Positions 1-64,000 of a stretch of 64,000 nt of DNA are shown here, piece after piece. Position 1 is the stretch's first letter. Every line of letters starts with the position of its first letter. Under the pieces are notes generated by a model. It was not told the DNA's origin. It was given only the letters and a program-made list of their open reading frames with translations, and did no database searches. Location: contig NZ_CP163520.1 in NCBI RefSeq assembly GCF_041080675.1, positions 8,027,501 to 8,091,500 on the forward strand, in the 5' to 3' direction. The stretch comes from Streptomyces sp. cg36. Its GTDB lineage: Bacteria > Actinomycetota > Actinomycetes > Streptomycetales > Streptomycetaceae. The position numbers were made by a program, and so were the translations under genes.

Positions 1-828
1 ACCGCAACCGCGGGTCTGGACGCGGGGCGAGCCGCCTACGGCGGTGTGCTGGCGGCTCTGCTCGCGCGGGACGACGCCTGCGGGGCGAGCGCGACCGTGA
101 CGGGCCTCGACGTCGTCACAGGGGAGCACGGCCTACGGGCGGGCATCGGTGGCCGCTGGGAGATGAACGCCCTGGTGATGCGGCCCTTGCCGGTGAGCGA
201 GGTCATCGCGCCGGTGGTGGATGCTGCGTCGGGGCTGGCCCCGGCTGCCGGGGAGGCGGACCGGGTCCGGGCGATCGAGATCGAACTGCCGGGGCGGGTT
301 CTCGGTCTCTGCGACGTGCGCGAACCGCGCGACCCCTCGCAGGCGCGGTGCAGTGTCCGCCGTCTAGTCGCGATGGCGCTGCTCGGCGACGACCTGTACG
401 AGCGCGGTGCCCTCGCCCCGGCCCGCTACGGCCGACCCCAGGTGACCGCGCTGTGCTCCAGGACGCTGGTGCGGGCCCGCCGGGACCTGGTCCCGGGCTC
501 GGGCGTGGTCCGGGTGTGCGGAGCGGACGGCTCGGTGCGGAGTGTGGCGGCCGGGCTCGGAGCGTCGGCGCAGGGCGGTGGCGGGGTGCGCGACCGCGTG
601 GTGGCGAAGTTCGAGAGGCTGGCGCGCCCGGTGCTCGGCGACGACACCACCGCTTCGGCCATCGAGGCGGCCGACGGCCTGAACACCCCGGACGGCCTGG
701 GTGAGCTGCTGTGGGTGCTCAACCAGCCGCTGGCCCTGGACGGAACCGCACCCGCTCCGGATGGGGGCCCCGCGCAACGGTGCACGGTGCGGCCGGCCCG
801 CCGGGAGCCCGTCGTACGGGATCGGTGA
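1..828 (+). CDS. MmgE/PrpD family protein, 3' part
   Basis: The reading frame is open from the first base, so the 5' end lies outside the window; about 275 residues are visible. The fragment resembles the C-terminal half of the MmgE/PrpD family (2-methylcitrate dehydratase and relatives). It has the run VRAIEIELPGRVLG followed by a segment with PRDPSQARCSVRRLVAMALL, which matches the family's 'AKFSLPY.VA.AL' region where substrate-binding residues lie. Members dehydrate tricarboxylic or related hydroxy acids in the cytoplasm. The internal GTG at 46 is not needed as a start because upstream codons also fit the family. The C-terminal tail after residue 240 is arginine- and proline-rich and unlike the family. 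The exact substrate cannot be told from this part. Confidence 0.7.
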   Translation, partial: TATAGLDAGRAAYGGVLAALLARDDACGASATVTGLDVVTGEHGLRAGIGGRWEMNALVMRPLPVSEVIAPVVDAASGLAPAAGEADRVRAIEIELPGRVLGLCDVREPRDPSQARCSVRRLVAMALLGDDLYERGALAPARYGRPQVTALCSRTLVRARRDLVPGSGVVRVCGADGSVRSVAAGLGASAQGGGGVRDRVVAKFERLARPVLGDDTTASAIEAADGLNTPDGLGELLWVLNQPLALDGTAPAPDGGPAQRCTVRPARREPVVRDR

Positions 829-965
829 AGAGGGCCGGGCCGTGACCGGCCGGAGGGCGACAGCCGCCCGCCCGAGCCGTGTCCCGACGGCGGACGGGCG
901 CAGCCCTGCTGCGCGGTGCTCGCGAGCGGATTGCCGCGCAGGAAGGACACCGAGGCGGGCTGAGG

Positions 966-2774
966 TCAGTTGCCGGGTGCGGGGGGCTGCTGGGCCAGGC
1001 CCAGTGCCACCGAGACGAGCCCGAGATGGCTGAACGCCTGGGGAAAGTTGCCCAGTTGGCGGCGGGCGACGGGGTCGTACTCCTCGGCGAGGAGGCCGAC
1101 GTCGTTGCGCAGCGCGAGCAGCCGCTCGAACAGCTCGTGTGCCTCGTCGGGGCGGCCGGTCAGGCGCAGTGCGTCGGCCAGCCAGAAGGAGCAGATCAGG
1201 AACGTGCCCTCGCCTCCGGGCAGGCCGTCCACACTGCCGCCCTCGGTGGTGTAGCGGCGCATGAGCCCGTCGGAGGCGAGCGCGGCGCGCACGGCGTCCA
1301 CGGTCCCCACGGCCCGGGGATCATCGGCGGGCAGGAATCCGCTGCGGACGACCAGCAGGGTCGCGGCGTCGAGCTCCATGGAGCCGTACGACTGGGTGAA
1401 CGTGTTGCGTACCGGGTCGTAGCCGTGTTCGCACACGTCCTGGTGCACCTGCTCGCGCATGCCTCGCCAGCGCTCGGGGTCGCCGTCGAGGTCGGGGTGG
1501 GCCTCCAGGGTCCGCACCGCACGGTCGGCGGCCAGCCAGGCCATGACCTTGGAGTGGACGAAGTGGCGGCGCGGGCCGCGGATCTCCCAGATGCCCTCGT
1601 CGGGCTCGCGCCAGTGCGATTCGATGAACTCCAGCATGTTGAGCTGGAGCTCCCAGGCGTGGCGTTCCGCCGGGATTCCGAAAGTGCGCGCCACATAGAG
1701 GGAGTTGAGGACTTCGCCGTACACGTCCAGTTGGAACTGGTCGACCGCTGCGTTGCCGACCCGTACCGGGCGCGAGCCGAAATGCCCGTCCAGCCAGGGG
1801 AGTTCCATCTCGGGCAGTCGGCGCTCACCGGCCAGGCCGTACATGATCTGCAGGTCCTCGGGATCGCCCGCGGTGGCGCGCAGCAGCCAGTCGCGCCAAC
1901 GTGCCGCCTCGTCCACGTACCCCGTCCTGAGCAGGGCGCCGAGGGTGAGGGTGGCGTCGCGCAGCCAGCAGTAGCGGTAGTCCCAGTTGCGCACCCCGCC
2001 GATCTCCTCGGGCAGCGAGGTGGTGGGGGCCGCGACGATGCCACCGGTGGGTTTGTAGATGAGGGCCTTGAGGGTGATGAGGGAGCGGACGACCGCTTCC
2101 CGGTACGGGCCGGTGTACTGGCAGCGGGCCGCCCATTTGCGCCAGCCCTCCAGCGTGCGGGTGAGCGCCTGTTCGGGATCCGGCTGCGGCGGGCGTGGCA
2201 GGTGGGAGGGGTGCCAGGTGAAGACGAAGCTGACGCGCTCGCCCGCCGACACGCGGAAGGAGGAGCGGATGGCGCGCTGGTCGTGTGCGGTGGGGGCGGC
2301 GGGCTCGGAGCGCAGCCACATGGAGTCGGGGCCGGCGATCGCGACGTGTTCGTCCTCGACGGCGCGCACCCACGGCACGACGCGGCCGTAGTCGAAGCGC
2401 AGACGCAGGACGGACTCCATCTCCAACTCGCCGCTGACGCCTTCCACGATCCGCACGACATCGGTCGCCTCGCCGTACAGCGGCATGAAATCGAGGACCT
2501 CGACGGAGCCGGTGGGGGTGTCCCACCGGGTGCGCAGGACCAGGCTGTCCTCGGCGTAACCGCGCCCGGTGCAGACACCGTCGGGTCCGGCGGCCACGGG
2601 GGCGATGCGCCAGTGGCCGTCGTCCTCGTCGCCGAGCAGGGACGAGAAGCACGAAGCGGAGTCGAAGCGCGGCAGGCACAGCCAGGCGATCGAGCCGTTG
2701 GTGCCGACCAGGGCGGCGGTGCGGAGGTCGCCGATGAGGGCGTAGTCCTCGATCCGCAAGGGGGAGGGCGCCAT
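966..2774 (-). CDS. Glycoside hydrolase family 15 (glucoamylase/trehalase-like)
   Basis: A 602-residue cytoplasmic GH15 protein. The N-terminus (RIEDYALIGDLRTAALVG) is the usual opening of actinobacterial GH15 enzymes, several of which are trehalases and others glucodextranases. The (alpha/alpha)6-barrel signature NWDYRYCWLRDA lies near residue 265, and the second acidic motif GGEGTF near residue 520 probably carries the catalytic glutamate. The ATG at 2774 is preferred over an upstream ATG at 2888 because AAGGA precedes it at 7 bases and the family sequence begins there. It is divergent from the FUSC gene and convergent with the PrpD fragment. Trehalose or an alpha-glucan is the likely substrate, but the sequence does not decide between them. 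Confidence 0.9.
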   Translation of the reverse strand: MAPSPLRIEDYALIGDLRTAALVGTNGSIAWLCLPRFDSASCFSSLLGDEDDGHWRIAPVAAGPDGVCTGRGYAEDSLVLRTRWDTPTGSVEVLDFMPLYGEATDVVRIVEGVSGELEMESVLRLRFDYGRVVPWVRAVEDEHVAIAGPDSMWLRSEPAAPTAHDQRAIRSSFRVSAGERVSFVFTWHPSHLPRPPQPDPEQALTRTLEGWRKWAARCQYTGPYREAVVRSLITLKALIYKPTGGIVAAPTTSLPEEIGGVRNWDYRYCWLRDATLTLGALLRTGYVDEAARWRDWLLRATAGDPEDLQIMYGLAGERRLPEMELPWLDGHFGSRPVRVGNAAVDQFQLDVYGEVLNSLYVARTFGIPAERHAWELQLNMLEFIESHWREPDEGIWEIRGPRRHFVHSKVMAWLAADRAVRTLEAHPDLDGDPERWRGMREQVHQDVCEHGYDPVRNTFTQSYGSMELDAATLLVVRSGFLPADDPRAVGTVDAVRAALASDGLMRRYTTEGGSVDGLPGGEGTFLICSFWLADALRLTGRPDEAHELFERLLALRNDVGLLAEEYDPVARRQLGNFPQAFSHLGLVSVALGLAQQPPAPGN

Positions 2775-3072
2775 GTACGCATCCTTGGAGGTGTGTTCCG
2801 AGCGGTAGGGGGTGACCCGGTGGTGGTGGGGGAATCGGGCCGGACGGGCGCGGTGGGCTCTCTCGGAACATGGCCGTGTGCCGTTCATTGTGGAAGAGGA
2901 ACCCCCGTGCCGCCACCGACGCGGGCTTCGGCATCCGCCCTGGTGAGCGAGTTGCGGCAGAGGACGGGTTGGTTACGGTGAGGGCGTGGTCCTTCTCCTC
3001 CGCGCCCTTCGTGGCCGCGGGAACGGTGGTGCCGGGGGACGGCTTGGCCCTGGCCCGGGTGGAGGTGCGTGA

Positions 3073-5292
3073 GTGGTGGCTTCACCCCTTCGGTGGATCT
3101 GGAGCAGGAAGGAAGGCCCGCAGGCGGTGCGGCGGGCCGTATGGGTGGTGCTCGCGGGCGGCGGTGTGTTCTACACGCTGCTGTACGGGTTCCATCAGCC
3201 CGTGATGGGCCTGTACGCGATGTTCGGCGCCCTCCCGATGATCATGTTCGCGCATCTGTCCGGCCCGGCCGCCCGGCGGGGTCGCACCATGGTTCTGACG
3301 CTGCCCGCGGCCTGGGTGATGGTCACGGCGGGCACGCTGCTCGCGGTGAACGACTGGGCCGCCGCGGGCGGCCTGCTCGTGCTGAGCTTCCTCGTCGCGT
3401 TCCTCGGTGTGCTCGGGCCGCGCCAGGCCGCGCTCGCCGCCGCGCTCCAGCTCTACTACGTACTGCCGTGCTTCCCGCCGTACGAGCCGCACCAGCTGTG
3501 GCAGAGACTGGCCGGTATCACTCTGGGCGTGCTGGCCGCCGTCGTCGTGGACCAGGTGCTGTGGCGTGAGTCCGCGCCCACCGGCTACCGCGGGCTCCTG
3601 GCGGACGCGGCCGATGCGGTGGCCGACTACACGCGGATCGTCGCCCGCCTGCTGGCGGGACAGGAGCCGGCTGCGTCGGCCGAGGAGGCGTGCGCCGAGG
3701 CCCGCGCGCGTGCCGGGAACGCGCTGGCCACCACATGGATGTCGCGTGTGTCGCCCACCTCGCGTCCGCTCTCGGCGTCGATGGAGGACCGGGCGCTCAA
3801 CCACTGCCGGGCCGCGATCCGCCACACCCGCAACCAACTGGACGGCGTCGTCGTCGACAGTGGCACCCCCGATGCCGCGTCGGCGCGGCTGCTGCTCCAG
3901 GCCGAGGCGACGCTGCGCCAGGCGGCCGACGAGGTGCGCTCGCGGCGCACGGCAGCGGAGCGCTCGGACCTCGCCGACGCGCACCGGACCTTCGAAGCCG
4001 AGCGCGCCGGCGGGCTGCTCGCCGCCTCTCCCCAACTGCTGCGTCAGCAGGCCCTGGTGCGCGGCGTCGCACAGGCCGCGCAGGTCGCCGAGGAGACCGC
4101 GCGGCTGATGAACGGGGTGCGCCCGCAGTCGGGGCAGTACGCGGCCGACGGGCCGTTCGGCTATGCGTCGGTCTCGGCGGCGGTTTGGTCGTGGCGGCGG
4201 CTGGTGCTGCACATGACACCGCGGTCCGTGCTGTTCCAGAACGGTGTGCGCATGGGGCTTGCGCTGGGAGCCGCCCGGGTGCTGGCCGGCGTCGTGGACA
4301 TCCCCCACGGCTTCTGGGTCCTGCTGGCCACGCTCAGCATGATGCGTACCTCGGCCGCCGACACCCGGGCGGGCCTGGGACCCGCCTTCCTGGGAACCGT
4401 CGCGGGAGCGGCCGTGTCCACCGTCATGCTGATGGTGGTGGGAGACACCCCCGGGTTCTACATCGGGGTGGCTCCCGTGCTGATGCTGGTCGGATTCACC
4501 GTCGGGCCCCTCCTGGGGGGCGCGTGGATGCAGGCGGTCCTCACCGTGGTCCTGATGGTGTTGTTCGTCCAGGTGCTGTCCGTGGACACCGAACTGCCCG
4601 CGGTGCGGGTACTGACCGTGGTCGTCGGAGGTCTGATCGGCGCGGGCGCGGCGCTGCTGGCGTGGCCCAAGGGTGCGGCGGGGCAGCTCAAGCGGGACGT
4701 GGCGCATTCTCTGCGACTGGCGGGTGAAGCGGTTCCGCGCGTCACTGACCTGGTGAGCGGCGGCAGCGCGCGGGGGTCGGAACAGGTGGGAGAGCGGGAC
4801 GACCCGCTGGGCGCGGTACGGGGTGAACTGTTCCTCGCCCACACGACGTTCCTGCAGTTCCGCACCGAGAGCACCCGCGGTGACCTGCCCGCCGTGGAGG
4901 CTCCCTGGGAGGCGTACATGCTGCCCGGCTACCAAGTGGTGGGCGGGGGAAGCCTGTTGGTCGTGCGCGCCGCCGACGCGCACCGCGAGCTGCCCGCCGC
5001 GGCGTCCGAGGCGCTGACCGAACTCGCCGGGCGCGCGGCGGCCGAGTGCCGTGCGTCGGCCGCCTTGCTCCGTCGCGGGGCGTTCGTGGACGGTGCCGGG
5101 CCCGGGCGCCACGACCCGTTCCCCGCCGATGCGTCACCCGTGCTGCGGCTGGTGGCCGAGGACGGTGCGGGCATGGGGACGCGGGACGTCCTGCTGATGG
5201 TCGACACCGAGTCGTGGCTGACGGGAGTGGCCCGCGACGCACGCCGTGCCCGGCAGCCCAAGGCGACGGCCGAGGGAGCCACCCACGGCTGA
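3073..5292 (+). CDS. FUSC family membrane protein
   Basis: A 739-residue membrane protein of the FUSC/aromatic acid exporter superfamily. It shows the family's duplicated plan. An N-terminal bundle of hydrophobic helices (residues about 20-165) is followed by a long soluble, helical, charged segment (about 170-370), a second helical bundle (about 390-540, starting FQNGVRMGLALGAARVLAG) and a soluble C-terminal domain. Relatives are proposed proton-driven efflux proteins for aromatic or other organic acids. The GTG at 3073 is chosen because GGAGG lies 7 bases upstream. A second GTG follows directly and could also be used. It is transcribed alone, divergent from the GH15 gene. The substrate is unknown. 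Confidence 0.8.
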   Translation: MVASPLRWIWSRKEGPQAVRRAVWVVLAGGGVFYTLLYGFHQPVMGLYAMFGALPMIMFAHLSGPAARRGRTMVLTLPAAWVMVTAGTLLAVNDWAAAGGLLVLSFLVAFLGVLGPRQAALAAALQLYYVLPCFPPYEPHQLWQRLAGITLGVLAAVVVDQVLWRESAPTGYRGLLADAADAVADYTRIVARLLAGQEPAASAEEACAEARARAGNALATTWMSRVSPTSRPLSASMEDRALNHCRAAIRHTRNQLDGVVVDSGTPDAASARLLLQAEATLRQAADEVRSRRTAAERSDLADAHRTFEAERAGGLLAASPQLLRQQALVRGVAQAAQVAEETARLMNGVRPQSGQYAADGPFGYASVSAAVWSWRRLVLHMTPRSVLFQNGVRMGLALGAARVLAGVVDIPHGFWVLLATLSMMRTSAADTRAGLGPAFLGTVAGAAVSTVMLMVVGDTPGFYIGVAPVLMLVGFTVGPLLGGAWMQAVLTVVLMVLFVQVLSVDTELPAVRVLTVVVGGLIGAGAALLAWPKGAAGQLKRDVAHSLRLAGEAVPRVTDLVSGGSARGSEQVGERDDPLGAVRGELFLAHTTFLQFRTESTRGDLPAVEAPWEAYMLPGYQVVGGGSLLVVRAADAHRELPAAASEALTELAGRAAAECRASAALLRRGAFVDGAGPGRHDPFPADASPVLRLVAEDGAGMGTRDVLLMVDTESWLTGVARDARRARQPKATAEGATHG

Positions 5293-5424
5293 CTCCGGTG
5301 GTCCGTCCGGGGGACGGGGGCCCGCACCGGTGGAACCCCCCATCGGGGGACATAGGGCGAAGCGCGTTCTTCCTACCTTCGTGGAGAGGCGATCCGGCCT
5401 CGTACTCCAGGAAGGAGGCATGTC

Positions 5425-5976
5425 ATGCCTTTCGAGACGGTCACCAGGATCGAGCGGGTCGTCGTCGGTGTCGACGGGTCGGAAGCGAGCCGGGCCGCCC
5501 TGCGGCAGGCGGCGGCCGAAGCCCGGTGTCACGGGGCCGAGCTCTGCCCGGTGATCGCCTGGACGCCGCCGGGCGGCGAGGCCGCCCATGCCCGCTACCG
5601 GCCGCCGGAGGACATCATTCTCCGCTGGACCCGCGCGGCGCGAGCAGAGCTGGACACGACGTGTGAGCGGGTGTTGGGGCGGGAGCCGCAGGGGTTGCAC
5701 GTCACTCCCCGGGTGATCCGCGGCAGGACCGAGGACGTACTCGTGGCCGTCGCGGCCCGCGAGACGGATGTCCTCGTGATGGGAGCGGGCAGCCATGGCC
5801 GCGTCCACCGATTCCTGTTCGGTTCGGCCAGCCGGTCGAGCCTGAAGCGGGCCCGCTGCCCGGTCCTGGTCGTGCACCCGGACCACGAGGCCGGTGGCGC
5901 CGGGGCAGGCGGTCGTGCCCCGCGCCCGCGGGGTGTCACCGCTTGGCATCGGGGGATCGCCTCGGCCGCGCGATGA
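5425..5976 (+). CDS. Universal stress protein (UspA family)
   Basis: A 183-residue single-domain universal stress protein. The opening RVVVGVDGSEASRAAL holds the beta-1 strand and the conserved Asp of the nucleotide pocket. The ATP-binding signature G-2x-G-9x-G-(S/T) is seen as GAGSHGRVHRF followed by GSASR near residues 125-140, and the strand CPVLVVHP closes the Rossmann-like fold. It is expected to bind ATP and act in stress or dormancy adaptation. A purine-rich AGGAAGGAGG ribosome binding site lies 6 bases before the ATG. The about 30-residue C-terminal tail is Gly/Pro/Arg-rich and lies beyond the domain. A GCAA-capped hairpin follows the stop codon. Confidence 0.9.
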   Translation: MPFETVTRIERVVVGVDGSEASRAALRQAAAEARCHGAELCPVIAWTPPGGEAAHARYRPPEDIILRWTRAARAELDTTCERVLGREPQGLHVTPRVIRGRTEDVLVAVAARETDVLVMGAGSHGRVHRFLFGSASRSSLKRARCPVLVVHPDHEAGGAGAGGRAPRPRGVTAWHRGIASAAR

Positions 5977-5996
5977 AGCGCGTGCGCAGCGGCGAG

Positions 5997-6023
5997 CGGC
6001 CCGCTACCGCAAGGTACGGGCCG
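5997..6023. terminator. Hairpin terminator between convergent genes
   Basis: A 7-bp arm CGGCCCG (5997-6003) pairs with CGGGCCG (6017-6023). Inside it TACC pairs with GGTA around a GCAA tetraloop, with one bulged C. It lies between the stops of the stress protein gene and the converging SDR gene. There is no T-tract, as is common in Streptomyces. Confidence 0.6.
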
Positions 6024-6045
6024 TCCGCCGCTGCGCTGGGCTGTT

Positions 6046-6768
6046 TCAGCCTTGCTGGCCGGTGGCCGCCAGGACGATTTCACGGATGGTCACCTGCGGG
6101 GGCTGCCCATAGGCGTGCGCGATGGCCCCGGCCACGACGGCCGCGTCGAGGGCGCCTCCGGCGGCCTCCTTCCACTCCTGGTAGTCGGCCTTGATCCGCT
6201 CGCTGCTGGTGTGCGAGAGCAGTTCGGTCTCCACCGCCCCGGGTGCGATCGTCACCACCCGCACACCCGCCCCGGCGACCTCTTCGAGCAGGTTCTCCGA
6301 CATGGCGTGCACGGCGAACTTGGTGCCCACGTAGGCGGCGTGGTTGGGGAACGTCTTGCGTCCGGCGACGGAGCTGACGTTGATGATCGTCCCCGCGCCG
6401 CGCGCGAGCATGCCCGGCAGGACGGCGCGGATGCCGTACAGGACCCCCTTGATGTTGAGGTCGATCATCGGCCCCCACTCCTCGACGGGCTGGTCGACGA
6501 TCTGCCCCAGCAGCATCAATCCGGCGTTGTTGACGATCGCGTCGGCGGGCCCGTGGACAGCTTCCGCCTCGCGCACGGCCGCCGTGACGGCGTCGAAGTC
6601 GGTGACGTCGACACGGCGGCACAAGGTGTCCGGCAGACCCAGCGCCTCCAGCCGTTCCAGGCGCCGGGCGAGCAGCAGGAGCGGGTGGCCCCGGTCGGAG
6701 AAGAGCCGGGCGGTTGCGGCGCCGATGCCGGAGCTGGCGCCGGTGATGACGATCAGGGGCTTGGTCAT
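6046..6768 (-). CDS. SDR family NAD(P)-dependent oxidoreductase
   Basis: A 240-residue classical short-chain dehydrogenase. The cofactor motif TGASSGIG is at residues 9-16, NNAG is near residue 84, a serine (NVSSVAG) lies near 137 and the catalytic YVGTK (YxxxK) is near 150-154. The PG motif near residue 181 (IAPGAVETEL) completes the pattern. The arginine-rich stretch after the first helix (LLARRLERLE) suggests NADP preference. The closest general group is the 'SDR family oxidoreductase, serine 3-dehydrogenase/YdfG-like' class. The substrate is not evident. It converges with the stress protein gene. The next upstream gene, on the opposite strand, is a secreted peptidase. Confidence 0.92.
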   Translation of the reverse strand: MTKPLIVITGASSGIGAATARLFSDRGHPLLLLARRLERLEALGLPDTLCRRVDVTDFDAVTAAVREAEAVHGPADAIVNNAGLMLLGQIVDQPVEEWGPMIDLNIKGVLYGIRAVLPGMLARGAGTIINVSSVAGRKTFPNHAAYVGTKFAVHAMSENLLEEVAGAGVRVVTIAPGAVETELLSHTSSERIKADYQEWKEAAGGALDAAVVAGAIAHAYGQPPQVTIREIVLAATGQQG

Positions 6769-6997
6769 GGCGGTCTCGAATCATTTGTCCGTGGGGATGC
6801 GGCCGATGAGCCTGTGCCCAGCAGACCACCGCGCCGGGTACGCGGCCTCCCACCCGGCGGGGAAGGCGGGACGCTCACCCGTTCGGACGAGCGGGTGGTG
6901 TTGCGCCGACTGGGCTAAGCCGCTGGGAGCGCGGGCCTCCGGGAGGGCGGGACGCGGAGGAGAGCCGCTGCCGGACGAGCGGGACGTCCTTACCGTG

Positions 6998-8626
6998 ATG
7001 CACATGAACGTGCCCATACGTGTCAGTGGAGCCCTCTCGGCCGTCACGCTCATGGCCGTATCGCTCTGTACCGCGCCGCCCAGTGCGACCGCCGCGTCCA
7101 GCCAGCCGGACCTGACCCGGTACTACACCCAGAAGATCGGCTGGCACCCCTGTGGCCAGGACCCCGACAGCGAAGTGCGCCAGGAGTCCACCCATGAGCA
7201 GCGGGCGTCGGCGGCGGCCCAGGGATCGCCGCACCGCAGGGCGCAGGGGCCGGTCGCGGAGTGCGGCAGCGTGAAGGTCCCGTACACCTACGCCAAGCCC
7301 TCCCAGGGGGACATGACGCTGGCGCTGATGCGCTACCGGGCCCGCGACCAGAACAGTCGGCTCGGATCTCTGCTGATCAACTTCGGCGGGCCCGGCGGCT
7401 CGGGGCTGGAGGGGCTGGCCGGTTCCGGTCCCGACGGTTTCGGCAAGGCCGGAACGCGCTACGACCTGGTCTCGTTCGACCCCCGCGGGGTCGGCGCCAG
7501 CACCCCCGTGCGGTGCGGGGAGGCGGACGAGGTGCCCAAGACGGTGCACGGAGCGGACTCGGCCCCGGAGAACCTGTCCGTCCTCGGGAAATACCTCGCC
7601 GAGCAGAAGGCGGCGCTGGCGACCTGCGCGAAGCTGTCCGGCCCGATCCTGCCCTGGGTCGGCACCGTCAACGTCGCCCGCGACCTGGATGTCATGCGGC
7701 AGGCGCTCGGTGACGAGAAGCTCAACTATCTGGGGATCTCCTACGGAACGAAGATCGGCGCGGTGTACGCGCACCAGTTCCCCAAGAAGGTCGGGCGGAT
7801 GGCGCTGGACGGTGTCGACGAGCCGGCCCCGAACATGAAGGACACCAGCCTCGCCCAGGCCACGGGGTACCAGAAGGCGCTGGAGCACTCCATCGAGCAG
7901 TGCGCACAGCGCGGCGCCGACTGCCCGCTGGGCACCGACCCCGGCCGGGCGATGACCGGCGTGGTGACGGGGCTGAACCGGCTGGACGAGCATCCGATGA
8001 AGCTGCCGGACGGCACCGAGCTGACCCGGGAAGGCGCCCAGAGCGACATCATGGCGCTGCTGCGCTCCCGCGACGAGGTCGACACCCTGCCGGCGATGCT
8101 GGCGGTGATCTCCCAGGGCAAGGCCCCCGGGCGCGAGACGGAAGTGGCCGAGGACATCGCCGACGAGGACGAGGGCGCGGAGCGGAACGGCACCTACGAC
8201 AACTCCTCCGAGGCGTTCGTCGCCGTCAACTGCGCCGACACGTCGGGCCGTTACACGGAGAAGGAGATCGACGACGCCTACCCGGAATTCGTGAAGGCGT
8301 CCCCGGTGTTCGGCGGTGAGTTCGTCACCGGGATGGCCACCTGCAACGGCTGGCCCGAGGCCGGTGACGACACCTCGCACGACGTGAGCGCGCCCGGCGC
8401 GGCCACCATAGTGATGACCACCGCCCTGTATGACCCGGCCACCCCCCACCCGTGGCTGAAGCAGATGGCCAAGGCGGTGGGCCCCGCCGTCACCATCACC
8501 GACAACGGCGCCGGTCACGGCCTCTACGTCGCGACCAAGGCGCTGTGTGTACGCCGCCATTTCGACGCGTTCTTCCTGGAGGGAACGCTTCCCAAGGACG
8601 GGACGGTGTGTGACGACAAGGTGTGA
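6998..8626 (+). CDS. Secreted alpha/beta hydrolase, TAP-like tripeptidyl aminopeptidase
   Basis: A 542-residue secreted alpha/beta hydrolase of the SlpD/SlpE/Tap group of Streptomyces tripeptidyl aminopeptidases. A signal peptide ending near PPSATAA precedes the mature part. The oxyanion strip NFGGPGGSG lies near residue 128, the nucleophile elbow GISYG near 248, an Asp within ALYDPATPHP near 481 and the His in NGAGHGLY near 507. The C-terminal part fits the TAP-like domain. ATG codons at 6998 and 7004, and a GTG at 6995, are all possible starts and none has a clear ribosome binding site. The segment at residues 60-90, rich in Gln, Arg and Ala, is an insertion before the catalytic domain. A 15-bp stem terminator follows. 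Confidence 0.88.
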   Translation: MHMNVPIRVSGALSAVTLMAVSLCTAPPSATAASSQPDLTRYYTQKIGWHPCGQDPDSEVRQESTHEQRASAAAQGSPHRRAQGPVAECGSVKVPYTYAKPSQGDMTLALMRYRARDQNSRLGSLLINFGGPGGSGLEGLAGSGPDGFGKAGTRYDLVSFDPRGVGASTPVRCGEADEVPKTVHGADSAPENLSVLGKYLAEQKAALATCAKLSGPILPWVGTVNVARDLDVMRQALGDEKLNYLGISYGTKIGAVYAHQFPKKVGRMALDGVDEPAPNMKDTSLAQATGYQKALEHSIEQCAQRGADCPLGTDPGRAMTGVVTGLNRLDEHPMKLPDGTELTREGAQSDIMALLRSRDEVDTLPAMLAVISQGKAPGRETEVAEDIADEDEGAERNGTYDNSSEAFVAVNCADTSGRYTEKEIDDAYPEFVKASPVFGGEFVTGMATCNGWPEAGDDTSHDVSAPGAATIVMTTALYDPATPHPWLKQMAKAVGPAVTITDNGAGHGLYVATKALCVRRHFDAFFLEGTLPKDGTVCDDKV

Positions 8627-8690
8627 GGGCTGATCGTCGTCGGGCGGCTCACCCCACCGGGGCGGGCCGTCCGTGCGAGTGCCCGTTCCC

Positions 8691-8725
8691 CCGTAGGGCC
8701 GTCCGATCGCCGGACGGCCCTACGG
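8691..8725. terminator. 15-bp perfect stem-loop terminator
   Basis: CCGTAGGGCCGTCCG (8691-8705) is matched exactly by its reverse complement at 8711-8725 around a 5-base loop. It lies 65 bases after the peptidase stop. There is no T-tract. Confidence 0.75.
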
Positions 8726-8749
8726 GGCGAGCGGGCGAAGGCTGGTTCC

Positions 8750-9010
8750 ATGCGCAATGCTCTGCTCGCCTGGTGTCCCGCTCTCGTGCTGTGCGGGGGT
8801 GTGGCGCTGGGAGCTGTGTTCGGGCCCGGCGGGACCTCCCGGGAACCGGCCGCCGTCCCGGCGCCGGTCATGCACGTACGGCCGGGGTTCAGTCGTCCCC
8901 CGGGCTCCGCGTCTCATGGGGTGCTGGAGCGGCCGGGGGCGTGGGGCGGGAGGAGGCCGGATCCGCCGAGTGCGCGGGGTCTGCCGACTCCGGGTTCGGC
9001 GGCGGGGTGA
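8750..9010 (+). CDS. Possible small exported protein
   Basis: An 86-codon frame that opens with a signal- or anchor-like hydrophobic stretch (residues 4-24, ALLAWCPALVLCGGVALGAV) followed by Pro/Gly-rich sequence. GAAGG sits 8 bases before the ATG. Its last 122 bases overlap the 3' end of the convergent DMT transporter gene, and the second half of the peptide is low-complexity, so only the N-terminal part looks protein-like. It may be a small membrane peptide, a shortened remnant or chance. No family was recognised. Confidence 0.25.
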   Translation: MRNALLAWCPALVLCGGVALGAVFGPGGTSREPAAVPAPVMHVRPGFSRPPGSASHGVLERPGAWGGRRPDPPSARGLPTPGSAAG

Positions 9011-9845
9011 CCTTGGACAGGACCAGGGCGCTGAGCACGACGAGCAGGATGCCCGCCACCTCGGGGATCAGCCACCATCCGGTACGCACGTGCTCGCCGA
9101 ACACGGTGATGCCCAGGGCGAGGCTGACAGTGGCGTCACCGAGGGTGAGGGCGGGCTGGGAAGCCACGATGGGGCCCGACTCCATCGCGTTGGACAGCAG
9201 GAACAGCGCGCAGCCGCCCGAGGCCGCGAACGCGTACGTCTGCCAGGTGGTGAAGAAGGCGGCCGGACCGTGGGCGCTGAAGGCGTCGGCCGCGTCCTTG
9301 AGCAGCGCGGCGGTCAGGGCGTAACCGATGGCCGCCGCCAGGCCGAACAGGGCCGCGCGGGCCATCCCCCGGGGCCGTGCGAGCGCCGCCGCGGTGGCCG
9401 TGGCCATCAGCCCGCCCGCAGCCACCAGTGTGAGGACCCAGACGAAGGCGCTGGGGCTGTCCGTGCCGGGCACCGGGCGGGCCGCGGTGAGGGCGAGAGC
9501 CGTGCCCGCCGCCATGGCGGCTGCGGCCGGGAGGGCGTGGCGGGGCGGGCGGTGGCGGAAGACGGCGGCGCCGATGAGCAGGGCGAAGGGGAGTTCGAGG
9601 ACGAAGACCGGCTGGACCAGGGCCAGCGAGCCCAGGACCAGCGCCACGGCCTGGCAGGCGCCCGCGCACAGGACGGCGGCGAAACCCCCGAACCAGACCG
9701 GGTGGCGCAGCAGGTCGCGGATGAGCCGCCAGCTGAAGGAGTCGGCGTGTGAGACGGAGCGGGCCGAGACGCGCTGGAGGACTGTTCCGAGTGCGTTGCT
9801 CAGCGCCGCCAAGACCGCGAACAGCACCGCGAGGAAGGTGTCCAT
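8889..9845 (-). CDS. DMT superfamily transporter (EamA-like)
   Basis: A 318-residue membrane protein with about ten hydrophobic helices, running from an N-terminal FLAVLFAVLAALSNALGTVL helix to a last helix with GILLVVLSALVLS. The length and helix pattern fit the drug/metabolite transporter superfamily, in the DMT subgroup common in Streptomyces (NIPA-like, with LQRVSAR after helix 1 and LVQPVFVLELPFALL in the middle). The cytoplasmic C-terminus is rich in Pro, Ala and Ser and looks disordered. No substrate can be inferred. It is monocistronic and convergent with the small frame at 8750. Confidence 0.8.
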   Translation of the reverse strand: MDTFLAVLFAVLAALSNALGTVLQRVSARSVSHADSFSWRLIRDLLRHPVWFGGFAAVLCAGACQAVALVLGSLALVQPVFVLELPFALLIGAAVFRHRPPRHALPAAAAMAAGTALALTAARPVPGTDSPSAFVWVLTLVAAGGLMATATAAALARPRGMARAALFGLAAAIGYALTAALLKDAADAFSAHGPAAFFTTWQTYAFAASGGCALFLLSNAMESGPIVASQPALTLGDATVSLALGITVFGEHVRTGWWLIPEVAGILLVVLSALVLSKVTPPPNPESADPAHSADPASSRPTPPAAPAPHETRSPGDD

Positions 9846-10079
9846 GCCGTGGCTCCCGGGGTGTCGGCCGCACGCCTGGCCCCCTCTGCCCGAGCGGCAC
9901 TCGCGTTCCCGGCCACGCTAGCCGAGCACGATGGCTCGGGCACGCCGTGCGAGAAGGCCGGGGCAAGAACGCGTGGACCCGCGCGGTGCCCTCCTCCGCC
10001 GACCGGGGGAGGGGGACGGTGCCACCGGCCCGCCGCCGGGCGGATACCGCGGATACGCGCGGTCGGAAAGGGTGTGTAC

Positions 10080-10565
10080 ATGAATCGACGAAGCAGCGAC
10101 AGCCTGTCCCGCCGAGGCCGCTCGTGGGCGGCACGTGTGGAGAGTGGTCCCGTGAACGAGCGGGGCGCTGATCCGGCTTTCGCACTCGGTCAGGCGGTGG
10201 CGCCCGGGCCCCGAGGGCGTCACTCGCGCCGCGCGGCCTACGGGCGCAGCGAGGAAGACGTGGCCCTGTCGGTGGCGGGTCCGGTCCGCGTGGACGTCTA
10301 CGAGGTGACGCTCCGCCCGGGCGGGACCACGGGGCCCCATCGCCACAACGGGGAGGTCATCGGGGTCGTCACGGCGGGGGCCCTCACCCACTACGCCCCC
10401 GTGCATCCGGGCGGCATACGCGTCTATGCGGCGGGAGAAGTCGTCCGCGAAGGCAGCGGATACCGGCACGAGGGCGTGAACGAGGGCACGGAGGACCTGG
10501 TCATGTGGGTCATCTACGTCAGCCCGCGGGGACTGCCGCTCACCGAGGCATGTGACGCCCCTTGA
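10080..10565 (+). CDS. Cupin domain protein
   Basis: A 161-residue protein with one cupin barrel. The first cupin motif is seen as GPHRHNGEVIGVVTAG near residues 82-97, giving two histidines and a glutamate as metal ligands. The second part (EGSGYRHEGVNEGTEDLVMW) supplies a further histidine. Such small cupins may be dioxygenases, isomerases or ligand sensors. The ATG at 10080 has GGAAAGGG about 8 bases upstream. A GTG at 10152 is an alternative that would remove a basic N-terminal extension. It lies just upstream of an MFS gene and points the same way, with a likely operator between them, so it may be part of a resistance or sensing unit. Confidence 0.7.
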   Translation: MNRRSSDSLSRRGRSWAARVESGPVNERGADPAFALGQAVAPGPRGRHSRRAAYGRSEEDVALSVAGPVRVDVYEVTLRPGGTTGPHRHNGEVIGVVTAGALTHYAPVHPGGIRVYAAGEVVREGSGYRHEGVNEGTEDLVMWVIYVSPRGLPLTEACDAP

Positions 10566-10657
10566 CGGCAGTGGCGACTCCCGAGGAGGTGTCCACCCGT
10601 CGGGGACCGTTCCCCTGGACGGTTCCTCCGACTGGGGGAGGACGGTGGCATCGCACT

Positions 10658-10690
10658 ATGTCATCATTCAATGACATCACCCGATGACAT
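10658..10690. promoter_or_regulatory. Likely operator of the MFS gene
   Basis: ATGTCAT (10658-10664) and ATGACAT (10671-10677) form a perfect 7-bp inverted repeat with a 6-base spacer. A third ATGACAT follows at 10684-10690, 13 bases downstream. The group lies 18-50 bases before the MFS start and is A/T-rich for this genome, so it may be the binding site of a repressor and part of the promoter. No regulator gene is adjacent. Confidence 0.5.
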
Positions 10691-10707
10691 ACTTGAGGAG
10701 GACCGCC

Positions 10708-12156
10708 ATGAACGGCACCACCGCGACGGCGCAGCCCGCACCGCATCGGCTTCTGGCGCAGTCCCTGATCTTCATGGGCATGTCGCTCGCCGTCATCAGC
10801 AGCCTCGGTGCGCCGCTGATCCCCCAGATCGCCACCAGCTACCACGTCTCGCTCGCCGTCGCGCAGTGGTCACTGACCATCACCCTGCTCGCGGGAGCCA
10901 TCGCCACCCCGGTCTTCGGCCGCCTCGGCGACGGCCCGCACCGTCGCACCGTCACCTACGTCGCGATCGGCGCCGCGCTCGCCGGATGCGTCCTCGCCGC
11001 CCTGCCGCTGGGCTTCACCGAGCTGCTCGTGGGCCGTGCCCTGCAAGGCGTGGGAGTCGCGCTCACCCCCCTGGCCATCGCCACCGCCCGGGACAACCTT
11101 CCCGAGGCGCGTGCGAAGAGCACCGTCTCCATGGTGTCGATCGCCACCGCGGCCGGTGTCGGCCTGGGCTACCCGCTCACCGGCCTCATCGCCCAGGGAC
11201 TCGGCCTGCACGCGGCCTTCTGGTTCGGCGCCCTGATGAGCGCCGGCTCCCTCTTCGCCGCCCGGGCCGTCCTGCCCGCCACCCGCCACCTCACCCACCG
11301 CCCGCTGGACAAGACCGGCGCGCTCCTCCTGGGCCTCGGACTCGCCGGGATCCTGGTGGTCCTCTCCGACGGCGGCACGTGGGGCTGGGCCTCCGTGCGC
11401 GTGATCCTCCTCGCCGTCCTGTCCGTCCTGGTGCTCGCCATCTGGGTGGTGCACGAGCTGCGCACCCGCCACCCGCTGGTCGACCTGCGGGTCGCCCGCA
11501 GCCGCGCCGTCGTCGCCGCCAACGTGATCATCGTGCTGCTCGGCATCGGCCTGTACCTGATGATGTCGCTGGTGACCCGCCTGGCCCAGGCCCCGACCCT
11601 GACCGGGTACGGCTTCGGCGCCTCGATAGCCGTCACCGGCCTCGCCCTGCTGCCCTTCTCGGTGACCAGCGTCCTTGCCAACAAGGGCGAAACCGCCCTC
11701 GGCCGCCGGATGTCCGCACGCCACGTGCTGATCCTGGCCTGCGGCATCTTCCTCCTCTCCCAGATCTGCTTCGCCCTCGCCCACAGCGCCCTGTGGCACA
11801 TGTTCCTGGCGATGGGCGTCATGGGACTCGGCGTCGGCTGCGCCTTCGCCGTCATCCCCAACCTGGTGGTCCGCGCCGTCCCGGCGAACGAGACGGGCAG
11901 CGCGATCAGCTTCAACCAGGTGCTGCGCTGCGTCGGTTACACCATCGGCAGCGCCCTGAGCGCCACGGTCCTGCAGGCCAGCACGCCCGCCGGGAAGCTG
12001 CTGCCGACCTCCGGCGGCTACACCATGGCCTCGCTCGTCGGCATCGCCCTCGCCCTCCTCACGGTCCTGGTGGCAGTGACCCTCGCCCCGCGCCATGCGG
12101 CGGCACGGACCGCGGTCACCCACACCGCCCCCGAGGGGACGCCCGTTGGCCGCTAG
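10708..12156 (+). CDS. MFS transporter (DHA2-like efflux)
   Basis: A 482-residue major facilitator protein. Motif A appears as GRLGDGPHRRTV near residue 64, and the motif C-like region as GVGLGYPLTGLI near residue 145. The length and helix count (about 13-14 by hydrophobicity) fit the DHA2 drug:H+ antiporter group. The ATG at 10708 is chosen because GAGGAGG lies just before it. An earlier in-frame ATG at 10684 would overlap the operator repeats. It is expected to export a hydrophobic drug or metabolite across the inner membrane using the proton gradient. The three ATGACAT-type elements upstream suggest repression by an unlinked regulator. Confidence 0.88.
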   Translation: MNGTTATAQPAPHRLLAQSLIFMGMSLAVISSLGAPLIPQIATSYHVSLAVAQWSLTITLLAGAIATPVFGRLGDGPHRRTVTYVAIGAALAGCVLAALPLGFTELLVGRALQGVGVALTPLAIATARDNLPEARAKSTVSMVSIATAAGVGLGYPLTGLIAQGLGLHAAFWFGALMSAGSLFAARAVLPATRHLTHRPLDKTGALLLGLGLAGILVVLSDGGTWGWASVRVILLAVLSVLVLAIWVVHELRTRHPLVDLRVARSRAVVAANVIIVLLGIGLYLMMSLVTRLAQAPTLTGYGFGASIAVTGLALLPFSVTSVLANKGETALGRRMSARHVLILACGIFLLSQICFALAHSALWHMFLAMGVMGLGVGCAFAVIPNLVVRAVPANETGSAISFNQVLRCVGYTIGSALSATVLQASTPAGKLLPTSGGYTMASLVGIALALLTVLVAVTLAPRHAAARTAVTHTAPEGTPVGR

Positions 12157-12354
12157 CGCGCGACGCCCGGAGGCGGCCGACGGCCGATGCGGCCGGAGAC
12201 CACCGCCGGGCACGCTGATGGTGGCCAAGGGGCAAGGCGCGAAGCAACGAGCGGCAGAGCGCCTCGCCGTCACACGTGCCGCACGCTCGGCCGCCGGGAC
12301 TGACCGCTGACGGGGCAACGCGCCGCCAAACACCTCATGGGAGGACAGGACGCG

Positions 12355-13242
12355 ATGAAGAACACCACCAAGTTCAAGCAACTGCTGCATTCCCCCGAGA
12401 TCCTCGTGATCCCCGTAGCCCACGACCCGCTGGGCGCGCGGATCGTCGAGCAGACCGGATTCTCCGCCGTCGGCTGCGCCGGGTACGCGACGTCGGCCGC
12501 GCTCCTCGGCGCTCCCGACATCGGGCTTCTGACCCTGACGGAGATGGCGGACGCGGTTGCCCGCATGGCCGACGCCGTGGATCTGCCTGTCTGGGCGGAC
12601 GGGGACAACGGCCACGGCAACACCATCAACGTCCGCCGCACCGTCCGGCTGATGGAGCGTGCCGGTGCGGCCTCGCTGATGCTGGAGGACCAGGTGAGCC
12701 CCAAGCGCTGCGGCCACATGGCGGGCAAGTCCGTCGTCCCGGTCGCCGAGTTCATCAGCAAGATCAAGGCGGCGGTCGACGCGCGGGACGACGAGGACTT
12801 CACCATCCTCGCCCGCACGGACGCCCTGGCCGTCGGAGGCGTTTCAGCGGCGGTGGACCGGGCCGCGCGGGCCGTGGAGGCGGGCGCGGACTGGGTGTTC
12901 GTCGAGGCGCCCAGGGATCTCGACCAACTGCGCCGCATCCCCCGCCTCTTCGAGGCCCCGACCCTGGCCAACATGATCCCCGGCGGAGCCACCCCGCTAC
13001 TTCCGGCGGCGGACCTCCAGCAGATGGGCTACGCGGCGGTGGTGTGGCCCACGGCCTTCACGTACACCTACGCCGCCGCGGTCGCCGCAACCGCGAAGGA
13101 ACTGCGCGGCACCGGCATGGTGATGCCGGACCCGGACACCATGGTCTCCTTCGACGAGTTCAGCGACGTGGTGGGGCTGTCCGGAATCCGCGCGACCGAG
13201 AGGCTCGACACAACGGACGAGGGCCGGTCCCAGGACTCCTGA
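12355..13242 (+). CDS. Isocitrate lyase/PEP mutase family enzyme
   Basis: A 295-residue member of the isocitrate lyase/phosphoenolpyruvate mutase superfamily. Seen in order are DPLGARIVEQTGF (residues 24-36), the metal site WADGDNGHGN near 82-91, LEDQ near 111 and PKRCGH near 117-122. The last of these carries the active-site-loop cysteine found in 2-methylisocitrate lyases and oxaloacetate hydrolases. The TIM-barrel enzyme would cleave or rearrange a C-C or P-C bond in a small carboxylic acid. The start at 12355 is set by GGGAGGACAGGA just upstream. An ATG at 12337 lies inside that purine run. Carboxyvinyl-carboxyphosphonate mutase-like annotation is common for this group, but no phosphonate genes are nearby. 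Confidence 0.88.
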   Translation: MKNTTKFKQLLHSPEILVIPVAHDPLGARIVEQTGFSAVGCAGYATSAALLGAPDIGLLTLTEMADAVARMADAVDLPVWADGDNGHGNTINVRRTVRLMERAGAASLMLEDQVSPKRCGHMAGKSVVPVAEFISKIKAAVDARDDEDFTILARTDALAVGGVSAAVDRAARAVEAGADWVFVEAPRDLDQLRRIPRLFEAPTLANMIPGGATPLLPAADLQQMGYAAVVWPTAFTYTYAAAVAATAKELRGTGMVMPDPDTMVSFDEFSDVVGLSGIRATERLDTTDEGRSQDS

Positions 13243-13273
13243 ACGCTGCGGAGGGGGCCGCCGATAGGGCGGG

Positions 13274-13807
13274 TCAGGCCGCGTCAACGGGGGATTCGAC
13301 TTCGGTGGTGGTGATGGGGTTGCCGATCGAGCGGCACCACCAGTCCTCGGGAAGCCGAGCCGGATAGCGAACCCTGTGCTCGCGGAAAACGGACCCCAGT
13401 CGGTCGAGGTCACCGTTCGCGCAGATCTGCCGCAGCATGGGGAACAACGCGTGTTCATCCCGCCAGGCGTGACGTCTGACGCCCAGTTCCAGCGCCCGCA
13501 GACGTGCGTCGAAACCGGGTCGGTCCGGAGTGACGGTGGTGACGGCGTCGAGCAGGACCATGAGCTGGGTGTGCTCGTCCGCCTCCTCGTGCGCGAGTTC
13601 GTCGCCGTGCGGCAGTCCGTGCAGGGCGGGCAGCAGGAAGCGGCGCTCGGCTATGGCATGACGTTCAAGCTCGGCTGCCGCGTGCCGGAGCAGCCGCTCG
13701 TGATGACGGCTATCGGTGGGGGTGCGCCGGATCTCCTCGAAGATCTCAAGAATGCACTGGTGATCCTGAGTCAGTTCGGTGGGCAAGTCGCCGTGTCGCT
13801 GGTCCAT
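13274..13807 (-). CDS. Hemerythrin HHE domain protein
   Basis: A 177-residue four-helix hemerythrin-like protein. Histidines are placed as expected for a diiron site: the DHQCILEIFEEI helix near residue 14, ERHAIAERRFLLP near 49-61, HEEADEHTQL near 73-82 and the ELGVRRHAWRDEHALFP helix near 107-123. Such proteins bind oxygen, NO or iron and often serve in redox sensing. GGAGG lies 5 bases before the ATG at 13807, which excludes the longer upstream reading. The gene converges with the PEP mutase-like gene and is divergent from the M20 gene. Confidence 0.88.
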   Translation of the reverse strand: MDQRHGDLPTELTQDHQCILEIFEEIRRTPTDSRHHERLLRHAAAELERHAIAERRFLLPALHGLPHGDELAHEEADEHTQLMVLLDAVTTVTPDRPGFDARLRALELGVRRHAWRDEHALFPMLRQICANGDLDRLGSVFREHRVRYPARLPEDWWCRSIGNPITTTEVESPVDAA

Positions 13808-14253
13808 GAGTCCTCCAAACGCGCCGCCCGTGCGTGCGCGCGCCGACCGAGTCCGAGGGGATGCCCGGCCTCCACGATGAGCGGCGCACGACGCGCTGGG
13901 CGGCGATGAGACGCACATGTGCGGATCGGGCAGTCTCCAGACTCACCGGGCTGTCCCGGATTCGGGGTCGGCCGATCGGTTGAGTGGCCGGTCAGCAAGG
14001 TCCCCTGAAGGTGTCCGCTGCGGTGATGTCGGCGCAGAGGCAGGCCAGTTGGTGCCAGGCCGTGGCCCGGGGGACCGGACGATCGGGGGACTGTCAATGA
14101 CTCTGCGGCGCTGCACGATGGTGGTGCGGGTGACAGTGCTTCGGCACTGGCTTCCCCGGCCCGGTGGTTCTCTGCGGCGCACGGGCCGGGGAAGGCGCAC
14201 CCCCTCGGGCGCGGGCGATGGCCCGCCCGTCGGTGATGCGGGAGGCGAGGGAG
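13808..14253. other. Intergenic region between divergent genes
   Basis: 446 bases between the hemerythrin and M20 starts. It should hold both promoters. I see no convincing reading frame, repeat or operator here. Confidence 0.5.
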
Positions 14254-15543
14254 ATGAGCTGCGACGAACGGCTCAGGCCGCATGTGCTGGGTGCCGCCCG
14301 AGCGGCGCTGCCCGCCGCACTGGGGCTCTTCCTCGACCTGCACCGCCACCCGGAACTGTCCGGCAAGGAGCAGCGCACCGCCCGCCTGTTCGCGCACGCT
14401 GCCGAAGGCGCGGGGTTCACCACGACCCGGGGTGTCGGCGGACACGGAGTGGTGGCCGTCCTGCGCAATGGCGCGGGGCCCACAGTGCTGGTGCGTACCG
14501 AGCTGGACGCCCTGCCCGTCGGGGAGCGGACCGGGCTCGCCTACGCCAGCCGGGTGCGCCAGACGGGCGCTGACGGGCGGCGCGTCGCGGTGATGCACGC
14601 CTGCGGCCACGACGCGCACATCGCCGCCGTCATCGGTACGGCCCGCGTGCTCGCCGGGCTCAAGGAACAAGAAGCGTGGCGGGGCACAGTCGTCCTGGTC
14701 GCGCAGCCCGCCGAGGAGGCGCTGACGGGTGCGCGCGCCATGCTCGGCGAGGGGCTCTACCGTCATTTTCCCCCTCTCGACGCGGTTCTGGCCCAGCATG
14801 TGGTGCCGTTGCCCGCCGGTGTCCTGGCGTACGCCACCGGGCCGGTCACTGCCGCCGGGGCCAAGGCCCGGGTGTACTTCCGGGGTTCTGGCGGACACGC
14901 GGTGATGCCGTGGAGGTCGCTGAGCCCACTGGAGGTGGCGGCCCGCACCGTCCTGCGGCTGAGATCCGCGATGCCGCCCCATGTGCTGCTCGGCGTCGGC
15001 TCGTTCCGCAGCGGTGACCGGGCGGACGTGTCGCCCGACCGGGCCGTGGTCTCGATCACGGTGCGGACGTTCGACCAGGCGCGGCTCACCGAGGCGCTGG
15101 CGGTCGTCGAGAGCGTCGCCCGTGCCGAGAACGCGCGGATGGCCGGCGCCCAGCCCGTCGAAGTCCATGTCGACGCGTCCGCTCCCCTGCTGAGGAACAC
15201 CCCGGCACTGGAGGCGGAGCTCCGCCAGGCGCACACCGAGGTGTTCGGAGCGGCGCGGGTCACCGCATGCCTTCCTTTCCCGATCCTGGAGGACTTCGCC
15301 TGGTACGGGCCGGCCGGTGAATGGCTCCACGGGGGATCGGGCATCAAGGTGTGTTACTGGTTCGTCGGCTGTGCCGGAGCGCCCCCGGGGCGTTCGGCCC
15401 CGGCCTCGCCCGCACACCTGGCGCAGTGGCCGCCCAACCACTCCCCGTACTTCATCGTGGCCCCCATGCCCACCCTGCGCACGGCGGTCGGCGCGCTGAC
15501 CACGGGCGCGCTGAGCGTATTGGCGGGCCCGGGCCGCGAGTGA
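14254..15543 (+). CDS. M20 family metallopeptidase/amidohydrolase
   Basis: A 429-residue enzyme of the M20D amidohydrolase group (hippurate, N-acyl amino acid and IAA-conjugate hydrolases). Metal ligands fit: RTELDALPV near residue 82, HACGHDAH near 118-125, QPAEEA near 151 and a late His-containing loop. The dimerisation lid domain runs from about residue 205 to 310 with GGHAVMPW at its start. The ATG at 14254 is preceded by the purine run GGGAGGCGAGGGAG. Upstream in-frame ATGs at 14239 and 14164 are less well placed. The second metal-domain half around residue 350-390 contains a Gly/Pro-rich loop (GCAGAPPGRSAPAS), longer than usual. Substrate likely an N-acylated amino acid. Confidence 0.88.
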   Translation: MSCDERLRPHVLGAARAALPAALGLFLDLHRHPELSGKEQRTARLFAHAAEGAGFTTTRGVGGHGVVAVLRNGAGPTVLVRTELDALPVGERTGLAYASRVRQTGADGRRVAVMHACGHDAHIAAVIGTARVLAGLKEQEAWRGTVVLVAQPAEEALTGARAMLGEGLYRHFPPLDAVLAQHVVPLPAGVLAYATGPVTAAGAKARVYFRGSGGHAVMPWRSLSPLEVAARTVLRLRSAMPPHVLLGVGSFRSGDRADVSPDRAVVSITVRTFDQARLTEALAVVESVARAENARMAGAQPVEVHVDASAPLLRNTPALEAELRQAHTEVFGAARVTACLPFPILEDFAWYGPAGEWLHGGSGIKVCYWFVGCAGAPPGRSAPASPAHLAQWPPNHSPYFIVAPMPTLRTAVGALTTGALSVLAGPGRE

Positions 15544-15734
15544 GGGGCGATACCGATCGGTGGAGGCGGTGTGGCCCGGATGCCCGTCCGATCGACCGAC
15601 TCCTGGGAGCTCACATCGCGGCGAGAGTGGGGGTGGCCGCTCCAGAGGTGAAGGAGAGCGGACATTACTTCCAGGATCGGCGCACGCTGGATCTGTGCAC
15701 ACAGGGGTCTGCGCGCCGGGGCAGGACGGTTTCC

Positions 15735-16124
15735 GTGTCGTACAGTCACACCACCCCGAGCTGGGCCGAGTGGATCGCGGCGCGCGCCGCCGTCAAGTGT
15801 CACTGCGGTGAACCTCGCGCGGACCGGTGCCGCGCGCTGTGGTGCGCTTCCTGTCCCTGCCACGCGCCCTTGGCGGAGTCGGTGTTCGGCAGCCCCAAGA
15901 CGCTGTCCGTGGAGATACAGCACCGCCAGGACGGTGCGTGGGCACCCGAGTACTACCTGACGGACATCGCCAGCTTCGTCGGCTCCGAGGAGCTCGGCAC
16001 GGCGATGCTGCAGGAGTGGGTCGCGCGCGCGGGGACGCAGGAGTACGAGGATTTCCGGGCCGTCGTCGCTGACGGCGTGGGCTGGAAGGTCGTGACGCTT
16101 GCACCCGATTCGGCGCGGGGCTGA
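15735..16124 (+). CDS. Conserved hypothetical protein with a cysteine cluster
   Basis: A 129-residue protein starting at GTG 15735 with GCAGGA about 8 bases upstream. Between residues 19 and 42 it has CHC, then C, C, C and CPC, giving seven closely spaced cysteines with histidines that could bind zinc or an iron-sulfur centre. The rest is acidic and mixed alpha/beta (LSVEIQHRQDGAWAPEYYLTDIA). No domain was recognised. It ends just before the very long palindromic terminator shared with the convergent DsbA-like gene. Upstream bases 15544-15734 carry no clear gene. Confidence 0.55.
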   Translation: MSYSHTTPSWAEWIAARAAVKCHCGEPRADRCRALWCASCPCHAPLAESVFGSPKTLSVEIQHRQDGAWAPEYYLTDIASFVGSEELGTAMLQEWVARAGTQEYEDFRAVVADGVGWKVVTLAPDSARG

Positions 16125-16145
16125 GGCTGGGGGAGTGTCGGGAAG

Positions 16146-16201
16146 ACGCAAGGGCTGAGTCCAGGTGCCCGGGCCCGGGCACCTGGACTCAGCCCTTGCG
16201 T
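16146..16201. terminator. 56-bp perfect palindrome, bidirectional terminator
   Basis: Two 28-base arms (16146-16173 and 16174-16201) are exact reverse complements with no spacer, centred on GCCCGGG/CCCGGGC. It separates convergent genes and also encodes the last codons and stop of the DsbA-like gene on the minus strand. There is no T-tract. Confidence 0.8.
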
Positions 16202-17043
16202 GTCTGCTCCGTGCTGGTGACGAGCGCCTTGAAGTCGGTGTCGCTGATGGCGGTTCGGGGGCCCGAGACGAGATTGAGGAGATGACCGTCCAGGAAGACG
16301 GCCGGAGTGCCGGGGCTGCCCGGAAGTTTCGCCTGCTTCCATGCGGTGCTGAGCTGCTTGCCGTTGGCCTCGTCGGTGCCTGCGGCCCAGGGCAGGTAGG
16401 TCCCGTCGTTGACGGCCTTGCGCATCAGGGACTGGTCGAGGCCGGGGACCTCGGCCGCGATGGCGAGGAGCTTGCTGGTGTGGGAGAAGTCGTCGTGCGT
16501 CTCCTCCGGCTGTTGCCGATAGAGCGCGGCGTGGAGCGCCATGAACTTCTGGGTGCCCTGGTCGAGTGCCTCACCTAGCGCGTTGAGCGCTTGGTGGGAG
16601 CCGCTGCCACCGAGGTTGTTGTCGAGGAACGTGGCGATGTGGTAATTGATCTTGTACTTGCCCTCGTCGGCGAGCTGCTGGATCGTCGTGCCCAACGCGC
16701 GTTCGACGATGCCGCAGAACGGGCACCGCGGATCTTCGTAGATGTCGAGGTCGTGACGGGCGGCCGGATCGCCGTAGGTGATGACACTTCCGCCCGTGCC
16801 CGATGCGTGCCGCGGGACGACCAAGGGCCCCTGGTACGCCGCGCCGCTGTCCCTCTTCGCCCGGGAGGACAAGACTCCCAGGAACACACAGGCGATCACG
16901 GCGAGAGTGCCCAGGACGGCGCAGACCGCCATCAGCTGACGCTTCCCACGACGCCTCCTGTCCCGCGCCGCCCGCAGGCGTTCCCGCCCGTTGCTTCCGT
17001 GCGGAGGGTCGACTGCTCTCTTTCTGCGTGGCAGACGCCGCAT
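16189..17043 (-). CDS. Membrane-anchored DsbA-like thioredoxin-fold protein
   Basis: A 284-residue protein. A very basic N-terminal region (residues 1-38) is followed by one membrane helix (about 39-60, LMAVCAVLGTLAVIACVFLG) and an extracytoplasmic thioredoxin-fold domain. The redox motif is CPFC in YEDPRCPFCGIVE near residue 110, and the cis-Pro region is GTPAVFLDG near 250. The inserted helical domain (about 140-230) is DsbA/DsbG-like. It likely oxidises or isomerises disulfides of exported proteins, a role that suits the secreted proteases next door. The ATG at 17043 is chosen because AAAGGA precedes it. Its 3' end lies inside a 56-bp palindrome. Confidence 0.88.
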   Translation of the reverse strand: MRRLPRRKRAVDPPHGSNGRERLRAARDRRRRGKRQLMAVCAVLGTLAVIACVFLGVLSSRAKRDSGAAYQGPLVVPRHASGTGGSVITYGDPAARHDLDIYEDPRCPFCGIVERALGTTIQQLADEGKYKINYHIATFLDNNLGGSGSHQALNALGEALDQGTQKFMALHAALYRQQPEETHDDFSHTSKLLAIAAEVPGLDQSLMRKAVNDGTYLPWAAGTDEANGKQLSTAWKQAKLPGSPGTPAVFLDGHLLNLVSGPRTAISDTDFKALVTSTEQTRKG

Positions 17044-17455
17044 GTCCCGTCCTTTCGTCGACACCGGGACGATGGCTCGTCCGGCCGTCAGGGCCCTTCG
17101 TGAGCCACTTCAGGGCCACGGTGCGCCGAGTCCGGTGGGATGGGGTGTCCGCCGACGGGTGGATGCGGCGGATGGCTGGAGTGTGCTGCCCGGCGTCGGC
17201 TGCGGACGCGCGAAGGCCGCGTCGCCCCGCGCCCAGCCTCCCCATCAGCCGACGGGGTAGGTACGGGCCGCCAGGGCCCGCGCATCTGGGGAGGGGCAGG
17301 CGAAGTACTGCGGGACGAGCGGGCCAGGGCGACCGGATGGGGTATTTCCGCCGTCGATGCGGCGCGCGCGGTTGAACATGCTCCTGCTCATCAGGCTCTT
17401 CTGAGTCGTCAGCCGCGAGCCGGTGGAGCTCGTGGGTGCTACGGAAGGCCATTGG
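17044..17455. other. Intergenic region with divergent promoters
   Basis: 412 bases between the DsbA-like gene and the divergent metalloprotease. It should hold both promoters. Frames here are high-GC artefacts rich in Arg and Pro, and I see no clear operator. Confidence 0.5.
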
Positions 17456-19858
17456 GTGAGAAGACAACTCTTGACTGTTGCGTGCGCTGTGCTCACCGGC
17501 ATGGGGAGCGTGGTGTCCCCTGTCTCGGCGGTGCCGGCGGATGGCCGACCGTTCGGTGGGAGTGCGGCCGCCGCCCAGCGTGACGGGGCGGACACCGCGG
17601 CCGTGGACCCGGCCGCGCCGTGGGTGGTGCGCGAGGGCACCATGGCGGTCGGCAGGGCCGACTTCTCCGCACTGTGCGCGGGGGAGCAGGGCAAGGTCGA
17701 CGAACGCGTCCTGCAGCCCTTCCCCGGTACGCGTGTGGCGGTGGAGGCCGAGACGGTCGAACGGCGGCCCGACGGGATGCTGGTGTGGTCGGGGCACGTG
17801 GCAGGCAGCGCGGGCCATCACGCCACTCTTGCCCTGACCGGGGTGTGCGGCAGTGGCCCACTGGGACTCACCGGGCACGTCGACCTGGGGTTGTCGCGCT
17901 ACGAGTTCACCCCCTCGGAGCCCGGCGTGAGCAAGGTCGTGGAGCTCGACCCCCGAGCCGTGCCGGACTTCGGCAAGGACGCCCACCGCGTACGGCACGC
18001 ATCGAGCCGAGAGGGACGGAGGGCCGGGGAGTCAGCGCGGCGCGCGCCGAGCGCCCCGCATCCGGTGGTCGATGTGGCCATGGGGTACACCCCGGCCGCC
18101 GAGCGGGTGGCCGGTGGCCGCGCGGCGATGCTGGCCCGTATCGCCTCGGCTGAGGCCGACATGAACCAGGCACTGGCCGACAGCGGCGTGCGCACCTTCA
18201 AGGTCCGGTTCGGGAACACGTTCCGGCTGGACGACTATGACGGGACGGAGGACGCGGACGACGTCTGGGCCGAGATGTCCGGGAAGCCCGACAGCTATGT
18301 GGGCCGGACCGTGCGACGGGTCCGCGAGAAGTCGGGCGCGGACCTGGTGGCCGTGCTGACCGATGTCCCCAAGCCCGCCCGCGGTACGTTCACGGCGGGG
18401 GCGGGCAGCTACGTCGACGAACCACGCCCCGGGGACACCGACGACGAAGTGTGGTCGGCGAGCGACATCGCCTCCACCAGCCCGGGCGTGACGCTGTCCC
18501 ACGAACTCGGACACAACATGGCCCTGACGCACGACGACGTCACCGAGGCGGAGCAGGGCAACCCACCGAACCCGCGCTACCCCTACAACCGCGGCTTCGT
18601 CCCGCGCAGCGGCGACGTCCACACGGTGATGGCCTACGAGTCGGCCTGCGAGTACCGCTGCGTACCGATCAACCTCTACTCGACACCGCGCGTGCGGTAC
18701 GGGGACGATCCGGTCGGCGACGCGATGCACGACGCTGCCCGTGTGCTGCGCCAGACCGGGCCCATCGTGGCGCGGTACCGCACACCGCAGGAGGCGGAAG
18801 AGGAGGCCACGCACGAGCTGACTCTGCGGGTCTCCCCGGCCGGTGGCGGTGCGGTGAAGGCCGCCAGGCCCGGCCCGTACACGCCCGGGACGCAGGTGAC
18901 GGTCACCGCGCAGCCGCGTGCGGGCTACTCCTTCGACCGCTGGCTCCTGGACGGCCGCCCCGCTGGCTCCGCCGCCTCCTACGCGGTGCGCATGGACGGC
19001 GATCACACCGTGACGGCGACGTTCAGGCGGGCGCCGCAGACGCGCTACCGGGTCACCGCGGCGGTCTCGCCGACCGGTGCCGGTGCGGTCTCCCTCGTCC
19101 CCCGCGCCACCGACTATCCGCGCGGCGCCCAGGTGCGTGCCACGGCGCGACCTGCTGAAGGCCATGAGTTCCAGGAGTGGGAGCTCGATGGTGAACTCGT
19201 CTCCACCTCACCCGAGTTCGACCTGGAGGTCGAGCAGGCGCATCGCCTCGTGGCGGTGTTCGCCCGGGCCCGGCACACGCTGACCACCGAGGTGAGGTCC
19301 GGGGCCCGCAGCGGTGCCGTGGTGGTCTCCCAGCCGGGACCTTACGCGGAGGGCAGCCACGTCGTGGTGGGGGCCGAGCCCGCTCCCGGCTACAAGCTGG
19401 TGCGGTGGAGCCTGGACGACCAGGTGCAGGTGAGCGGCTGGAATCCGCTCACGGTCAGGATGCACGGCAGCTACACCGTGTCGGCGACCTTCGGCTGTGC
19501 CTTCCCCTCCCGTGGGTACATCGCGGCGAAGTGGCAGGAGCAGGGCGGAGAGGGCGGGCGACTGGGGTGCCCGGTCGCGGAGGAACACATGGTTGCCGGC
19601 GGGCGGGGCTACTTCCAGGACTTCCAGGACGGCCGGTCGATCTACTGGTCGCAGCAGACTGGCGCACACGTACTGGGCGGTCCCATCCGTGACGCGTGGC
19701 TCAAGCGAGGCGGTGCGGGTTCGCCTCTGGGATTCCCCGTGGGCGATGAGTTCTCCCCTGCCGCCAACGTGCGTCAGGTCGACTTTCAGGGAGGCCGCAT
19801 CACCAGGACCGAGGACGGCGACACCGTGACCACGCGAGTGACGTACTACGCCGGCTGA
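17456..19858 (+). CDS. Secreted zinc metalloprotease with Bacterial_repeat and LGFP domains
   Basis: An 800-residue exported multidomain protein. A signal peptide at residues 1-28 (VRRQLLTVACAVLTG, ending near VSA) leads to a propeptide-like region with VWSGHVAG near 109. The metzincin catalytic domain has HELGH at 349-353 and the third histidine at 359 followed by Asp, and a Met near 396 (HTVMAYES) as the Met-turn. Three beta repeats of about 75 residues follow (about 455-680; e.g. YSFDRWLLDG, HEFQEWELDG, YKLVRWSLDD). Two LGFP-type cell-wall repeats (about 690-780; GRLGCPV, SPLGFPV) come last. The GTG start has GGAAGG 7 bases upstream. It is a surface or wall-associated protease, related to the gene at 21305. 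Confidence 0.88.
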   Translation: MRRQLLTVACAVLTGMGSVVSPVSAVPADGRPFGGSAAAAQRDGADTAAVDPAAPWVVREGTMAVGRADFSALCAGEQGKVDERVLQPFPGTRVAVEAETVERRPDGMLVWSGHVAGSAGHHATLALTGVCGSGPLGLTGHVDLGLSRYEFTPSEPGVSKVVELDPRAVPDFGKDAHRVRHASSREGRRAGESARRAPSAPHPVVDVAMGYTPAAERVAGGRAAMLARIASAEADMNQALADSGVRTFKVRFGNTFRLDDYDGTEDADDVWAEMSGKPDSYVGRTVRRVREKSGADLVAVLTDVPKPARGTFTAGAGSYVDEPRPGDTDDEVWSASDIASTSPGVTLSHELGHNMALTHDDVTEAEQGNPPNPRYPYNRGFVPRSGDVHTVMAYESACEYRCVPINLYSTPRVRYGDDPVGDAMHDAARVLRQTGPIVARYRTPQEAEEEATHELTLRVSPAGGGAVKAARPGPYTPGTQVTVTAQPRAGYSFDRWLLDGRPAGSAASYAVRMDGDHTVTATFRRAPQTRYRVTAAVSPTGAGAVSLVPRATDYPRGAQVRATARPAEGHEFQEWELDGELVSTSPEFDLEVEQAHRLVAVFARARHTLTTEVRSGARSGAVVVSQPGPYAEGSHVVVGAEPAPGYKLVRWSLDDQVQVSGWNPLTVRMHGSYTVSATFGCAFPSRGYIAAKWQEQGGEGGRLGCPVAEEHMVAGGRGYFQDFQDGRSIYWSQQTGAHVLGGPIRDAWLKRGGAGSPLGFPVGDEFSPAANVRQVDFQGGRITRTEDGDTVTTRVTYYAG

Positions 19859-19870
19859 CTCGCCCGTACG

Positions 19871-19924
19871 AGCCGCCCGGGGCCGTGCCCGCGTATGGCG
19901 GGGCAAGGAACCGGGCGGCTTTTC
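19871..19924 (+). terminator. Stem-loop with T-tail
   Basis: AGCCGCCCGG (19871-19880) pairs with CCGGGCGGCT (19911-19920) across 30 bases, followed by TTT. It is 12 bases after the metalloprotease stop. Confidence 0.65.
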
Positions 19925-19987
19925 GGCAGGCGCGGTGGTCGAGGCGGGCCGGGGGACCTCATGCGTGTGATGTACGGCCGCGCAAGG

Positions 19988-20977
19988 TCAGACGGCCATG
20001 GCATGCGGCTTCCGGGCGCGGGGACGGGTGTACAGACGCCCTTGGACGTCACCCCTGGCCAACCGGCGCAGGGCGGACGGAAGTTCGGTGAAGGGGACTT
20101 CCGAGACGGAGGGGGTGAGGGCGCCGCGGGCAATGAGGTCGTAGACCTCGCGCAGTTCGTCCTTGCTGGCGCCGAGCGACCCCGTCAGGTGGATGTTGCG
20201 GGTCACCAGGGAGGCGAGGGGGAGGGGAAGTACCGCTTCGCTGAGCCCGACGAGAACGACGCGTCCGCCCTCGCGTACGGCGTTGAGGGCGTGATGGGCG
20301 GTCTCTTGGGTCCCGACGAAGTCGAGGACGACGTCCGGCGGATGGGCGCTGAGCGCGCAGGCGTCCGGCCAGCACACGGCGGCACCCGCCTGCTGGGCTG
20401 CGGCCCGCGCGTCCGGATTCGGGTCGACGCCGTACACGCGGGCGCCCAAGTGCACGGCCACGTGCACGGCGTTGAGGCCAAGACCGCCGAGCCCGATGAC
20501 CGCAACCGACTGGCCCGGACGGACCGCCGCAGCCGTCCGCACGGCGTGGTAGGCGGTGACGACGGAGTCGGTGGCCACGGCCGCCTGCGCGAACGACACT
20601 CCGTCAGGGATGGGCACCAGCGCTGACGCGCGGACGAGCTGCTTCTCGGCGAACGCGCCGTCGCACCCCACACCCGGCGCGAAGTCCATGGCACCGACCG
20701 GGTGGACCATCAACGCGACTCCCACCCGGTCGCCGACCGTGAAGTCCTCGACGTCGGGTCCGAGGGCCGAGATGACCCCGGCGCCCTCATGGCCCAGGGT
20801 GAGGGGGGTGGACACGGTCAGGTCACCCAGTTCCATGCCCGCCAGGATGTGCAGGTCGGAATGGCACAGGCCGGCGGCTTCGATGTCCACCACTGCCCAG
20901 CCCGGCCCCGGTTCGGGATCCGGTACCGTCTCCAGCCGCAGGGGCTGACCGACGCCCGAGAACCTCATCGCTTTCAT
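19988..20977 (-). CDS. Zinc-type alcohol dehydrogenase (MDR), no structural zinc site
   Basis: A 329-residue medium-chain dehydrogenase. The catalytic zinc ligands are visible as GLCHSD near residue 38 and GHEGAG near residue 64. The Rossmann motif GLGGLGLNA lies near 170 and is followed by YGVDPN with an acidic residue that favours NAD. In typical ADHs a four-cysteine lobe follows GDRV. Here the segment VGVALMVHPVGAMDFAPGVG replaces it, so the structural zinc lobe is absent. The ATG at 20977 begins the canonical MKAMRFSG opening. It sits between two paralogous secreted metalloproteases on the other strand, so a functional link is not obvious. Substrate unknown. Confidence 0.85.
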   Translation of the reverse strand: MKAMRFSGVGQPLRLETVPDPEPGPGWAVVDIEAAGLCHSDLHILAGMELGDLTVSTPLTLGHEGAGVISALGPDVEDFTVGDRVGVALMVHPVGAMDFAPGVGCDGAFAEKQLVRASALVPIPDGVSFAQAAVATDSVVTAYHAVRTAAAVRPGQSVAVIGLGGLGLNAVHVAVHLGARVYGVDPNPDARAAAQQAGAAVCWPDACALSAHPPDVVLDFVGTQETAHHALNAVREGGRVVLVGLSEAVLPLPLASLVTRNIHLTGSLGASKDELREVYDLIARGALTPSVSEVPFTELPSALRRLARGDVQGRLYTRPRARKPHAMAV

Positions 20978-21304
20978 CGGTACTCCCGCAGACCTCGGGG
21001 CCGGTACCGGTGCTGGTGGCCGCTGGTGTGCCGGTCGGCTTCTCCCGCCTGGGCGACCACTGGGGCGCACGGTATCTCATCGGATACAAGAGGCATGCGG
21101 CCATGATCTCCCGGATGCGCGGGAGCCGCACGCGCGGCCCTGCCGTGGACCGTAGCGGGGCCGTGGGCCAGGACCTGCTCGCGTTGGACCGAGCGTGCCG
21201 TGATGAGCCCGAAAGGCTGGCAGCGGTGTGTCACCTGCATGAATCTGGCCACCCGACGGGCACGTCACGCGCACGAATGCTCCGATGCCCGCCTTCCTTG
21301 CCTC
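20978..21304. other. Intergenic region upstream of second metalloprotease
   Basis: 327 bases between divergent starts. It should hold both promoters. No ribosome binding site stands out before the protease ATG at 21305, so a start further upstream, at ATG 21200 or 21239, remains possible. Confidence 0.4.
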
Positions 21305-22867
21305 ATGACTTCACCTCGTCGCCCTCGACGTGCCCGCCTGCTTTCCCTCTGCGTCGCAGCGCTCACCGCGCTGCCGCTGGCCTCGGCCTCCAGCGTCTCC
21401 GCGATGCCCGCCACACGCGGCAGCGCCGCTCCGGCGGGGGAGGGCAGGGAGGTGCTGCGCGAGCGCACGTTCCCCTGGCAGGCCGACCTGTTCGCCGCGC
21501 TCTGCAGCCGGGCACCATTCGGAGCCCCTCGCGAGCACACCTTCGTCTTCTTCGACGACGTACGTGTCACCGCCGTCGAAGACGGAGTCGAAGACAACGA
21601 GGGCACGCTCACCTGGAGCGGACACGTCAAGGACCGGCCCGACACCAGCGTCATCCTCTCCATGCGCGGTGTGTGTGCCGCCGACCACGCGTACGCGAAG
21701 AACACTGCCTCCGTCGAGGTCGTCGCAGACCTGGGAGCCCGGATCTACCGACTGAAGACGCTCGTCGGTCAAACCTCACGCCTGCACGCGACAGAGGAGG
21801 ACCCCACCCGGCGTCCCCACGCGGGACCCGACGACGAGCTGGGCGCAGTCGGCTCGCCCGCGTCAGCCGTGCGCAGCAATCTCCAAGGCCGCCCCCGGGC
21901 CACGTCCGCCGATCCGGTCGTCATCGACGTCATCGCGGGCTATACGCGCCGGGCCGTGGCCGAGGCGGGCGGTGAGCAGCAGGTCGTCAGCACGATCGAC
22001 TGGGCCGAGCGGAAGATGAACGAGGCGCTCGCCGACAGCAACATCCCCGCCAGCATCGACATCATCGGTACGTACGACACGGGCTACCAGGGGGACAACA
22101 CCTCGGCGACGCTCCTGAGCAAGCTGCACAACCCCCAGGACCCTCAGCTCGGGGCAAGGGCGGCCAATCTGCGCCAGAAATACGGAGCCGACCTGGTCAC
22201 GGTCGTCAACAGCATCCCGCCCGGGGAGTCCTCGGGCCAGGGCGACCTTCCCACGAAGGGAGTCTTCAACGCCCGGGACGCCTTCTCCGTGGTCGACTTC
22301 CGGTCACTGACCGGCTGGTACAACCTCGGCCACGAGATCGGTCACAACCTCGGGCTGTTCCACGACCGCAGGACCCTGGACTCCCAGGCACCCCGCTCTG
22401 TCTGGCAGGGCCTCCTGAACACCCGCTCGGGGACCGGGTGGATCACTCCGCGCGGCAACTTCCACACCCTGATGGCCTATGCGTCCTCGTGCCCCACGAA
22501 CTGCGTCACGATCAACCAGTACTCCAACACCGAGAACACCGTCGACGGCCAGCCGCTCGGTGACAAGGACAACGACAACGCCGCCCTCGCCCGTCTGTCC
22601 ACCCCCATCGTGGCCGGCTACCGCACACTGGCGGTGGCCAAGACCCGCTACGCGCTCACCCTGTCAGCGACCGACGGCGGCACCGTGCGCCCCGCCGTCT
22701 ACGGGCCCTACAAGCCCGGAACCACGGTGAGCGTCACCGCCCGTCCGTACTCCGGATACCGCCTCACCGCCTGGATCTACGACGGAGTCCAGTACGCCCC
22801 CTACACCCAGGTCAACTTCCCCATGGACCGCGCCCACACGCTCCGAGGTGTGTTCATGCCTGTCTGA
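21305..22867 (+). CDS. Secreted zinc metalloprotease with one C-terminal beta repeat
   Basis: A 520-residue exported protein. A basic start and hydrophobic stretch (residues 8-30, ending ASSVSAMPA) form the signal peptide. A prodomain-like region contains LTWSGHVKDRPDT near 100, and the catalytic domain has HEIGH at 343-347 and the third His at 353 (LFHD). The Met-turn is HTLMAYAS near 390. One Bacterial_repeat-type module closes the protein (about 445-518; YRLTAWIYDG). The whole plan matches the gene at 17456 minus two repeats and the LGFP domains, so the two are probable paralogs. The start is set by the signal peptide; the ribosome binding site is weak. A perfect hairpin follows. Confidence 0.85.
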   Translation: MTSPRRPRRARLLSLCVAALTALPLASASSVSAMPATRGSAAPAGEGREVLRERTFPWQADLFAALCSRAPFGAPREHTFVFFDDVRVTAVEDGVEDNEGTLTWSGHVKDRPDTSVILSMRGVCAADHAYAKNTASVEVVADLGARIYRLKTLVGQTSRLHATEEDPTRRPHAGPDDELGAVGSPASAVRSNLQGRPRATSADPVVIDVIAGYTRRAVAEAGGEQQVVSTIDWAERKMNEALADSNIPASIDIIGTYDTGYQGDNTSATLLSKLHNPQDPQLGARAANLRQKYGADLVTVVNSIPPGESSGQGDLPTKGVFNARDAFSVVDFRSLTGWYNLGHEIGHNLGLFHDRRTLDSQAPRSVWQGLLNTRSGTGWITPRGNFHTLMAYASSCPTNCVTINQYSNTENTVDGQPLGDKDNDNAALARLSTPIVAGYRTLAVAKTRYALTLSATDGGTVRPAVYGPYKPGTTVSVTARPYSGYRLTAWIYDGVQYAPYTQVNFPMDRAHTLRGVFMPV

Positions 22868-23205
22868 CCCGAGCGGGGATGATGCAGGTGGTGCGGGGGG
22901 TGTTCACGCTCGGGGCGTCACGATGACGCCCCGAGCCGTGCCCATCGCGAGTGGGCGTTCTCAGAGCGGTCGCCACTCGTCCGCGAGCCCGTCGAGCTGC
23001 GGGGGAATTACTGCCGAGCGTTCGGCGGCTCGTGATTTCGAGCGCATCACATTAGTGGTGCACATGTTTGACGCAGCGTCAAATCGTGCAGTGCCTCGGA
23101 AACTCCGATGTCGCAACCGATTTGATTCACTACCACCTTGGTCCCGCGCTCGCCTTTCGGCCCCGCACAACTGCCCGCAAGTGGGTTCCAGGTATTCTTC
23201 GTCGA
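22868..23205. other. Intergenic region with lower-GC stretch
   Basis: 338 bases. It holds the terminator at 22908-22936, then a stretch from about 23030 to 23200 that is clearly richer in A and T than its surroundings and probably contains the GNAT promoter. No gene was recognised. Confidence 0.4.
22908..22936. terminator. 13-bp perfect hairpin with 3-base loop
   Basis: GCTCGGGGCGTCA (22908-22920) and its exact reverse complement (22924-22936) flank the loop CGA. It is 41 bases after the metalloprotease stop and lacks a T-tract. Confidence 0.75.
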
Positions 23206-24177
23206 ATGGACATTGCATATCGCCCTCTCGAAGAGGCGGACATTCCTGCCCTGGTGAGCCTGCGGGACGAAGTCGAGCGCGCCGACCGTACGGGGATGCA
23301 CTACGACGTAGCCGATATCCGCGAGGAATTGAGCGACCCCAAGCTCGACTTGGTCCACAACACCGTGGGCATGTGGTCGGGGGACCGTATGGTGGCGTTC
23401 GCTGTGCTGTGCGATCCGGACCCCGTGCGCGGAGTACTGCGCTTCGAGACCAACGGAGCCGTGGACCCGGCATGGCGACGGCGGGGCCTTGGCAGGGAGA
23501 TCATCGGCTGGATGCGCACCCGCGCCCGAGCCCTCCACGCCAAGCACGACTCCGGCGCCCCCGGTGAGCTGACGCTGGGCGGTGTGTCCACCAATGCCGG
23601 GCTGGCGGCCCTGGCCGAGCGGACCGGGTTCGCTCCGTGCCGATACTGGTTCACCATGTCGCGTGACCTGCACACCACACCCCTTCCCGCACCGGCGCCC
23701 GCAGACCTGGAAGGTCTACGACTGGTTCCCTTCGCCTGGGGGTACGACGAGGCGGTCCGACTCGCGCACAACGAAGCGTTCCTCGACCACTGGGACTACA
23801 CCGAGGCCGACGAGGTGGAATGGCGCACCTGGTACACCGGGGCCCGTGCCTTCCGGCCGGACGTCTCCGCCGTGTTGCTCGACATCGACAACCATGTGGC
23901 CGCGTACCTCCTCGCCGACGAGTACGTCGCCGACACCGCGGCCACCGGACGGCGCACCTGCACCGTGGGCCATCTCGGCACCCGCCCCGCCCACCGCGGC
24001 AAGGGGGCCGCCCGCGCCCTGCTGGCACACACGCTCCAGGCCGCTGGGCAACAGGGCTACGACCGGGCCGAGCTCGTCGTGGACACCGCAAACCCCACCG
24101 GTGCGCTCGGCCTCTATGAGAGCCTCGCATTCGTGACCGACCGCAAGCTGATCACTTACGCCGGTCCGCTCGACTGA
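23206..24177 (+). CDS. GNAT acetyltransferase with two tandem domains
   Basis: A 323-residue protein with two GNAT folds. The first (about 1-160) has the acetyl-CoA P-loop-like motif WRRRGLGREII near residue 90. The second (about 170-323) has HRGKGAARALL near 265 and the family ending GALGLYESLAFV. This double layout is like that of mycothiol synthase and several resistance or housekeeping acetyltransferases, but mycothiol synthase-specific identity cannot be claimed. The ATG at 23206 begins the first domain directly. An upstream ATG at 23068 would add an unlikely extension. It would transfer an acetyl group from acetyl-CoA to an amine in the cytoplasm. Confidence 0.85.
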   Translation: MDIAYRPLEEADIPALVSLRDEVERADRTGMHYDVADIREELSDPKLDLVHNTVGMWSGDRMVAFAVLCDPDPVRGVLRFETNGAVDPAWRRRGLGREIIGWMRTRARALHAKHDSGAPGELTLGGVSTNAGLAALAERTGFAPCRYWFTMSRDLHTTPLPAPAPADLEGLRLVPFAWGYDEAVRLAHNEAFLDHWDYTEADEVEWRTWYTGARAFRPDVSAVLLDIDNHVAAYLLADEYVADTAATGRRTCTVGHLGTRPAHRGKGAARALLAHTLQAAGQQGYDRAELVVDTANPTGALGLYESLAFVTDRKLITYAGPLD

Positions 24178-24516
24178 GCGGTGTGGACCGGGACGGGGGC
24201 GTACCGCGATGAATTCCGCCCGCCATCCGCGGCTGTGAGCGGGGTACCGGCCGGCTGACGCGAGGGTGGTGGCGCGGCCACTGCAAGGTTTACGGGGGCC
24301 GCCCTGCGGGGCTCCCGTGCGGACGCGCGAAGGTTCCGTTCCCCCGGTAGCATCGAAACGTCGATCTGCACCACCTTTCCTCCGCCAACCGATCTGCTCG
24401 ACGCAGAATGAGTCGGCGCGGAGTCCGCACGCAGGGCTCTTCACCTCACCGTGCAGAGCGCCCATCGTGACCAGGGGGCATCCTGCTCAGCGGCCCGCCG
24501 CTTTCCAGGAGGCGAC
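24178..24516. other. Intergenic region
   Basis: 339 bases between the GNAT gene and a small membrane-protein gene. Nothing convincing was seen apart from the expected promoter of the small gene. Confidence 0.4.
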
Positions 24517-24687
24517 ATGCTCATCGTGGCAGTGCTGCTACCACTCCTCATGCTGGGCCTGGTCATCGCTCTCACGTCGTACGAAGACCACATGCTCGGC
24601 AGCGCTCCCGTGATCCCGGACGACCTCCGCGTCGAAGCCGTACCAGTGGCGGGCGATACGCCCTCGGTGCTCGAGTCCCGGCGCTGA
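24517..24687 (+). CDS. Small single-pass membrane protein
   Basis: A 56-residue protein. AGGAGG lies 4 bases before the ATG, a near-ideal ribosome binding site. Residues 2-21 (LIVAVLLPLLMLGLVIALTS) form one membrane helix, followed by an acidic 35-residue tail containing YEDHMLGS. It resembles the many unnamed small membrane proteins of Streptomyces, and no specific family was recognised. The gene stands alone. Downstream lies the cut-off start of a universal stress protein. Confidence 0.6.
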   Translation: MLIVAVLLPLLMLGLVIALTSYEDHMLGSAPVIPDDLRVEAVPVAGDTPSVLESRR

Positions 24688-24864
24688 CAGGCGACGGTTC
24701 CACCGGTATCGCCTTGTCTCACCGGCGGTGGTCGCACGCATGTTCCCCTTTTGTGGCGGGCCCGTCATCCGCTCGCTCCTGAGATCGGGGGAGTGTCACG
24801 GTGGCGCCTGCTTCTTACGGTCGACAGGGCCGAAGGCGCAGACAACAGCGAGGAGCGGGACACC

Positions 24865-24918
24865 ATGGCGGTATGCGCGGAGCGGTATGTGGTGGGCATC
24901 GACGGATCGTCCGGCAGT
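24865..24918 (+). pseudogene. 5' remnant of a universal stress protein gene
   Basis: An ATG with GAGGAGCGGG upstream encodes MAVCAERYVVGIDGSSGS, which is the first strand and Asp-Gly-Ser loop of a UspA-type protein. After about 18 codons the similarity stops and the sequence runs into the 3' end of the opposite-strand amidohydrolase. The frame continues to a stop near 25011 but with unrelated Arg/Cys-rich sequence. The gene is therefore cut short, probably by the rearrangement that placed the amidohydrolase here. Confidence 0.55.
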
Positions 24919-24925
24919 ATGCCGG

Positions 24926-26122
24926 TCACCAGCAGGGCGCGCCGATGCGGTCGATGCTGTGGCCGGCCCGGAAGACGCAGCGCAGCGCGCGCAGTGCGGC
25001 GAGATCAGTGAGCGGGTTCCCGCCGATGACCACCAGGTCGGCGTCGGCGCCCGGCATCAGGCAGCCCTTGCGGCCCGCCAGCCCGCACGCTCCCGCGGCG
25101 ACCGAGGTGACCGCCCTCAGAGCCTCGACGGGTGTCATTCCGATCGGCCCCGCGAGCTCTTCCACCGCATGGGGGAGGACGTCGTGGGGCTTGGCCCGGC
25201 TGATGCCCGCGTCGGTGCCGGCGGTGAGGGGAACCCCCGCGCGATGCAGCGCGGCCCAGGTGGGGTACAGCCTGCGCAAACAGTGCGCCAGGTCCGCGCA
25301 CCGGGGTACATCGGGCATGTTGCCGAGGGTAAGGCTCATGGTCGCACCGCTGCCGATGATCCGATCGACCAGGGCGGGCGTCGGGCGGGGCCCCTCCTCG
25401 GTGTAGAAGCTCACGTGTTCGAGCGTGTCGAACCCCGCGTCAAGCACCTGCGCCATTGCCAGGGAGGAGTGGACATGGGCGGCGGTCGTCATGCCGAGCC
25501 GGTGGGCCTCGTCCACCACGGCCCGTAGGTCTTCGGTCTGGTACTGCGGCCGGTGCATGAAGGTGCCGGGAGTCATCTTGCCGCCACTCGCCATGACCTT
25601 GACCACCTGGCAGCCTCGCTCGTGGCGTTCCCGTACGGCCGCGATCAGCTCGTCGTGACCCCAGGCTTCGCCGCCCAGGAAATGGCAGTGGCCGCCCGGG
25701 CTGGTGATCGGTGGGCCGGCGGCGACGATGTGGGGGTGCATGTGGGGCCAGTAGGAAGTTTCCTGACTGAGTGTCAGTGCGAGATAGGAGCGGTCTCCGA
25801 GATCGCGGACCGTGGTCACACCGGCCCTGAGCGCTCGCCCCGCCGCCCGCCGCATGTCGACCAGCAGGGTGTCGTCGTCCTTTTCCTCCAAGGAGGAGAC
25901 GGGATCGTCGCCGGCGTCGAAGACGAGATGGACATGGGTGTCGATGAGCCCTGGCACGATCCATGCGTCCATGCCGAAGTCGACGAGCTCGGCGCCCTCG
26001 GGTGGCGCGGCACCCGTCGTGTCGACGTCGGCGATCAGGCCGTCACGGATGAGTACCATGCCGGGTCCCCGTGCCCTCGTACCGTCGAACAGCCCGCCTG
26101 CCCGCAATGCCTGGATCACCAT
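24926..26122 (-). CDS. Metal-dependent amidohydrolase (imidazolonepropionase-like)
   Basis: A 398-residue amidohydrolase-superfamily enzyme. It has the metal site DTHVHLVF near residue 62, a lysine in VVKVMASGGK near 172 that is probably carboxylated, histidines in AAHVHSS near 216 and EHVSFYTE near 236, and the catalytic Asp in GTDAGI near 306. The closing PGADADLVVIGGNPL is a hallmark of the prolidase/imidazolonepropionase-like subgroup (Xaa-Pro dipeptidases, cyclic amide hydrolases). GAAGGAG lies 5 bases before the ATG at 26122. It follows an MFS gene on the same strand by 300 bases, so import and hydrolysis of one compound is a reasonable guess. Its 3' end abuts a stress-protein remnant. 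Confidence 0.88.
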   Translation of the reverse strand: MVIQALRAGGLFDGTRARGPGMVLIRDGLIADVDTTGAAPPEGAELVDFGMDAWIVPGLIDTHVHLVFDAGDDPVSSLEEKDDDTLLVDMRRAAGRALRAGVTTVRDLGDRSYLALTLSQETSYWPHMHPHIVAAGPPITSPGGHCHFLGGEAWGHDELIAAVRERHERGCQVVKVMASGGKMTPGTFMHRPQYQTEDLRAVVDEAHRLGMTTAAHVHSSLAMAQVLDAGFDTLEHVSFYTEEGPRPTPALVDRIIGSGATMSLTLGNMPDVPRCADLAHCLRRLYPTWAALHRAGVPLTAGTDAGISRAKPHDVLPHAVEELAGPIGMTPVEALRAVTSVAAGACGLAGRKGCLMPGADADLVVIGGNPLTDLAALRALRCVFRAGHSIDRIGAPCW

Positions 26123-26422
26123 GTGCTCCTTCGGTCGCCCCTGGGGCGCGGCTGGGCGTATATGCCATGGCCGCCCGGGTGGTTGGTTCTGGCCATCCAT
26201 CGAATCAGTCGAACCCGGAACCGGTCCTCCACCGACTGGGCGACGGGTCGGGTGACGGTCACGCCCGTCGTTGTACGGTCCCCGCCGGGAAGCTGCGCGA
26301 GCGCCTGGCCGGTGATCCCGGGCAGCGACCTCGGGAAGCGCAGGTCTCACTCTCTGGTTCAGGGTGAGAGTTGAAGGTTCTGTGCCGGGACGGCGAGACC
26401 GCCTGCCTCCGTCACTCAGAGG
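26123..26422. other. Intergenic region between MFS and amidohydrolase genes
   Basis: 300 bases between two genes on the same strand. No gene or clear operator was found. The size allows a separate promoter for the amidohydrolase. Confidence 0.4.
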
Positions 26423-27664
26423 TCATCGCACGGCCGGAAGCTTGCCAGGAGCGCCGAATCGCGCGCCGTGGGCTTCCGGGCCGAGTGCGGTCATGACGGC
26501 GAGGAGTACGGCGACGCCCACGACGAACCAGGACATGACGAACGCGTAGTCGTTTCCGCGCAGGGCGGCCAGATGGGTCAGGAGAGGTGCGGTGATCGAC
26601 GCGAGGAGGTTGCCGCCCTGATAGGCGAAGCCTGGAAGGGTGCCGCGCACGGCGTCCGGTGAGAGCTCGTTGAGATGGACGGGCACGACTCCCCAGGCCC
26701 CCTGGACCATGATCTGCAGGAGGAACACGCCGATGCCGAGCAGAACGACCGAGCCTCCATAGGCCCACAGCGGCACCATGGGGATGGCGAGCAGGGCGGC
26801 GACGACGATGGCGCGGCGCCGTCCGATCTTCTCGGACCGGGCGCCGAAGAAGAGACCGCCGACGAGCGCGCCGCAGTTGAGCACGATGGTGAGCGTGGCC
26901 GTGGTGTGTGTGCCGAGGTGGAGCTGTTGCTTGAGGAAGGTCGGGTAGAGGTCCTGCGAGCCGTGGCTGAACATGTTGAACGCCATCATGAACACCACGA
27001 GGTAGACGAACAGCTTCCAGTGTCCCCTCATCGTCTCGAAGAAACCGGGCCTGACGGCGGTGGCGTTGGCACGCTTCCAGACAGGTGACTCGGGCACACT
27101 GCGGCGGATGAAGAGGATGAGGAGCGCGGGCACGACTCCAAGGGCGAACATGCCGCGCCAGCCGATGTGGTTGAAGAGCACAAGGTAGACGAGTCCGGCG
27201 AGCAGGTACCCGGCCGCGTAGCCCTCTTGCAGCAGCCCCGAGACGACGCCTCGTGTCTTCACCGGGACCGACTCCATGGCGAGCGACCCGCCGATACCCC
27301 ACTCGCCGCCCATCGCGACACCGAACAGGGCGCGCAGCACGAGGAGCACCATGAGCGAGGGTGCGAGGGCGGACGCCGCTTCGAGGACCGCGAAGAGCAC
27401 GACATTGATCATGAGGATCGGGCGGCGCCCGTAACGGTCGGCCAGCCGGCCGAAGAGGAGGGCGCCGACCGGACGTGTCGCGAGCGTCAGTGTCAGGGAG
27501 AAGGCGACGGCGGTGATGCCCGTCCGGAAGTCGTGGGCGATCTCCGTGATCACGAAGACGAGGAGAAAGTAGTCGAACGCGTCGAGCGTCCAGCCGAGGA
27601 AGCTGGCGAGCACGACCTTGCGTTGAGTGGGGTCGAGCTCGCGCACTGTGGAGAGGAGGCGCAT
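26423..27664 (-). CDS. MFS transporter, SHS/AAHS-like organic acid symporter
   Basis: A 413-residue, 12-helix major facilitator protein. FLGWTLDAFDYFLLVFV in helix 1 is the mark of the sialate/lactate:H+ (SHS) and aromatic acid:H+ symporters. Motif A is seen as GRLADRYGRRPIL near residue 72, the helix 4-5 region as RALFGVAMGGEWGIGGSLAME near 111-131, and the second motif A as GARSEKIGRRRAI near 270. Import of an organic or aromatic acid with protons is the expected role. The ribosome binding site before the ATG is weak. With the downstream amidohydrolase it forms a plausible uptake-and-hydrolysis pair. Confidence 0.85.
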   Translation of the reverse strand: MRLLSTVRELDPTQRKVVLASFLGWTLDAFDYFLLVFVITEIAHDFRTGITAVAFSLTLTLATRPVGALLFGRLADRYGRRPILMINVVLFAVLEAASALAPSLMVLLVLRALFGVAMGGEWGIGGSLAMESVPVKTRGVVSGLLQEGYAAGYLLAGLVYLVLFNHIGWRGMFALGVVPALLILFIRRSVPESPVWKRANATAVRPGFFETMRGHWKLFVYLVVFMMAFNMFSHGSQDLYPTFLKQQLHLGTHTTATLTIVLNCGALVGGLFFGARSEKIGRRRAIVVAALLAIPMVPLWAYGGSVVLLGIGVFLLQIMVQGAWGVVPVHLNELSPDAVRGTLPGFAYQGGNLLASITAPLLTHLAALRGNDYAFVMSWFVVGVAVLLAVMTALGPEAHGARFGAPGKLPAVR

Positions 27665-28276
27665 GGTCTACGGGTGCTTTCGTTTCAGACCGCTGGTCAG
27701 CCGGGCCGACGCGCGATGACTTCTTCATGGAGTCGATGCTCGTTGGCTATGGCCGGCGCCGGGGTCGGTCAGCGGGCGGGTTGCGCGGCCCGCTGTCGCT
27801 CCTCCACATGGCTGTCCCCTGGCGGCTGGCCACGGTGCGACGACCCGGGGGAGGCACCGTGCGAAAGGGCTCCGGTACGTGTCGGGCATCGGTGAGGGGT
27901 AGTTGATCGCCGTCGGCCGTGGTGTGCCGGGTCGACGGGCAAGTGGACCGCCCGACCGGCCGCTTGGTGGAGTGCGCCGGGGAGGATGCCGGTGCAAGGG
28001 CGGAGCCGTCTCCCCGGTCGACGTGCTCAGAGGGTGGACGATCATGAAGAAGGGAGTGGCGGCCGACTGGCCGCGGTGGCGGTGCCGGTGATTCCGGTGA
28101 GCCCCGCTCGGACGGCGTCGCCGCCTTCACCCCCGAGCACGCCTGTTACGCCGTAACGCGATGCGGACCTCGGCCGGGTCGTGCCGCAGTCCGGTGCCGC
28201 GCCTGACGAATCCGACAAACCTGGCTACGAGGCTGGCCTGTCGGATCGGGGCGCGGCGAACCGCCCTTGCTACGTC
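27665..28276. other. Gene-poor region with possible remnants
   Basis: 612 bases. At 28044 a short frame begins MKKGVAA, and if one base is skipped it continues as a hydrophobic, signal-peptide-like stretch (LAAVAVPVIPVSPA) to a stop at about 28155. This may be a frameshifted leader of a lost secreted protein. GTTACG/CGTAAC at 28145-28157 is a 6-bp inverted repeat. No intact gene was seen. Confidence 0.35.
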
Positions 28277-29074
28277 CTAATTCTCCGGCTCCCAGGCACG
28301 CAGCAGGTCGAGCAGTCCTGCGTCTCCGTCAAGGTGCAAGGAAGCGACCTTGATGCGGTCGTACAGGTACAGGACCAACTCGCTGGCCGTGCCGTGGACG
28401 GCGGCGCCGGCTGCGTCCAGGTCCTCGCCGGTCGTGGCGGTGGGCGCGGGGATGCGGGCCGAGCGTGCGCCGTCGCCGTCGACCGTGAGGCGCCAGGAGC
28501 GGCCCTCGGAGGCGTGGAAGTCGAACGTCGTGTGCTCGTGCGGCCAGGCACTGAGTGAGGCGACGCAGGTGAACAGGAACTCCTCGACACCGTCGAGGGC
28601 GACTCCGGTCGGCAGCGGCTGCGGGGCGCCCCCGGCGAGCTGGGCGTCGTAGCTGTGCACCGCGCTCTCCTGGACCCGGTGCCGGGCCACTCCGCCGGAG
28701 GTGCGCGGCGTCTGCAGGTCACTCCACCACGCCCAGCTGCCGGTGTCCGGGCCCGCCTCGCGCAGCACGCCCAGCAGCAGGTCTGTCGACTCCTCCAGCC
28801 AGGTCAGCAGGGCCTCACGCTCCCGCGGCACCTCCAGAGCGGCGCGCGCCTCGGCGGCCCCGGGCGGGGGAGCGTCGGCGGGCCCCGCGCCCACGATGGC
28901 GGCCCAGAAACGGTCTCCCCCACCCAGGTGCCTGGCCAGATCGAACAGCGTCCACCCCGGGCAGGTCGGCACCGGCGCGTCGAGGCTGGGCGCTGCGGCG
29001 ACCGCGGCGCGGAAGGCGGTCGACCGCTCGTCGATCAGTCGCAGCAGGTCAGGGAACTCAGGATTCTTTTCCAC
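28277..29074 (-). CDS. Maleylpyruvate isomerase-family mycothiol-dependent protein
   Basis: A 265-residue protein of the mycothiol-dependent maleylpyruvate isomerase N-terminal (DinB-like four-helix) family. The signature CPGWTLFDLARHLGGGDRFW near residues 38-57 supplies the first metal His, and RHRVQESAVHSYDAQ near 135-149 supplies the other two. The C-terminal domain (about 155-260) is the alpha/beta sterol-carrier-like part usual in this group. Family members use mycothiol, the actinobacterial thiol, for isomerisation or detoxification. The start is a GTG with a weak ribosome binding site. Substrate unknown. Confidence 0.85.
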   Translation of the reverse strand: MEKNPEFPDLLRLIDERSTAFRAAVAAAPSLDAPVPTCPGWTLFDLARHLGGGDRFWAAIVGAGPADAPPPGAAEARAALEVPREREALLTWLEESTDLLLGVLREAGPDTGSWAWWSDLQTPRTSGGVARHRVQESAVHSYDAQLAGGAPQPLPTGVALDGVEEFLFTCVASLSAWPHEHTTFDFHASEGRSWRLTVDGDGARSARIPAPTATTGEDLDAAGAAVHGTASELVLYLYDRIKVASLHLDGDAGLLDLLRAWEPEN

Positions 29075-29215
29075 GCCGGATGTCTATCACCGCGCACCGA
29101 TGATCGGACAGCGATTTTCGCCGCCGCCGAGTGGCCTTCGCAGGCGTCGCTGTTGGCCCGGTGCGGCCGTTGAGGCCCGGGATCCGGGTGGGCCGTCCCG
29201 TCGCGATCCGTTGCG

Positions 29216-30325
29216 TCAGGGGGTCGCGCGGAGGGCTGTGGCGGAGAACCACGGGTTCCTGCCGAGCACCCATACGGAGACGTGGCTGACGCCGAGCTTC
29301 TGGAGGAGGGCGAGCTTGGTGTCCATGCCCTGCTGGTCGGTGTAGTCGTAGAGCGTGCCGTCGGACGTCCAACGGATCTCGCCGGAGTCCGCGTCCCGCT
29401 GTTCGGCGATCTCGGCCGGGCCGTCGGCGTGGCCCGGTGCCTCGCGGACTGCGGCTGCGGTGAGGCTTTCCTTGATCTTGGCCGGGGCGCACGGGTCGGG
29501 GGAGGAGAAGCCGTAGGAAGCCAGACCGATGACGAGTCTGTCCTTGTCGGGCACCCGGGACTGGGCGTAGGCGACGGTGTCGCGTACCCAGTTGTGCGGG
29601 GAGATGGGCCAACAGGGCTGCCCTTGCGGGGTGTTGAACTGGCGGCCGTAGTCCATCACCACCAGCTGGTCCACACCTGTTTTCATGACCCCGCGGTAGT
29701 CGAACACCGAGTCCGAGTCGCGGGTCTGGGCCGGGGCGTCGACCTGGAGTTTGAGGCCGGCCCGGTGCAGGCCGCGCGCCAGTTCGGCGAGGAAGGCTTC
29801 GTAGCCCTGCTCGTCCTCGGCCGTCCACGCCCAGAAGTCCTCGAAGTCGATGTCGACGCCGGTGAAGCCGATGCGCTGGGCGAATTCGGTGAGCTTGGCG
29901 GCGGCGTCCGTGCGGCGGTCGGGGTCGTTGACCAGGCTGGACACGGTGGCGTGGTCCATCGCGGAGACGGTGGTGTACTGAGCGGCGGAGTGCGCCTTGA
30001 CGTCCGCGGCGTTGGCCTCGCTGTAGCCGTTGCATGGGTGGGTCCCGGTGTCCAGCAGGGTCAGCGCGCCGTGCGGGTCCACGTCCCAGTACTGGGGTTT
30101 GAGTACGCCGGAACGCAGACGGCCGTCACGGTACTCCGCGGGGGCGTTGCACGTGTCCTCACCGGAAGAGCCGGGGTAGATCCATGCCTCCAGCGAGGTC
30201 GATGCGGGCCTGGCGGGGGCCGGTGTCGTCGCGCTGGGTCGCTCCTGGCCCGGGTGAGATGCGGCGGTACAGCCAACGAGCCCGGTGGCGAGGGCGATGG
30301 TGAGAAGAAGCCGGGCTCTGAACAT
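29216..30325 (-). CDS. GH18-family chitinase-like lipoprotein
   Basis: A 369-residue exported lipoprotein. The N-terminus (MFRARLLLTIALATGLVGC) ends in a lipobox with the acylated Cys at residue 19. The GH18 catalytic motif appears as FTGVDIDFEDF near residues 155-165, with the catalytic Glu in place. VVMDYGRQF near 225 matches the YD strand and SVWVLGRNPW near 355 the closing Trp strand. This layout fits glycosyl hydrolase family 18 proteins of the chitinase/endoglycosidase/spore hydrolase group. GGAAAGG lies 5 bases before the ATG at 30325. The surface-anchored enzyme probably acts on an N-acetylglucosamine polymer or glycan. Confidence 0.82.
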   Translation of the reverse strand: MFRARLLLTIALATGLVGCTAASHPGQERPSATTPAPARPASTSLEAWIYPGSSGEDTCNAPAEYRDGRLRSGVLKPQYWDVDPHGALTLLDTGTHPCNGYSEANAADVKAHSAAQYTTVSAMDHATVSSLVNDPDRRTDAAAKLTEFAQRIGFTGVDIDFEDFWAWTAEDEQGYEAFLAELARGLHRAGLKLQVDAPAQTRDSDSVFDYRGVMKTGVDQLVVMDYGRQFNTPQGQPCWPISPHNWVRDTVAYAQSRVPDKDRLVIGLASYGFSSPDPCAPAKIKESLTAAAVREAPGHADGPAEIAEQRDADSGEIRWTSDGTLYDYTDQQGMDTKLALLQKLGVSHVSVWVLGRNPWFSATALRATP

Positions 30326-30841
30326 GAGCGCCTTTCCATGAGGGAGCGCTGCCATGGACGCTCGCGACCAGCTGATCCTCTCAGGCAGGCGCTGATCGAA
30401 GTGGCGCGCGCCCAGTGCTGTCCGGATTGCGCGCGGCGGCCGGTCGACCGGGTCCGCTCTTCATGCCGTCTGCCCTGCGAGGGCGGGGCTGTGCGCCCAC
30501 TGCGGAGGGGGCGGTGACCGCCATGTGTCGGTGACCGGCATATAGTGGTTCCATGAACGACCGAGCGGTGCGGGAACCGACCCTGTTCCTCTTGGCGGCA
30601 CTCGTCGGCGAGCCGCACCACGGCTACGCGACAGCGCGTGAGGTGGTGGTGATCCCGGGGTCGGGCGGATCGCGGCCAGAGCCCCCGGGCTGATGCGTCC
30701 GACGGTGCTGGTGCGGCGACCTGCCCGTCGCCGCGCAATTCGACGTACCGCCTCTGGATCTCTCCCGGACGCGCGGTGGCCGTTCCCTTCTCTGCTGGCC
30801 CGTGGTCATCCGTGACTGGCCACCTCGCGACAGGAGTTTCC
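30326..30841. other. Intergenic region containing a PadR remnant
   Basis: 516 bases between the divergent GH18 gene and the acyltransferase. The only recognisable content is the PadR remnant at 30553-30693. The sequence after it, to 30841, has no clear homology. Confidence 0.4.
30553..30693 (+). pseudogene. Truncated PadR-family regulator
   Basis: The frame starts MNDRAVREPTLFLLAALVGE, then PHHGYATAREVV. This is the first helix and the start of the winged-helix domain of PadR regulators (typical opening REPT-x-L-x-LxAL-x-x-x-HGY). Similarity ends after about 32 residues and the frame stops at codon 47, whereas PadR proteins are at least 100 residues. A TATAGT-like -10 element lies 10 bases before the ATG. 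It is a 5' remnant, probably from a deletion that brought the acyltransferase close. Confidence 0.6.
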
Positions 30842-32032
30842 GTGTCAGTTTCCTCGCCCGTTGCCGTGGGCGGTCCGCCGGCCGCCGCCGTCGAGCAGTC
30901 CACCCTGTCCGCGTCGGCCGGCGGCGCCCGTCTGGCCGGGGTCGACGGGTTGCGGATGCTCGCCGCGCTCGCCGTGGCGCTGTATCACTACCTGGGCACC
31001 CCCACGCCACGTTTTTGGGGCGAGGCGTACGACTTGCCGCAGGTGGCGCCGCTGCTTCACGCGGTAAGTGGCTATGGCTGGCTGGGAGTCGAGGCGTTCT
31101 TCCTGATCAGTGGCTTCGCCATCTGCATGAGCTGCTGGGGCCGGACTCCGGCGCAGTTCGCAGTCTCCCGGGTGGCCCGGCTCTTCCCGCTCTACTGGGC
31201 CGTCGTCCTGATCGTCGTCGCGGTGGGGCTCGTCGCGGTGAGCGCCGGACAGCGTTCGGGAGCCCCCACGGACCTGCGCACCACGCTCGGCAATCTGACG
31301 ATGATCCCCGGCCCGCTGGGTGTGGACTTCACCGCCGGTGTCGCCTGGACGCTCTGGGTGGAAGCCCGTTTCTACCTCCTGATGGGCGTGCTGCTGCTGA
31401 TCGGGCTGACCTACCGGCGCGTCATAGCCTTCGGAGGACTCTGGCTCGTCCTGGCGTCCATCGGCCGCGAACTCCACTCCGACGTCCTGGACGAGCTCCT
31501 GCTGACCCAGTACGCGGGACTGTTCGTGGCCGGGATCGGGCTGTACCTGATGCACCGCTTCGGCGCGAACCTGCTGCTGTGGCTGCTGGTGGGCTTCGCC
31601 TGGTGCTACACCCTGACCGTTCTGGACGACCGGGTCGCCACGCATCCCACGTCCACGTGGGGGGTCAGCGCGGCCGTACTCACCGGGTTCCTCCTCCTGC
31701 TCGCGTTGACCGGCCCCGGCCCGTTGCGCCACGTCCGGTGGCGCCCCCTCGTATACGCCGGAGCCTTGACCTACCCCTTCTACCTCGTCCACCAGAGTCT
31801 CGGTATCCCCGTCACCCGTGGCATCCTCAAGACCGTCCCCGGCCTCGGCCTGCTTCCGTGCGTCGCTCTCGGACTCCTCCTCTCCCTGCTGCTGGCCGCG
31901 GCCCTGAACCGTTGGGTCGACCGCAAGCTCGGACGGCTGCTGCGTCACCACCTCACCCGGTCCCTGAACCCCGCCCCCATCGCGCCGGACAGGCCCGTAC
32001 GAGGCCGTGGCGCAGCTGCCCTGGAGCGCTGA
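30842..32032 (+). CDS. Membrane acyltransferase (acyltransferase 3/OafA family)
   Basis: A 396-residue membrane protein with about ten helices. The family opening GVDGLRMLAALAVALYHYLG (near residues 36-55) has the conserved catalytic His in helix 1. GVEAFFLISGFAI near 85-97 and the RVARLFPLYW motif near 113-122 follow. The final helices carry ALTYPFYLVHQSLGIPVTR near 310. Such enzymes move O-acyl groups across the membrane onto sugars, antibiotics or wall polymers. The GTG start at 30842 is set by AGGAG 5 bases upstream. An ATG at 30776 would add an odd extension. No glycan cluster lies around it, so the substrate is open. Confidence 0.88.
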   Translation: MSVSSPVAVGGPPAAAVEQSTLSASAGGARLAGVDGLRMLAALAVALYHYLGTPTPRFWGEAYDLPQVAPLLHAVSGYGWLGVEAFFLISGFAICMSCWGRTPAQFAVSRVARLFPLYWAVVLIVVAVGLVAVSAGQRSGAPTDLRTTLGNLTMIPGPLGVDFTAGVAWTLWVEARFYLLMGVLLLIGLTYRRVIAFGGLWLVLASIGRELHSDVLDELLLTQYAGLFVAGIGLYLMHRFGANLLLWLLVGFAWCYTLTVLDDRVATHPTSTWGVSAAVLTGFLLLLALTGPGPLRHVRWRPLVYAGALTYPFYLVHQSLGIPVTRGILKTVPGLGLLPCVALGLLLSLLLAAALNRWVDRKLGRLLRHHLTRSLNPAPIAPDRPVRGRGAAALER

Positions 32033-32297
32033 ACGGCGCTCTGGACCGGTGAACAGCGCTCTGGCACCTTGTCGGGCGAGGTCCCCGTCACCGGCGAGCT
32101 CGGCCATGCCGATCCGCGCCACTGGGCCGGATCCCCCGCGCAAGCGCGTCATACCCGTCCGACCGGGTGAGCCTCGGGCTGGGCACACGGAGATCGATCG
32201 GGCAGGGGGAAGACTCGGGCGGTGAAGACGATGACCGAGCCGGGTTGGTGCCCAGAGGCGGGACTTCGGACCCATTCGTGTACCGAGGAGGCACCTG

Positions 32298-32876
32298 ATG
32301 GACCGCGAGGGCTCTGAGATCCGGCACCAGTCACCGTTCGAGCGGACGATGTATGTCCTGCGTGCGCTGACCTTGGCCGGTCTCGTGACGGTCCTGTACT
32401 ACGCGGCACCACTTGACCGGGGTGTGGGCGTGGGAACCGTGGCCCTGCTGGTCGCCGCTCTGATCGTCTTCGGGTGTCTGCTCCTCTGGCAGATCTTCGC
32501 TATCACTCGTGCGAAATATCCGAGGCTGCGCGCCATCGAGACAGTGGCGCTCGCGACGCCACTGTTCCTGGTCCTCTTCGCGGCCACGTACTTCCTGCTC
32601 GCCCACGACGTCCCCGGGTCGTTCTCGGAACCGTTGAGCCGGACCGACGCCCTCTACTTCACCGTCTCGGTGTTCGTGACCGTGGGATTCGGCGACGTCG
32701 TTCCCACCAGCGAAGCGGCCCGCGCCCTGACCTGCGGGCAAATGATGGCCGACCTTGTCGTGCTGGCGGCGCTGGGCAAGGCGGTGTTCGGTGCTGTGAA
32801 GGTGGGACTGCGCCATCGCCAGTCGACCGACGACGCCCGGCGTGGGCCTGGATTGCCTCATGAGGATGCCGAATAG
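32298..32876 (+). CDS. Two-pore-loop-type potassium channel subunit
   Basis: A 192-residue membrane protein with about four helices. The first pair spans residues about 17-68. The pore module has an outer helix near 88-106 (LFLVLFAATYFLLA), a pore helix with the selectivity filter VTVGFGDVVP near 130-139, and an inner helix near 150-165. The VGFGD filter is a recognised variant of TVGYGD. It should conduct K+ across the cytoplasmic membrane as a tetramer. No RCK or other ligand-gating domain is present. The ATG at 32298 is preceded by GAGGAGG, a strong ribosome binding site. Confidence 0.88.
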   Translation: MDREGSEIRHQSPFERTMYVLRALTLAGLVTVLYYAAPLDRGVGVGTVALLVAALIVFGCLLLWQIFAITRAKYPRLRAIETVALATPLFLVLFAATYFLLAHDVPGSFSEPLSRTDALYFTVSVFVTVGFGDVVPTSEAARALTCGQMMADLVVLAALGKAVFGAVKVGLRHRQSTDDARRGPGLPHEDAE

Positions 32877-33021
32877 TGCTGGTGCGTCCCGACGCCCCGC
32901 TGAAACGCCAGGTCCAGGACCTCGGCGACGACCGTTGCCGGCGTGTCCTGGTACGTGACGGATCGTTTGGCAGCACATGACGTCCGAACCATCTGCCGCA
33001 GTCGCGCGGCGGGGCCCAAAG

Positions 33022-33287
33022 TGGAACCACTGCTGCTCACCGAGCACGAGAAGGCCGTGCTGGAGCAGTGGTCACAGCGCACCGCGTACGCCCGCACGCT
33101 GGCTGCGCGGGCGCAGGTCATCCTGGCGTGTGCGGGACCACACGTGCCGCTCATCGCCTCAGTCGCCCGCGACTTGCGGGTCAGTACGGAAACGGTCAGC
33201 CGGTGGCGACGCCGCTTCCTGGCCCACCGCCTCGACAGCCTCACCACGGGCCCCGACCCCGTCCCGAACGGACGCTCTCAGGGCTGA
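33022..33287 (+). pseudogene. IS630-family transposase, N-terminal remnant
   Basis: The sequence VEPLLLTEHEKAVLEQWSQ, then ARAQVILACA, VARDLRVSTETVSRWRRRF and HRLDSLTTGPDP matches the helix-turn-helix N-terminus of IS630-type transposases. The frame ends after 88 residues, and the DDE catalytic domain is missing downstream, where an XRE regulator begins. The upstream start is uncertain. It is a scar of a former insertion. Confidence 0.6.
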
Positions 33288-33476
33288 CCCCTGCGCCAGC
33301 AGCGCAGATCCTTGCGGACTGCCCTGGTGCTATGGAGGCGTCGCCGGGCGGTGGCTGGGGCCCGGCGCCATCGGTGGGTACAGGGTGTCCGGATTACGTC
33401 ACTCCCTCCAAGGTTGGTGTGTCGGGAGTGGGTAGGGTGCGGCATCTCGTGGCGGACCGAGGACGGGGTGGTGGGT

Positions 33477-34466
33477 ATGCGGGCGTTCGGCCGGACCATG
33501 AAACTACTGCGTCGGCGTGCGGGGTTGTCCCAGCCGGCGCTGGCAGCGAAGGTGTTCGTCTCCCAACCCACCATCAGCCGCCTGGAGTCGGGCACACGAA
33601 CCCCTGATCCTACGCTCGCCAGACTCCTCGACGAGGCACTCGGCGCCCGGGGCGCGCTGGCCGGCCTGATCCCGGAAGACCCCGACCGGGCCGACTTCGA
33701 GGCCCGCAGACCGGAGCTGGTGGACAGAGCGAAGATCGTCGACGTGGAGCAAGGGCTCGTCCGGTTACGCATGCTGGAGGACCAGTCCTCTTCGGCGGAC
33801 GTCACGCCGATGGTCGCCGCGCGGGCAGAGATGGCCCTGCGTACGGCGCGGGACGCGCCGTACGCCCTGCGCGCCGGCGCGATCGGCGCGGCGGCCATGG
33901 GCGCCGCCTACCTCGGCTGGTGCCACTTCCTGGCCGGGCGGTACGAGGCGGCGGAGCGGACCCTGGACGCCGCGGTGGCCTATGCCTACGAGTCGAGGGC
34001 ACCTGACCGTCTCGAACGCACGATGAGTTACCGGGGTGTGCTGGAACTGGTCTGCGGCAGCGCTGCCGCCGCGGCCTGCATGTTCGACGCGTCGCGCCAG
34101 GACACGGGCGCGCATCCCGCCCTGCGCGCCTATGACGCCGGGCAGCAGGCGCGGGCGCTCGCGCACGCGGGCGAGCGGCGCGAGGCGGACCGGCTGCTGC
34201 TGGAAGCGGACCGGCTGGCCGACACGGTCGACTACGCCGATCTGCCGGTGGGGGCGTACTGGTACACGCCGGGGTGGCTCGCCCTGCGCCGAGGTGTGGC
34301 GATGCTGGCACAGGGACGTATCAACCTGGCGCAGCAGGAGATCGAGCAGGGGTATGCCGCGATGCCCGCACAGCATCGGCAGGCCCACTGGGCACGGCAG
34401 TGGATCGACGCCATCCACGGGGACCAGGAACCCTCCGACTTGATCCATCCGCGACAGCGGCGGTGA
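33477..34466 (+). CDS. XRE-family regulator with TPR-like sensor domain
   Basis: A 329-residue protein. The N-terminal helix-turn-helix (residues about 5-60) reads FGRTMKLLRRRAGLSQPALA, then VSQPTISRLESG and a Cro/C1-type ending. The remaining 270 residues are all-helical Ala-rich repeats typical of TPR sensor domains (ALRAGAIGAAAMGAAYLGW, AYDAGQQARALAHAGERREA), as in many Streptomyces developmental or quorum regulators. It would bind DNA and sense a peptide or small ligand. ATG 33477 is chosen, and in-frame GTGs at 33468 and 33471 sit closer to the GAGGACGGGG element and remain possible. It lies directly after an IS630 remnant. Confidence 0.85.
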   Translation: MRAFGRTMKLLRRRAGLSQPALAAKVFVSQPTISRLESGTRTPDPTLARLLDEALGARGALAGLIPEDPDRADFEARRPELVDRAKIVDVEQGLVRLRMLEDQSSSADVTPMVAARAEMALRTARDAPYALRAGAIGAAAMGAAYLGWCHFLAGRYEAAERTLDAAVAYAYESRAPDRLERTMSYRGVLELVCGSAAAAACMFDASRQDTGAHPALRAYDAGQQARALAHAGERREADRLLLEADRLADTVDYADLPVGAYWYTPGWLALRRGVAMLAQGRINLAQQEIEQGYAAMPAQHRQAHWARQWIDAIHGDQEPSDLIHPRQRR

Positions 34467-34859
34467 GGCGTACGCGCTGATCCACGTTGTCCGCGTCCGG
34501 CCAGAGGCATAATTCCCCCCTTCCGCGGTCCGAAATGATCGACGCCTTCGGGGCTCCGGCCGCAGCGACGGTTGTAGCGGCCCCGCACAGTGCAGAAACC
34601 GCCGTCGGTTCCTCGTGGAATCCGGGAACACGGGCCACCCTAGAAGAGGCCGTGACCACTCACAATCGCCACGCCCGAGCCGGAATAATATTCCATGCCG
34701 AGGTGAGGGGTTTTGCCGCCTCGCGATGGGGTGCAGTATCTGGGCGACGGTTTCTCTGCCGCACCTCAGCATGGGAAAAGTACGTGAATTGCCGTGCTGG
34801 GCAGAGGCAGTTGTGAGGAGTGCGGGACTGATCCCGCTGAATTCCACTAGGAGGCTGGC
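34467..34859. other. Intergenic region with A/T-rich palindrome
   Basis: 393 bases upstream of the propeller gene. GGAATA-A-TATTCC (34682-34694) is a perfect inverted repeat with a one-base centre in an unusually A/T-rich patch, about 165 bases before the start. It looks like an operator or promoter element. No gene was recognised. Confidence 0.4.
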
Positions 34860-35987
<1,128 letters not shown>

Positions 35988-36105
35988 CTGGACCGGTCGG
36001 GCCGTGTCGCAGGCGGCTGAGGCATGGGGTCCGTTTTCGGTCGCCGGGGCGCCCGTTCGGGGGCGCGCGGGGGTCGGCGGCACGGGTGCGGGGAAGCGAT
36101 CAGGG

Positions 36106-36957
36106 ATGAGCGACAACGCGAGCACAGCACGCCACGAGACGTCGACCCGCCTCTACTACGAGACCGGGGACGTGGACGCCTTCTACGACGCCGTGTGGGG
36201 CGGAGAGGACATCCACGTCGGCATCTACGACGACCCGCGGGAAGAGGTCGCAGCCGCCTCGCGCCGTACGGTGGAACACGCGGCAAACGCCGTTGCGGAC
36301 CTGCTGGGACCCGATGCCGTGGTCCTCGATCTCGGCGCCGGATACGGAGGCTCGTCCCGGGTGCTGGCGGAGCGGTTCGGCTGCCGAGTGGTGGCGCTGG
36401 ACCTGAGCGAGGAGCACAACCGCCGCCACCGCGCGGCCAACGCCCGCCACGGCCTCGACCACCTGATCGACGTCGTCACCGGTTCCCTCAACCATCTGCC
36501 CTTCGAGGCCGGGCGCTTCGATGTGGTGTGGTCCCTGGAAGTCCTGTGCCACGTAACTGACCGGGGCTGTGCGCTGGCGGAGGCGCTGCGGGTGCTGCAA
36601 CCGGGAGGCGCGCTGGTGTTCTCCGACATCATGGTCGGCGAGACCACTCCGGCAGAGGCGGTACGCCCGGCGACTTCCCGTCTCGGCGTCCAGCGACTGG
36701 CCACCGTCTCGTCCTACCAGGAGCACCTGGACCGCCTCGCCGTGAAGGCCGACTTCGAGGACCTGACCGAGCATCTGGCCACCCACTACGCGCGCCTCGA
36801 CCAAGAGGTCCGGGGGCGCACGGACCAGCTGCGGGAGGTGATCAGCGCGGCCTACCTCGACAGTCTGCTGGACAACCTTCCCCAGTGGGTCGACATCACG
36901 GGCCGCGGACTGCTGCGCTGGGGGCTCTTCCACGCCCGCCGTCCTGAGCGGGGGTAG
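36106..36957 (+). CDS. SAM-dependent methyltransferase, sarcosine/dimethylglycine N-methyltransferase-like
   Basis: A 283-residue class I methyltransferase. The opening RLYYETGDVDAFYDAVWGGE, then DIHVGIY closely follows the pattern of sarcosine/dimethylglycine methyltransferases, which make glycine betaine from glycine. The SAM motif VLDLGAGYGGSSR lies near residue 68 and the acidic loop VVALDLSEEHN near 90. LPFEAGRFDVVWSLEVLCHV and LQPGGALVFSDIM complete motifs II and III. The ATG at 36106 is preceded by GGGGAAG. A natural-product methyltransferase is the alternative. The partner glycine N-methyltransferase is not seen in this window. Confidence 0.75.
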   Translation: MSDNASTARHETSTRLYYETGDVDAFYDAVWGGEDIHVGIYDDPREEVAAASRRTVEHAANAVADLLGPDAVVLDLGAGYGGSSRVLAERFGCRVVALDLSEEHNRRHRAANARHGLDHLIDVVTGSLNHLPFEAGRFDVVWSLEVLCHVTDRGCALAEALRVLQPGGALVFSDIMVGETTPAEAVRPATSRLGVQRLATVSSYQEHLDRLAVKADFEDLTEHLATHYARLDQEVRGRTDQLREVISAAYLDSLLDNLPQWVDITGRGLLRWGLFHARRPERG

Positions 36958-36975
36958 CGGGGCGGGCGCGGTGCG

Positions 36976-37008
36976 GCGGGCCGGGACGCACACGGCGTCC
37001 CGGCCCGC
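36976..37008. terminator. 14-bp perfect stem-loop, bidirectional
   Basis: GCGGGCCGGGACGC (36976-36989) and its exact reverse complement (36995-37008) flank a 5-base loop between the convergent methyltransferase and metE genes. Confidence 0.75.
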
Positions 37009-37019
37009 GCGGGTCGGCA

Positions 37020-39338
37020 TCAGGAGGCGGGCAGTTCACCCCGGACCGTACGGGCCGCGGCGACCAGGTTCTCCAGGGAGGCGCGGGTCTCGGGCCAGCC
37101 GCGGGTCTTCAGACCGCAGTCCGGGTTGACCCAGAGCCGCTCGGCGGGGATCGCCTCAAGGCCGGTGCGCAGCAGTGCGGCGGCCTCCTCGGCGCTGGGA
37201 ACTCGGGGCGAGTGGATGTCGTAGACGCCGGGCCCGGCCTCGCGCGGGTAGCCGTGGGCGGCGAGTTCGCGGGCGACCTGCATGTGGGAGCGGGCCGCCT
37301 CCAGGCTGATGACGTCGGCGTCGAGGTCGTCGATGGCCTGGACGATGTCCCCGAACTCGGCGTAGCACATGTGGGTGTGGATCTGGGTGTCCGGACGGAC
37401 CCCGGCGGTGGTGAGCCGGAACGCCTCCGTCGCCCAGGTGAGATAGCCGGGCCGGTCGGCGGCGCGCAGCGGCAGCGTCTCGCGCAGCGCGGGCTCGTCC
37501 ACCTGGATCACGGAGGTGCCGGCGGCCTCCAGGTCCCGCACCTCGTCGCGCAGGGCGAGGGCGACCTGCCGGGCGGTGTCACCGAGGGGCTGGTCGTCGC
37601 GGACGAAGGACCAGGCGAGCATGGTGACCGGGCCGGTGAGCATGCCCTTGACCGGCTTGGCCGTCAGGGACTGGGCGTAGGACGTCCAGCGCACGGTCAT
37701 CGGTTCGGGGCGGGAGATGTCACCGGCCAGGACGGGCGGGCGGACGTAACGGGTGCCGTAGGACTGCACCCAGCCGTGCTGGGTGGCGAGGTAGCCGGTC
37801 AGCTGTTCCGCGAAGTACTGCACCATGTCGTTGCGTTCGGCCTCGCCGTGGACCAGGACGTCGATGCCGGTCTTCTCCTGGAAGGCGATGACCTCCTGGA
37901 TCTCGGCCTTGATGCGCTCTTCGTAGCCGGAGGTGTCGATGCGTCCGGCGCGCAGGTCGGCGCGGGCGGTCCGGAGTTCGCCGGTCTGCGGGAAGGAGCC
38001 GATGGTCGTGGTCGGCAGCAGCGGCAGTCCGAGGTGGGCGCGCTGGGCGGCGGCCCGTTCCGCGTACGGCTGGGCACGGCGTGCGTCGGCGTCCGTCACG
38101 GCCTCGGTACGGGCGCGGACGGCCGGGGCGCGGGTGATGGGGGAGTTCGCCCGGGAGGCCAGGTCGGCGCGGTTGGCGGCCAGTTCGGCCGTGATCGCTT
38201 CGGTGCCCTGGGCCAGCCCCTTGGCCAGGGTGACGATCTCGGCGGTCTTCTGCCGGGCGAAGGCGAGCCAGCGCAGGATCTGCGGCTCGATGTCCCGCTC
38301 GGCGGAGGCGTCCAGCGGTACGTGCAACAGCGAGCAGGAGGCGGCGACGTCGACCCGGTCGGCGAGTCCGAGGAGGGTGCCGAGCGTGGACAGGGACTTC
38401 CGCAGGTCGTTGATCCAGATGTTGCGGCCGTTGACGACCCCGGCGACCAGGCGCTTTCCGGGCAGTCCGCCGACGGCGGCCAGGGCGTCCAGGTGGGCGG
38501 CGGCGGCCTCGGTGAAGTCCAGGGCGAGGCCCTCGACCGGAGCCTTGGCCAGGACTGGCAGTGCGTCGCCCAGCCGGTCGAAGTAGGAGGCGACCAGCAG
38601 TTTCGGCCGGTCGGTGAGCGTGCCCAGCTCGCGGTAGGCGCGCTCGGCCGCGTTCAGCTCGGCCGGGGTGCGGTCCTCGACGAGAGCGGGCTCGTCCAGC
38701 TGGACCCATTCCGCGCCCGCCGCGCGCAGATCGGCGAGGACCTCGGCGTACACGGGCAGCAGCCGGTCCAGGAGGGTGAGCGGCTCGAAGTCGGCGGGCA
38801 CGCCGGGGGCGGGCTTGGCGAGCAGGAGATAGGTGACCGGACCGACCAGTACGGGGCGGCCGGTCAGTCCCAGGGCGATGGCTTCCTTGAGCTCCGCGAC
38901 CTGCTTGGCCGGGTTCGCGAGGAAGACGGTGTCCGGGCCCAACTCGGGTACGAGGTAGTGGTAATTGGTGTCGAACCACTTGGTCATCTCCAGCGGAGCG
39001 ACCTCCTGGGTCCCGCGCGCCATGGCGAAGTAGCGGTCCAGGGCGTCGGCGTCGACCGCTCCGCGGTGCCGCTCGGGGACGGCGCCCACCATGACGGTGG
39101 TGTCCAGGACGTGGTCGTAGTACGAGAAGTCGCCGGTGGGCACCTCGTCGATGCCGGCCTCGGCGAGCTGCTGCCAGTTGGCCCGACGAAGGTCGCTGGC
39201 GGTGGCACGGAGGGCGTCGGCGGTGGTGCGGCCCTTCCAGTAGCCCTCGATGGCCTTCTTCAGTTCCCGGTTCTGGCCCTGGCGGGGGTAGCCGTACACG
39301 GTGGCCCGTGCTGCCGCGGCTGCGGACGTGCTGGTCAC
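37020..39338 (-). CDS. metE: Cobalamin-independent methionine synthase MetE
   Basis: A 772-residue enzyme that transfers a methyl group from 5-methyltetrahydropteroyltri-L-glutamate to homocysteine, making methionine without B12. The N-terminal domain opens [20 protein letters not shown], and the linker and C-terminal barrel begin near residue 400 with [15 protein letters not shown]. The zinc site is visible as [10 protein letters not shown] (His, Cys, Glu region) and [11 protein letters not shown] (second Cys). The length is normal for MetE. A GTG start at 39338 is set by AAGGAG. The long leader carries a cobalamin riboswitch, so expression should fall when B12 is available and the B12-dependent MetH can work. 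Confidence 0.96.
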
Positions 39339-39519
39339 GGAGATCTCCTTCGCGAGATGAATCCCTGAGATCCCGGAGACGGGACGTGAGCGCGAAGGGA
39401 ATGACGAACCGGACGGCAACGACCCCGCGCGGCAACAGGCACGGTTGTTCCGTCTGGTATGTACGCCGACCCGCCCACGAGGTCACCGGGATGTCCGCGC
39501 ACGGAACGGTCCGTACGCG

Positions 39520-39722
39520 GGCAACGGGCAGGTCTTCGGACTCGCGGGCACGCCTGCCGGTCTCCCGGCGGACACCTACTGGCCGTCGCTTCCCAGACCC
39601 GGCCGGGCCCAGTGCGTATGACGGCGGTCGTTCCCGCTCACCGCTGCGGGGCAGTCCCGGATTCCCACCGGGTTCCCTCTTACGACGCGCCTGTCTGGCG
39701 GACAGGGCGAACCAGCTGCAAT
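39520..39722 (-). promoter_or_regulatory. Cobalamin (AdoCbl) riboswitch upstream of metE
   Basis: Read on the minus strand from about 39722, the leader shows the cobalamin riboswitch landmarks in order. GAGGGAACCCGGTGGGAATC is followed by the highly conserved GGGACTGCCCCGCAGCGG, then a paired region, GGGAAGCGACGGCCAGTAGG and the closing GCGAGTCCGAAGACCTGCCC. These match the B12-box and the outer P1/P3-P6 core used in Streptomyces. It ends about 180 bases before the metE start. Binding of the cobalamin coenzyme should reduce metE expression. The ends are approximate. Confidence 0.92.
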
Positions 39723-39893
39723 GACCACCCTACGGGGTACTGCCGGAAAAGAAGAGCGTGATCCGGCATCCGGGTTGTGGGACCGCGCACTTGGGGCGAG
39801 CCGGGGGTGCGGGATGCCCTGCACGGTGCCGCTGGGGATCCTCGTGGCCGCCGATGACGGGAACGGGCGGAGGATTCCGGTCAGACTGGGTGC

Positions 39894-40235
39894 ATGGACG
39901 TTGACGTACAGGCTTACATCGACGGCATCGCGCCCGAGCACCGTGCGCTGTTCGACCGGGTGCACCGGCTGATCGTGACGGTGTTTCCCCAGGTGAACCC
40001 TGTCCTGTCCTACGGGATGCCGACCTATCGGGTCGGCGGCCGAAAGCTGCATGTCGGAGTGTGGCGGCACGGGATCTCGCTCTACGGATGGGACAAGGAC
40101 CGGGCGGCCGGTTTCATCGCACGCCATCCCGGTCTCGCCAGCGGGAAGGGGACGATCCGGCTGCGCTCGCAGGATGCGGCGGAGCTCAGCGACGAGGAGC
40201 TGGGCGGCCTCGTCCGGGCCTCATTGGCAGCGTGA
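39894..40235 (+). CDS. DUF1801 family protein
   Basis: A 113-residue protein with the DUF1801/YdhG-like plan. It opens DVQAYIDGIAPEHRALFDRV and continues with the pattern PVLSYGMPTYRVGGRKLHVG, then HGISLYGW and a terminal helical segment (RSQDAAELSDEELGGLVRA). The fold is small alpha/beta and the biochemical role is unknown. The ATG at 39894 has only a weak ribosome binding site. It is divergent from metE and converges with the GlxA-type regulator. Confidence 0.8.
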   Translation: MDVDVQAYIDGIAPEHRALFDRVHRLIVTVFPQVNPVLSYGMPTYRVGGRKLHVGVWRHGISLYGWDKDRAAGFIARHPGLASGKGTIRLRSQDAAELSDEELGGLVRASLAA

Positions 40236-40334
40236 GGGCGCGCGTACGGTTGAGTGGGCAGGCGGGCGCGGGGCGGGCAGCCGGTCTTCTGGAGCGGGCC
40301 TCGGACCGCGTCCGCTGACGCGGCGACCGCGTGA

Positions 40335-41315
40335 TCAGGGTCCGTCCGGTGTGGCGAACGCCGCCCGGTATGCCTGTGGGCTGGTGGCCAGGCGGGACGC
40401 GAAGTGCTGGCGCATGGTGACCTCGCTGCCGAAGCCCGCACGCCGTGCGACCTCCGGCATGGACAGGTCGGTGCGCTCCAGGAGCTTCTGGGCCGCCGCG
40501 ACCCGGCGGTCCAGCAGCCAGCGCAGCGGGGTGGTGCCGGTGGCCGAGGCGAAGTGCCGGGCGAAGGAGCGCGGGGACATCCCGGCACGGGCGGCGAGGT
40601 CGGCCACGGAGAGCGGTTCGTCGAGGTGGGCCAGGGCGTAGGCGCGCGCCGCCGCAAGGGAGTCGGCGTCGCGGTCGGCGGGCGGAGTCGGATGCTCGAT
40701 GAACTGGGCCTGGGCGCCGGTCCGGAACGGGGCGGTGACCATGGAGCGGGCGACCGTCGACGCCGCCTCCGCGCCGTGTTGGGTGCGCACCAGATGGAGG
40801 CACAGGTCGATGCCGGCCGCGGTACCGGCGGACGTCCACACGTTGCCGTCCTCCAGGAACAGGGCGTCCGGCTCGACCCTCACCTGCGGGTGGCGGGCCC
40901 GCAGTTCGTCGGCCAGGGCCCAGTGGGTCAGTGCCCGGCGCCCGTCCAGCAGTCCCGCTTGCGCGAGGGTGAAGGCGCCGCCGCACAGTGCGGCGATGGT
41001 GGTGCCCCGCGCATGGGCGCGACGCAGCGCCGCGAGGACCGGCTCGGGGGCGGGAGTGACGTGGTCGTCCAGGCCCGGGACCAGGATCAACTCGGCGCGG
41101 GGCAGCCAGGCGAGAGTGCGGTCGGGAGTGAGCTCGAGCCCGCCGCGCATCGGCACGGGCGTGCGGTCGGCGGCGACCCTGCGCAGCTCGAAGGCGGGCA
41201 CGCCCCGGTCGGTGCGGTCCGCGCCCCACACCTCAGTGATCACCGAGACGTCGAAGGCCCGGATGCCGGGGAAGGCGAGCAGGGCGATGCGGTGCGGCGC
41301 CGCCGGTCGGGTCAT
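40335..41315 (-). CDS. GlxA-family AraC-type regulator (DJ-1/PfpI + HTH)
   Basis: A 326-residue two-domain regulator. The N-terminal DJ-1/PfpI domain (about 8-190) opens RIALLAFPGIRAFDVSVITEVW and contains the elbow ALCGGAFTLAQAGLLDG near 109 with the nucleophile-position Cys, then TSAGTAAGIDLCLHLV. The C-terminal AraC/XylS DNA-binding domain (about 220-320) has two helix-turn-helix units, SVADLAARAGMSPRSFARHF and MPEVARRAGFGSEVTMRQHF. The gene is divergent from the isochorismatase-family gene with 74 bases between starts, so it most likely controls that gene. Confidence 0.93.
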   Translation of the reverse strand: MTRPAAPHRIALLAFPGIRAFDVSVITEVWGADRTDRGVPAFELRRVAADRTPVPMRGGLELTPDRTLAWLPRAELILVPGLDDHVTPAPEPVLAALRRAHARGTTIAALCGGAFTLAQAGLLDGRRALTHWALADELRARHPQVRVEPDALFLEDGNVWTSAGTAAGIDLCLHLVRTQHGAEAASTVARSMVTAPFRTGAQAQFIEHPTPPADRDADSLAAARAYALAHLDEPLSVADLAARAGMSPRSFARHFASATGTTPLRWLLDRRVAAAQKLLERTDLSMPEVARRAGFGSEVTMRQHFASRLATSPQAYRAAFATPDGP

Positions 41316-41389
41316 GGTGGCAGTAAACCATCGATCGCTGTCTTCCTGCCTTCTGGGATCCTGTGCGGCGGGGCGGCAGGATCGTGGGC

Positions 41390-41977
41390 ATGGAGATCAC
41401 ACGGAACGCAGCGCTGGTAGTGGTGGACGTGCAGAAGGGCTTCGACGAGTCGGAGTTCTGGGGCCCGCGCGACAACCCGGCCGCCGACGGCAACATCGCC
41501 GCTCTCATCACGGCCTGGCAGGACACGGGCCGTCCCGTCGTCTTCGTGCGCCACGACTCGGACAAGCCCGGCTCGCCCCTGCGCGGCGGATCCGAGGGCA
41601 ACGGCTTCAAGGAGTACGTCGAGGAGCGGCGCGGCAAGGGGAGCGGACCGGAACTGCTGGTCACCAAGTCCGTGAACTCGGCGTTCTACGGCACCCCGGA
41701 CCTCCACGAATGGTTGAAGGCGGCGGGCATCCACCAGGTCGTGCTGGTCGGCATCCAGACCAACATGTGCGTGGAGACCACCGCACGTATGGGCGGCAAC
41801 CTCGGCTACGACGTCCTGGTCGCGCTCGACGCCACCCACACCTTCGACCTGACCGGCCCCAACGGCTGGCGCCTGACGGCCGACGAACTGGCCAAGGCGA
41901 GCGCCGTCTCGCTCCACGGCGGAGGCTTCGCCCAGGTCGTGACGACCGCCGAACTGATCGGTGCCGCCCGCTCCTGA
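41390..41977 (+). CDS. Isochorismatase-family cysteine hydrolase
   Basis: A 195-residue cysteine hydrolase. The triad is visible as the Asp in LVVVDVQKGFDE near residue 13, the Lys in VTKSVNSAF near 94 and the Cys in GIQTNMCVETTARMGG near 129. HTFDLTGPNG near 154 is a loop typical of nicotinamidase-like and N-carbamoyl hydrolases. The ATG at 41390 opens the domain at once. It probably hydrolyses a small amide or ester in the cytoplasm. The divergent GlxA-type regulator is the likely controller. A 20-bp stem terminator follows. Confidence 0.9.
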   Translation: MEITRNAALVVVDVQKGFDESEFWGPRDNPAADGNIAALITAWQDTGRPVVFVRHDSDKPGSPLRGGSEGNGFKEYVEERRGKGSGPELLVTKSVNSAFYGTPDLHEWLKAAGIHQVVLVGIQTNMCVETTARMGGNLGYDVLVALDATHTFDLTGPNGWRLTADELAKASAVSLHGGGFAQVVTTAELIGAARS

Positions 41978-41998
41978 GCGCCGGTCCGTACACCATGA

Positions 41999-42046
41999 GA
42001 TGCCGTCGCACGGCGGGAAGGCACTGTCCCGCCGTGCGACGGCATC
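41999..42046. terminator. 20-bp perfect stem-loop, bidirectional
   Basis: A 20-base arm (41999-42018, starting GATGCCGTCG) is matched exactly at 42027-42046 around an 8-base loop. It lies between the convergent isochorismatase-like and lipase genes and ends only 3 bases from the lipase stop. Confidence 0.85.
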
Positions 42047-42049
42047 GCA

Positions 42050-43405
42050 TCACGACAGCGGAGCGGGCTCCTCCGGGGTGAGCGAGTTGCCGCCGGCGAT
42101 GTGGCCGCAGTCGGACGGGGCCGTGCGGCCGGCGAAGCGGTCGTTGAGCCAGCCCAGCGCGACGGGCGCCCAGGCGACGGTCGCGCCCGTGTGGCTCAGC
42201 AGCTCGTACTGGTTGTACTTGACGGCGGAGCGGCCGGTGGCGCAGTACTGACGGGCGAGCGAGCGCACGTCGCCCGCGACCATCACACCGTCACCCGTGC
42301 CGATGCCCGAGCGGTTGCTGAAGGTCCCCTCGAAGACACCCCCGTTGCCCTGGCCGATGAAGCCGGGGACGGTCGGGGTGGCGGCGGAGCCGAGGTTGAG
42401 CCTGTTCATCGCCGTCACGAAGGCGGGGATCGAGTTGGGGTTGGCGTACTCCGGCTTGGCCATCTTCTTCCAGGTCAGCCCCGGGTAGTGGCCGAGCGCG
42501 TTGATGATCGAGCCGCGCTCCAGGTCCTTGTAGACGCTCAGGCCGTAGCTGTTGAGGTAGCTCTTGAGGTCGATGTCGTACGAGCGCGAGACGCCGATGA
42601 CGGCCATGGGGATGACGCCGGTCCAGACCAGCGAGCCGTCGACGTACTTCAGGTTGTGCGCCGGGTCCACGAGCAGGCCGCCCTCGGCGTACCCGACCAG
42701 TCGGCGGTTCACGTCCGGCGCGTAGCTCGGCGCGAGCGCGGCGGCCCAGTTGGTCGCGATGGCGCCGCCCGAGTAGCCGATGAGGCCGAACGAGGTGTGG
42801 GAGTCCAGCCCGGTCTCGGCCGCCTTCGTGGCGGCGCGGATGGAGTCCAGGGTGTTGGTGCCGTACTCCGGCCCGGCGGCGAAGTTCGCCTGCTGCCCCT
42901 CGGTGTCCGGGATGACGAGGTTGTAACCCTTCAGCAGCAGCGGCGCGATGAGGAGGGACTCCGCGTTGGGGATCGTGCCGCCCAGGGTGACACCGCCGGC
43001 GATCGCGCGGGAGGGGCTGTCCTCCGGGTTGAGCGAGTCGTAGAACGACTGGTAGGAGACGGCCTTGCTGCTGTCACCCGTCAGGCTGCGCACCACCGTG
43101 GTCACGTTGGCGGCCGGGCGGCCCTGGGCGTCGGTGGTGCGGTACAGCAGCTGGACCGCCTTGAGCGGCGTGGGGATGCCGAGGACGTGGTACGGCAGGG
43201 TCCGCGTCTTCAGGACCGTGCCCGGCGCGAACGAGGACAGCGGCTCGCTGCCGGTATACGCGTAGAACGAGTCGCTGGCCGACGCCGAGGCCGAGGTCCT
43301 GGCGGCGGCCGGAGTGGCGGCGGCGGAGGTGGCGGCCGGGACGGCGGCCATGGCCGCGGCCGTGGCGACGGCGATGGAGAGGAGGCGGACGGCTGCCTTG
43401 GACAT
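42050..43405 (-). CDS. Secreted lipase (LIP/LipA family, PF03583-type)
   Basis: A 451-residue exported esterase. A signal peptide (residues about 1-28, VRLLSIAVATAAAMAAVPAAT) precedes an Ala/Ser-rich linker. The hydrolase elbow is GLIGYSGGAIATNWAA near residue 196, with the catalytic Ser in GYSGG. VIGVSRSYDIDLKSY, GQGNGGVFEG near 360 and a late His in YELLSHTGA near 417 fit the secretory lipase family known from actinomycetes and yeasts. GAGGAA lies before the ATG at 43405. It is divergent from a PucR-type regulator. Confidence 0.85.
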   Translation of the reverse strand: MSKAAVRLLSIAVATAAAMAAVPAATSAAATPAAARTSASASASDSFYAYTGSEPLSSFAPGTVLKTRTLPYHVLGIPTPLKAVQLLYRTTDAQGRPAANVTTVVRSLTGDSSKAVSYQSFYDSLNPEDSPSRAIAGGVTLGGTIPNAESLLIAPLLLKGYNLVIPDTEGQQANFAAGPEYGTNTLDSIRAATKAAETGLDSHTSFGLIGYSGGAIATNWAAALAPSYAPDVNRRLVGYAEGGLLVDPAHNLKYVDGSLVWTGVIPMAVIGVSRSYDIDLKSYLNSYGLSVYKDLERGSIINALGHYPGLTWKKMAKPEYANPNSIPAFVTAMNRLNLGSAATPTVPGFIGQGNGGVFEGTFSNRSGIGTGDGVMVAGDVRSLARQYCATGRSAVKYNQYELLSHTGATVAWAPVALGWLNDRFAGRTAPSDCGHIAGGNSLTPEEPAPLS

Positions 43406-43649
43406 GCGTTCCTCGATTCCTGGGTGGGGGTCCGACGCACCGGCTGGGGGTCCGGTACGCGGTACGTCGGGCCGGGGCGGGCGGGCCCCCGGCAGGGGAT
43501 TTCGTGAACGATGCGGCCGAGGCCCTGCCACATCTGGTCATCCACTAGCGAGTCGTGTTACCAACCAGTAGGTGATGTCCCGGAAACATCATGGTGCCGG
43601 TCAGCGGCCAAGTCTCCGGGGTGGGGAACAGAGATGTGCGAGGTGGATT

Positions 43650-44930
43650 GTGACCGGCTCCAACGCGGTGGAACGGGACCGAGTGCCGCGGTTCGGCGGC
43701 GTGCCGGTGCACAAGCGGCTCCAGGACGCGGCCGGTGCGCTGGAGCGCGCCGTGATGATCCGGCTGGTCGAGCGGCTCCCCGTATACGGAACGCTGCCGG
43801 CGGAGCACCTCGGCGGCGACATCGCCAAGCAGGTGACCCTCGGTATACGGAGCTTCGCGGCGGTCCTGTCCACCGGGGAGATGCCCGGACAGGCGGAGGC
43901 CGCGGCCGTCCGCGAGTCGTCGGCCCGGCGCGCCGACGAGGGCGTACCGCTGGAGGCCGTCGTCGGCGCCTACCACCTCGGGGCGGAAGAGTGCGCCGCC
44001 CAGGTCTTCTCGGCGGCCGAACCGGGTGACCTGGCCGACGTACTGCTGGTGCAGCGCCAAATGCTCGCGTATCTGCGGCTGGTGAGCTGCGAGGTGGCCG
44101 CCGGGTACGTGCAGGAGCGGCAGACGGCGCTGAGCGACGAGCAGGTCGCGCTGCAGTCGCTGCTGTCGCGGCTGCTGGAGGGCGGCAGTCCCCAGGGCGC
44201 GGCGGACCGGGCGGGCATCCAACTGCCGGCCAGCTACCTGGTGCTGAGCATCGCGGTGGGGCCGCACCCGGACGAACTGGTCCCCGGTGTGAACCACGCG
44301 GTCGCCGCGCGCCGCAAACTCCGGCGCCTGCGCCATGAGATCCAGCGCCAGACGACGGGCGTTCCGCTCTCCGTCCTGTCCGGCGCGGGCGGGCTGGTCC
44401 TCATCCCGTACGCGACCGCAGCCGCCGACTTCGGCCCGGCGGACCGGGCCCGGCTGTGCGATCTGGTCGAGCAACTCGGCCGGATGTGCGGCGCCGAACT
44501 GCTGGCGGCGGCGACTACCGCGGCGCCCGAGGGGGTCGCCGAGGCCGCCCGGCTGGCGGGGGAGGTGCGCGCGGTGGCGGAGGCGTCCGGGCGGGGACCC
44601 GGGCTGTATCAGCTCGACGATGTGCTGCTGGAGTACCAGTTGAGTCGGCCGAGCCCGGCGAGGGCGGGACTGGCCGCCCTGCTCGACCCGCTGGACGACC
44701 GCCCGGAACTGCTCGACACACTGCGGGCCTTCCTGGCGCGAGGACTCGACCGCCGCCAGGCCGCGGCTCAGCTCCAGGTGCACCCGAACACGGTCGACTA
44801 CCGCCTGCGCAAGGCCACGGAACTCACCGGCCTGGACGCTTCCCGGGGCGCCGACACCCTGACCCTGCGCGCCGCCCTGGCCGCGCATGACGCGGTACGG
44901 CAGGCCGAGGTGGAGGCGAACGGGCCGTGA
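43650..44930 (+). CDS. PucR/CdaR-type helix-turn-helix regulator
   Basis: A 426-residue regulator. The C-terminus carries the PucR-type helix-turn-helix: LRAFLARGLDRRQAAAQLQV, then HPNTVDYRLRKATELTG, near residues 365-400. The central part (about 190-330) resembles a GGDEF-like CdaR domain, and the N-terminal 150 residues form an all-helical sensor region (VERLPVYGTLPAEHLGGDIA). The GTG at 43650 is set by GAGGTGG. Such regulators sense amino-acid, sugar or lipid signals. It is divergent from a secreted lipase (245 bases between), which is the first candidate target. It converges with a damaged quinone oxidoreductase. Confidence 0.85.
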   Translation: MTGSNAVERDRVPRFGGVPVHKRLQDAAGALERAVMIRLVERLPVYGTLPAEHLGGDIAKQVTLGIRSFAAVLSTGEMPGQAEAAAVRESSARRADEGVPLEAVVGAYHLGAEECAAQVFSAAEPGDLADVLLVQRQMLAYLRLVSCEVAAGYVQERQTALSDEQVALQSLLSRLLEGGSPQGAADRAGIQLPASYLVLSIAVGPHPDELVPGVNHAVAARRKLRRLRHEIQRQTTGVPLSVLSGAGGLVLIPYATAAADFGPADRARLCDLVEQLGRMCGAELLAAATTAAPEGVAEAARLAGEVRAVAEASGRGPGLYQLDDVLLEYQLSRPSPARAGLAALLDPLDDRPELLDTLRAFLARGLDRRQAAAQLQVHPNTVDYRLRKATELTGLDASRGADTLTLRAALAAHDAVRQAEVEANGP

Positions 44931-44946
44931 TGTCCGTGTCGTCGGC

Positions 44947-45697
44947 TCAGGGCGCGATGTCCACCAGGGCCTTGCCGATCGTGCCGTTCTCCACCGTGCG
45001 GTGTGCATCGGCCGTGCGGTCGAGCGGGAAGCGGACCAGTGGCAGGCCGTGCTCTTCGCCGACCGGCAGGGCGCCGGCGCGGATTGCGGCGGCGACGTCT
45101 TCGGCGGCGGCTGTGCGCGCCTGTGGACCGGCGGTGTAGAGCACCAGGAACTGTAGCCGTGTGTTGAGCACCATGTTTTGCAGCACGTTGACCTCGACCG
45201 GCTTGCCGCCTTCGTCGGCGTAGGTCGAGATCGTGCCGCGGGCCCGCAGCACCGCCAGATCCAGTGTGAGGTTCGCACCCAGTGCTACTTCGGCGATGAT
45301 GTCGACGCCGTCCGGGGCGACCGCGCGGATGGCGGCGGCCGGGTTGCCCTCGAGATAGTTGACCACGTGGTGTGCCCCGGCGGCGGTAGCGAGCTTGGCT
45401 TTGCGTGGACTGCTGACCGTGCTGATGACGGTCGCGCCGGCCCAGCGGGCGAGTTGGATCACCGCGTGTCCGACTGCGCCGGCCCCGCCGGCGGCCAGGA
45501 CCACGGCGCCGTCGAGCGCCCCGGGTCGCAAGCGGCGTGGTCCGTCCTCGGCGACGGTGAGCGCGCGGTGTGCGGTGAGTGCGGGCACGCCGAGCGAGGC
45601 GCCGATGTCGAAGCTGATCCCGTCGGGCAGTGCCACGGCCCGTTCGGCGGGCACCACGGTGAACTCGGCGGCGGTGCCGGTGGGGCGGCCGGTGTCC
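44947..45697 (-). pseudogene. Quinone oxidoreductase (MDR), 5' end lost
   Basis: The C-terminal two-thirds of a zinc-free MDR/quinone oxidoreductase. It retains GRPTGTAAEFTVVPAERAVA, the cofactor motif AGGAGAVGHAVIQLA and the strand GVDIIAEVALGAN, through GTIGKALVDIAP. The usual first 75-80 residues (opening MRAVRY, catalytic fold) are missing. At the GRPTG segment the sequence turns abruptly into the antisense of an IS5-type transposase tail. The frame stays open upstream only by chance. A shortened protein could be made but would lack half of the catalytic domain. Confidence 0.75.
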
Positions 45698-45868
45698 TTC
45701 GATACCGACTTGTACTGCGGCCGGAGCACCGTCGAACGGTGCGTCAACAAGATCCAAGCCTGGCGTGGCCTGGCCACCCGCTGTGACAAGACACCCGGTA
45801 GCCACATGGCGGAGCTCCAACTACGCGGATCGCTGATCTGGATCCGAAGCCTCCGCCCCGCTCCATGA
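45698..45868 (+). pseudogene. IS5-family transposase, C-terminal remnant
   Basis: The last 56 codons of a transposase: RSTVERCVNKIQAWRGLATR, then CDKTPGSHMAEL and SLIWIRSL before the stop. The ERCxNKxxxWRGLATRxDKTPxS block is the conserved end of a common Streptomyces IS5-type transposase and holds its last catalytic Glu (VERC). Upstream it abuts the truncated quinone oxidoreductase in antisense. No start or left part of the element remains. Confidence 0.75.
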
Positions 45869-46676
45869 ACACAACTCCAGACCGGGCCTAGTGCAGACCC
45901 ACGCCAGCCACCCGCGTGGTTCCGGCCTCGATTCGGCTTCGGTTCCATTCCCGGCGTCAGCCCCTATAAGCGGTGTGCGAGATTCCGTGTGCGCAGGCTG
46001 TCGGAGACATGAAATTTTCTATGCCGTCGTTGCGTGTGTCGATTTGCCTAGGGCTTCGATGTGTGCGTTTAGTCCTGTCCCGGACGGTGAGTGCGGCGAA
46101 GTGCCTGAGCCCGTCGTGGGGTCAGCGATGGCCCGTGGTCGTTGAGGAGAGGGGGAGGCAGCACGAGAGGCGTTGCGACTGTCCTCGCTGTCTGATTGCC
46201 TACGTGCCATATCGACAGGAGTATGACCGAATCGTTCACGATGGGGGTGGGGCGGAGGCGGAGATTCGGTTCTGCCCAGTCGGTGGCTCACCTCGCGAGT
46301 CGAGCGCAACTGATTTCCATGGTTGCCGAGCCCGTGGCAGCAAGTGAGAGCCGCATGGGCTCGTGGGTTTCGGCGGATGGCCGAGCGCAGCACTCGCGGG
46401 CAGGGGAGGGGAGGTGGCCTGGCCTGATATGAAATCTTCTATCGGCCAGAAGAGAAAACCGATGGCTGCACGATGAGTCCTTGAGGTCTCTTGTAGATTC
46501 GTCGCTCTGACAGGAAATGCGAGGCGCCGTCGGCCGTTTCCTTGTCGGAGACGTCCCGTTGAGGTGTCCTGGCGCGCGTACGGCGGTTCCGGATGGGAAC
46601 CCAGGTGTGTGCAGGTGCGCGCGTGTTGCCTCGGCTCTGGTCGGACTGTTGATTTTGCTTATGTTGAGGAGTTGTT
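45869..46676. other. Lower-GC gene-poor region before parB-like gene
   Basis: 808 bases with reduced GC and no convincing gene on either strand. A 16-nt imperfect direct repeat (14 of 16 identical, ATGAAAT-Y-TTCTAT core) occurs at 46008-46023 and 46428-46443, 420 bases apart. The right copy is about 235 bases before the ParB-like gene. It may mark a plasmid- or element-derived control region. Confidence 0.4.
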
Positions 46677-47705
46677 GTGTCCCCTGCCCGTGACCGCGTA
46701 CCTGTTCAAGGGACGTCCGCAGATTCCTCCACCAGGGGGAGGGCGCGCGCGAGCCTGGTGGAGAGGGTGCTGGGGGGTGTTCCCACGGAGGCGTCTCTGG
46801 AAAAGGTCGCTCTTAATCCGGCCAATCCGAGGGAGAGCCTCGACGAGGAGTACATAGCCCAGCTGGCGGCGAATATGCGACAGGTGGGTCAGATCCAGCC
46901 GGCGACCGTCATGACCCGGGTCGCCTTTCTCATCGCGAACCCCGAATACCGTGACGCCGTGCCGACGGTGGCCGACTTCGTCCTGCTGGACGGCCACTGC
47001 CGCCTGGCAGCAGCCAAGTCCGCCGGTTTGCAGCGGTTGAAGATAGCTCCGGACGACTCGGCCGCCGGAACTCCGGAGGACATCCTAACCGCCGCACTGA
47101 GTGCCAATCACTTCCGGAAAGATCTGAGCTACATAGAGGAGGCGCGGGCCCTGGAAGTCCTGGTGACTTACCACGGGAGTGCGTCCGCCGTCGCCGAAGC
47201 GTTGGGGGGAAAGCTCAACACCAGCTGGATCTCCCAGCGCAGGGCCCTGCTCGCGCTGCCGGAAGACATTCAGGAGCGGGTCGACGCGCGGGAGATCCCA
47301 CTGGAGATCGCCCGGGCGGCCGGGCACAAGGACCCGCAGGAACAACGGGCTTTCGTCGAAACGAAACTGGCCGAACGAGAAGTGGCGCGGGCCCAGAAGG
47401 CCCGGCATCGTGGGCGGGCGGCCACGGCGGTCGATGGTCAGGGCGACGCGGTCGCCCCGGCGGCTACTGACGTTTACGCCGTAAACGACTCCGACCCCAG
47501 TGGCGCGCGACAGTTGCCGTCCGCGCGGCCGTCCGCGGCGTCCGCTTTGGAAGAGGGCGCAGCCCCGTTGGGTGCAGACGCGCATGCGCCGCTGGACTGG
47601 AGCAGCCCAGGGGCCGTGGCTCTGGCCATTCGTGCTCGTATGGGGGTTGAGAAGGCGAGGCAGGTTGCGCGGGAGCTCCTCGACGGGTTTGCAGCCGGAG
47701 TGTGA
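46677..47705 (+). CDS. ParB/Spo0J-family partition-like protein
   Basis: A 342-residue ParB-like protein. The N-terminal CTPase/nuclease-like domain has NPANPRESLDEEYIAQLAAN near residues 45-64, the RQVGQIQPATV motif near 67 and LLDGHCRLAAAKSAG (the GHRR-like box) near 101. The helical domain has SANHFRKDLSYIEEARALEV near 140, and a helix-turn-helix follows (AVAEALGGKLNTSWISQRRA). The C-terminal 100 residues are disordered and end in a short helix that may dimerise. The GTG start has GAGGAG 5 bases upstream. No parA lies nearby, and the gene is flanked by transposase remnants. It may be an orphan left from a plasmid or integrative element. Confidence 0.85.
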   Translation: MSPARDRVPVQGTSADSSTRGRARASLVERVLGGVPTEASLEKVALNPANPRESLDEEYIAQLAANMRQVGQIQPATVMTRVAFLIANPEYRDAVPTVADFVLLDGHCRLAAAKSAGLQRLKIAPDDSAAGTPEDILTAALSANHFRKDLSYIEEARALEVLVTYHGSASAVAEALGGKLNTSWISQRRALLALPEDIQERVDAREIPLEIARAAGHKDPQEQRAFVETKLAEREVARAQKARHRGRAATAVDGQGDAVAPAATDVYAVNDSDPSGARQLPSARPSAASALEEGAAPLGADAHAPLDWSSPGAVALAIRARMGVEKARQVARELLDGFAAGV

Positions 47706-47745
47706 TCCGGTGAGGAGGGGCGGATGGGCCTACTGAGGTTGTGGG

Positions 47746-47925
47746 TGTGATGTCGTGGAGAGGTGGCGCGCGGGACAGTCCAACACCGCCTTCACCGACC
47801 CCGACCACCTGATACGCGTGCTCCGCCACAGACTCCGCGAACTCCAGTACCGCCCCGACCTCCTCGACGGATGCCTCGCCGGAACCGGCCTCACACTCAC
47901 GACATCCCGCCCACAACCTCAGTAA
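47746..47925 (+). pseudogene. IS630-type transposase, C-terminal remnant
   Basis: In one frame the sequence FTDPDHLIRVLRHRLRELQY, then RPDLLDGCLAGTGLTL ends at a TAA at 47923. This is the end of IS630-type DDE transposases (pattern HLxxxLRxRLRxxQYRPxLLDGxLAxTGL). Nothing of the catalytic core is present upstream, where the ParB-like gene ends. It is not the other half of the N-terminal remnant at 33022, because the two are 14 kb apart. Confidence 0.6.
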
Positions 47926-48255
47926 TAGGGGACTCGGCCGCGTCCTCAATGGCGTCGCTGCCTCCGCCCACGCCCGTACCGGCAGGTGTGCGCCGTGGCG
48001 GTAGATGACGTGAGTGAGTTGGCGCGCGCCCGACCGCGCTTGCCGCAGGCTGGCTGTGGTGACGTGCCGCACAGCTGTGGGTATGCGAAACCGGTATATA
48101 GCGTCGCATAACAAGACCATCGCCATGATGAGTGATCTTTAACCGATCACCGCTTGTGCGAATTTCGACCTAGAGTGATTGAAAATTCTGTGATCTAGGA
48201 TCAAAAGCGCTGATCAGCGGCTGATCGGCGCCTGAAACAACCGAGGTTTCACCGC
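47926..48255. promoter_or_regulatory. A/T-rich promoter region of the wall protein
   Basis: 330 bases, with A/T rising sharply after 48090. GTGATC (48132-48137) and GATCAC (48145-48150) form a 6-bp inverted repeat with a 7-base spacer. GCTGATCAGC lies further down, near 48208. These may be regulator sites for the LAATG gene. No gene was seen. Confidence 0.45.
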
Positions 48256-49173
48256 ATGAAGTTCCAGCACCTCGCGGGTGCCGTCCTGGCCACGGCAGTC
48301 GCGCCTGTCGTCTTCCTGGCCCCGCCCGCATTCGCCGACCCCGCAGCCGAACCCACGGCGTCCGTGCAGCCGGAGACGGGGGACAAGCCCGTCGAGAAGA
48401 AGAAGCTCCCGGTGGTGCCGCTGACCCTCTCCAGCGACGAGAGCGTCGTCCCGGGGGAATGGCTCCACTTGCGGCTGGACCTGAGCAACCCGGACCCCGC
48501 CGAACTGTCCGGCATGCGGCTGGCCTTCGTGACGGGTACGAACATGCACATCCCGCGGAAGGAGGACTTCGAGACCGCCATCAGGTTCGAGCAGCGGACT
48601 GAGAACGGTTCTTGGAAGTCGCTCGACCGCGAGCCCGGCCGGGACGACTTCAACGAGTTCTTTCTCGACGTCCCGACGATGCCCCAGGGCGGAAAGCTGT
48701 CGATCCAGCTTCGGCTGCGCTACGAGCCGCGGTTGCTGAGCGACACGGCAGTCAGCGGGTTCATCTACCCGAGCGTTGCCAAGCGGATGCCGGACCGTGA
48801 GCCGGACCGGTACCCCTTCCACCACTGGAAGTGGATCCTCCCCACCCCCAGCCCCAAGCCCACCCCGGGCAAGACGGAGTCGGGCAAGCCTGACACCGGC
48901 AAGCCGAAGCCGCAGCCGACCGCGACCACGGCGAAGCCGTCGAGCACCACGAGCAGCCACCCCACCCCGAACGGTGGCTCGAAGGCGACGTCGACCGCCA
49001 CCACGACCGGCGCACCGGCCGGTGCCGGTGGTACCGGTAGCGCTGGTGGCGACCTGGCTGCCACCGGAGCGGGCGGCGCCCTCCCGTGGGCCGCCGGCGC
49101 CGGAGCGGTCGCAGTCGCCCTTGGCGCTGGGCTCTTCCTGAAGACCCGTGACCGCCGGACGCGGGCACACTGA
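48256..49173 (+). CDS. LAATG-type sortase-anchored cell-wall protein
   Basis: A 305-residue exported surface protein. A signal peptide (residues 1-27, ending AFA) leads to a beta-rich domain of about 150 residues (LTLSSDESVVPGEWLHLRLD, SIQLRLRYEPRLLSDTAVSG). A Pro/Thr/Lys-rich wall-spanning stalk (about 195-265) follows, with SGKPDTGKPKPQ. The C-terminal sorting signal is LAATG near residue 271, a hydrophobic helix (PWAAGAGAVAVALGAGLFL) and the basic tail KTRDRRTRAH. LAXTG is the motif of class E sortases, which also anchor Streptomyces chaplins. No sortase gene is in the window. A strong T-tailed terminator follows. Confidence 0.85.
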   Translation: MKFQHLAGAVLATAVAPVVFLAPPAFADPAAEPTASVQPETGDKPVEKKKLPVVPLTLSSDESVVPGEWLHLRLDLSNPDPAELSGMRLAFVTGTNMHIPRKEDFETAIRFEQRTENGSWKSLDREPGRDDFNEFFLDVPTMPQGGKLSIQLRLRYEPRLLSDTAVSGFIYPSVAKRMPDREPDRYPFHHWKWILPTPSPKPTPGKTESGKPDTGKPKPQPTATTAKPSSTTSSHPTPNGGSKATSTATTTGAPAGAGGTGSAGGDLAATGAGGALPWAAGAGAVAVALGAGLFLKTRDRRTRAH

Positions 49174-49191
49174 CGTACGCGTTTCCAGAGC

Positions 49192-49235
49192 CCGTGGGCC
49201 GGAGTGGCAGAGCGCCACTCCGGCCCACGGTTTTT
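49192..49235 (+). terminator. 17-bp stem terminator with T5 tail
   Basis: CCGTGGGCCGGAGTGGC (49192-49208) is matched exactly at 49214-49230 around a 5-base loop and is followed by TTTTT (49231-49235). This is a classical intrinsic terminator after the wall-protein gene. Confidence 0.92.
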
Positions 49236-49408
49236 CGGGGTGATCCTCTGCTTGCGACAGTCGAGCGCGATGGCCCCCGGGGCGCCTCGGCAGTCCTCGG
49301 GCGGACACTCTCGTACTTTGGTGGTTGCTCAGTACGTCGAGCACCGCTTGGGCTCAGCCACGTGGAGGCGATGCCTGGGGATGCGAGCCCGCCGGTCCTG
49401 GGGCCGGG

Positions 49409-49936
49409 TCAGGCGGCCGGGTGGGCGGTGTGGTTGCGGCCCGAGCCGGATCGGCGGACGTCCCGGGCGGCCAGGGCGATCATGACGGCGGGAATGAGGA
49501 CGTCGTTGGCCAGAATGCCACCCGTGTTTCCGGCGGAGTGGTCACCGTGGGCGAACCACTGGTAGACGTGCCCGACGGCGGCTCCCCAAAGAAACGCGGC
49601 AGCCGCCAGCCCGCTCGTGAGGCGCTCGCGGGGTGGCGCGGACGCGGCGCGGAAGCCCAGCACGGCGAGGCCGAGGTTGGCGAAGGCGATCTCGAACTGG
49701 AACGGCGAGTGGGCGAAGCCGATGGTGTCGGCCATGACGGTCGGGGCCGCCAGGAACGAGATCGTGACATACAGGCTTCCGATGCCGAGAGCACCTACGG
49801 CCCACCACCGCTGCCAGATCTCCGCCGTCGATCGGTCCGGGCCGCGGCGACGGCAGCTCAGCATGGCCCCGAGGGCGGGCACCAGCATGAAGAGCAGCGG
49901 AAACGTGGTCTGAACAGCGTACGGGAGGTTGTCCAT
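49409..49936 (-). CDS. DUF6790-like four-helix membrane protein
   Basis: A 175-residue membrane protein with about four to five helices, near residues 8-28 (TTFPLLFMLVPALGAML), 47-70, 80-96, 108-126 and 140-155. It contains the pattern AHSPFQFEIAFANLGLAVLG and VYQWFAHGDHSAGNTGG, typical of a small Streptomyces membrane family of unknown role (DUF6790-like). The gene is divergent from a MarR regulator. The 56 bases between the two starts hold a 28-bp dyad that very likely lets the regulator control both genes. A transport or membrane-stress role is possible. Confidence 0.75.
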   Translation of the reverse strand: MDNLPYAVQTTFPLLFMLVPALGAMLSCRRRGPDRSTAEIWQRWWAVGALGIGSLYVTISFLAAPTVMADTIGFAHSPFQFEIAFANLGLAVLGFRAASAPPRERLTSGLAAAAFLWGAAVGHVYQWFAHGDHSAGNTGGILANDVLIPAVMIALAARDVRRSGSGRNHTAHPAA

Positions 49937-49945
49937 GACCCGAGT

Positions 49946-49973
49946 GTTGCATGGTTAATATTAACGACGCAAC
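49946..49973. promoter_or_regulatory. 28-bp operator palindrome shared by divergent genes
   Basis: GTTAATATTAAC (49954-49965) is a perfect 12-bp palindrome. Around it GTTGC (49946-49950) pairs with GCAAC (49969-49973), with one further matched pair between, so 24 of 28 positions are symmetric. It fills most of the 56-base gap between the membrane protein and MarR starts and probably is the MarR operator. Confidence 0.8.
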
Positions 49974-49992
49974 AATCAGGTAGAGTGGACGC

Positions 49993-50481
49993 ATGGACGA
50001 AGGACTGGCAGAGCTTCTCTACCGCGTGGTCATGCTGATGGGCGAGGCGGCCAGGCGCCGCGCCGACCCCGACCAGCGCCTCTCCCACAGCCAACTGCGG
50101 TTGCTGGGAACCCTTGAGGAGATCCAGCCCGCCACACAGCACCAGCTCGCCGAGGCCCTGGCCCTGTCCGACCCCGCCATCAGCCGCGCCCTGCGCCCAC
50201 TGGAAGCGGAGGGGTATGTGACGATCGCCGTCGACCCCGCCCATCGGCGCCGACGCCTGGTCTCCCTCACGCCAATGGGCCAGGACACCTTCCTGGCCGA
50301 GGGCAAGCCGCTGGAGGAGGAGCTCCGCACCGCCCTCGTGCAGGCCGGTTTCCCGTACGAGCGCTACCTCGCGGACACCTACCGGCTCGCCGAACTGCTG
50401 ACACCCGCGCAACCACGGCGCGCGACCACGACCCGGCGGCCGGACGACACACCGGAACCGGATGGGGCGGGACCGGTATGA
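49993..50481 (+). CDS. MarR-family transcriptional regulator
   Basis: A 162-residue winged-helix regulator. The recognition region reads LSHSQLRLLGTLEEIQPATQ, then HQLAEALALSDPAISRALRP near residues 31-75. The wing is YVTIAVDPAHRRRRLVSLT near 82-100, with the DxRxRR/L pattern of MarR proteins. The C-terminal helices (105-140) would form the dimer interface. It is divergent from a four-helix membrane protein, and a 28-bp palindrome lies between them, so negative autoregulation and control of the membrane protein are likely. The ligand is unknown. The Thr/Pro-rich C-terminus is beyond the fold. Confidence 0.9.
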   Translation: MDEGLAELLYRVVMLMGEAARRRADPDQRLSHSQLRLLGTLEEIQPATQHQLAEALALSDPAISRALRPLEAEGYVTIAVDPAHRRRRLVSLTPMGQDTFLAEGKPLEEELRTALVQAGFPYERYLADTYRLAELLTPAQPRRATTTRRPDDTPEPDGAGPV

Positions 50482-50651
50482 GTCAGGGGTGCTCCAGCGC
50501 GAAGTCGCCACGCGCCTGGCACCACCCGACTCACCTGGGCTGCCGGTCGGTGCTCTGCCCCCGACTCGGCAACCTACAGCCGCTTGCGCCGCGCATGAGC
50601 GTGTCCATGTGAGGGCGCACTCATGCGCGGCGGTTGCCCGTACCGGGGCGG

Positions 50652-51131
50652 TCAGTAACCGGAGTTGACGTTGTCGATGGAACCGTAGGTGTGAGCGGCG
50701 TAGTTGCAGGCCGCGGTGATGTTGGCCACGGGTTCGAAGATGTCCCACGCCGTTCCGGCGATGTGGTACCTGCGGAACGTGGGATCGATGATCTGGAGCA
50801 GCCCCTTGGAGGGGGTGCCGGCGCGGGCGTTGGAGTCCCAGTTGTTGACGGCCCTGGGGTTGCCTCCCGACTCGCGTTTGATGTTGCGCAGGATGCCGGC
50901 GTAGGACCCGGGGATGTGCTTGGACCTCATGATGGTCAGCGCATTGCCGATCCACCGGTCCATGACGCGGGAGGACACCTGCGGTGTGATTGCGGGATGG
51001 GGGGCAGCGGCGGCCGGGGGAGCGGTGTTCAGGGTGAGTGTCGCCGTCGTGACGATGGCGACGACACCGGCTGCGGACATCGCACGCAGACGGGCAGGCA
51101 GGCAGGTCAGGGCAGGTGTGAACGCAGACAT
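50652..51131 (-). CDS. Secreted transglycosylase (SLT domain)
   Basis: A 159-residue exported lysozyme-like protein. A signal peptide (about residues 1-40, with MSAAGVVAIVTTATLTLNTA and ending PAAAA) precedes the SLT domain. The catalytic Glu sits in NIKRESGGNPRAVNNWDSNA near residue 80, followed by GLLQIIDPTFRRY (the GLMQI box) and an ending with NITAACNYAAHTYGS, typical of Streptomyces transglycosylases. It should cleave peptidoglycan glycan strands. The ATG at 51131 opens the signal peptide, with GAAGG upstream. Its long leader contains a repeated CTCAAGAGG-TTG motif. Confidence 0.88.
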   Translation of the reverse strand: MSAFTPALTCLPARLRAMSAAGVVAIVTTATLTLNTAPPAAAAPHPAITPQVSSRVMDRWIGNALTIMRSKHIPGSYAGILRNIKRESGGNPRAVNNWDSNARAGTPSKGLLQIIDPTFRRYHIAGTAWDIFEPVANITAACNYAAHTYGSIDNVNSGY

Positions 51132-51716
51132 GATGGGGGCCTTCCAGCACGAGGTGGGTGAACAGCGGCCTCGACTCAAACCTCTTGAGATGCAAGGAGG
51201 TTGGTCCAGAGAAACCGTGTGTGCACATGGTGGGCAACCCTGAAGGTGGTCTGCAAGGGCGCACGCACTGTCGTGCTCCGTAGCAACCCTCTTGAGGGGG
51301 AGGGAAGTTTCAGGAGGGGTGGAGGTGTATCCCTGCTGTCGCGAGCCGTGGGTGTTCCCCGCCGTATGCGGTGCTTCACATCGTCGGTGATGTGTTCATG
51401 GGATACGTCACGATCGCAACATGCTTGTGGCGGAATGGGGTTGGGAGGTCGGTCAGGTTGTTCCGTCCGCCGACGCACACCCTCGGTTTGCGCTCACACG
51501 TAGGTTCGTTGGGGGGTGTCGGAGCGGTTGGAGGCGCGGTGATTCTCGATCGGACCGCTGTAGGTGTGGTGGCTGAGCCTGTCCCTGCCCGCAGATCGGC
51601 TGACTGCGAGGGTGGATGCCGGAGGGGATCGTCGCGGTCCCCTCCGGCCCAGGCCGGCGTTTCTCTGCAGGGCCTCGAAGGTTGACGCGCGCGGAAGACA
51701 CCGATTTGCTGGCCCG
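51132..51716. other. Long leader/intergenic region
   Basis: 585 bases between the divergent transglycosylase and GNAT genes. A 13-nt repeat, CAAMCCTCTTGAG on the plus strand, occurs at 51177-51189 and 51284-51296. I looked for a c-di-AMP riboswitch, common before such genes, and could not align one. No gene was recognised. Confidence 0.4.
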
Positions 51717-52163
51717 ATGAACGACCTTCGTGTTCAAACGGTGGACGACGACGCCTCGATCCGCGATTGGCAGTACGTCCACAACGTGATCATCCCCGGC
51801 GATGAACTGTCACTCGACGACGTCCGGACCCGCACTGGCCGCAACCTCATGGAGGTCGTCTACGTCGGCGACGCCCTGGTCGGCTGCACCACCGTCCGCC
51901 CACCCACCATGGACAACGGCGCCACCGCAACGGTCATCGTCCGGGTCCTGCCCGAACACCGCCGCCGCGGCCTCGGCGCTCGACTTTACGAGCGCGCCCT
52001 GGGCCAGGCCCGCGCGCTGGACGCCGAGGTGATCGAGACCGTGGTGCTGGCGTCCAACCCGGACGGGCTGCGCTTCGCCGAACGGCATGGGTTCATCGAG
52101 CTCGAACGCTATCTGCTGCGCGAGGGCGATACCGTGCCGTGGATCGATCTGCGTCTGAGCTGA
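51717..52163 (+). CDS. GNAT family N-acetyltransferase
   Basis: A 148-residue single-domain GNAT protein. It has VIVRVLPEHRRRGLGARLYE near residues 74-93, carrying the acetyl-CoA pyrophosphate-binding R/Q-x-x-G-x-G motif. VLASNPDGLRFAERHGFIEL near 105-125 is the usual final part. It would acetylate a small amine or protein. The ATG at 51717 begins the domain (LRVQTVDDDASIRDW). Upstream in-frame codons are Arg-rich and unlike the family. It stands alone between the transglycosylase and a peptidase inhibitor-like gene. Confidence 0.88.
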   Translation: MNDLRVQTVDDDASIRDWQYVHNVIIPGDELSLDDVRTRTGRNLMEVVYVGDALVGCTTVRPPTMDNGATATVIVRVLPEHRRRGLGARLYERALGQARALDAEVIETVVLASNPDGLRFAERHGFIELERYLLREGDTVPWIDLRLS

Positions 52164-52465
52164 CCCGCGAGACACAGCCCCACTTCCAGCGGGTACTACC
52201 AAACACCTGGCGCGCGTGGTGGACATCCGCTTCGCGCGACTGCGACTGGGCTGTTCCGTCGGTGCCCGCTGGAACACCGTCGACCGGAACAGCGTCCCCG
52301 GGACCTCGGCGATGACGAGCTCCTGGTCGCTCGCCTTGCCTCGCCTTGTGTCAGTGGCTGGGATGTTCCGTGAAGTCCGTGTCGCGTCGACACAGGGCAG
52401 GCATCCTGTCTGCGGGCTGATGGGTCCAGTTTCCCGGCGTGTACGGCCACACGGAAGGGCGTCAG

Positions 52466-52876
52466 ATGAACAGGGCTTCCCAGACACTCGCCACCGGCAT
52501 GCTGACCGCTGTCCTTCTGTCGGGCGGTGCAGCCGCGGCGGACCAGCAGACGCCCGCGGGACCGCACGCGTGGTCGGACTGTCCGCGGGCCACCTGGTGC
52601 ATGTGGGACGGAGACAACGCCGTCGGCGACATCTACAGCGACTCCAACGAGCCCAAGTACAACCCGGACCTCACGGAGTACGGATGGAACGACCGGGCCA
52701 ACTCCGTCGTGAACAATTCCACTCGGAACATCTGCGTCTACTGGGACAAGAACTACGGCGGCAATTACGTGCGCATCGCAGCCGGGGGCAAGGTGAACCT
52801 CCCGGTCTCCTGGCGCAACCGCGTGAGTTCGTACCGCCAACTACCTTCCGGTGTCAGTAGTTGCGTGTACGACTGA
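52466..52876 (+). CDS. Secreted I36-family peptidase inhibitor-like protein
   Basis: A 136-residue exported protein. A signal peptide (residues 1-25, ending AAAAD) precedes a beta-rich domain with CPRATWCMWDGDNAVGDIYS near 39-58, NNSTRNICVYWDKNYGGNYV near 82-101 and WRNRVSSYR near 116. The paired cysteines and crystallin-like beta repeats fit the I36 (streptomycete metalloproteinase inhibitor, SMPI-like) family. GAAGGG precedes the ATG. If active it would inhibit extracellular metalloproteases, and two such proteases are encoded 30-35 kb away, though a link is only a guess. Confidence 0.8.
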   Translation: MNRASQTLATGMLTAVLLSGGAAAADQQTPAGPHAWSDCPRATWCMWDGDNAVGDIYSDSNEPKYNPDLTEYGWNDRANSVVNNSTRNICVYWDKNYGGNYVRIAAGGKVNLPVSWRNRVSSYRQLPSGVSSCVYD

Positions 52877-52979
52877 TGTGAGGGCACGCACGCTCCAAAG
52901 GTGGCGCGGCGCTGCCTGTTCTTCAGGCGACCACGCCTGGCTCGCGCCGGAGCCGCCCCTGACCCGCGCTGCCGTCACG

Positions 52980-53146
52980 GCTCACAGAACCTCTCAGAGC
53001 GCCTTCCGTCGGCTGCCCGCAGCTGCGAGCGGCGGGCCCTTGTCGTCGATGCCTTCTTCGATCCCGCCGACGCGATCATCGTCGTGCCCAGCCTGATCCG
53101 GCAGGCTCGGCGCAACAGTGGCCCCGGCGGCCCGCGCTCTGCGTAG
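52980..53146 (+). pseudogene. Probable transposase C-terminal remnant
   Basis: One frame encodes ERRALVVDAFFDPADAIIVV followed by PSLIRQARR and a stop at 53144-53146. From memory this resembles the tail of some Streptomyces IS5-type transposases (pattern VIDAFFDLADAIIxVRSLIRxA). The preceding sequence does not contain the rest of a transposase. It could also be chance; confidence is moderate. Confidence 0.4.
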
Positions 53147-53393
53147 CCGGGTTCTGATCCGCCCTCCCCGCTGGTACGCCCCGTCCACGCCGCACAGGAC
53201 CAATGCGTCCTGCACGGCAGAGGACACAGGTATGTGCGCCGCCCCGGATGCGCCGTGCATCCACGCCCTGCGGCGGCAAGCCGTCCCCCGGCCAGCGCCC
53301 GGCCCCTCGTCGGCACCTCTGCGTCGCGTTCCGCAGCAGCAATCACGGGCAGGGCCCGAAGTGGACCCAGGTCTTGCTCTTCTGGACCCCCGT

Positions 53394-53425
53394 CGGAGCG
53401 TATTGTCCGCGGACAATACGCTCCG
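53394..53425. promoter_or_regulatory. 32-bp perfect palindrome upstream of the lanthipeptide precursor
   Basis: Two 16-base arms (53394-53409 and 53410-53425) are exact reverse complements with no spacer. The inner part is TATTGTCCG/CGGACAATA. It lies about 190 bases before the precursor start and looks like a repressor operator, for instance of TetR type. A terminator for an upstream unit is the alternative. Confidence 0.6.
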
Positions 53426-53475
53426 CTCACCGGGACTCCACCTCGCTGACCTCGTACTTCCTCTCCACTTCCATG

Positions 53476-53513
53476 CGGACAACTCGTCCTCCATACCGGA
53501 CAACTGATCCTCC
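53476..53513 (+). repeat. Two 17-nt direct repeats with 21-bp period
   Basis: CGGACAACTCGTCCTCC (53476-53492) and CGGACAACTGATCCTCC (53497-53513) differ at two positions and start 21 bases apart, which is two helical turns. Their CGGACAA half-site also forms the arms of the palindrome at 53394. This suggests activator or repressor binding at the cluster promoter. Confidence 0.6.
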
Positions 53514-53572
53514 GTTACAAGATCGGTCGCGGCGTCGCAGACCGGGGCGCCCCATCCGATCGGCCGGAATTC

Positions 53573-53604
53573 AGAGACCGCAAGCAGAAGAGACCGCAAG
53601 CAGA
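53573..53604 (+). repeat. Perfect 16-bp tandem duplication before the precursor RBS
   Basis: AGAGACCGCAAGCAGA occurs twice without a gap, at 53573-53588 and 53589-53604. The second copy runs directly into the GAGG ribosome binding site of the precursor gene. Confidence 0.85.
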
Positions 53605-53616
53605 GAGGTGAATGAC

Positions 53617-53826
53617 ATGACGCTGGAACTGCTGGACAGGGCAGCCGTGGAGGAGAGCTTCGACATCGAGGTCGACTTCTCCGGCCTGGAGCGGGTCGAG
53701 GCGCCCGAACTCGGCGGGAGCACGGGGATCGCCTGCGCCAACACGGTGCCGTGCTGTGTGTCGCAGTCTCCGACGAGCTGTGGCCAGACGTACGGGCGCG
53801 GCGTGTCGATGTGTCCGACCTGCTGA
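53617..53826 (+). CDS. Class I lanthipeptide-type precursor peptide (LanA-like)
   Basis: A 69-residue peptide directly upstream of an exporter, LanB and LanC. The leader (residues 1-34, MTLELLDRAAVEESFDIEVD, then FSGLERVEAPELGG) is acidic and contains FDIE at 15-18, a variant of the FNLD-type box that LanB and LanC recognise. It ends in Gly-Gly. The core (35-69) starts STGIACANTVPCC and has six cysteines (40, 46, 47, 55, 66, 69) and ten Ser/Thr residues, suited to several (methyl)lanthionine rings. GAGAGG lies 8 bases before the ATG. A GTG at 53608 is a less likely start. I did not recognise the core as that of a known lanthipeptide. The cleavage site is inferred. Confidence 0.85.
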   Translation: MTLELLDRAAVEESFDIEVDFSGLERVEAPELGGSTGIACANTVPCCVSQSPTSCGQTYGRGVSMCPTC

Positions 53827-53964
53827 GCGCACTGCCGTGAGCGGTGACTAGCGGGCCGGGTGCCGGACGGGGAGACGACCGTCCGGCACCCGGGCCGGGC
53901 CGCATACCGGGCCGCGGGAACGCGCGGCCGTACACCGGTGGACTTCTCTCGTGGGCGGGTGAGC

Positions 53965-56004
53965 ATGCAACGCATTGGCAGGGGCGGACGGCGCGGGTCC
54001 GGGGCCGGCGACGAACAGTGCGGGGACGGGTCCGCGAGCGAGCGGGAGCTGTTCGGGTCCCGGCTGCGGCTGGACGGTGGCTACACCGCCCACGAACTGG
54101 CCGGAGCGCACGCGCGCACCTTCTCCGTGCTCGCGGGGCTGCCCTCGTTCCTGCGGGCGTCGGCCGTGCTGGCCTGGGAGGCCGGGCGCGGCCGGGCCGC
54201 TGCCCTGGCCGTCGTCGAGGTGACCCGTGGCGGCATCGCGGCGCTGGGGCTGGTGGCCGCCAACGCCCTGCTGATGCGGCTGTTCGCGGGCGGTGACGTG
54301 GGGGACCGGCTGAGAGAGGCGCTGCCCTCGATGGGGTGGCTGCTCGCGATGGCCGCGCTCACGACCGCTTTGGCCGCCGCCTCGACGACGCTGTCGGGCG
54401 GCCTGGAGCCCCAGGTCGAGCGCCGGGCGATGCTCCGGTTGCTGCGCCGGACCGCGCGGGTGGAACTCGCGGCCATGGAGTCGGGCGACTTCCAGCGGCT
54501 GCTGCACTCCGCGCAGCGCGGCACGGTGGCCGCGCGGCAGATGACCAAGAACAGCCTCCAGGTCCTGCACGCCCTGGTGGTGTTCGCCTCCGCCGCCGTG
54601 GTGCTGACCGCCCTGCACCCCGTACTGCTCCCGCTGCTGCTGGCCGCCGCGCTGCCCAAGGGGTGGGGAGCGGCCCGTTCGGCCCGGCGTTCCTACCGCT
54701 CCACCCAGACGTGGCTGGAGCAGGCCCGCCGCAACCAAGTGCTCGCGCACCTGCTGCTCGACCGGGCGAGCGCCCCGGAGCTGCGGGTGCACGGGGCGGC
54801 GGAGTACCTGGTGGAGTCCTTCGACCGCATGTCGCGAGAGGCGGCCGGGGAGCAGGCCCGCCTGTCCCGGGCCGCCGCGGCCACCACGGCGCTGGCGAGC
54901 GCGTGCGCCGGGCTCGCGGCGGCCGGGGTGTACGGGCTCTTGGTCCTCATGGTGATGGGGGACTGGATCCCGCTGGCGGCGGCCGGGACCGCCGCGATCG
55001 CGGTCCGCACGGCCACCGCGCAACTGGACTCGCTCGTCCAGCAGGTCAATTTCATCTACGAACAGGCCCTTTTCTACGCGGACTTGGAGACGGCCTGCCG
55101 TACCGCCGACGAGCGTCGGATGCCCCAGGGCGGTCAGCCGGTACGGGCGGCGCCCGCGGTCATCAGTCTCAGCGAGGTGTCCTTCCGTTACGCGGGCGTG
55201 GCCGCGCCGGCCCTGGACGGGGTGTCCCTGGAGATCACCAAGGGGCAGATCGTGGCGCTGGTCGGGCCGAACGGGGCGGGCAAGACGACGCTGTCCCGGC
55301 TGCTGTGCGGGCTGTACACCCCCGAGCGTGGCAGCGTCCGCTGGGACGGCCGTGATCTGCGCTCCCTGCGCCGCGCCGACATCCACGAACGGATCGCCCT
55401 GGTCTCGCAGACCTTCACCCAGTGGCCGTTCACCGCCCGTACCAACATCGCCATCGGGCGCCCGCGGGCCCGTACCGACACCGCGCGGCTGGTGCGCGCC
55501 GCGGCCGACAGCGGGTTCGCGGACGTCGTCGAGCGGCTGCCGCAGGGCTGGGAGACGCTGCTGGCCCCCGAGTTCGTCGGCGGTGTCGAGTTGTCCGGCG
55601 GCCAGTGGCAGCGCGTGGCCCTGGCGCGCGCCGCCTTCCGCGACGCCGACATCCTCGTCTACGACGAACCGACCGCCGCCCTGGACCCCCAAACCGAGAT
55701 CGAGTTCTTCGACCGCATCCGTGAGCTCGCCTGTGGCGGGCAGACCGTCGTCCTGGTCACCCACCGGCTGGCGTCCGTGCGCCACGCCGACCAGATTTTC
55801 TTCCTCGACCAGGGGCGGCTGGCCGAATCCGGATCGTTCACCGAACTGCTGGAGCGCGAGGGCCGGTTCGCCCGGCTGTACCGGATGCAGGCGGAGCAGT
55901 ACGCCGCCGTGCCCCGCTCCCGGGCCGACACAGCCGTGTCACCCGCGGACAGCGCACCCGCATCAGCCCAGGAATCCCAGAAGGAAGGGAACCGTGTTGC
56001 CTGA
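53965..56004 (+). CDS. ABC transporter, fused permease and ATPase (lanthipeptide exporter)
   Basis: A half-transporter of 679 residues if started at ATG 53965 (a GTG at 53860 would give 714). The membrane domain spans about residues 60-370 with six helices. The ATPase domain starts near 395 and has Walker A GPNGAGKTT near 435, the signature ELSGGQWQRVALARA near 542, Walker B DILVYDEPTAALD near 561 and VTHRLAS as the H-loop. There is no N-terminal C39 peptidase domain, so unlike class II LanT it cannot remove the leader. It probably exports the modified peptide as a homodimer. Its last 11 bases overlap the LanB gene, which indicates translational coupling. Confidence 0.9.
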   Translation: MQRIGRGGRRGSGAGDEQCGDGSASERELFGSRLRLDGGYTAHELAGAHARTFSVLAGLPSFLRASAVLAWEAGRGRAAALAVVEVTRGGIAALGLVAANALLMRLFAGGDVGDRLREALPSMGWLLAMAALTTALAAASTTLSGGLEPQVERRAMLRLLRRTARVELAAMESGDFQRLLHSAQRGTVAARQMTKNSLQVLHALVVFASAAVVLTALHPVLLPLLLAAALPKGWGAARSARRSYRSTQTWLEQARRNQVLAHLLLDRASAPELRVHGAAEYLVESFDRMSREAAGEQARLSRAAAATTALASACAGLAAAGVYGLLVLMVMGDWIPLAAAGTAAIAVRTATAQLDSLVQQVNFIYEQALFYADLETACRTADERRMPQGGQPVRAAPAVISLSEVSFRYAGVAAPALDGVSLEITKGQIVALVGPNGAGKTTLSRLLCGLYTPERGSVRWDGRDLRSLRRADIHERIALVSQTFTQWPFTARTNIAIGRPRARTDTARLVRAAADSGFADVVERLPQGWETLLAPEFVGGVELSGGQWQRVALARAAFRDADILVYDEPTAALDPQTEIEFFDRIRELACGGQTVVLVTHRLASVRHADQIFFLDQGRLAESGSFTELLEREGRFARLYRMQAEQYAAVPRSRADTAVSPADSAPASAQESQKEGNRVA

Positions 56005-59000
56005 GCCCGTCTTTCGTGGCCTGCCGGACCTGTTGATCCGGCTCGCCGTCGCCCCCGCGTCCGCCGCGGAGCCGGTCTCCGCCGCGCCACCGTCGGCGTC
56101 CCGCGCGGACCGTGACGCCCAGCTGCGCCGACTGCTCGCCGATCCGGTGCTGCGCGAGGCGATCGAGGTGTCCAGCGGCTCGCTGACGCACACGCTGGAG
56201 CGGCTGGAGCGCGGCGAGGCCCTCGACGACCGCGCGCTGGAGCGGGCCCTGCATTCCGCGACCCGGTATCTCCTGCGGATGGCCCAGCGCCCCACCCCGT
56301 TCGGCCTGCAAGCCGGAGTGGCGGCGGCCACGCCAGGTGAGCGGGCGTGTTTCCGGCTCGGCGGGGCGCACCGCAAAGGGGTGTGGCCCGACGCCGAGTG
56401 GGCCGCCCGGGTGGCCGACGCCCGTCTGAAGGACCCCTCGGCACGCGGCACGGTACGGGTCATCACCAGCAACCTGTGCACCGAGCGCGGCGCCCGGCTC
56501 GTCCTGCCGAGCACCCGCACGCCCGGCGAGCGCGGCACCGATCTCGCCACCGGCGAGATCGCCGTCGCCCGCAGCAAGCTCACCGACCATCTGCTGCGCA
56601 CCGCCCGCGCGCCGATCACTCTCGCGGAACTCGTGGACGACGCCACCCGCCGTTTCCCGCAGGCCCCGGCCGGTGCCCTCGACCGTGCCGTCGACACCCT
56701 GGTCGCCGAGGGCTTCCTGCTGTGCGACGGCCGCCCGCGCCAACACGACACCGCGGACGCCGTGGCCGCCCTCGCACCAGAGGCGGCCACATGCCTGCGG
56801 GCCTATGCCGATGCGCCGTTGGGCACGGGGCAGCAGGCGTGGCGGGCCGCCGTGGGCGCGCTGGACGCCATCGCGCCGCACGGCACCCGCCAGCCCCTCC
56901 ACGTCGTCCTGGCCATGGACGCCGAGGTGACCGTGCCCGCCGAGGTCGTGGCCGAGGCCGAGCGCGCGGCGACCGCGCTGTGGCGGATGGCGCCCCAAAC
57001 GCGCGGCCCCCTGCATCTGACGCAGTATCACAAGGAGTTCCTGGAGCGGTACGGAGCCGAGCGGCTCGTCCCCGTACAGGAACTGCTCGACCCGGTGACC
57101 GGCCTCGGCGCTCCGGCCGGGTATCTGCTGCCGCCTTCCGCACGATCCGACGTCGAGGTGCGGTCCGCACGCGAGCGCGACGACCTGCTGGGCGACCTGG
57201 TCTCGCGGGCCTTCCACGCGGGCCGGGACGAGATCGTCCTGGACGAGGAGACCGTGGCCGCCCTCTCCTTCGACGACATCCACAGCCGCCCGCCCGCCCT
57301 CGACCTGTTCGGCCAACTCCACGCCGCCGACTGCGACGCGCTCTCCGACGGGGACTTCACCCTGGTCCTCGGACCCGCCTGCGGCTCCCACAGCGCCGGG
57401 GCCATCTCGGGGCGGTTCTGGGAGGTGACGGGAAGCGGCCCGGTCGTGCGTCCGGTGCTGGGTTCGCGGGCCGGCCGCGAGGAGCCGGTGGCGGCGCGGC
57501 TCGTCTTCCGGCCCGTGCTGCCCCGATCGGCCAACATCTCCCGGGTCCCGCTGCCGGGCCTGCCCAAGATCGTGGTCGGGGAGTTCGACGACACCGCCGA
57601 TCCCACCGGGTCCGAGTCGATACCCCTCGACGACCTGGCCGTACGCGCGAGCTTCGAGGGCTTCCAGCTGCTGCGCCGCTCCAGCGGCCAGCAGATCGCC
57701 GTCGTCGTGCCGCACGCACTCGACCTGTCCACCTCGGCCCCCAACATCGCCCGGTTCCTGGCCGAGTCGCAGCACGTGGGTCTGCACGCCTGGACCCCGT
57801 GGTACTGGGGCCGTCTGGAGGTCCTGCCCCATCTGCCACGGGTCCGCTACGGCAGGAGCGTCCTCAACCCGGCGCGCTGGCGTCCCACCCCGCAGCTCGC
57901 CGACGCGGCCCAGGAGCCGGCCCGCTGGCCCGCCGCCCTGGACGAGTGGCGGTGCGCCTTCCGCGTACCCGAACACGTCCTGGTCGCCGTCTCCGACAAA
58001 CGCCTCGACGTGGACCTCACCCACCACCTGCACCGCGAACTGTTCCGCCACGAACTGGCGCGCCGCCCGGACCTGGCGGTGTTCGAGTCGGTGGGCGACC
58101 GGCACAACCGGTTCGGCTGGTCCGCAGGTCACGCCAACGAGATCGTGTTCCCCCTGGTGCCCCGCGCCGACGGGCCCGTACCCAGCCCGGCGCCCCGCAT
58201 CGCGGCACGGCCCCGGCACGACAGGCCCACCCACCACATCGGGGGCGCCTGGCTGTCCGCGAAACTCCTCACCCCGCCGCCCGAGCACGAGCACCTCCTC
58301 ACCCGTGAACTGCCCGTCCTGCTGGGCGAGTTGGACGAGTCGGTCAGAAGCTGGCACTTCGTGCGGTACGCCGACCCGGAACCGCACCTCAGACTCCGCG
58401 TCGAGGCACGCGAGGGCGCGGGATCCACCGATCTGCTGCCCGCCTTCCACGACTGGACCCGCCGCCTGTACGCGGAGGGGCTCATCCGTGACGCATCCCT
58501 GCACACCTTCGCCCCCGAAGCCGAACGGTACGGCGGCGACCAGGCCCTGGCGAGCGCCCTGGAGGTGTTCCACACCGACAGCGTGGTCGTCGTCACCCAG
58601 CTCCAGCACACGGTTCGCGGACGGCTGCGCACGGCACGCGAAGTGCTGGCCGCCGCCACCTGCGCCGACCTCCTCAAGGCCGCACTCGGCGGCTCATGGG
58701 CCGACTGGGCGCTGAACCGGCTCACCTGGCCGGCGACCGCGACCGTACGCCCCTACCGCCGCGAGGCCATGGCGCTCATCGACCCGGACGCCACCACCGG
58801 CACCTGGCCCGACCATCCCGGTCTGCAAGGGCTGCGCGACGCCTGGGCGCACCGGGCGGCGGCGATGGCCGCCCACGCGCGGGCCATCGACGAGACCGGG
58901 CCGGGCACAGCCGTGCGCGACCGCGCGCTCAGCGGCGTCCTGCACATGCATGTGAACCGCGCCCTGGGCCTGACCCGGGAGGGGGAGAGCCTGACCTACG

Positions 59001-59092
59001 CCGTACTGCGCGACAGCATCCGCTCGCACCGCGCCCGGACGAACCACCTCCGCACGGACCGTATCGGCCACCAGAGGAGGGCCGGGGCATGA
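55994..59092 (+). CDS. Full-length class I lanthipeptide dehydratase (LanB)
   Basis: A 1032-residue protein with both LanB parts. The glutamylation domain (about 1-740) opens with FRGLPDLLIRLAVAP and contains RTPTPFGL-like QRPTPFGLQAGVAAATPG near residue 97 and QYHKEFLERYG near 345. The C-terminal elimination domain (SpaB_C, thiopeptide-type biosynthesis domain; about 755-1010) starts WLSAKLLTPPPEHEHLLTRE and has SWHFVRYADPEPHLRLRVEA. It would use glutamyl-tRNA to glutamylate core Ser/Thr and then form Dha/Dhb. GTG 55994 has GGAAGGGA upstream and overlaps the exporter by 11 bases. Its end overlaps lanC by 4 (ATGA). Confidence 0.92.
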   Translation: MLPEPVFRGLPDLLIRLAVAPASAAEPVSAAPPSASRADRDAQLRRLLADPVLREAIEVSSGSLTHTLERLERGEALDDRALERALHSATRYLLRMAQRPTPFGLQAGVAAATPGERACFRLGGAHRKGVWPDAEWAARVADARLKDPSARGTVRVITSNLCTERGARLVLPSTRTPGERGTDLATGEIAVARSKLTDHLLRTARAPITLAELVDDATRRFPQAPAGALDRAVDTLVAEGFLLCDGRPRQHDTADAVAALAPEAATCLRAYADAPLGTGQQAWRAAVGALDAIAPHGTRQPLHVVLAMDAEVTVPAEVVAEAERAATALWRMAPQTRGPLHLTQYHKEFLERYGAERLVPVQELLDPVTGLGAPAGYLLPPSARSDVEVRSARERDDLLGDLVSRAFHAGRDEIVLDEETVAALSFDDIHSRPPALDLFGQLHAADCDALSDGDFTLVLGPACGSHSAGAISGRFWEVTGSGPVVRPVLGSRAGREEPVAARLVFRPVLPRSANISRVPLPGLPKIVVGEFDDTADPTGSESIPLDDLAVRASFEGFQLLRRSSGQQIAVVVPHALDLSTSAPNIARFLAESQHVGLHAWTPWYWGRLEVLPHLPRVRYGRSVLNPARWRPTPQLADAAQEPARWPAALDEWRCAFRVPEHVLVAVSDKRLDVDLTHHLHRELFRHELARRPDLAVFESVGDRHNRFGWSAGHANEIVFPLVPRADGPVPSPAPRIAARPRHDRPTHHIGGAWLSAKLLTPPPEHEHLLTRELPVLLGELDESVRSWHFVRYADPEPHLRLRVEAREGAGSTDLLPAFHDWTRRLYAEGLIRDASLHTFAPEAERYGGDQALASALEVFHTDSVVVVTQLQHTVRGRLRTAREVLAAATCADLLKAALGGSWADWALNRLTWPATATVRPYRREAMALIDPDATTGTWPDHPGLQGLRDAWAHRAAAMAAHARAIDETGPGTAVRDRALSGVLHMHVNRALGLTREGESLTYAVLRDSIRSHRARTNHLRTDRIGHQRRAGA

Positions 59093-60432
59093 CGACCGCG
59101 ACCCGCGCGGCCCAGGAAGTCCAGGACATCGCTCAGCGGCTGCGCGACCCCGACCACGTGCGGGCGGTCATGGCCGCGCAGGACGCCGCGACACCCCCGC
59201 CCGGCGGCGAACCGGTCGCCACCTGGAGCCCCACCTCCCTGGCCTCCGGCTACCCCGCGCTCGCCCTCTTCTACGGCGAACTGGCACGCCACGACTCCGC
59301 CTACCGGGGCACCACCCACCGCTACCTGGGCCTCGCGGTCGACGCGCTGCGCAGGGCACCGCACCACAACGGCCTCTACAGCGGCTTCGGCGCGGTGGCC
59401 TTCGCCGCCGAATGCGCCGCCCACGGCACCTCCGACTACACGTCCCTGCGCGGCACACTGCGTACGAGCCTGGGCTCGGCCGCCCGCACGGCCCTGGCCC
59501 GGGAGACGCGCCGCCTGGACGACGGCGTTCCCGCCGACGGCTTCCGCGCGTGGGATCTCATCACCGGCCTGACCGGACTGGGCTGCTGCCTGCTGACCCA
59601 GGGGGACCCGGACACCGAGGCCCTGCACGGAGTGCTCACGGCTCTGGTGCGGCTGACCGATCCGCTGGTCGTCGACGGCACACCCTTCCCCGGCTGGTGG
59701 GTCACCTCCCAGCCCTCGTCCGTGCCGCAGCCCGCCTTCCGCGGCGGTCACGCCAACCTCGGCCTGGCCCACGGCATCCTCGGTCCGCTCGCCCTGCTCA
59801 GCCTCGCCTGGGAGCAGGGGCATCGCGTAGCGCGGCAGGAGGAGGCGGTCCACACGGTGATGGAGTTCTTCGCGCAGGCGGAGGAGCGGGACGAGGAAGG
59901 ACCGTACTGGCCGCGCTGTCTGCCCCGCACCCGCTTCACCGCCTCCGCCGCCGGGCCGCCGACTGTTGCCACCACCGCTTCCCCGCTGCCCGGCCCGTCC
60001 TGGTGCTACGGCACCCCCAGCCTCGCCCACACCTTCCACCTCGCGGCCCGCGCCTTCGCCCGCCCCGACTGGTCCGCGCGGGCAGGCGAGGCGCTGCGCG
60101 CGATGCTGCGGCGCCCGCACGAGGCGGGCGCGGTCATCGAACCGGGGCTGTGCCACGGCTGGTCCGGAATCGAGCACGTCATGCGCTGCCTGCACACCCA
60201 TAGCCCCGACCCGGAGGTGGCCGAGGCGGCCAACGCTGCCGGGGCGTGTCTCCGGGCCGCCCGCGATCCCGAAGCGCCGTTCCTCTACCCCGTCCCCAAC
60301 CCCCGCCTGGGCCGCAGCTACCACCTGCCCGGCTTCCTGGGCGGCACCGCCGGAATCGGCCTGGCCCTGCTGGCCGGCGAGAACGCGCAGCGCGCCCACA
60401 CGCCGTGGCAACGGGCGCTGCTGCTGGGGTGA
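59089..60432 (+). CDS. Lanthipeptide cyclase (LanC-like)
   Basis: A 447-residue alpha-toroid cyclase. The zinc site is complete: Cys306 in SWCYGTPSLA and Cys355-His356 in GLCHGWSGI. The upstream repeat GGHANLGLAHGILGPLALLS near residue 220 and the late GFLGGTAGIGLALL near 420 are LanC marks. It should catalyse addition of core cysteines to dehydrated Ser/Thr to form thioether rings. The start overlaps the LanB stop as ATGA, so it is co-translated. It is the last gene of the unit; the next genes are convergent. Length is close to that of NisC/SpaC-type proteins. Confidence 0.93.
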   Translation: MTTATRAAQEVQDIAQRLRDPDHVRAVMAAQDAATPPPGGEPVATWSPTSLASGYPALALFYGELARHDSAYRGTTHRYLGLAVDALRRAPHHNGLYSGFGAVAFAAECAAHGTSDYTSLRGTLRTSLGSAARTALARETRRLDDGVPADGFRAWDLITGLTGLGCCLLTQGDPDTEALHGVLTALVRLTDPLVVDGTPFPGWWVTSQPSSVPQPAFRGGHANLGLAHGILGPLALLSLAWEQGHRVARQEEAVHTVMEFFAQAEERDEEGPYWPRCLPRTRFTASAAGPPTVATTASPLPGPSWCYGTPSLAHTFHLAARAFARPDWSARAGEALRAMLRRPHEAGAVIEPGLCHGWSGIEHVMRCLHTHSPDPEVAEAANAAGACLRAARDPEAPFLYPVPNPRLGRSYHLPGFLGGTAGIGLALLAGENAQRAHTPWQRALLLG

Positions 60433-60647
60433 GTGGCGCCGGCGCATGCCCGGCCGCTCTCGCCCGGAGAGTGCGGGCGGTTCATTCCGTCGACGGCGTC
60501 GGTGAGGACCGCCTTGAAGCGCTGCGGCTCGTTGTCGCGGGTGACCTGTTCGCCCTCCCCCGTACGTACTGGCCACAGCGTTCCCCGGCGGACAGTGAAG
60601 TGCATCGGCGCCGGAGGCAACAGTGCCTTCCACGCCAACAACGGTGG

Positions 60648-61574
60648 TCATCCCGTCCACCCGGTGTGGTGCAGCCAGTCCTCAAAGGTCATCAGGCCGG
60701 GGTGCAGGCGGCGCAGGAGGTTGATGTCCCGGTCTCGGGCGTAGAGGTCACGGTCGGCGAAGAACTGGAACATCGCCGCGTAGTCGTGGCTGAAGTCGGG
60801 GACGACTGCGTGCAGATCGGCGTGCGGCATCGGGACGTAGGTGCTCGGGGTGCCCGTGACCCGGGTGAACGTGGCGGCGATCTCGTTGCCGGTGAGGCTG
60901 TCGCCGATCACCGCGAGGTCGCGGGCGCCCCAGGACTGCCAGTTGTCGAACATGTGGCCCGCGAACCAGGCGATGTCGTCGAGCGCTACGAGCGGGTAGC
61001 GGGCGGCGCCGAGTGGGAGCCGGAAGGCCAGGCCGCCCCGGCCGTCCGGCTGGGGGGTGAGCCGGTGCCGCAGGTTCTCGAAGTAGGGCGCCGTGGTCAG
61101 TACCGAGACGTGGTGCGTGTACCAGCCGTCGGCCTCCTTGCGGAGCATCTCCTCGGACCGCATCAGGTTGATGTGGGCGGTGACGGCGGCTTTGCTGTCG
61201 AAGTGGGGGACGGGGCGGCCGGTCAGGGACACCGCGCTGTCCAGCGAGGACCAGAGGAAACGCTCCACCCCGGCCTGCTCCGCCGCGGCCAGCAACTCCA
61301 GCCCTTGGCGGTACTCGCCCACGGCGCTGCCCGTCGCGAAGAAGTCGGTGTTGGCGAACACGCTGTCCGCCTGCCCGAGGAGGACCGGGAGGGTCGCCGG
61401 GTCGGAGCGGACCACTCGCACGCGGCCGGGTGCGGTGGCGGCGAGTTCGGTGGCGTGGGCGGACTCCGGGTGGCGGGTGGGGACGGTGATGGTGGCGTCG
61501 GTGGTGGCCAGGAGGTGGTGGATCACGTGGCGGCCCATGGCTCCGGTGCCGCCGACGACGAGGACGCGGGTCAT
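60648..61574 (-). CDS. NmrA-like NAD(P)-binding protein
   Basis: A 308-residue atypical SDR of the NmrA group. The glycine-rich motif VLVVGGTGAMGRHVIHHLL is at residues 4-22 and the basic segment TRHPES near 33 favours NADP. YFENLRHRLTPQPDG near 163 and LVALDDIAWFAGHM near 195 fit NmrA/HSCARG sensors or reductases; the classical YxxxK is absent. The start overlaps the stop of the deacetylase gene by 4 bases (ATGA), so the two are translationally coupled. It converges with lanC but belongs to a different unit. Confidence 0.85.
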   Translation of the reverse strand: MTRVLVVGGTGAMGRHVIHHLLATTDATITVPTRHPESAHATELAATAPGRVRVVRSDPATLPVLLGQADSVFANTDFFATGSAVGEYRQGLELLAAAEQAGVERFLWSSLDSAVSLTGRPVPHFDSKAAVTAHINLMRSEEMLRKEADGWYTHHVSVLTTAPYFENLRHRLTPQPDGRGGLAFRLPLGAARYPLVALDDIAWFAGHMFDNWQSWGARDLAVIGDSLTGNEIAATFTRVTGTPSTYVPMPHADLHAVVPDFSHDYAAMFQFFADRDLYARDRDINLLRRLHPGLMTFEDWLHHTGWTG

Positions 61575-62395
61575 GACGTTGTTCCTTGGTGGGTGAGGAC
61601 GTGTTCGGCCACCTGGGCGTGGGTGGCGACCCAGACGTCGTCGGACGCACGGATGTGGTCGAGGATCTGGCTGGCCATGCCCGCGAGGAGCGGTCGGCCC
61701 CCGACGTGGGCATGAAGGGTCAGGTGGAAGACGCCGGGGCCGGGGGCGGCGAGCAGCTGGTCCAGCAGCTCTCGGTGCAGGTCGCGGTAGACGTACGGGC
61801 CGGCTGCGGTGTCGCGTACGTCGGAGTGGTCGCTGTGCATGAGGGAGACCAGGGGACCGTGAGCGGTGGGCAGGACCTGCGGGAGGTCGTGGTCGCTGTG
61901 GTCGCCGCTCCAGCGGTATCCGGCCTCGGCGAGCAGCTCGGCGGTGCGCCGGGAGCCGGTGGCGCGCGGGCTCAGCCACCCCGTGGGTCGCACGCCCGTG
62001 ACCTGGTGAAGGACGTCGGTGCAGCGATGGATATTGGTCCGCTCGGCCTCGATGTCGAGCGACGCGGGCACCACGTCCTGGGCCCAGGAGTGCGCGGCGA
62101 TCTCGTGGCCGGCCTCGTGCGCGGCCCGGACGGCCGCGGGGTGCCGCTCGGCCACCAGTCCGCTGACGCCGACGGTGGCGGGCAGGTCACCGAGGACGTC
62201 GAGCAGTCGCCAGATGCCGGTGGTGACGCCGTAGTTGGCCCAGGAGGTGCTGTGCGTGTCGTCGTCGCCGGGCAGTGGCCACGCCGCGGCCATCGGCGCG
62301 TAGGCGGGCCAACGGCCCGGTGACCACAGCTCCAACGCGACGGTGACCAGCGCGACGACCTTGTGTCCGCCGGGCCATTGAATCTCTGCTCTCAT
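61571..62395 (-). CDS. Polysaccharide deacetylase/PuuE-like protein
   Basis: A 274-residue NodB-homology protein. The metal-binding His pair is in AAHEAGHEIAAHSWAQDVVP near residues 90-109. TGWLSPRATGSRRTAELLAE near 135 carries the conserved Arg loop, and VFHLTLHAHVGGRP near 235 the last His. The first NodB Asp motif (TFDDG) is replaced by VTVALELWSPGRW, as in allantoinase/PuuE-type members that act on amides rather than chitin. ATG 62395 has AGGGG at 6 bases, and ATG 62401 sits too close to it. It is first in an operon with the NmrA gene and divergent from an HxlR regulator. Confidence 0.85.
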   Translation of the reverse strand: MRAEIQWPGGHKVVALVTVALELWSPGRWPAYAPMAAAWPLPGDDDTHSTSWANYGVTTGIWRLLDVLGDLPATVGVSGLVAERHPAAVRAAHEAGHEIAAHSWAQDVVPASLDIEAERTNIHRCTDVLHQVTGVRPTGWLSPRATGSRRTAELLAEAGYRWSGDHSDHDLPQVLPTAHGPLVSLMHSDHSDVRDTAAGPYVYRDLHRELLDQLLAAPGPGVFHLTLHAHVGGRPLLAGMASQILDHIRASDDVWVATHAQVAEHVLTHQGTTS

Positions 62396-62438
62396 GTGCA
62401 TCCCCTGATCGGTGGCTTTCGCCGTGACGCTAATGAGG

Positions 62439-62464
62439 CGCCAGTTACCTGGAGGTTCCTGGCG
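62439..62464. promoter_or_regulatory. Possible HxlR operator
   Basis: CGCCAG (62439-62444) and CTGGCG (62459-62464) form a 6-bp inverted repeat with a 14-base spacer in the 87-base gap between the divergent deacetylase and HxlR starts. Confidence 0.35.
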
Positions 62465-62482
62465 GCGGGCTACCGTCGGGGG

Positions 62483-62839
62483 ATGCGTGCGTACTCCGGA
62501 AGCGTCTTCCTCGCCGACTGCCCGGCCCGGCTGGCGATCGAGATCATCGCTGACAAGTGGGCCGTGGTGGTGCTGTTCGCCCTGAGCCGACAACCGTGCA
62601 GACACGGCGAGTTGGTGGATCTGATCGGCGGAATCTCGCGGAAGGTGCTGACCCAGACGCTGCGGCGGTTGCAGGGGTACGGCCTGGTCGACCGCCACGC
62701 CGGGGCCGGGAAGGCCGAGTACGTGCTGACCGACTTGGGCCGGACGCTGGTGGAGCCGATCGCCGTGCTGACGGAGTGGGCTCACGTGCACGGTGCGGCC
62801 GTGGTGGAATTCCAGGAGTCCGAAGCGGACCCGGTTTAG
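62483..62839 (+). CDS. HxlR-family transcriptional regulator
   Basis: A 118-residue winged-helix protein. The family Cys appears in FLADCPARLAIEIIADKWAV near residues 9-28. The helix-turn-helix is HGELVDLIGGISRKVLTQTL followed by RRLQGYGLVDR near 41-71, and the wing carries KAEYVLTDLGRTL. HxlR proteins respond to electrophiles or redox changes and act mostly as local repressors. It is divergent from the deacetylase-NmrA operon, which is the probable target. The ATG at 62483 opens the domain, and an upstream ATG at 62363 would overlap the deacetylase gene. Confidence 0.9.
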   Translation: MRAYSGSVFLADCPARLAIEIIADKWAVVVLFALSRQPCRHGELVDLIGGISRKVLTQTLRRLQGYGLVDRHAGAGKAEYVLTDLGRTLVEPIAVLTEWAHVHGAAVVEFQESEADPV

Positions 62840-62943
62840 CGTCCACGGACCCTGGGGCTCGATGCCCGGTCCGCCCGGGGCCCTGGCCCGGCGCACGGAG
62901 CTGCGGTGGGCCTCGGCCAGAGCGGAGGCCGGGGTTGCCCGTG

Positions 62944-63867
62944 CTACCGCGCTGACGTGTGTGCCGCGCGCTCAGGGCGAATGCGCTGGCTGAGGAAGAG
63001 GGCGGCGCGGTCCAGTGCCTCGTCCGCCTCGTCCAGGATGCCGGCGAACGACTGGAACACGTGCGGCACGTCGGCGGTGATGTCCAGAATGACGTCCACC
63101 CCGGCCGCCCTCGCACGGGTGGCGAGGCGCGTGGAGTCGTCCAGCAGGATCTCGTTCGTGCCCGCCTGGATCAGCAGTGGCGGGAAGCCGGTCAGGTCGG
63201 CGAGGACAGCCGGGCTGAGCAGGGGCTGGTGGGGGTCGGCCCCGGCGAGGTACATGGCCCCGGTACGTTCAAGGGCTGCGCGGGTGAAGATCGGGTCGAT
63301 GCCCTCCTTGGTGTGCATGCTCTCGCCCGTGCGGGTGGCGTCGAGGCCGGGGGAGAACGCCACGACGGCCGCGGGCAGGGGCAGCTCCGCGTCCCGGGCG
63401 GCGAGGCAGGTGGTGATGGTGAGGCCGCCACCGGCGGAGTCTCCGGCGAACGCGATGGTCGACGGGTCGGTGCCGCTGTCGAGGAGGTTGCGATACGCGC
63501 TCAGGGTGTCGTCGAGTGCGGCCGGGAAGGGGTGCTCGGGGGCCAGCCGGTAGTCGAGCGAGTACGACTGGAAGCCGGTCCTGGCCACGAGATGTCCCGT
63601 GAGCGACAGGGCGGTCTCGGGGGAGCCGAACACGAAGCCGCCGCCGTGGAAGTACAGGATCGTCCCGGCTCGGGGAGTGTCGTTCGGTTCGACATGCAGG
63701 GCGGGCCGGTCGCCGAGCGTCGTCTGCGTGGTGCGGATGGTGTCGGGCACGCTCATCTGGGCCATCAGCGCCGCGAATCCGGTGCGGAGCTCCTCGACGG
63801 ACCGGGGGCCTTCGGGCCGCGGCTGCCGCATCATGGCGTCGATCCGGGCGCGCTGTTCCTTGCTCAT
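62944..63867 (-). CDS. Alpha/beta hydrolase, hormone-sensitive lipase (HSL) family
   Basis: A 307-residue esterase. The HSL motif HGGGFVFG lies near residue 74 (oxyanion hole), the nucleophile elbow AFAGDSAGGGLTI near 145, the acid in LIQAGTNEILLDDS near 238 and the His in ADVPHVFQSF near 272. Members hydrolyse short acyl esters or lactones. AGGAG lies 8 bases before the ATG at 63867; the ORF extends further upstream but only through the divergent promoter. It is divergent from a MarR gene with 43 bases between them and is its likely target. Confidence 0.92.
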   Translation of the reverse strand: MSKEQRARIDAMMRQPRPEGPRSVEELRTGFAALMAQMSVPDTIRTTQTTLGDRPALHVEPNDTPRAGTILYFHGGGFVFGSPETALSLTGHLVARTGFQSYSLDYRLAPEHPFPAALDDTLSAYRNLLDSGTDPSTIAFAGDSAGGGLTITTCLAARDAELPLPAAVVAFSPGLDATRTGESMHTKEGIDPIFTRAALERTGAMYLAGADPHQPLLSPAVLADLTGFPPLLIQAGTNEILLDDSTRLATRARAAGVDVILDITADVPHVFQSFAGILDEADEALDRAALFLSQRIRPERAAHTSAR

Positions 63868-63903
63868 GGGTGCACTCCTGCCGTAGGTAGCTTCCCGTAC
63901 ACT

Positions 63904-63915
63904 ATATGCCGTGGC
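63904..63915. promoter_or_regulatory. Likely MarR operator overlapping the marR start
   Basis: ATGCC-GT-GGCAT (about 63906-63917) is a perfect 5-bp inverted repeat around two bases, set within TATA...TCTA and overlapping the GTG start of the regulator, in the 43-base divergent gap. Confidence 0.5.
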
Positions 63916-64000
63916 ATCTAAATTGAGCAGTGAGACCGTCGACCTCCCTGGATTCTTCGCCGACTTGGTCAGGTGCGAGACGCGTCTGTACAACGCGCTC
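63911..64000 (+). CDS. MarR-like regulator, 5' part
   Basis: The first 30 codons of a gene that runs off the window, starting with GTG at 63911: VASKLSSETVDLPGFFADLV followed by RCETRLYNAL. The helix RCETRLYNAL is the first dimer helix of many MarR proteins. There is no clear ribosome binding site, and the start falls inside a small palindrome, so translation may be leaderless. The divergent HSL-type esterase is the likely target. The family call rests on this short part and on context. Confidence 0.5.
   Translation, partial: MASKLSSETVDLPGFFADLVRCETRLYNAL

Follow-up and report, generated by a model that had tools for sequence, protein, structure and literature searches.

A four-gene class I lanthipeptide cluster with a rare, strictly conserved core peptide in Streptomyces sp. 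cg36

A run of four genes within a 64,000-nucleotide stretch of the Streptomyces sp. cg36 genome (the window) raises the question of whether the locus directs the synthesis of a class I lanthipeptide and whether its Cys-rich core belongs to any described compound. We consider it highly probable (about 0.9) that this is a functional class I lanthipeptide cluster. It is ordinary in kind, an actinobacterial class I lanthipeptide cluster, with a small and rare core family whose core is strictly conserved. On the sequence comparisons made here, the core appears to match no described compound that we found and to be common to a handful of relatives. The window covers positions 8,027,501-8,091,500 of an 8.60-Mb contig in a genome of 9.02 Mb, and the cluster (Table 1) ends 508 kb from the end of this contig.

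Table 1. Features of the lanthipeptide cluster and its control region (positions in the window)
Feature	Position	Strand	Remarks
Perfect 32-bp palindrome, core TTGTCCGCGGACAA at 53403-53416	53394-53425	.	Probable operator
Two GGACAA half-sites, 21 bp apart (53477, 53498)	53477-53503	+	Same spacing in S. melanogenes
lanA-type precursor, 69 aa	ATG 53617 to stop 53826	+	GAGAGG upstream; FDIEV leader box, residues 15-19
Stable RNA hairpin directly 3' of precursor stop	53852-53897	+	Fold compared with shuffles
lanT-type ABC exporter, single chain	53965-56004	+	Pfam ABC_tran, 110.8 bits
Full-length lanB dehydratase with glutamylation and elimination domains (1032 aa if begun at GTG 55994; TTG 55997 may be the start)	to 59092	+	Pfam, structure alignments
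lanC cyclase, 447 aa, WCYG and CHG motifs	59089-60432	+	Pfam LANC_like, 147 bits

The genes are arranged co-directionally in the order precursor, ABC exporter, LanB and LanC, and all four frames are intact; this layout, proposed in the first-pass annotation, is borne out by the ORF coordinates and the Pfam domains. LanB has the full length of a class I dehydratase (PF04738 plus PF14028), with Lant_dehydr_N (1-649 of 649, 510 bits) and Lant_dehydr_C (1-253 of 255, 147 bits) on one chain. Its best solved relative is 5ehk (entry name 'Lantibiotic dehydratase'; residues 26-1019 aligned, E 7.6e-109), which we take to be the microbisporicin dehydratase MibB, and it also aligns with NisB (4wd9, E 1.4e-19). 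The stretches RPTPFG (first residue 99), MDAEV (308), SGRF (472), RYADPEPH (791), ERYGG (844) and HMHVNR (984) are presumably its glutamylation and elimination motifs. According to the portion of PMC9011353 covered, the NisB elimination site has a catalytic His and an Arg not present in the divergent SptBb. The ERYGG and HMHVNR stretches of LanB are consistent with a NisB-type elimination site. LanC aligns to 8byk and NisC and retains the metal-site motifs WCYG and CHG, which we assume to hold the zinc ligands. By these motifs, both LanB and LanC look like active enzymes. The adjacent precursor has a leader box of the F-x-[LI]-[DE] type and a Ser/Thr/Cys-rich core under selection. The NCBIfam name of the LanB C-terminal domain, 'thiopeptide-type bacteriocin biosynthesis protein', and a thiopeptide-like FDID-leader peptide in another genome of the genus (G204), which matched the precursor profile, would fit a thiopeptide or other non-lanthionine RiPP that employs a LanB, but the presence of a LanC with WCYG and CHG motifs and a conserved module without any other modification gene make such a product very improbable.

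A LanB scan of genome contigs yielded six loci, including one in S. melanogenes JCM 4398 (L002). The S. melanogenes locus has the same four genes, operator core, half-sites and hairpin as the window, sharing 83% amino acid identity in LanB, 81% in LanC and 88% in the ABC exporter, whereas its flanks are unrelated. The two precursors are identical at 69 of 69 residues. Their genes differ at 9 of 210 bases (stop codon counted), all of them third-position changes, with 9 silent and 0 replacement. The proportion of nonsynonymous differences (pN) is 0 for the precursor, compared with 0.065 for the exporter (659 codons), 0.094 for LanB and 0.107 for LanC; the corresponding dN values are 0 and 0.068-0.116, and pS is 0.177 for the precursor and 0.237-0.272 for the other three genes. 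An identical precursor beside diverged neighbours indicates that the precursor is a real gene under selection and not a chance frame. A core unchanged between two species whose other cluster proteins differ by 12-19% points to a defined, selected product. That the cluster is silent or in decay, or that the small ORF arose by chance, would accord with the lack of a known product and of a regulator inside the module, but this is scarcely credible given the four intact frames, the purely silent changes in the precursor and the conserved operator core and hairpin.

The comparison also defines the borders of the cluster and its gene junctions. Aligning window positions 50001-64000 with the S. melanogenes locus (23 kb) gives one block of homology (53403-60433, 86.1% identity over 7086 columns), which begins at the palindrome core and ends at the LanC stop. 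This restriction indicates that the cluster is a self-contained module, and the mismatched flanks indicate that the module moved or that its surroundings were replaced. No protease, immunity or regulator gene is present within the conserved four-gene module. Next to the cluster but outside the module, positions 52439-52876 encode a small protein bearing an I36 peptidase inhibitor domain. Two overlaps had been read from the window, of 4 and 11 bp. The 4-bp overlap of LanB with LanC holds and is kept in S. melanogenes. The overlap of the exporter with LanB is 11 bp from the GTG start and 8 bp from the TTG start; since S. melanogenes has GCG in place of the GTG and keeps the following TTG, the TTG is the likelier start by this comparison, and the overlap is likelier 8 bp than the 11 bp first given. 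Precursor and exporter do not overlap and are separated by a 138-bp gap containing a strong hairpin.

If cut after its Gly-Gly, the precursor would release a core of 35 aa (STGIACANTVPCCVSQSPTSCGQTYGRGVSMCPTC) with six Cys and ten Ser/Thr, a count that agrees with the earlier one. For a core cut at this site, and only for this site, the calculated [M+H]+ would run from 3361.38 with 6 dehydrations to 3289.34 with 10. A query of 5.8 billion proteins with the precursor returned one near-identical cluster entry, differing at one leader residue, with 2 member sequences and a 7.53-Mb contig. The peptide of Streptomyces sp. BR123, used as a query against the same proteins, retrieved itself and one relative of 82% identity, and a three-row precursor profile added one relative from Kitasatospora hibisci. 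The distant precursors, from Streptomyces sp. BR123 (P0003), Streptomyces sp. NPDC006314 (P0004) and K. hibisci (P0005), share 35-40% identity with the window precursor but have FDLD leaders and no Gly-Gly, and P0003 and P0004 have seven core Cys compared with six. The window core and these three have in common the ordered pattern C, T, C, S, PTxCGx[ST]YG, MC, C. In core numbering, S1, I4, C6, T9, C12, S15, P18, T19, C21, G22, Y25, G26, M31, C32 and C35 are invariant in the four-precursor alignment, and each of the four has a Ser or Thr as residue 24. Gene order was read for one of the three, the BR123 locus, where the order precursor, ABC exporter, LanB and LanC is retained (LanB 37% and LanC 35% identity to the window) and the cluster sits between peptide-transport-like operons. 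In one source the BR123 peptide is named 'FDLD family class I lanthipept...'.

Among 392 genomes of the genus, precursor matches were found in 5 at E ≤ 0.01 and in 3 at E ≤ 0.001, the latter being the own genome, G331 and G204. Besides the own genome, only G331 has a true precursor in this draw, and it is the same peptide as that of BR123. The match in G204 was dropped because its leader is of the FDID type and its core poly-Ser/Cys, that in G224 for want of a leader, and those in G089 and G320 for internal stops. The order (1 of 293) and family (1 of 394) draws gave the own genome only; as the draws overlap and evidently omit S. melanogenes and K. hibisci, these are counts and not frequencies.

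The unfamiliarity of the core, claimed in the first-pass annotation, is upheld by the near-absence of entries among the 5.8 billion proteins and by the family models. The precursor matched no Pfam or NCBIfam model at E up to 10, though above roughly 0.1 most matches are removed by the filters of HMMER. The FDLD model (NF038155, cut-off 20 bits) was not matched by the window precursor; P0003 scores 22.0 bits, above the cut-off, and P0004 19.7 bits, below it. The SCO0268 model (TIGR04451) also gave no match to the window precursor, with 134 bits for the control L095. The window precursor has no match to the gallidermin/nisin models (PF02052, TIGR03731); P0004 reaches 14.5 bits against PF02052, under the 21-bit cut-off. 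Nisin rings A and B span five and four residues, with no residue between them. The T2-C6 (five residues) and T9-V-P-C12 (four residues) spans of the window core equal these rings in size, and the best solved relative of its LanB is 5ehk, presumably MibB, so the product could be a disguised nisin- or planosporicin-type lipid II-binding lantibiotic whose N-terminal rings act like nisin rings A and B. This is quite unlikely, as the gallidermin/nisin models miss the window precursor while a planosporicin-like control (L091) reaches 36.6 bits with TIGR03731, C6 and T9 are separated by two residues compared with none in nisin, and S1, not T2, is kept in all four aligned precursors. Clusters of the planosporicin/microbisporicin type are likewise actinobacterial and class I with a full-length LanB, but their core is unrelated and the LanB of L091 is 31% identical to that of the window.

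Other class I types differ in gene content or core. Large actinobacterial class I families combine a methyltransferase with a core Asp (PMC7268733, portion covered). The window core has no Asp and the four-gene module no O-methyltransferase, setting it apart from the O-methyltransferase families (I 1-4, coi, olv); the coi and olv clusters share LanB and LanC with it but have an O-methyltransferase. The split LanB of the SapT type is also absent, as both domains lie on one chain. In the covered portion of PMC11672506, embleporicin is likewise an actinobacterial class I product with an acidic leader box (LDLD) and no -2 Pro cleavage signal, but it has a 26-residue core with four Cys and its cluster contains a P450 and further genes. 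No description of the core strings was found in the main texts searched; supplementary material, for example the precursor lists accompanying PMC7268733, may contain an unlabelled entry. The covered portions of the broader lanthipeptide and S. melanogenes literature contain no recognised description of the cluster, nor does that of the S. melanogenes YBS22 paper (PMC10745888). A near-identical core in a described lanthipeptide, which would have countered the claim of unfamiliarity, was not found in these papers and libraries. The locus offers chemists an intact, self-contained module of about 7 kb whose core has no counterpart described in the searched libraries and papers. It suits chemical study well but is not new as a kind of system, and the core merits expression.

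The comparative alignment narrows the possible rings. P0003, P0004 and P0005 have zero Ser/Thr after [ST]YG, yet two Cys lie there, which points to overlapping or nested thioether rings, or else to free Cys or a disulfide at the end of the peptide. Should LanC link every Cys to a dehydrated residue upstream of it, one C-terminal Cys would use residue 24 and the other would then reach back beyond Cys21, giving overlapping or nested rings. The window core also has S30 and T34, which could close small rings, so the argument for overlap rests on the relatives. Overlapping rings, suggested in the first-pass annotation, gain comparative support in this way, with the rings themselves remaining predictions. 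They also have a precedent in the coi product, which has two overlapping C-terminal methyllanthionine rings (PMC9486935, portion covered). The conserved S1, T9, S15, T19 and S/T24, taken with Cys 6, 12, 13 or 14, 21, 32 and 35, suggest five or six rings. We tentatively propose, at somewhat less than even odds, a new scaffold common to a five-member precursor family (window, S. melanogenes, BR123, NPDC006314 and K. hibisci) and directed at a target other than lipid II. It would have N-terminal rings closed by C6 and C12, followed either by a C-terminal knot, with large C32 and C35 rings overlapping or surrounding the PTxCG ring, or by a mixed thioether/disulfide ending (CPTC in the window core) in which the last two Cys are joined.

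Cleavage after Gly-Gly, as first assumed, finds no support. The Gly-Gly is not conserved in the three distant relatives, no C39 peptidase domain on the exporter is among the 13 Pfam matches (E up to 0.1), and NCBIfam TIGR01193 (peptide cleavage/export ABC) covers only the ATPase part of the exporter, so Gly-Gly is an assumed cleavage site. The leader is likely removed by a protease encoded outside the cluster. The SapT cluster also encodes no protease, and an outside protease has been suggested for it (PMC9011353, portion covered). This likeness, the lack of an immunity gene in the module and the core unchanged between two species would suit a SapT-like morphogenetic or signal peptide rather than an antibiotic. 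We regard that reading as rather doubtful, though not far-fetched, because the window core is polar with six Cys, whereas the SapT/SapB type is hydrophobic (same source, portion covered), and the window LanB is a single chain, not split.

From the observed genes, their conservation and the module borders, we infer a conventional class I route. The FDIEV box of the leader would bring the precursor to LanB, which would glutamylate Ser/Thr from glutamyl-tRNA and eliminate glutamate to give Dha/Dhb, and LanC would close (methyl)lanthionine rings by adding the thiols of Cys. The two C-terminal Cys may enter rings overlapping the Cys21 ring or form a mutual disulfide. The ABC protein would export the modified peptide and a protease encoded elsewhere would remove the leader. 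Expression is probably under TTGTCCGCGGACAA operator control, and the hairpin after lanA probably holds precursor mRNA above enzyme mRNA. The product is likely to act as an antibacterial or signalling peptide.

LanB and LanC proteins in themselves are common, with LanB matches in 30 of 61 relatives (E ≤ 0.001) and LanC matches in 59 of 150 genus genomes (E ≤ 1e-30). Plasmid records matching LanB number 73, all below 60% identity, and none of the 286 plasmid records with a DNA match covers 80% of the cluster; one such region was read and added nothing. Service to another precursor was not seen: the single genomic LanB (1 PF04738 match) lies beside the precursor, and this linkage is kept in S. 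melanogenes. The genome has 8 LANC_like matches. Five besides the cluster LanC score 66-151 bits (G000:C1 515178, 7169071, 644878, 1155619 and 467604) and, lying in frames of 923-1152 aa, are probably class II-IV synthetases.

For the LanB phylogeny, 41 loci gave 39 rows (the window, 37 loci and a second Asanoa LanB), after removal of L088, L089, L090 and L092, which lack a frame of 850-1700 aa with an alignment over 600 residues; the input excluded L007, L016 and L019. The window and S. melanogenes are paired (100/100) on a long branch within a supported 10-row clade that includes BR123, L097, L095 and others; with support of 83/39, the tree does not decide whether BR123 or the L095-type group stands nearer the window. 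Precursors in 18 stretches around LanC/LanB matches were chosen by a leader-motif pattern, by which others there may be missed. L095, which matches the SCO0268 family (TIGR04451), has its LanB in the clade of the window but three core Cys. L097 (G096), also in the clade, has a class I precursor near 7351 on the minus strand, ending CWVTADCCSTGGGSPSTLDPVSMCLLC; its core has a CC and a final VSMC..C with five Cys and is possibly a shortened cousin of the window core. Asanoa siamensis (L003; LanB 38% and ABC 44% identity) was rejected as a family member, as the core of its nearby Cys-rich peptide is unrelated. Within 10 kb (10001-19799), that locus carries two genes each for LanB and LanC, on opposite strands, and near 9724 on the minus strand it has a Cys-rich peptide with an FDLDL leader.

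The cluster start assigned in the first-pass annotation, 53394, is the first base of the perfect palindrome. Its 14-bp core is kept at the same place in S. melanogenes and its outer arms are not. The 9.02-Mb genome has 6 copies of TTGTCCNNGGACAA (G000:C1 579572, 1073164, 8080903, 8092603, 8380617 and 8423056), compared with 0 for the reversed control and 0.16 expected from composition; one lies 1.1 kb past the window end. Two sites are 11 and 14 bp upstream of the assumed ATG of paralogous proteins resembling DNA-binding regulators, and a third such paralog has a site 2.4 kb upstream; the remaining three sites, including that of the cluster, have no regulator-like neighbour. A 99-aa N-terminal piece of these paralogs matches no Pfam or NCBIfam model. 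From the position of the sites, our guess is that the paralogous family is the regulator binding the palindrome, and sites and paralogs are perhaps an undescribed regulator-operator set; no description of the palindrome was found in the literature searched. In the gap downstream of the precursor, the fold of the whole 141-nt stretch has a z of -3.8, a stability reached by 0 of 200 shuffles. S. melanogenes likewise has a stable hairpin at this position, as does BR123 with another sequence, both folded without a shuffle control. The hairpin is a probable attenuator or processing element. The only other perfect palindrome of at least 20 bp in the window is a loopless 56-bp inverted repeat at 16146-16201, possibly a bidirectional terminator.
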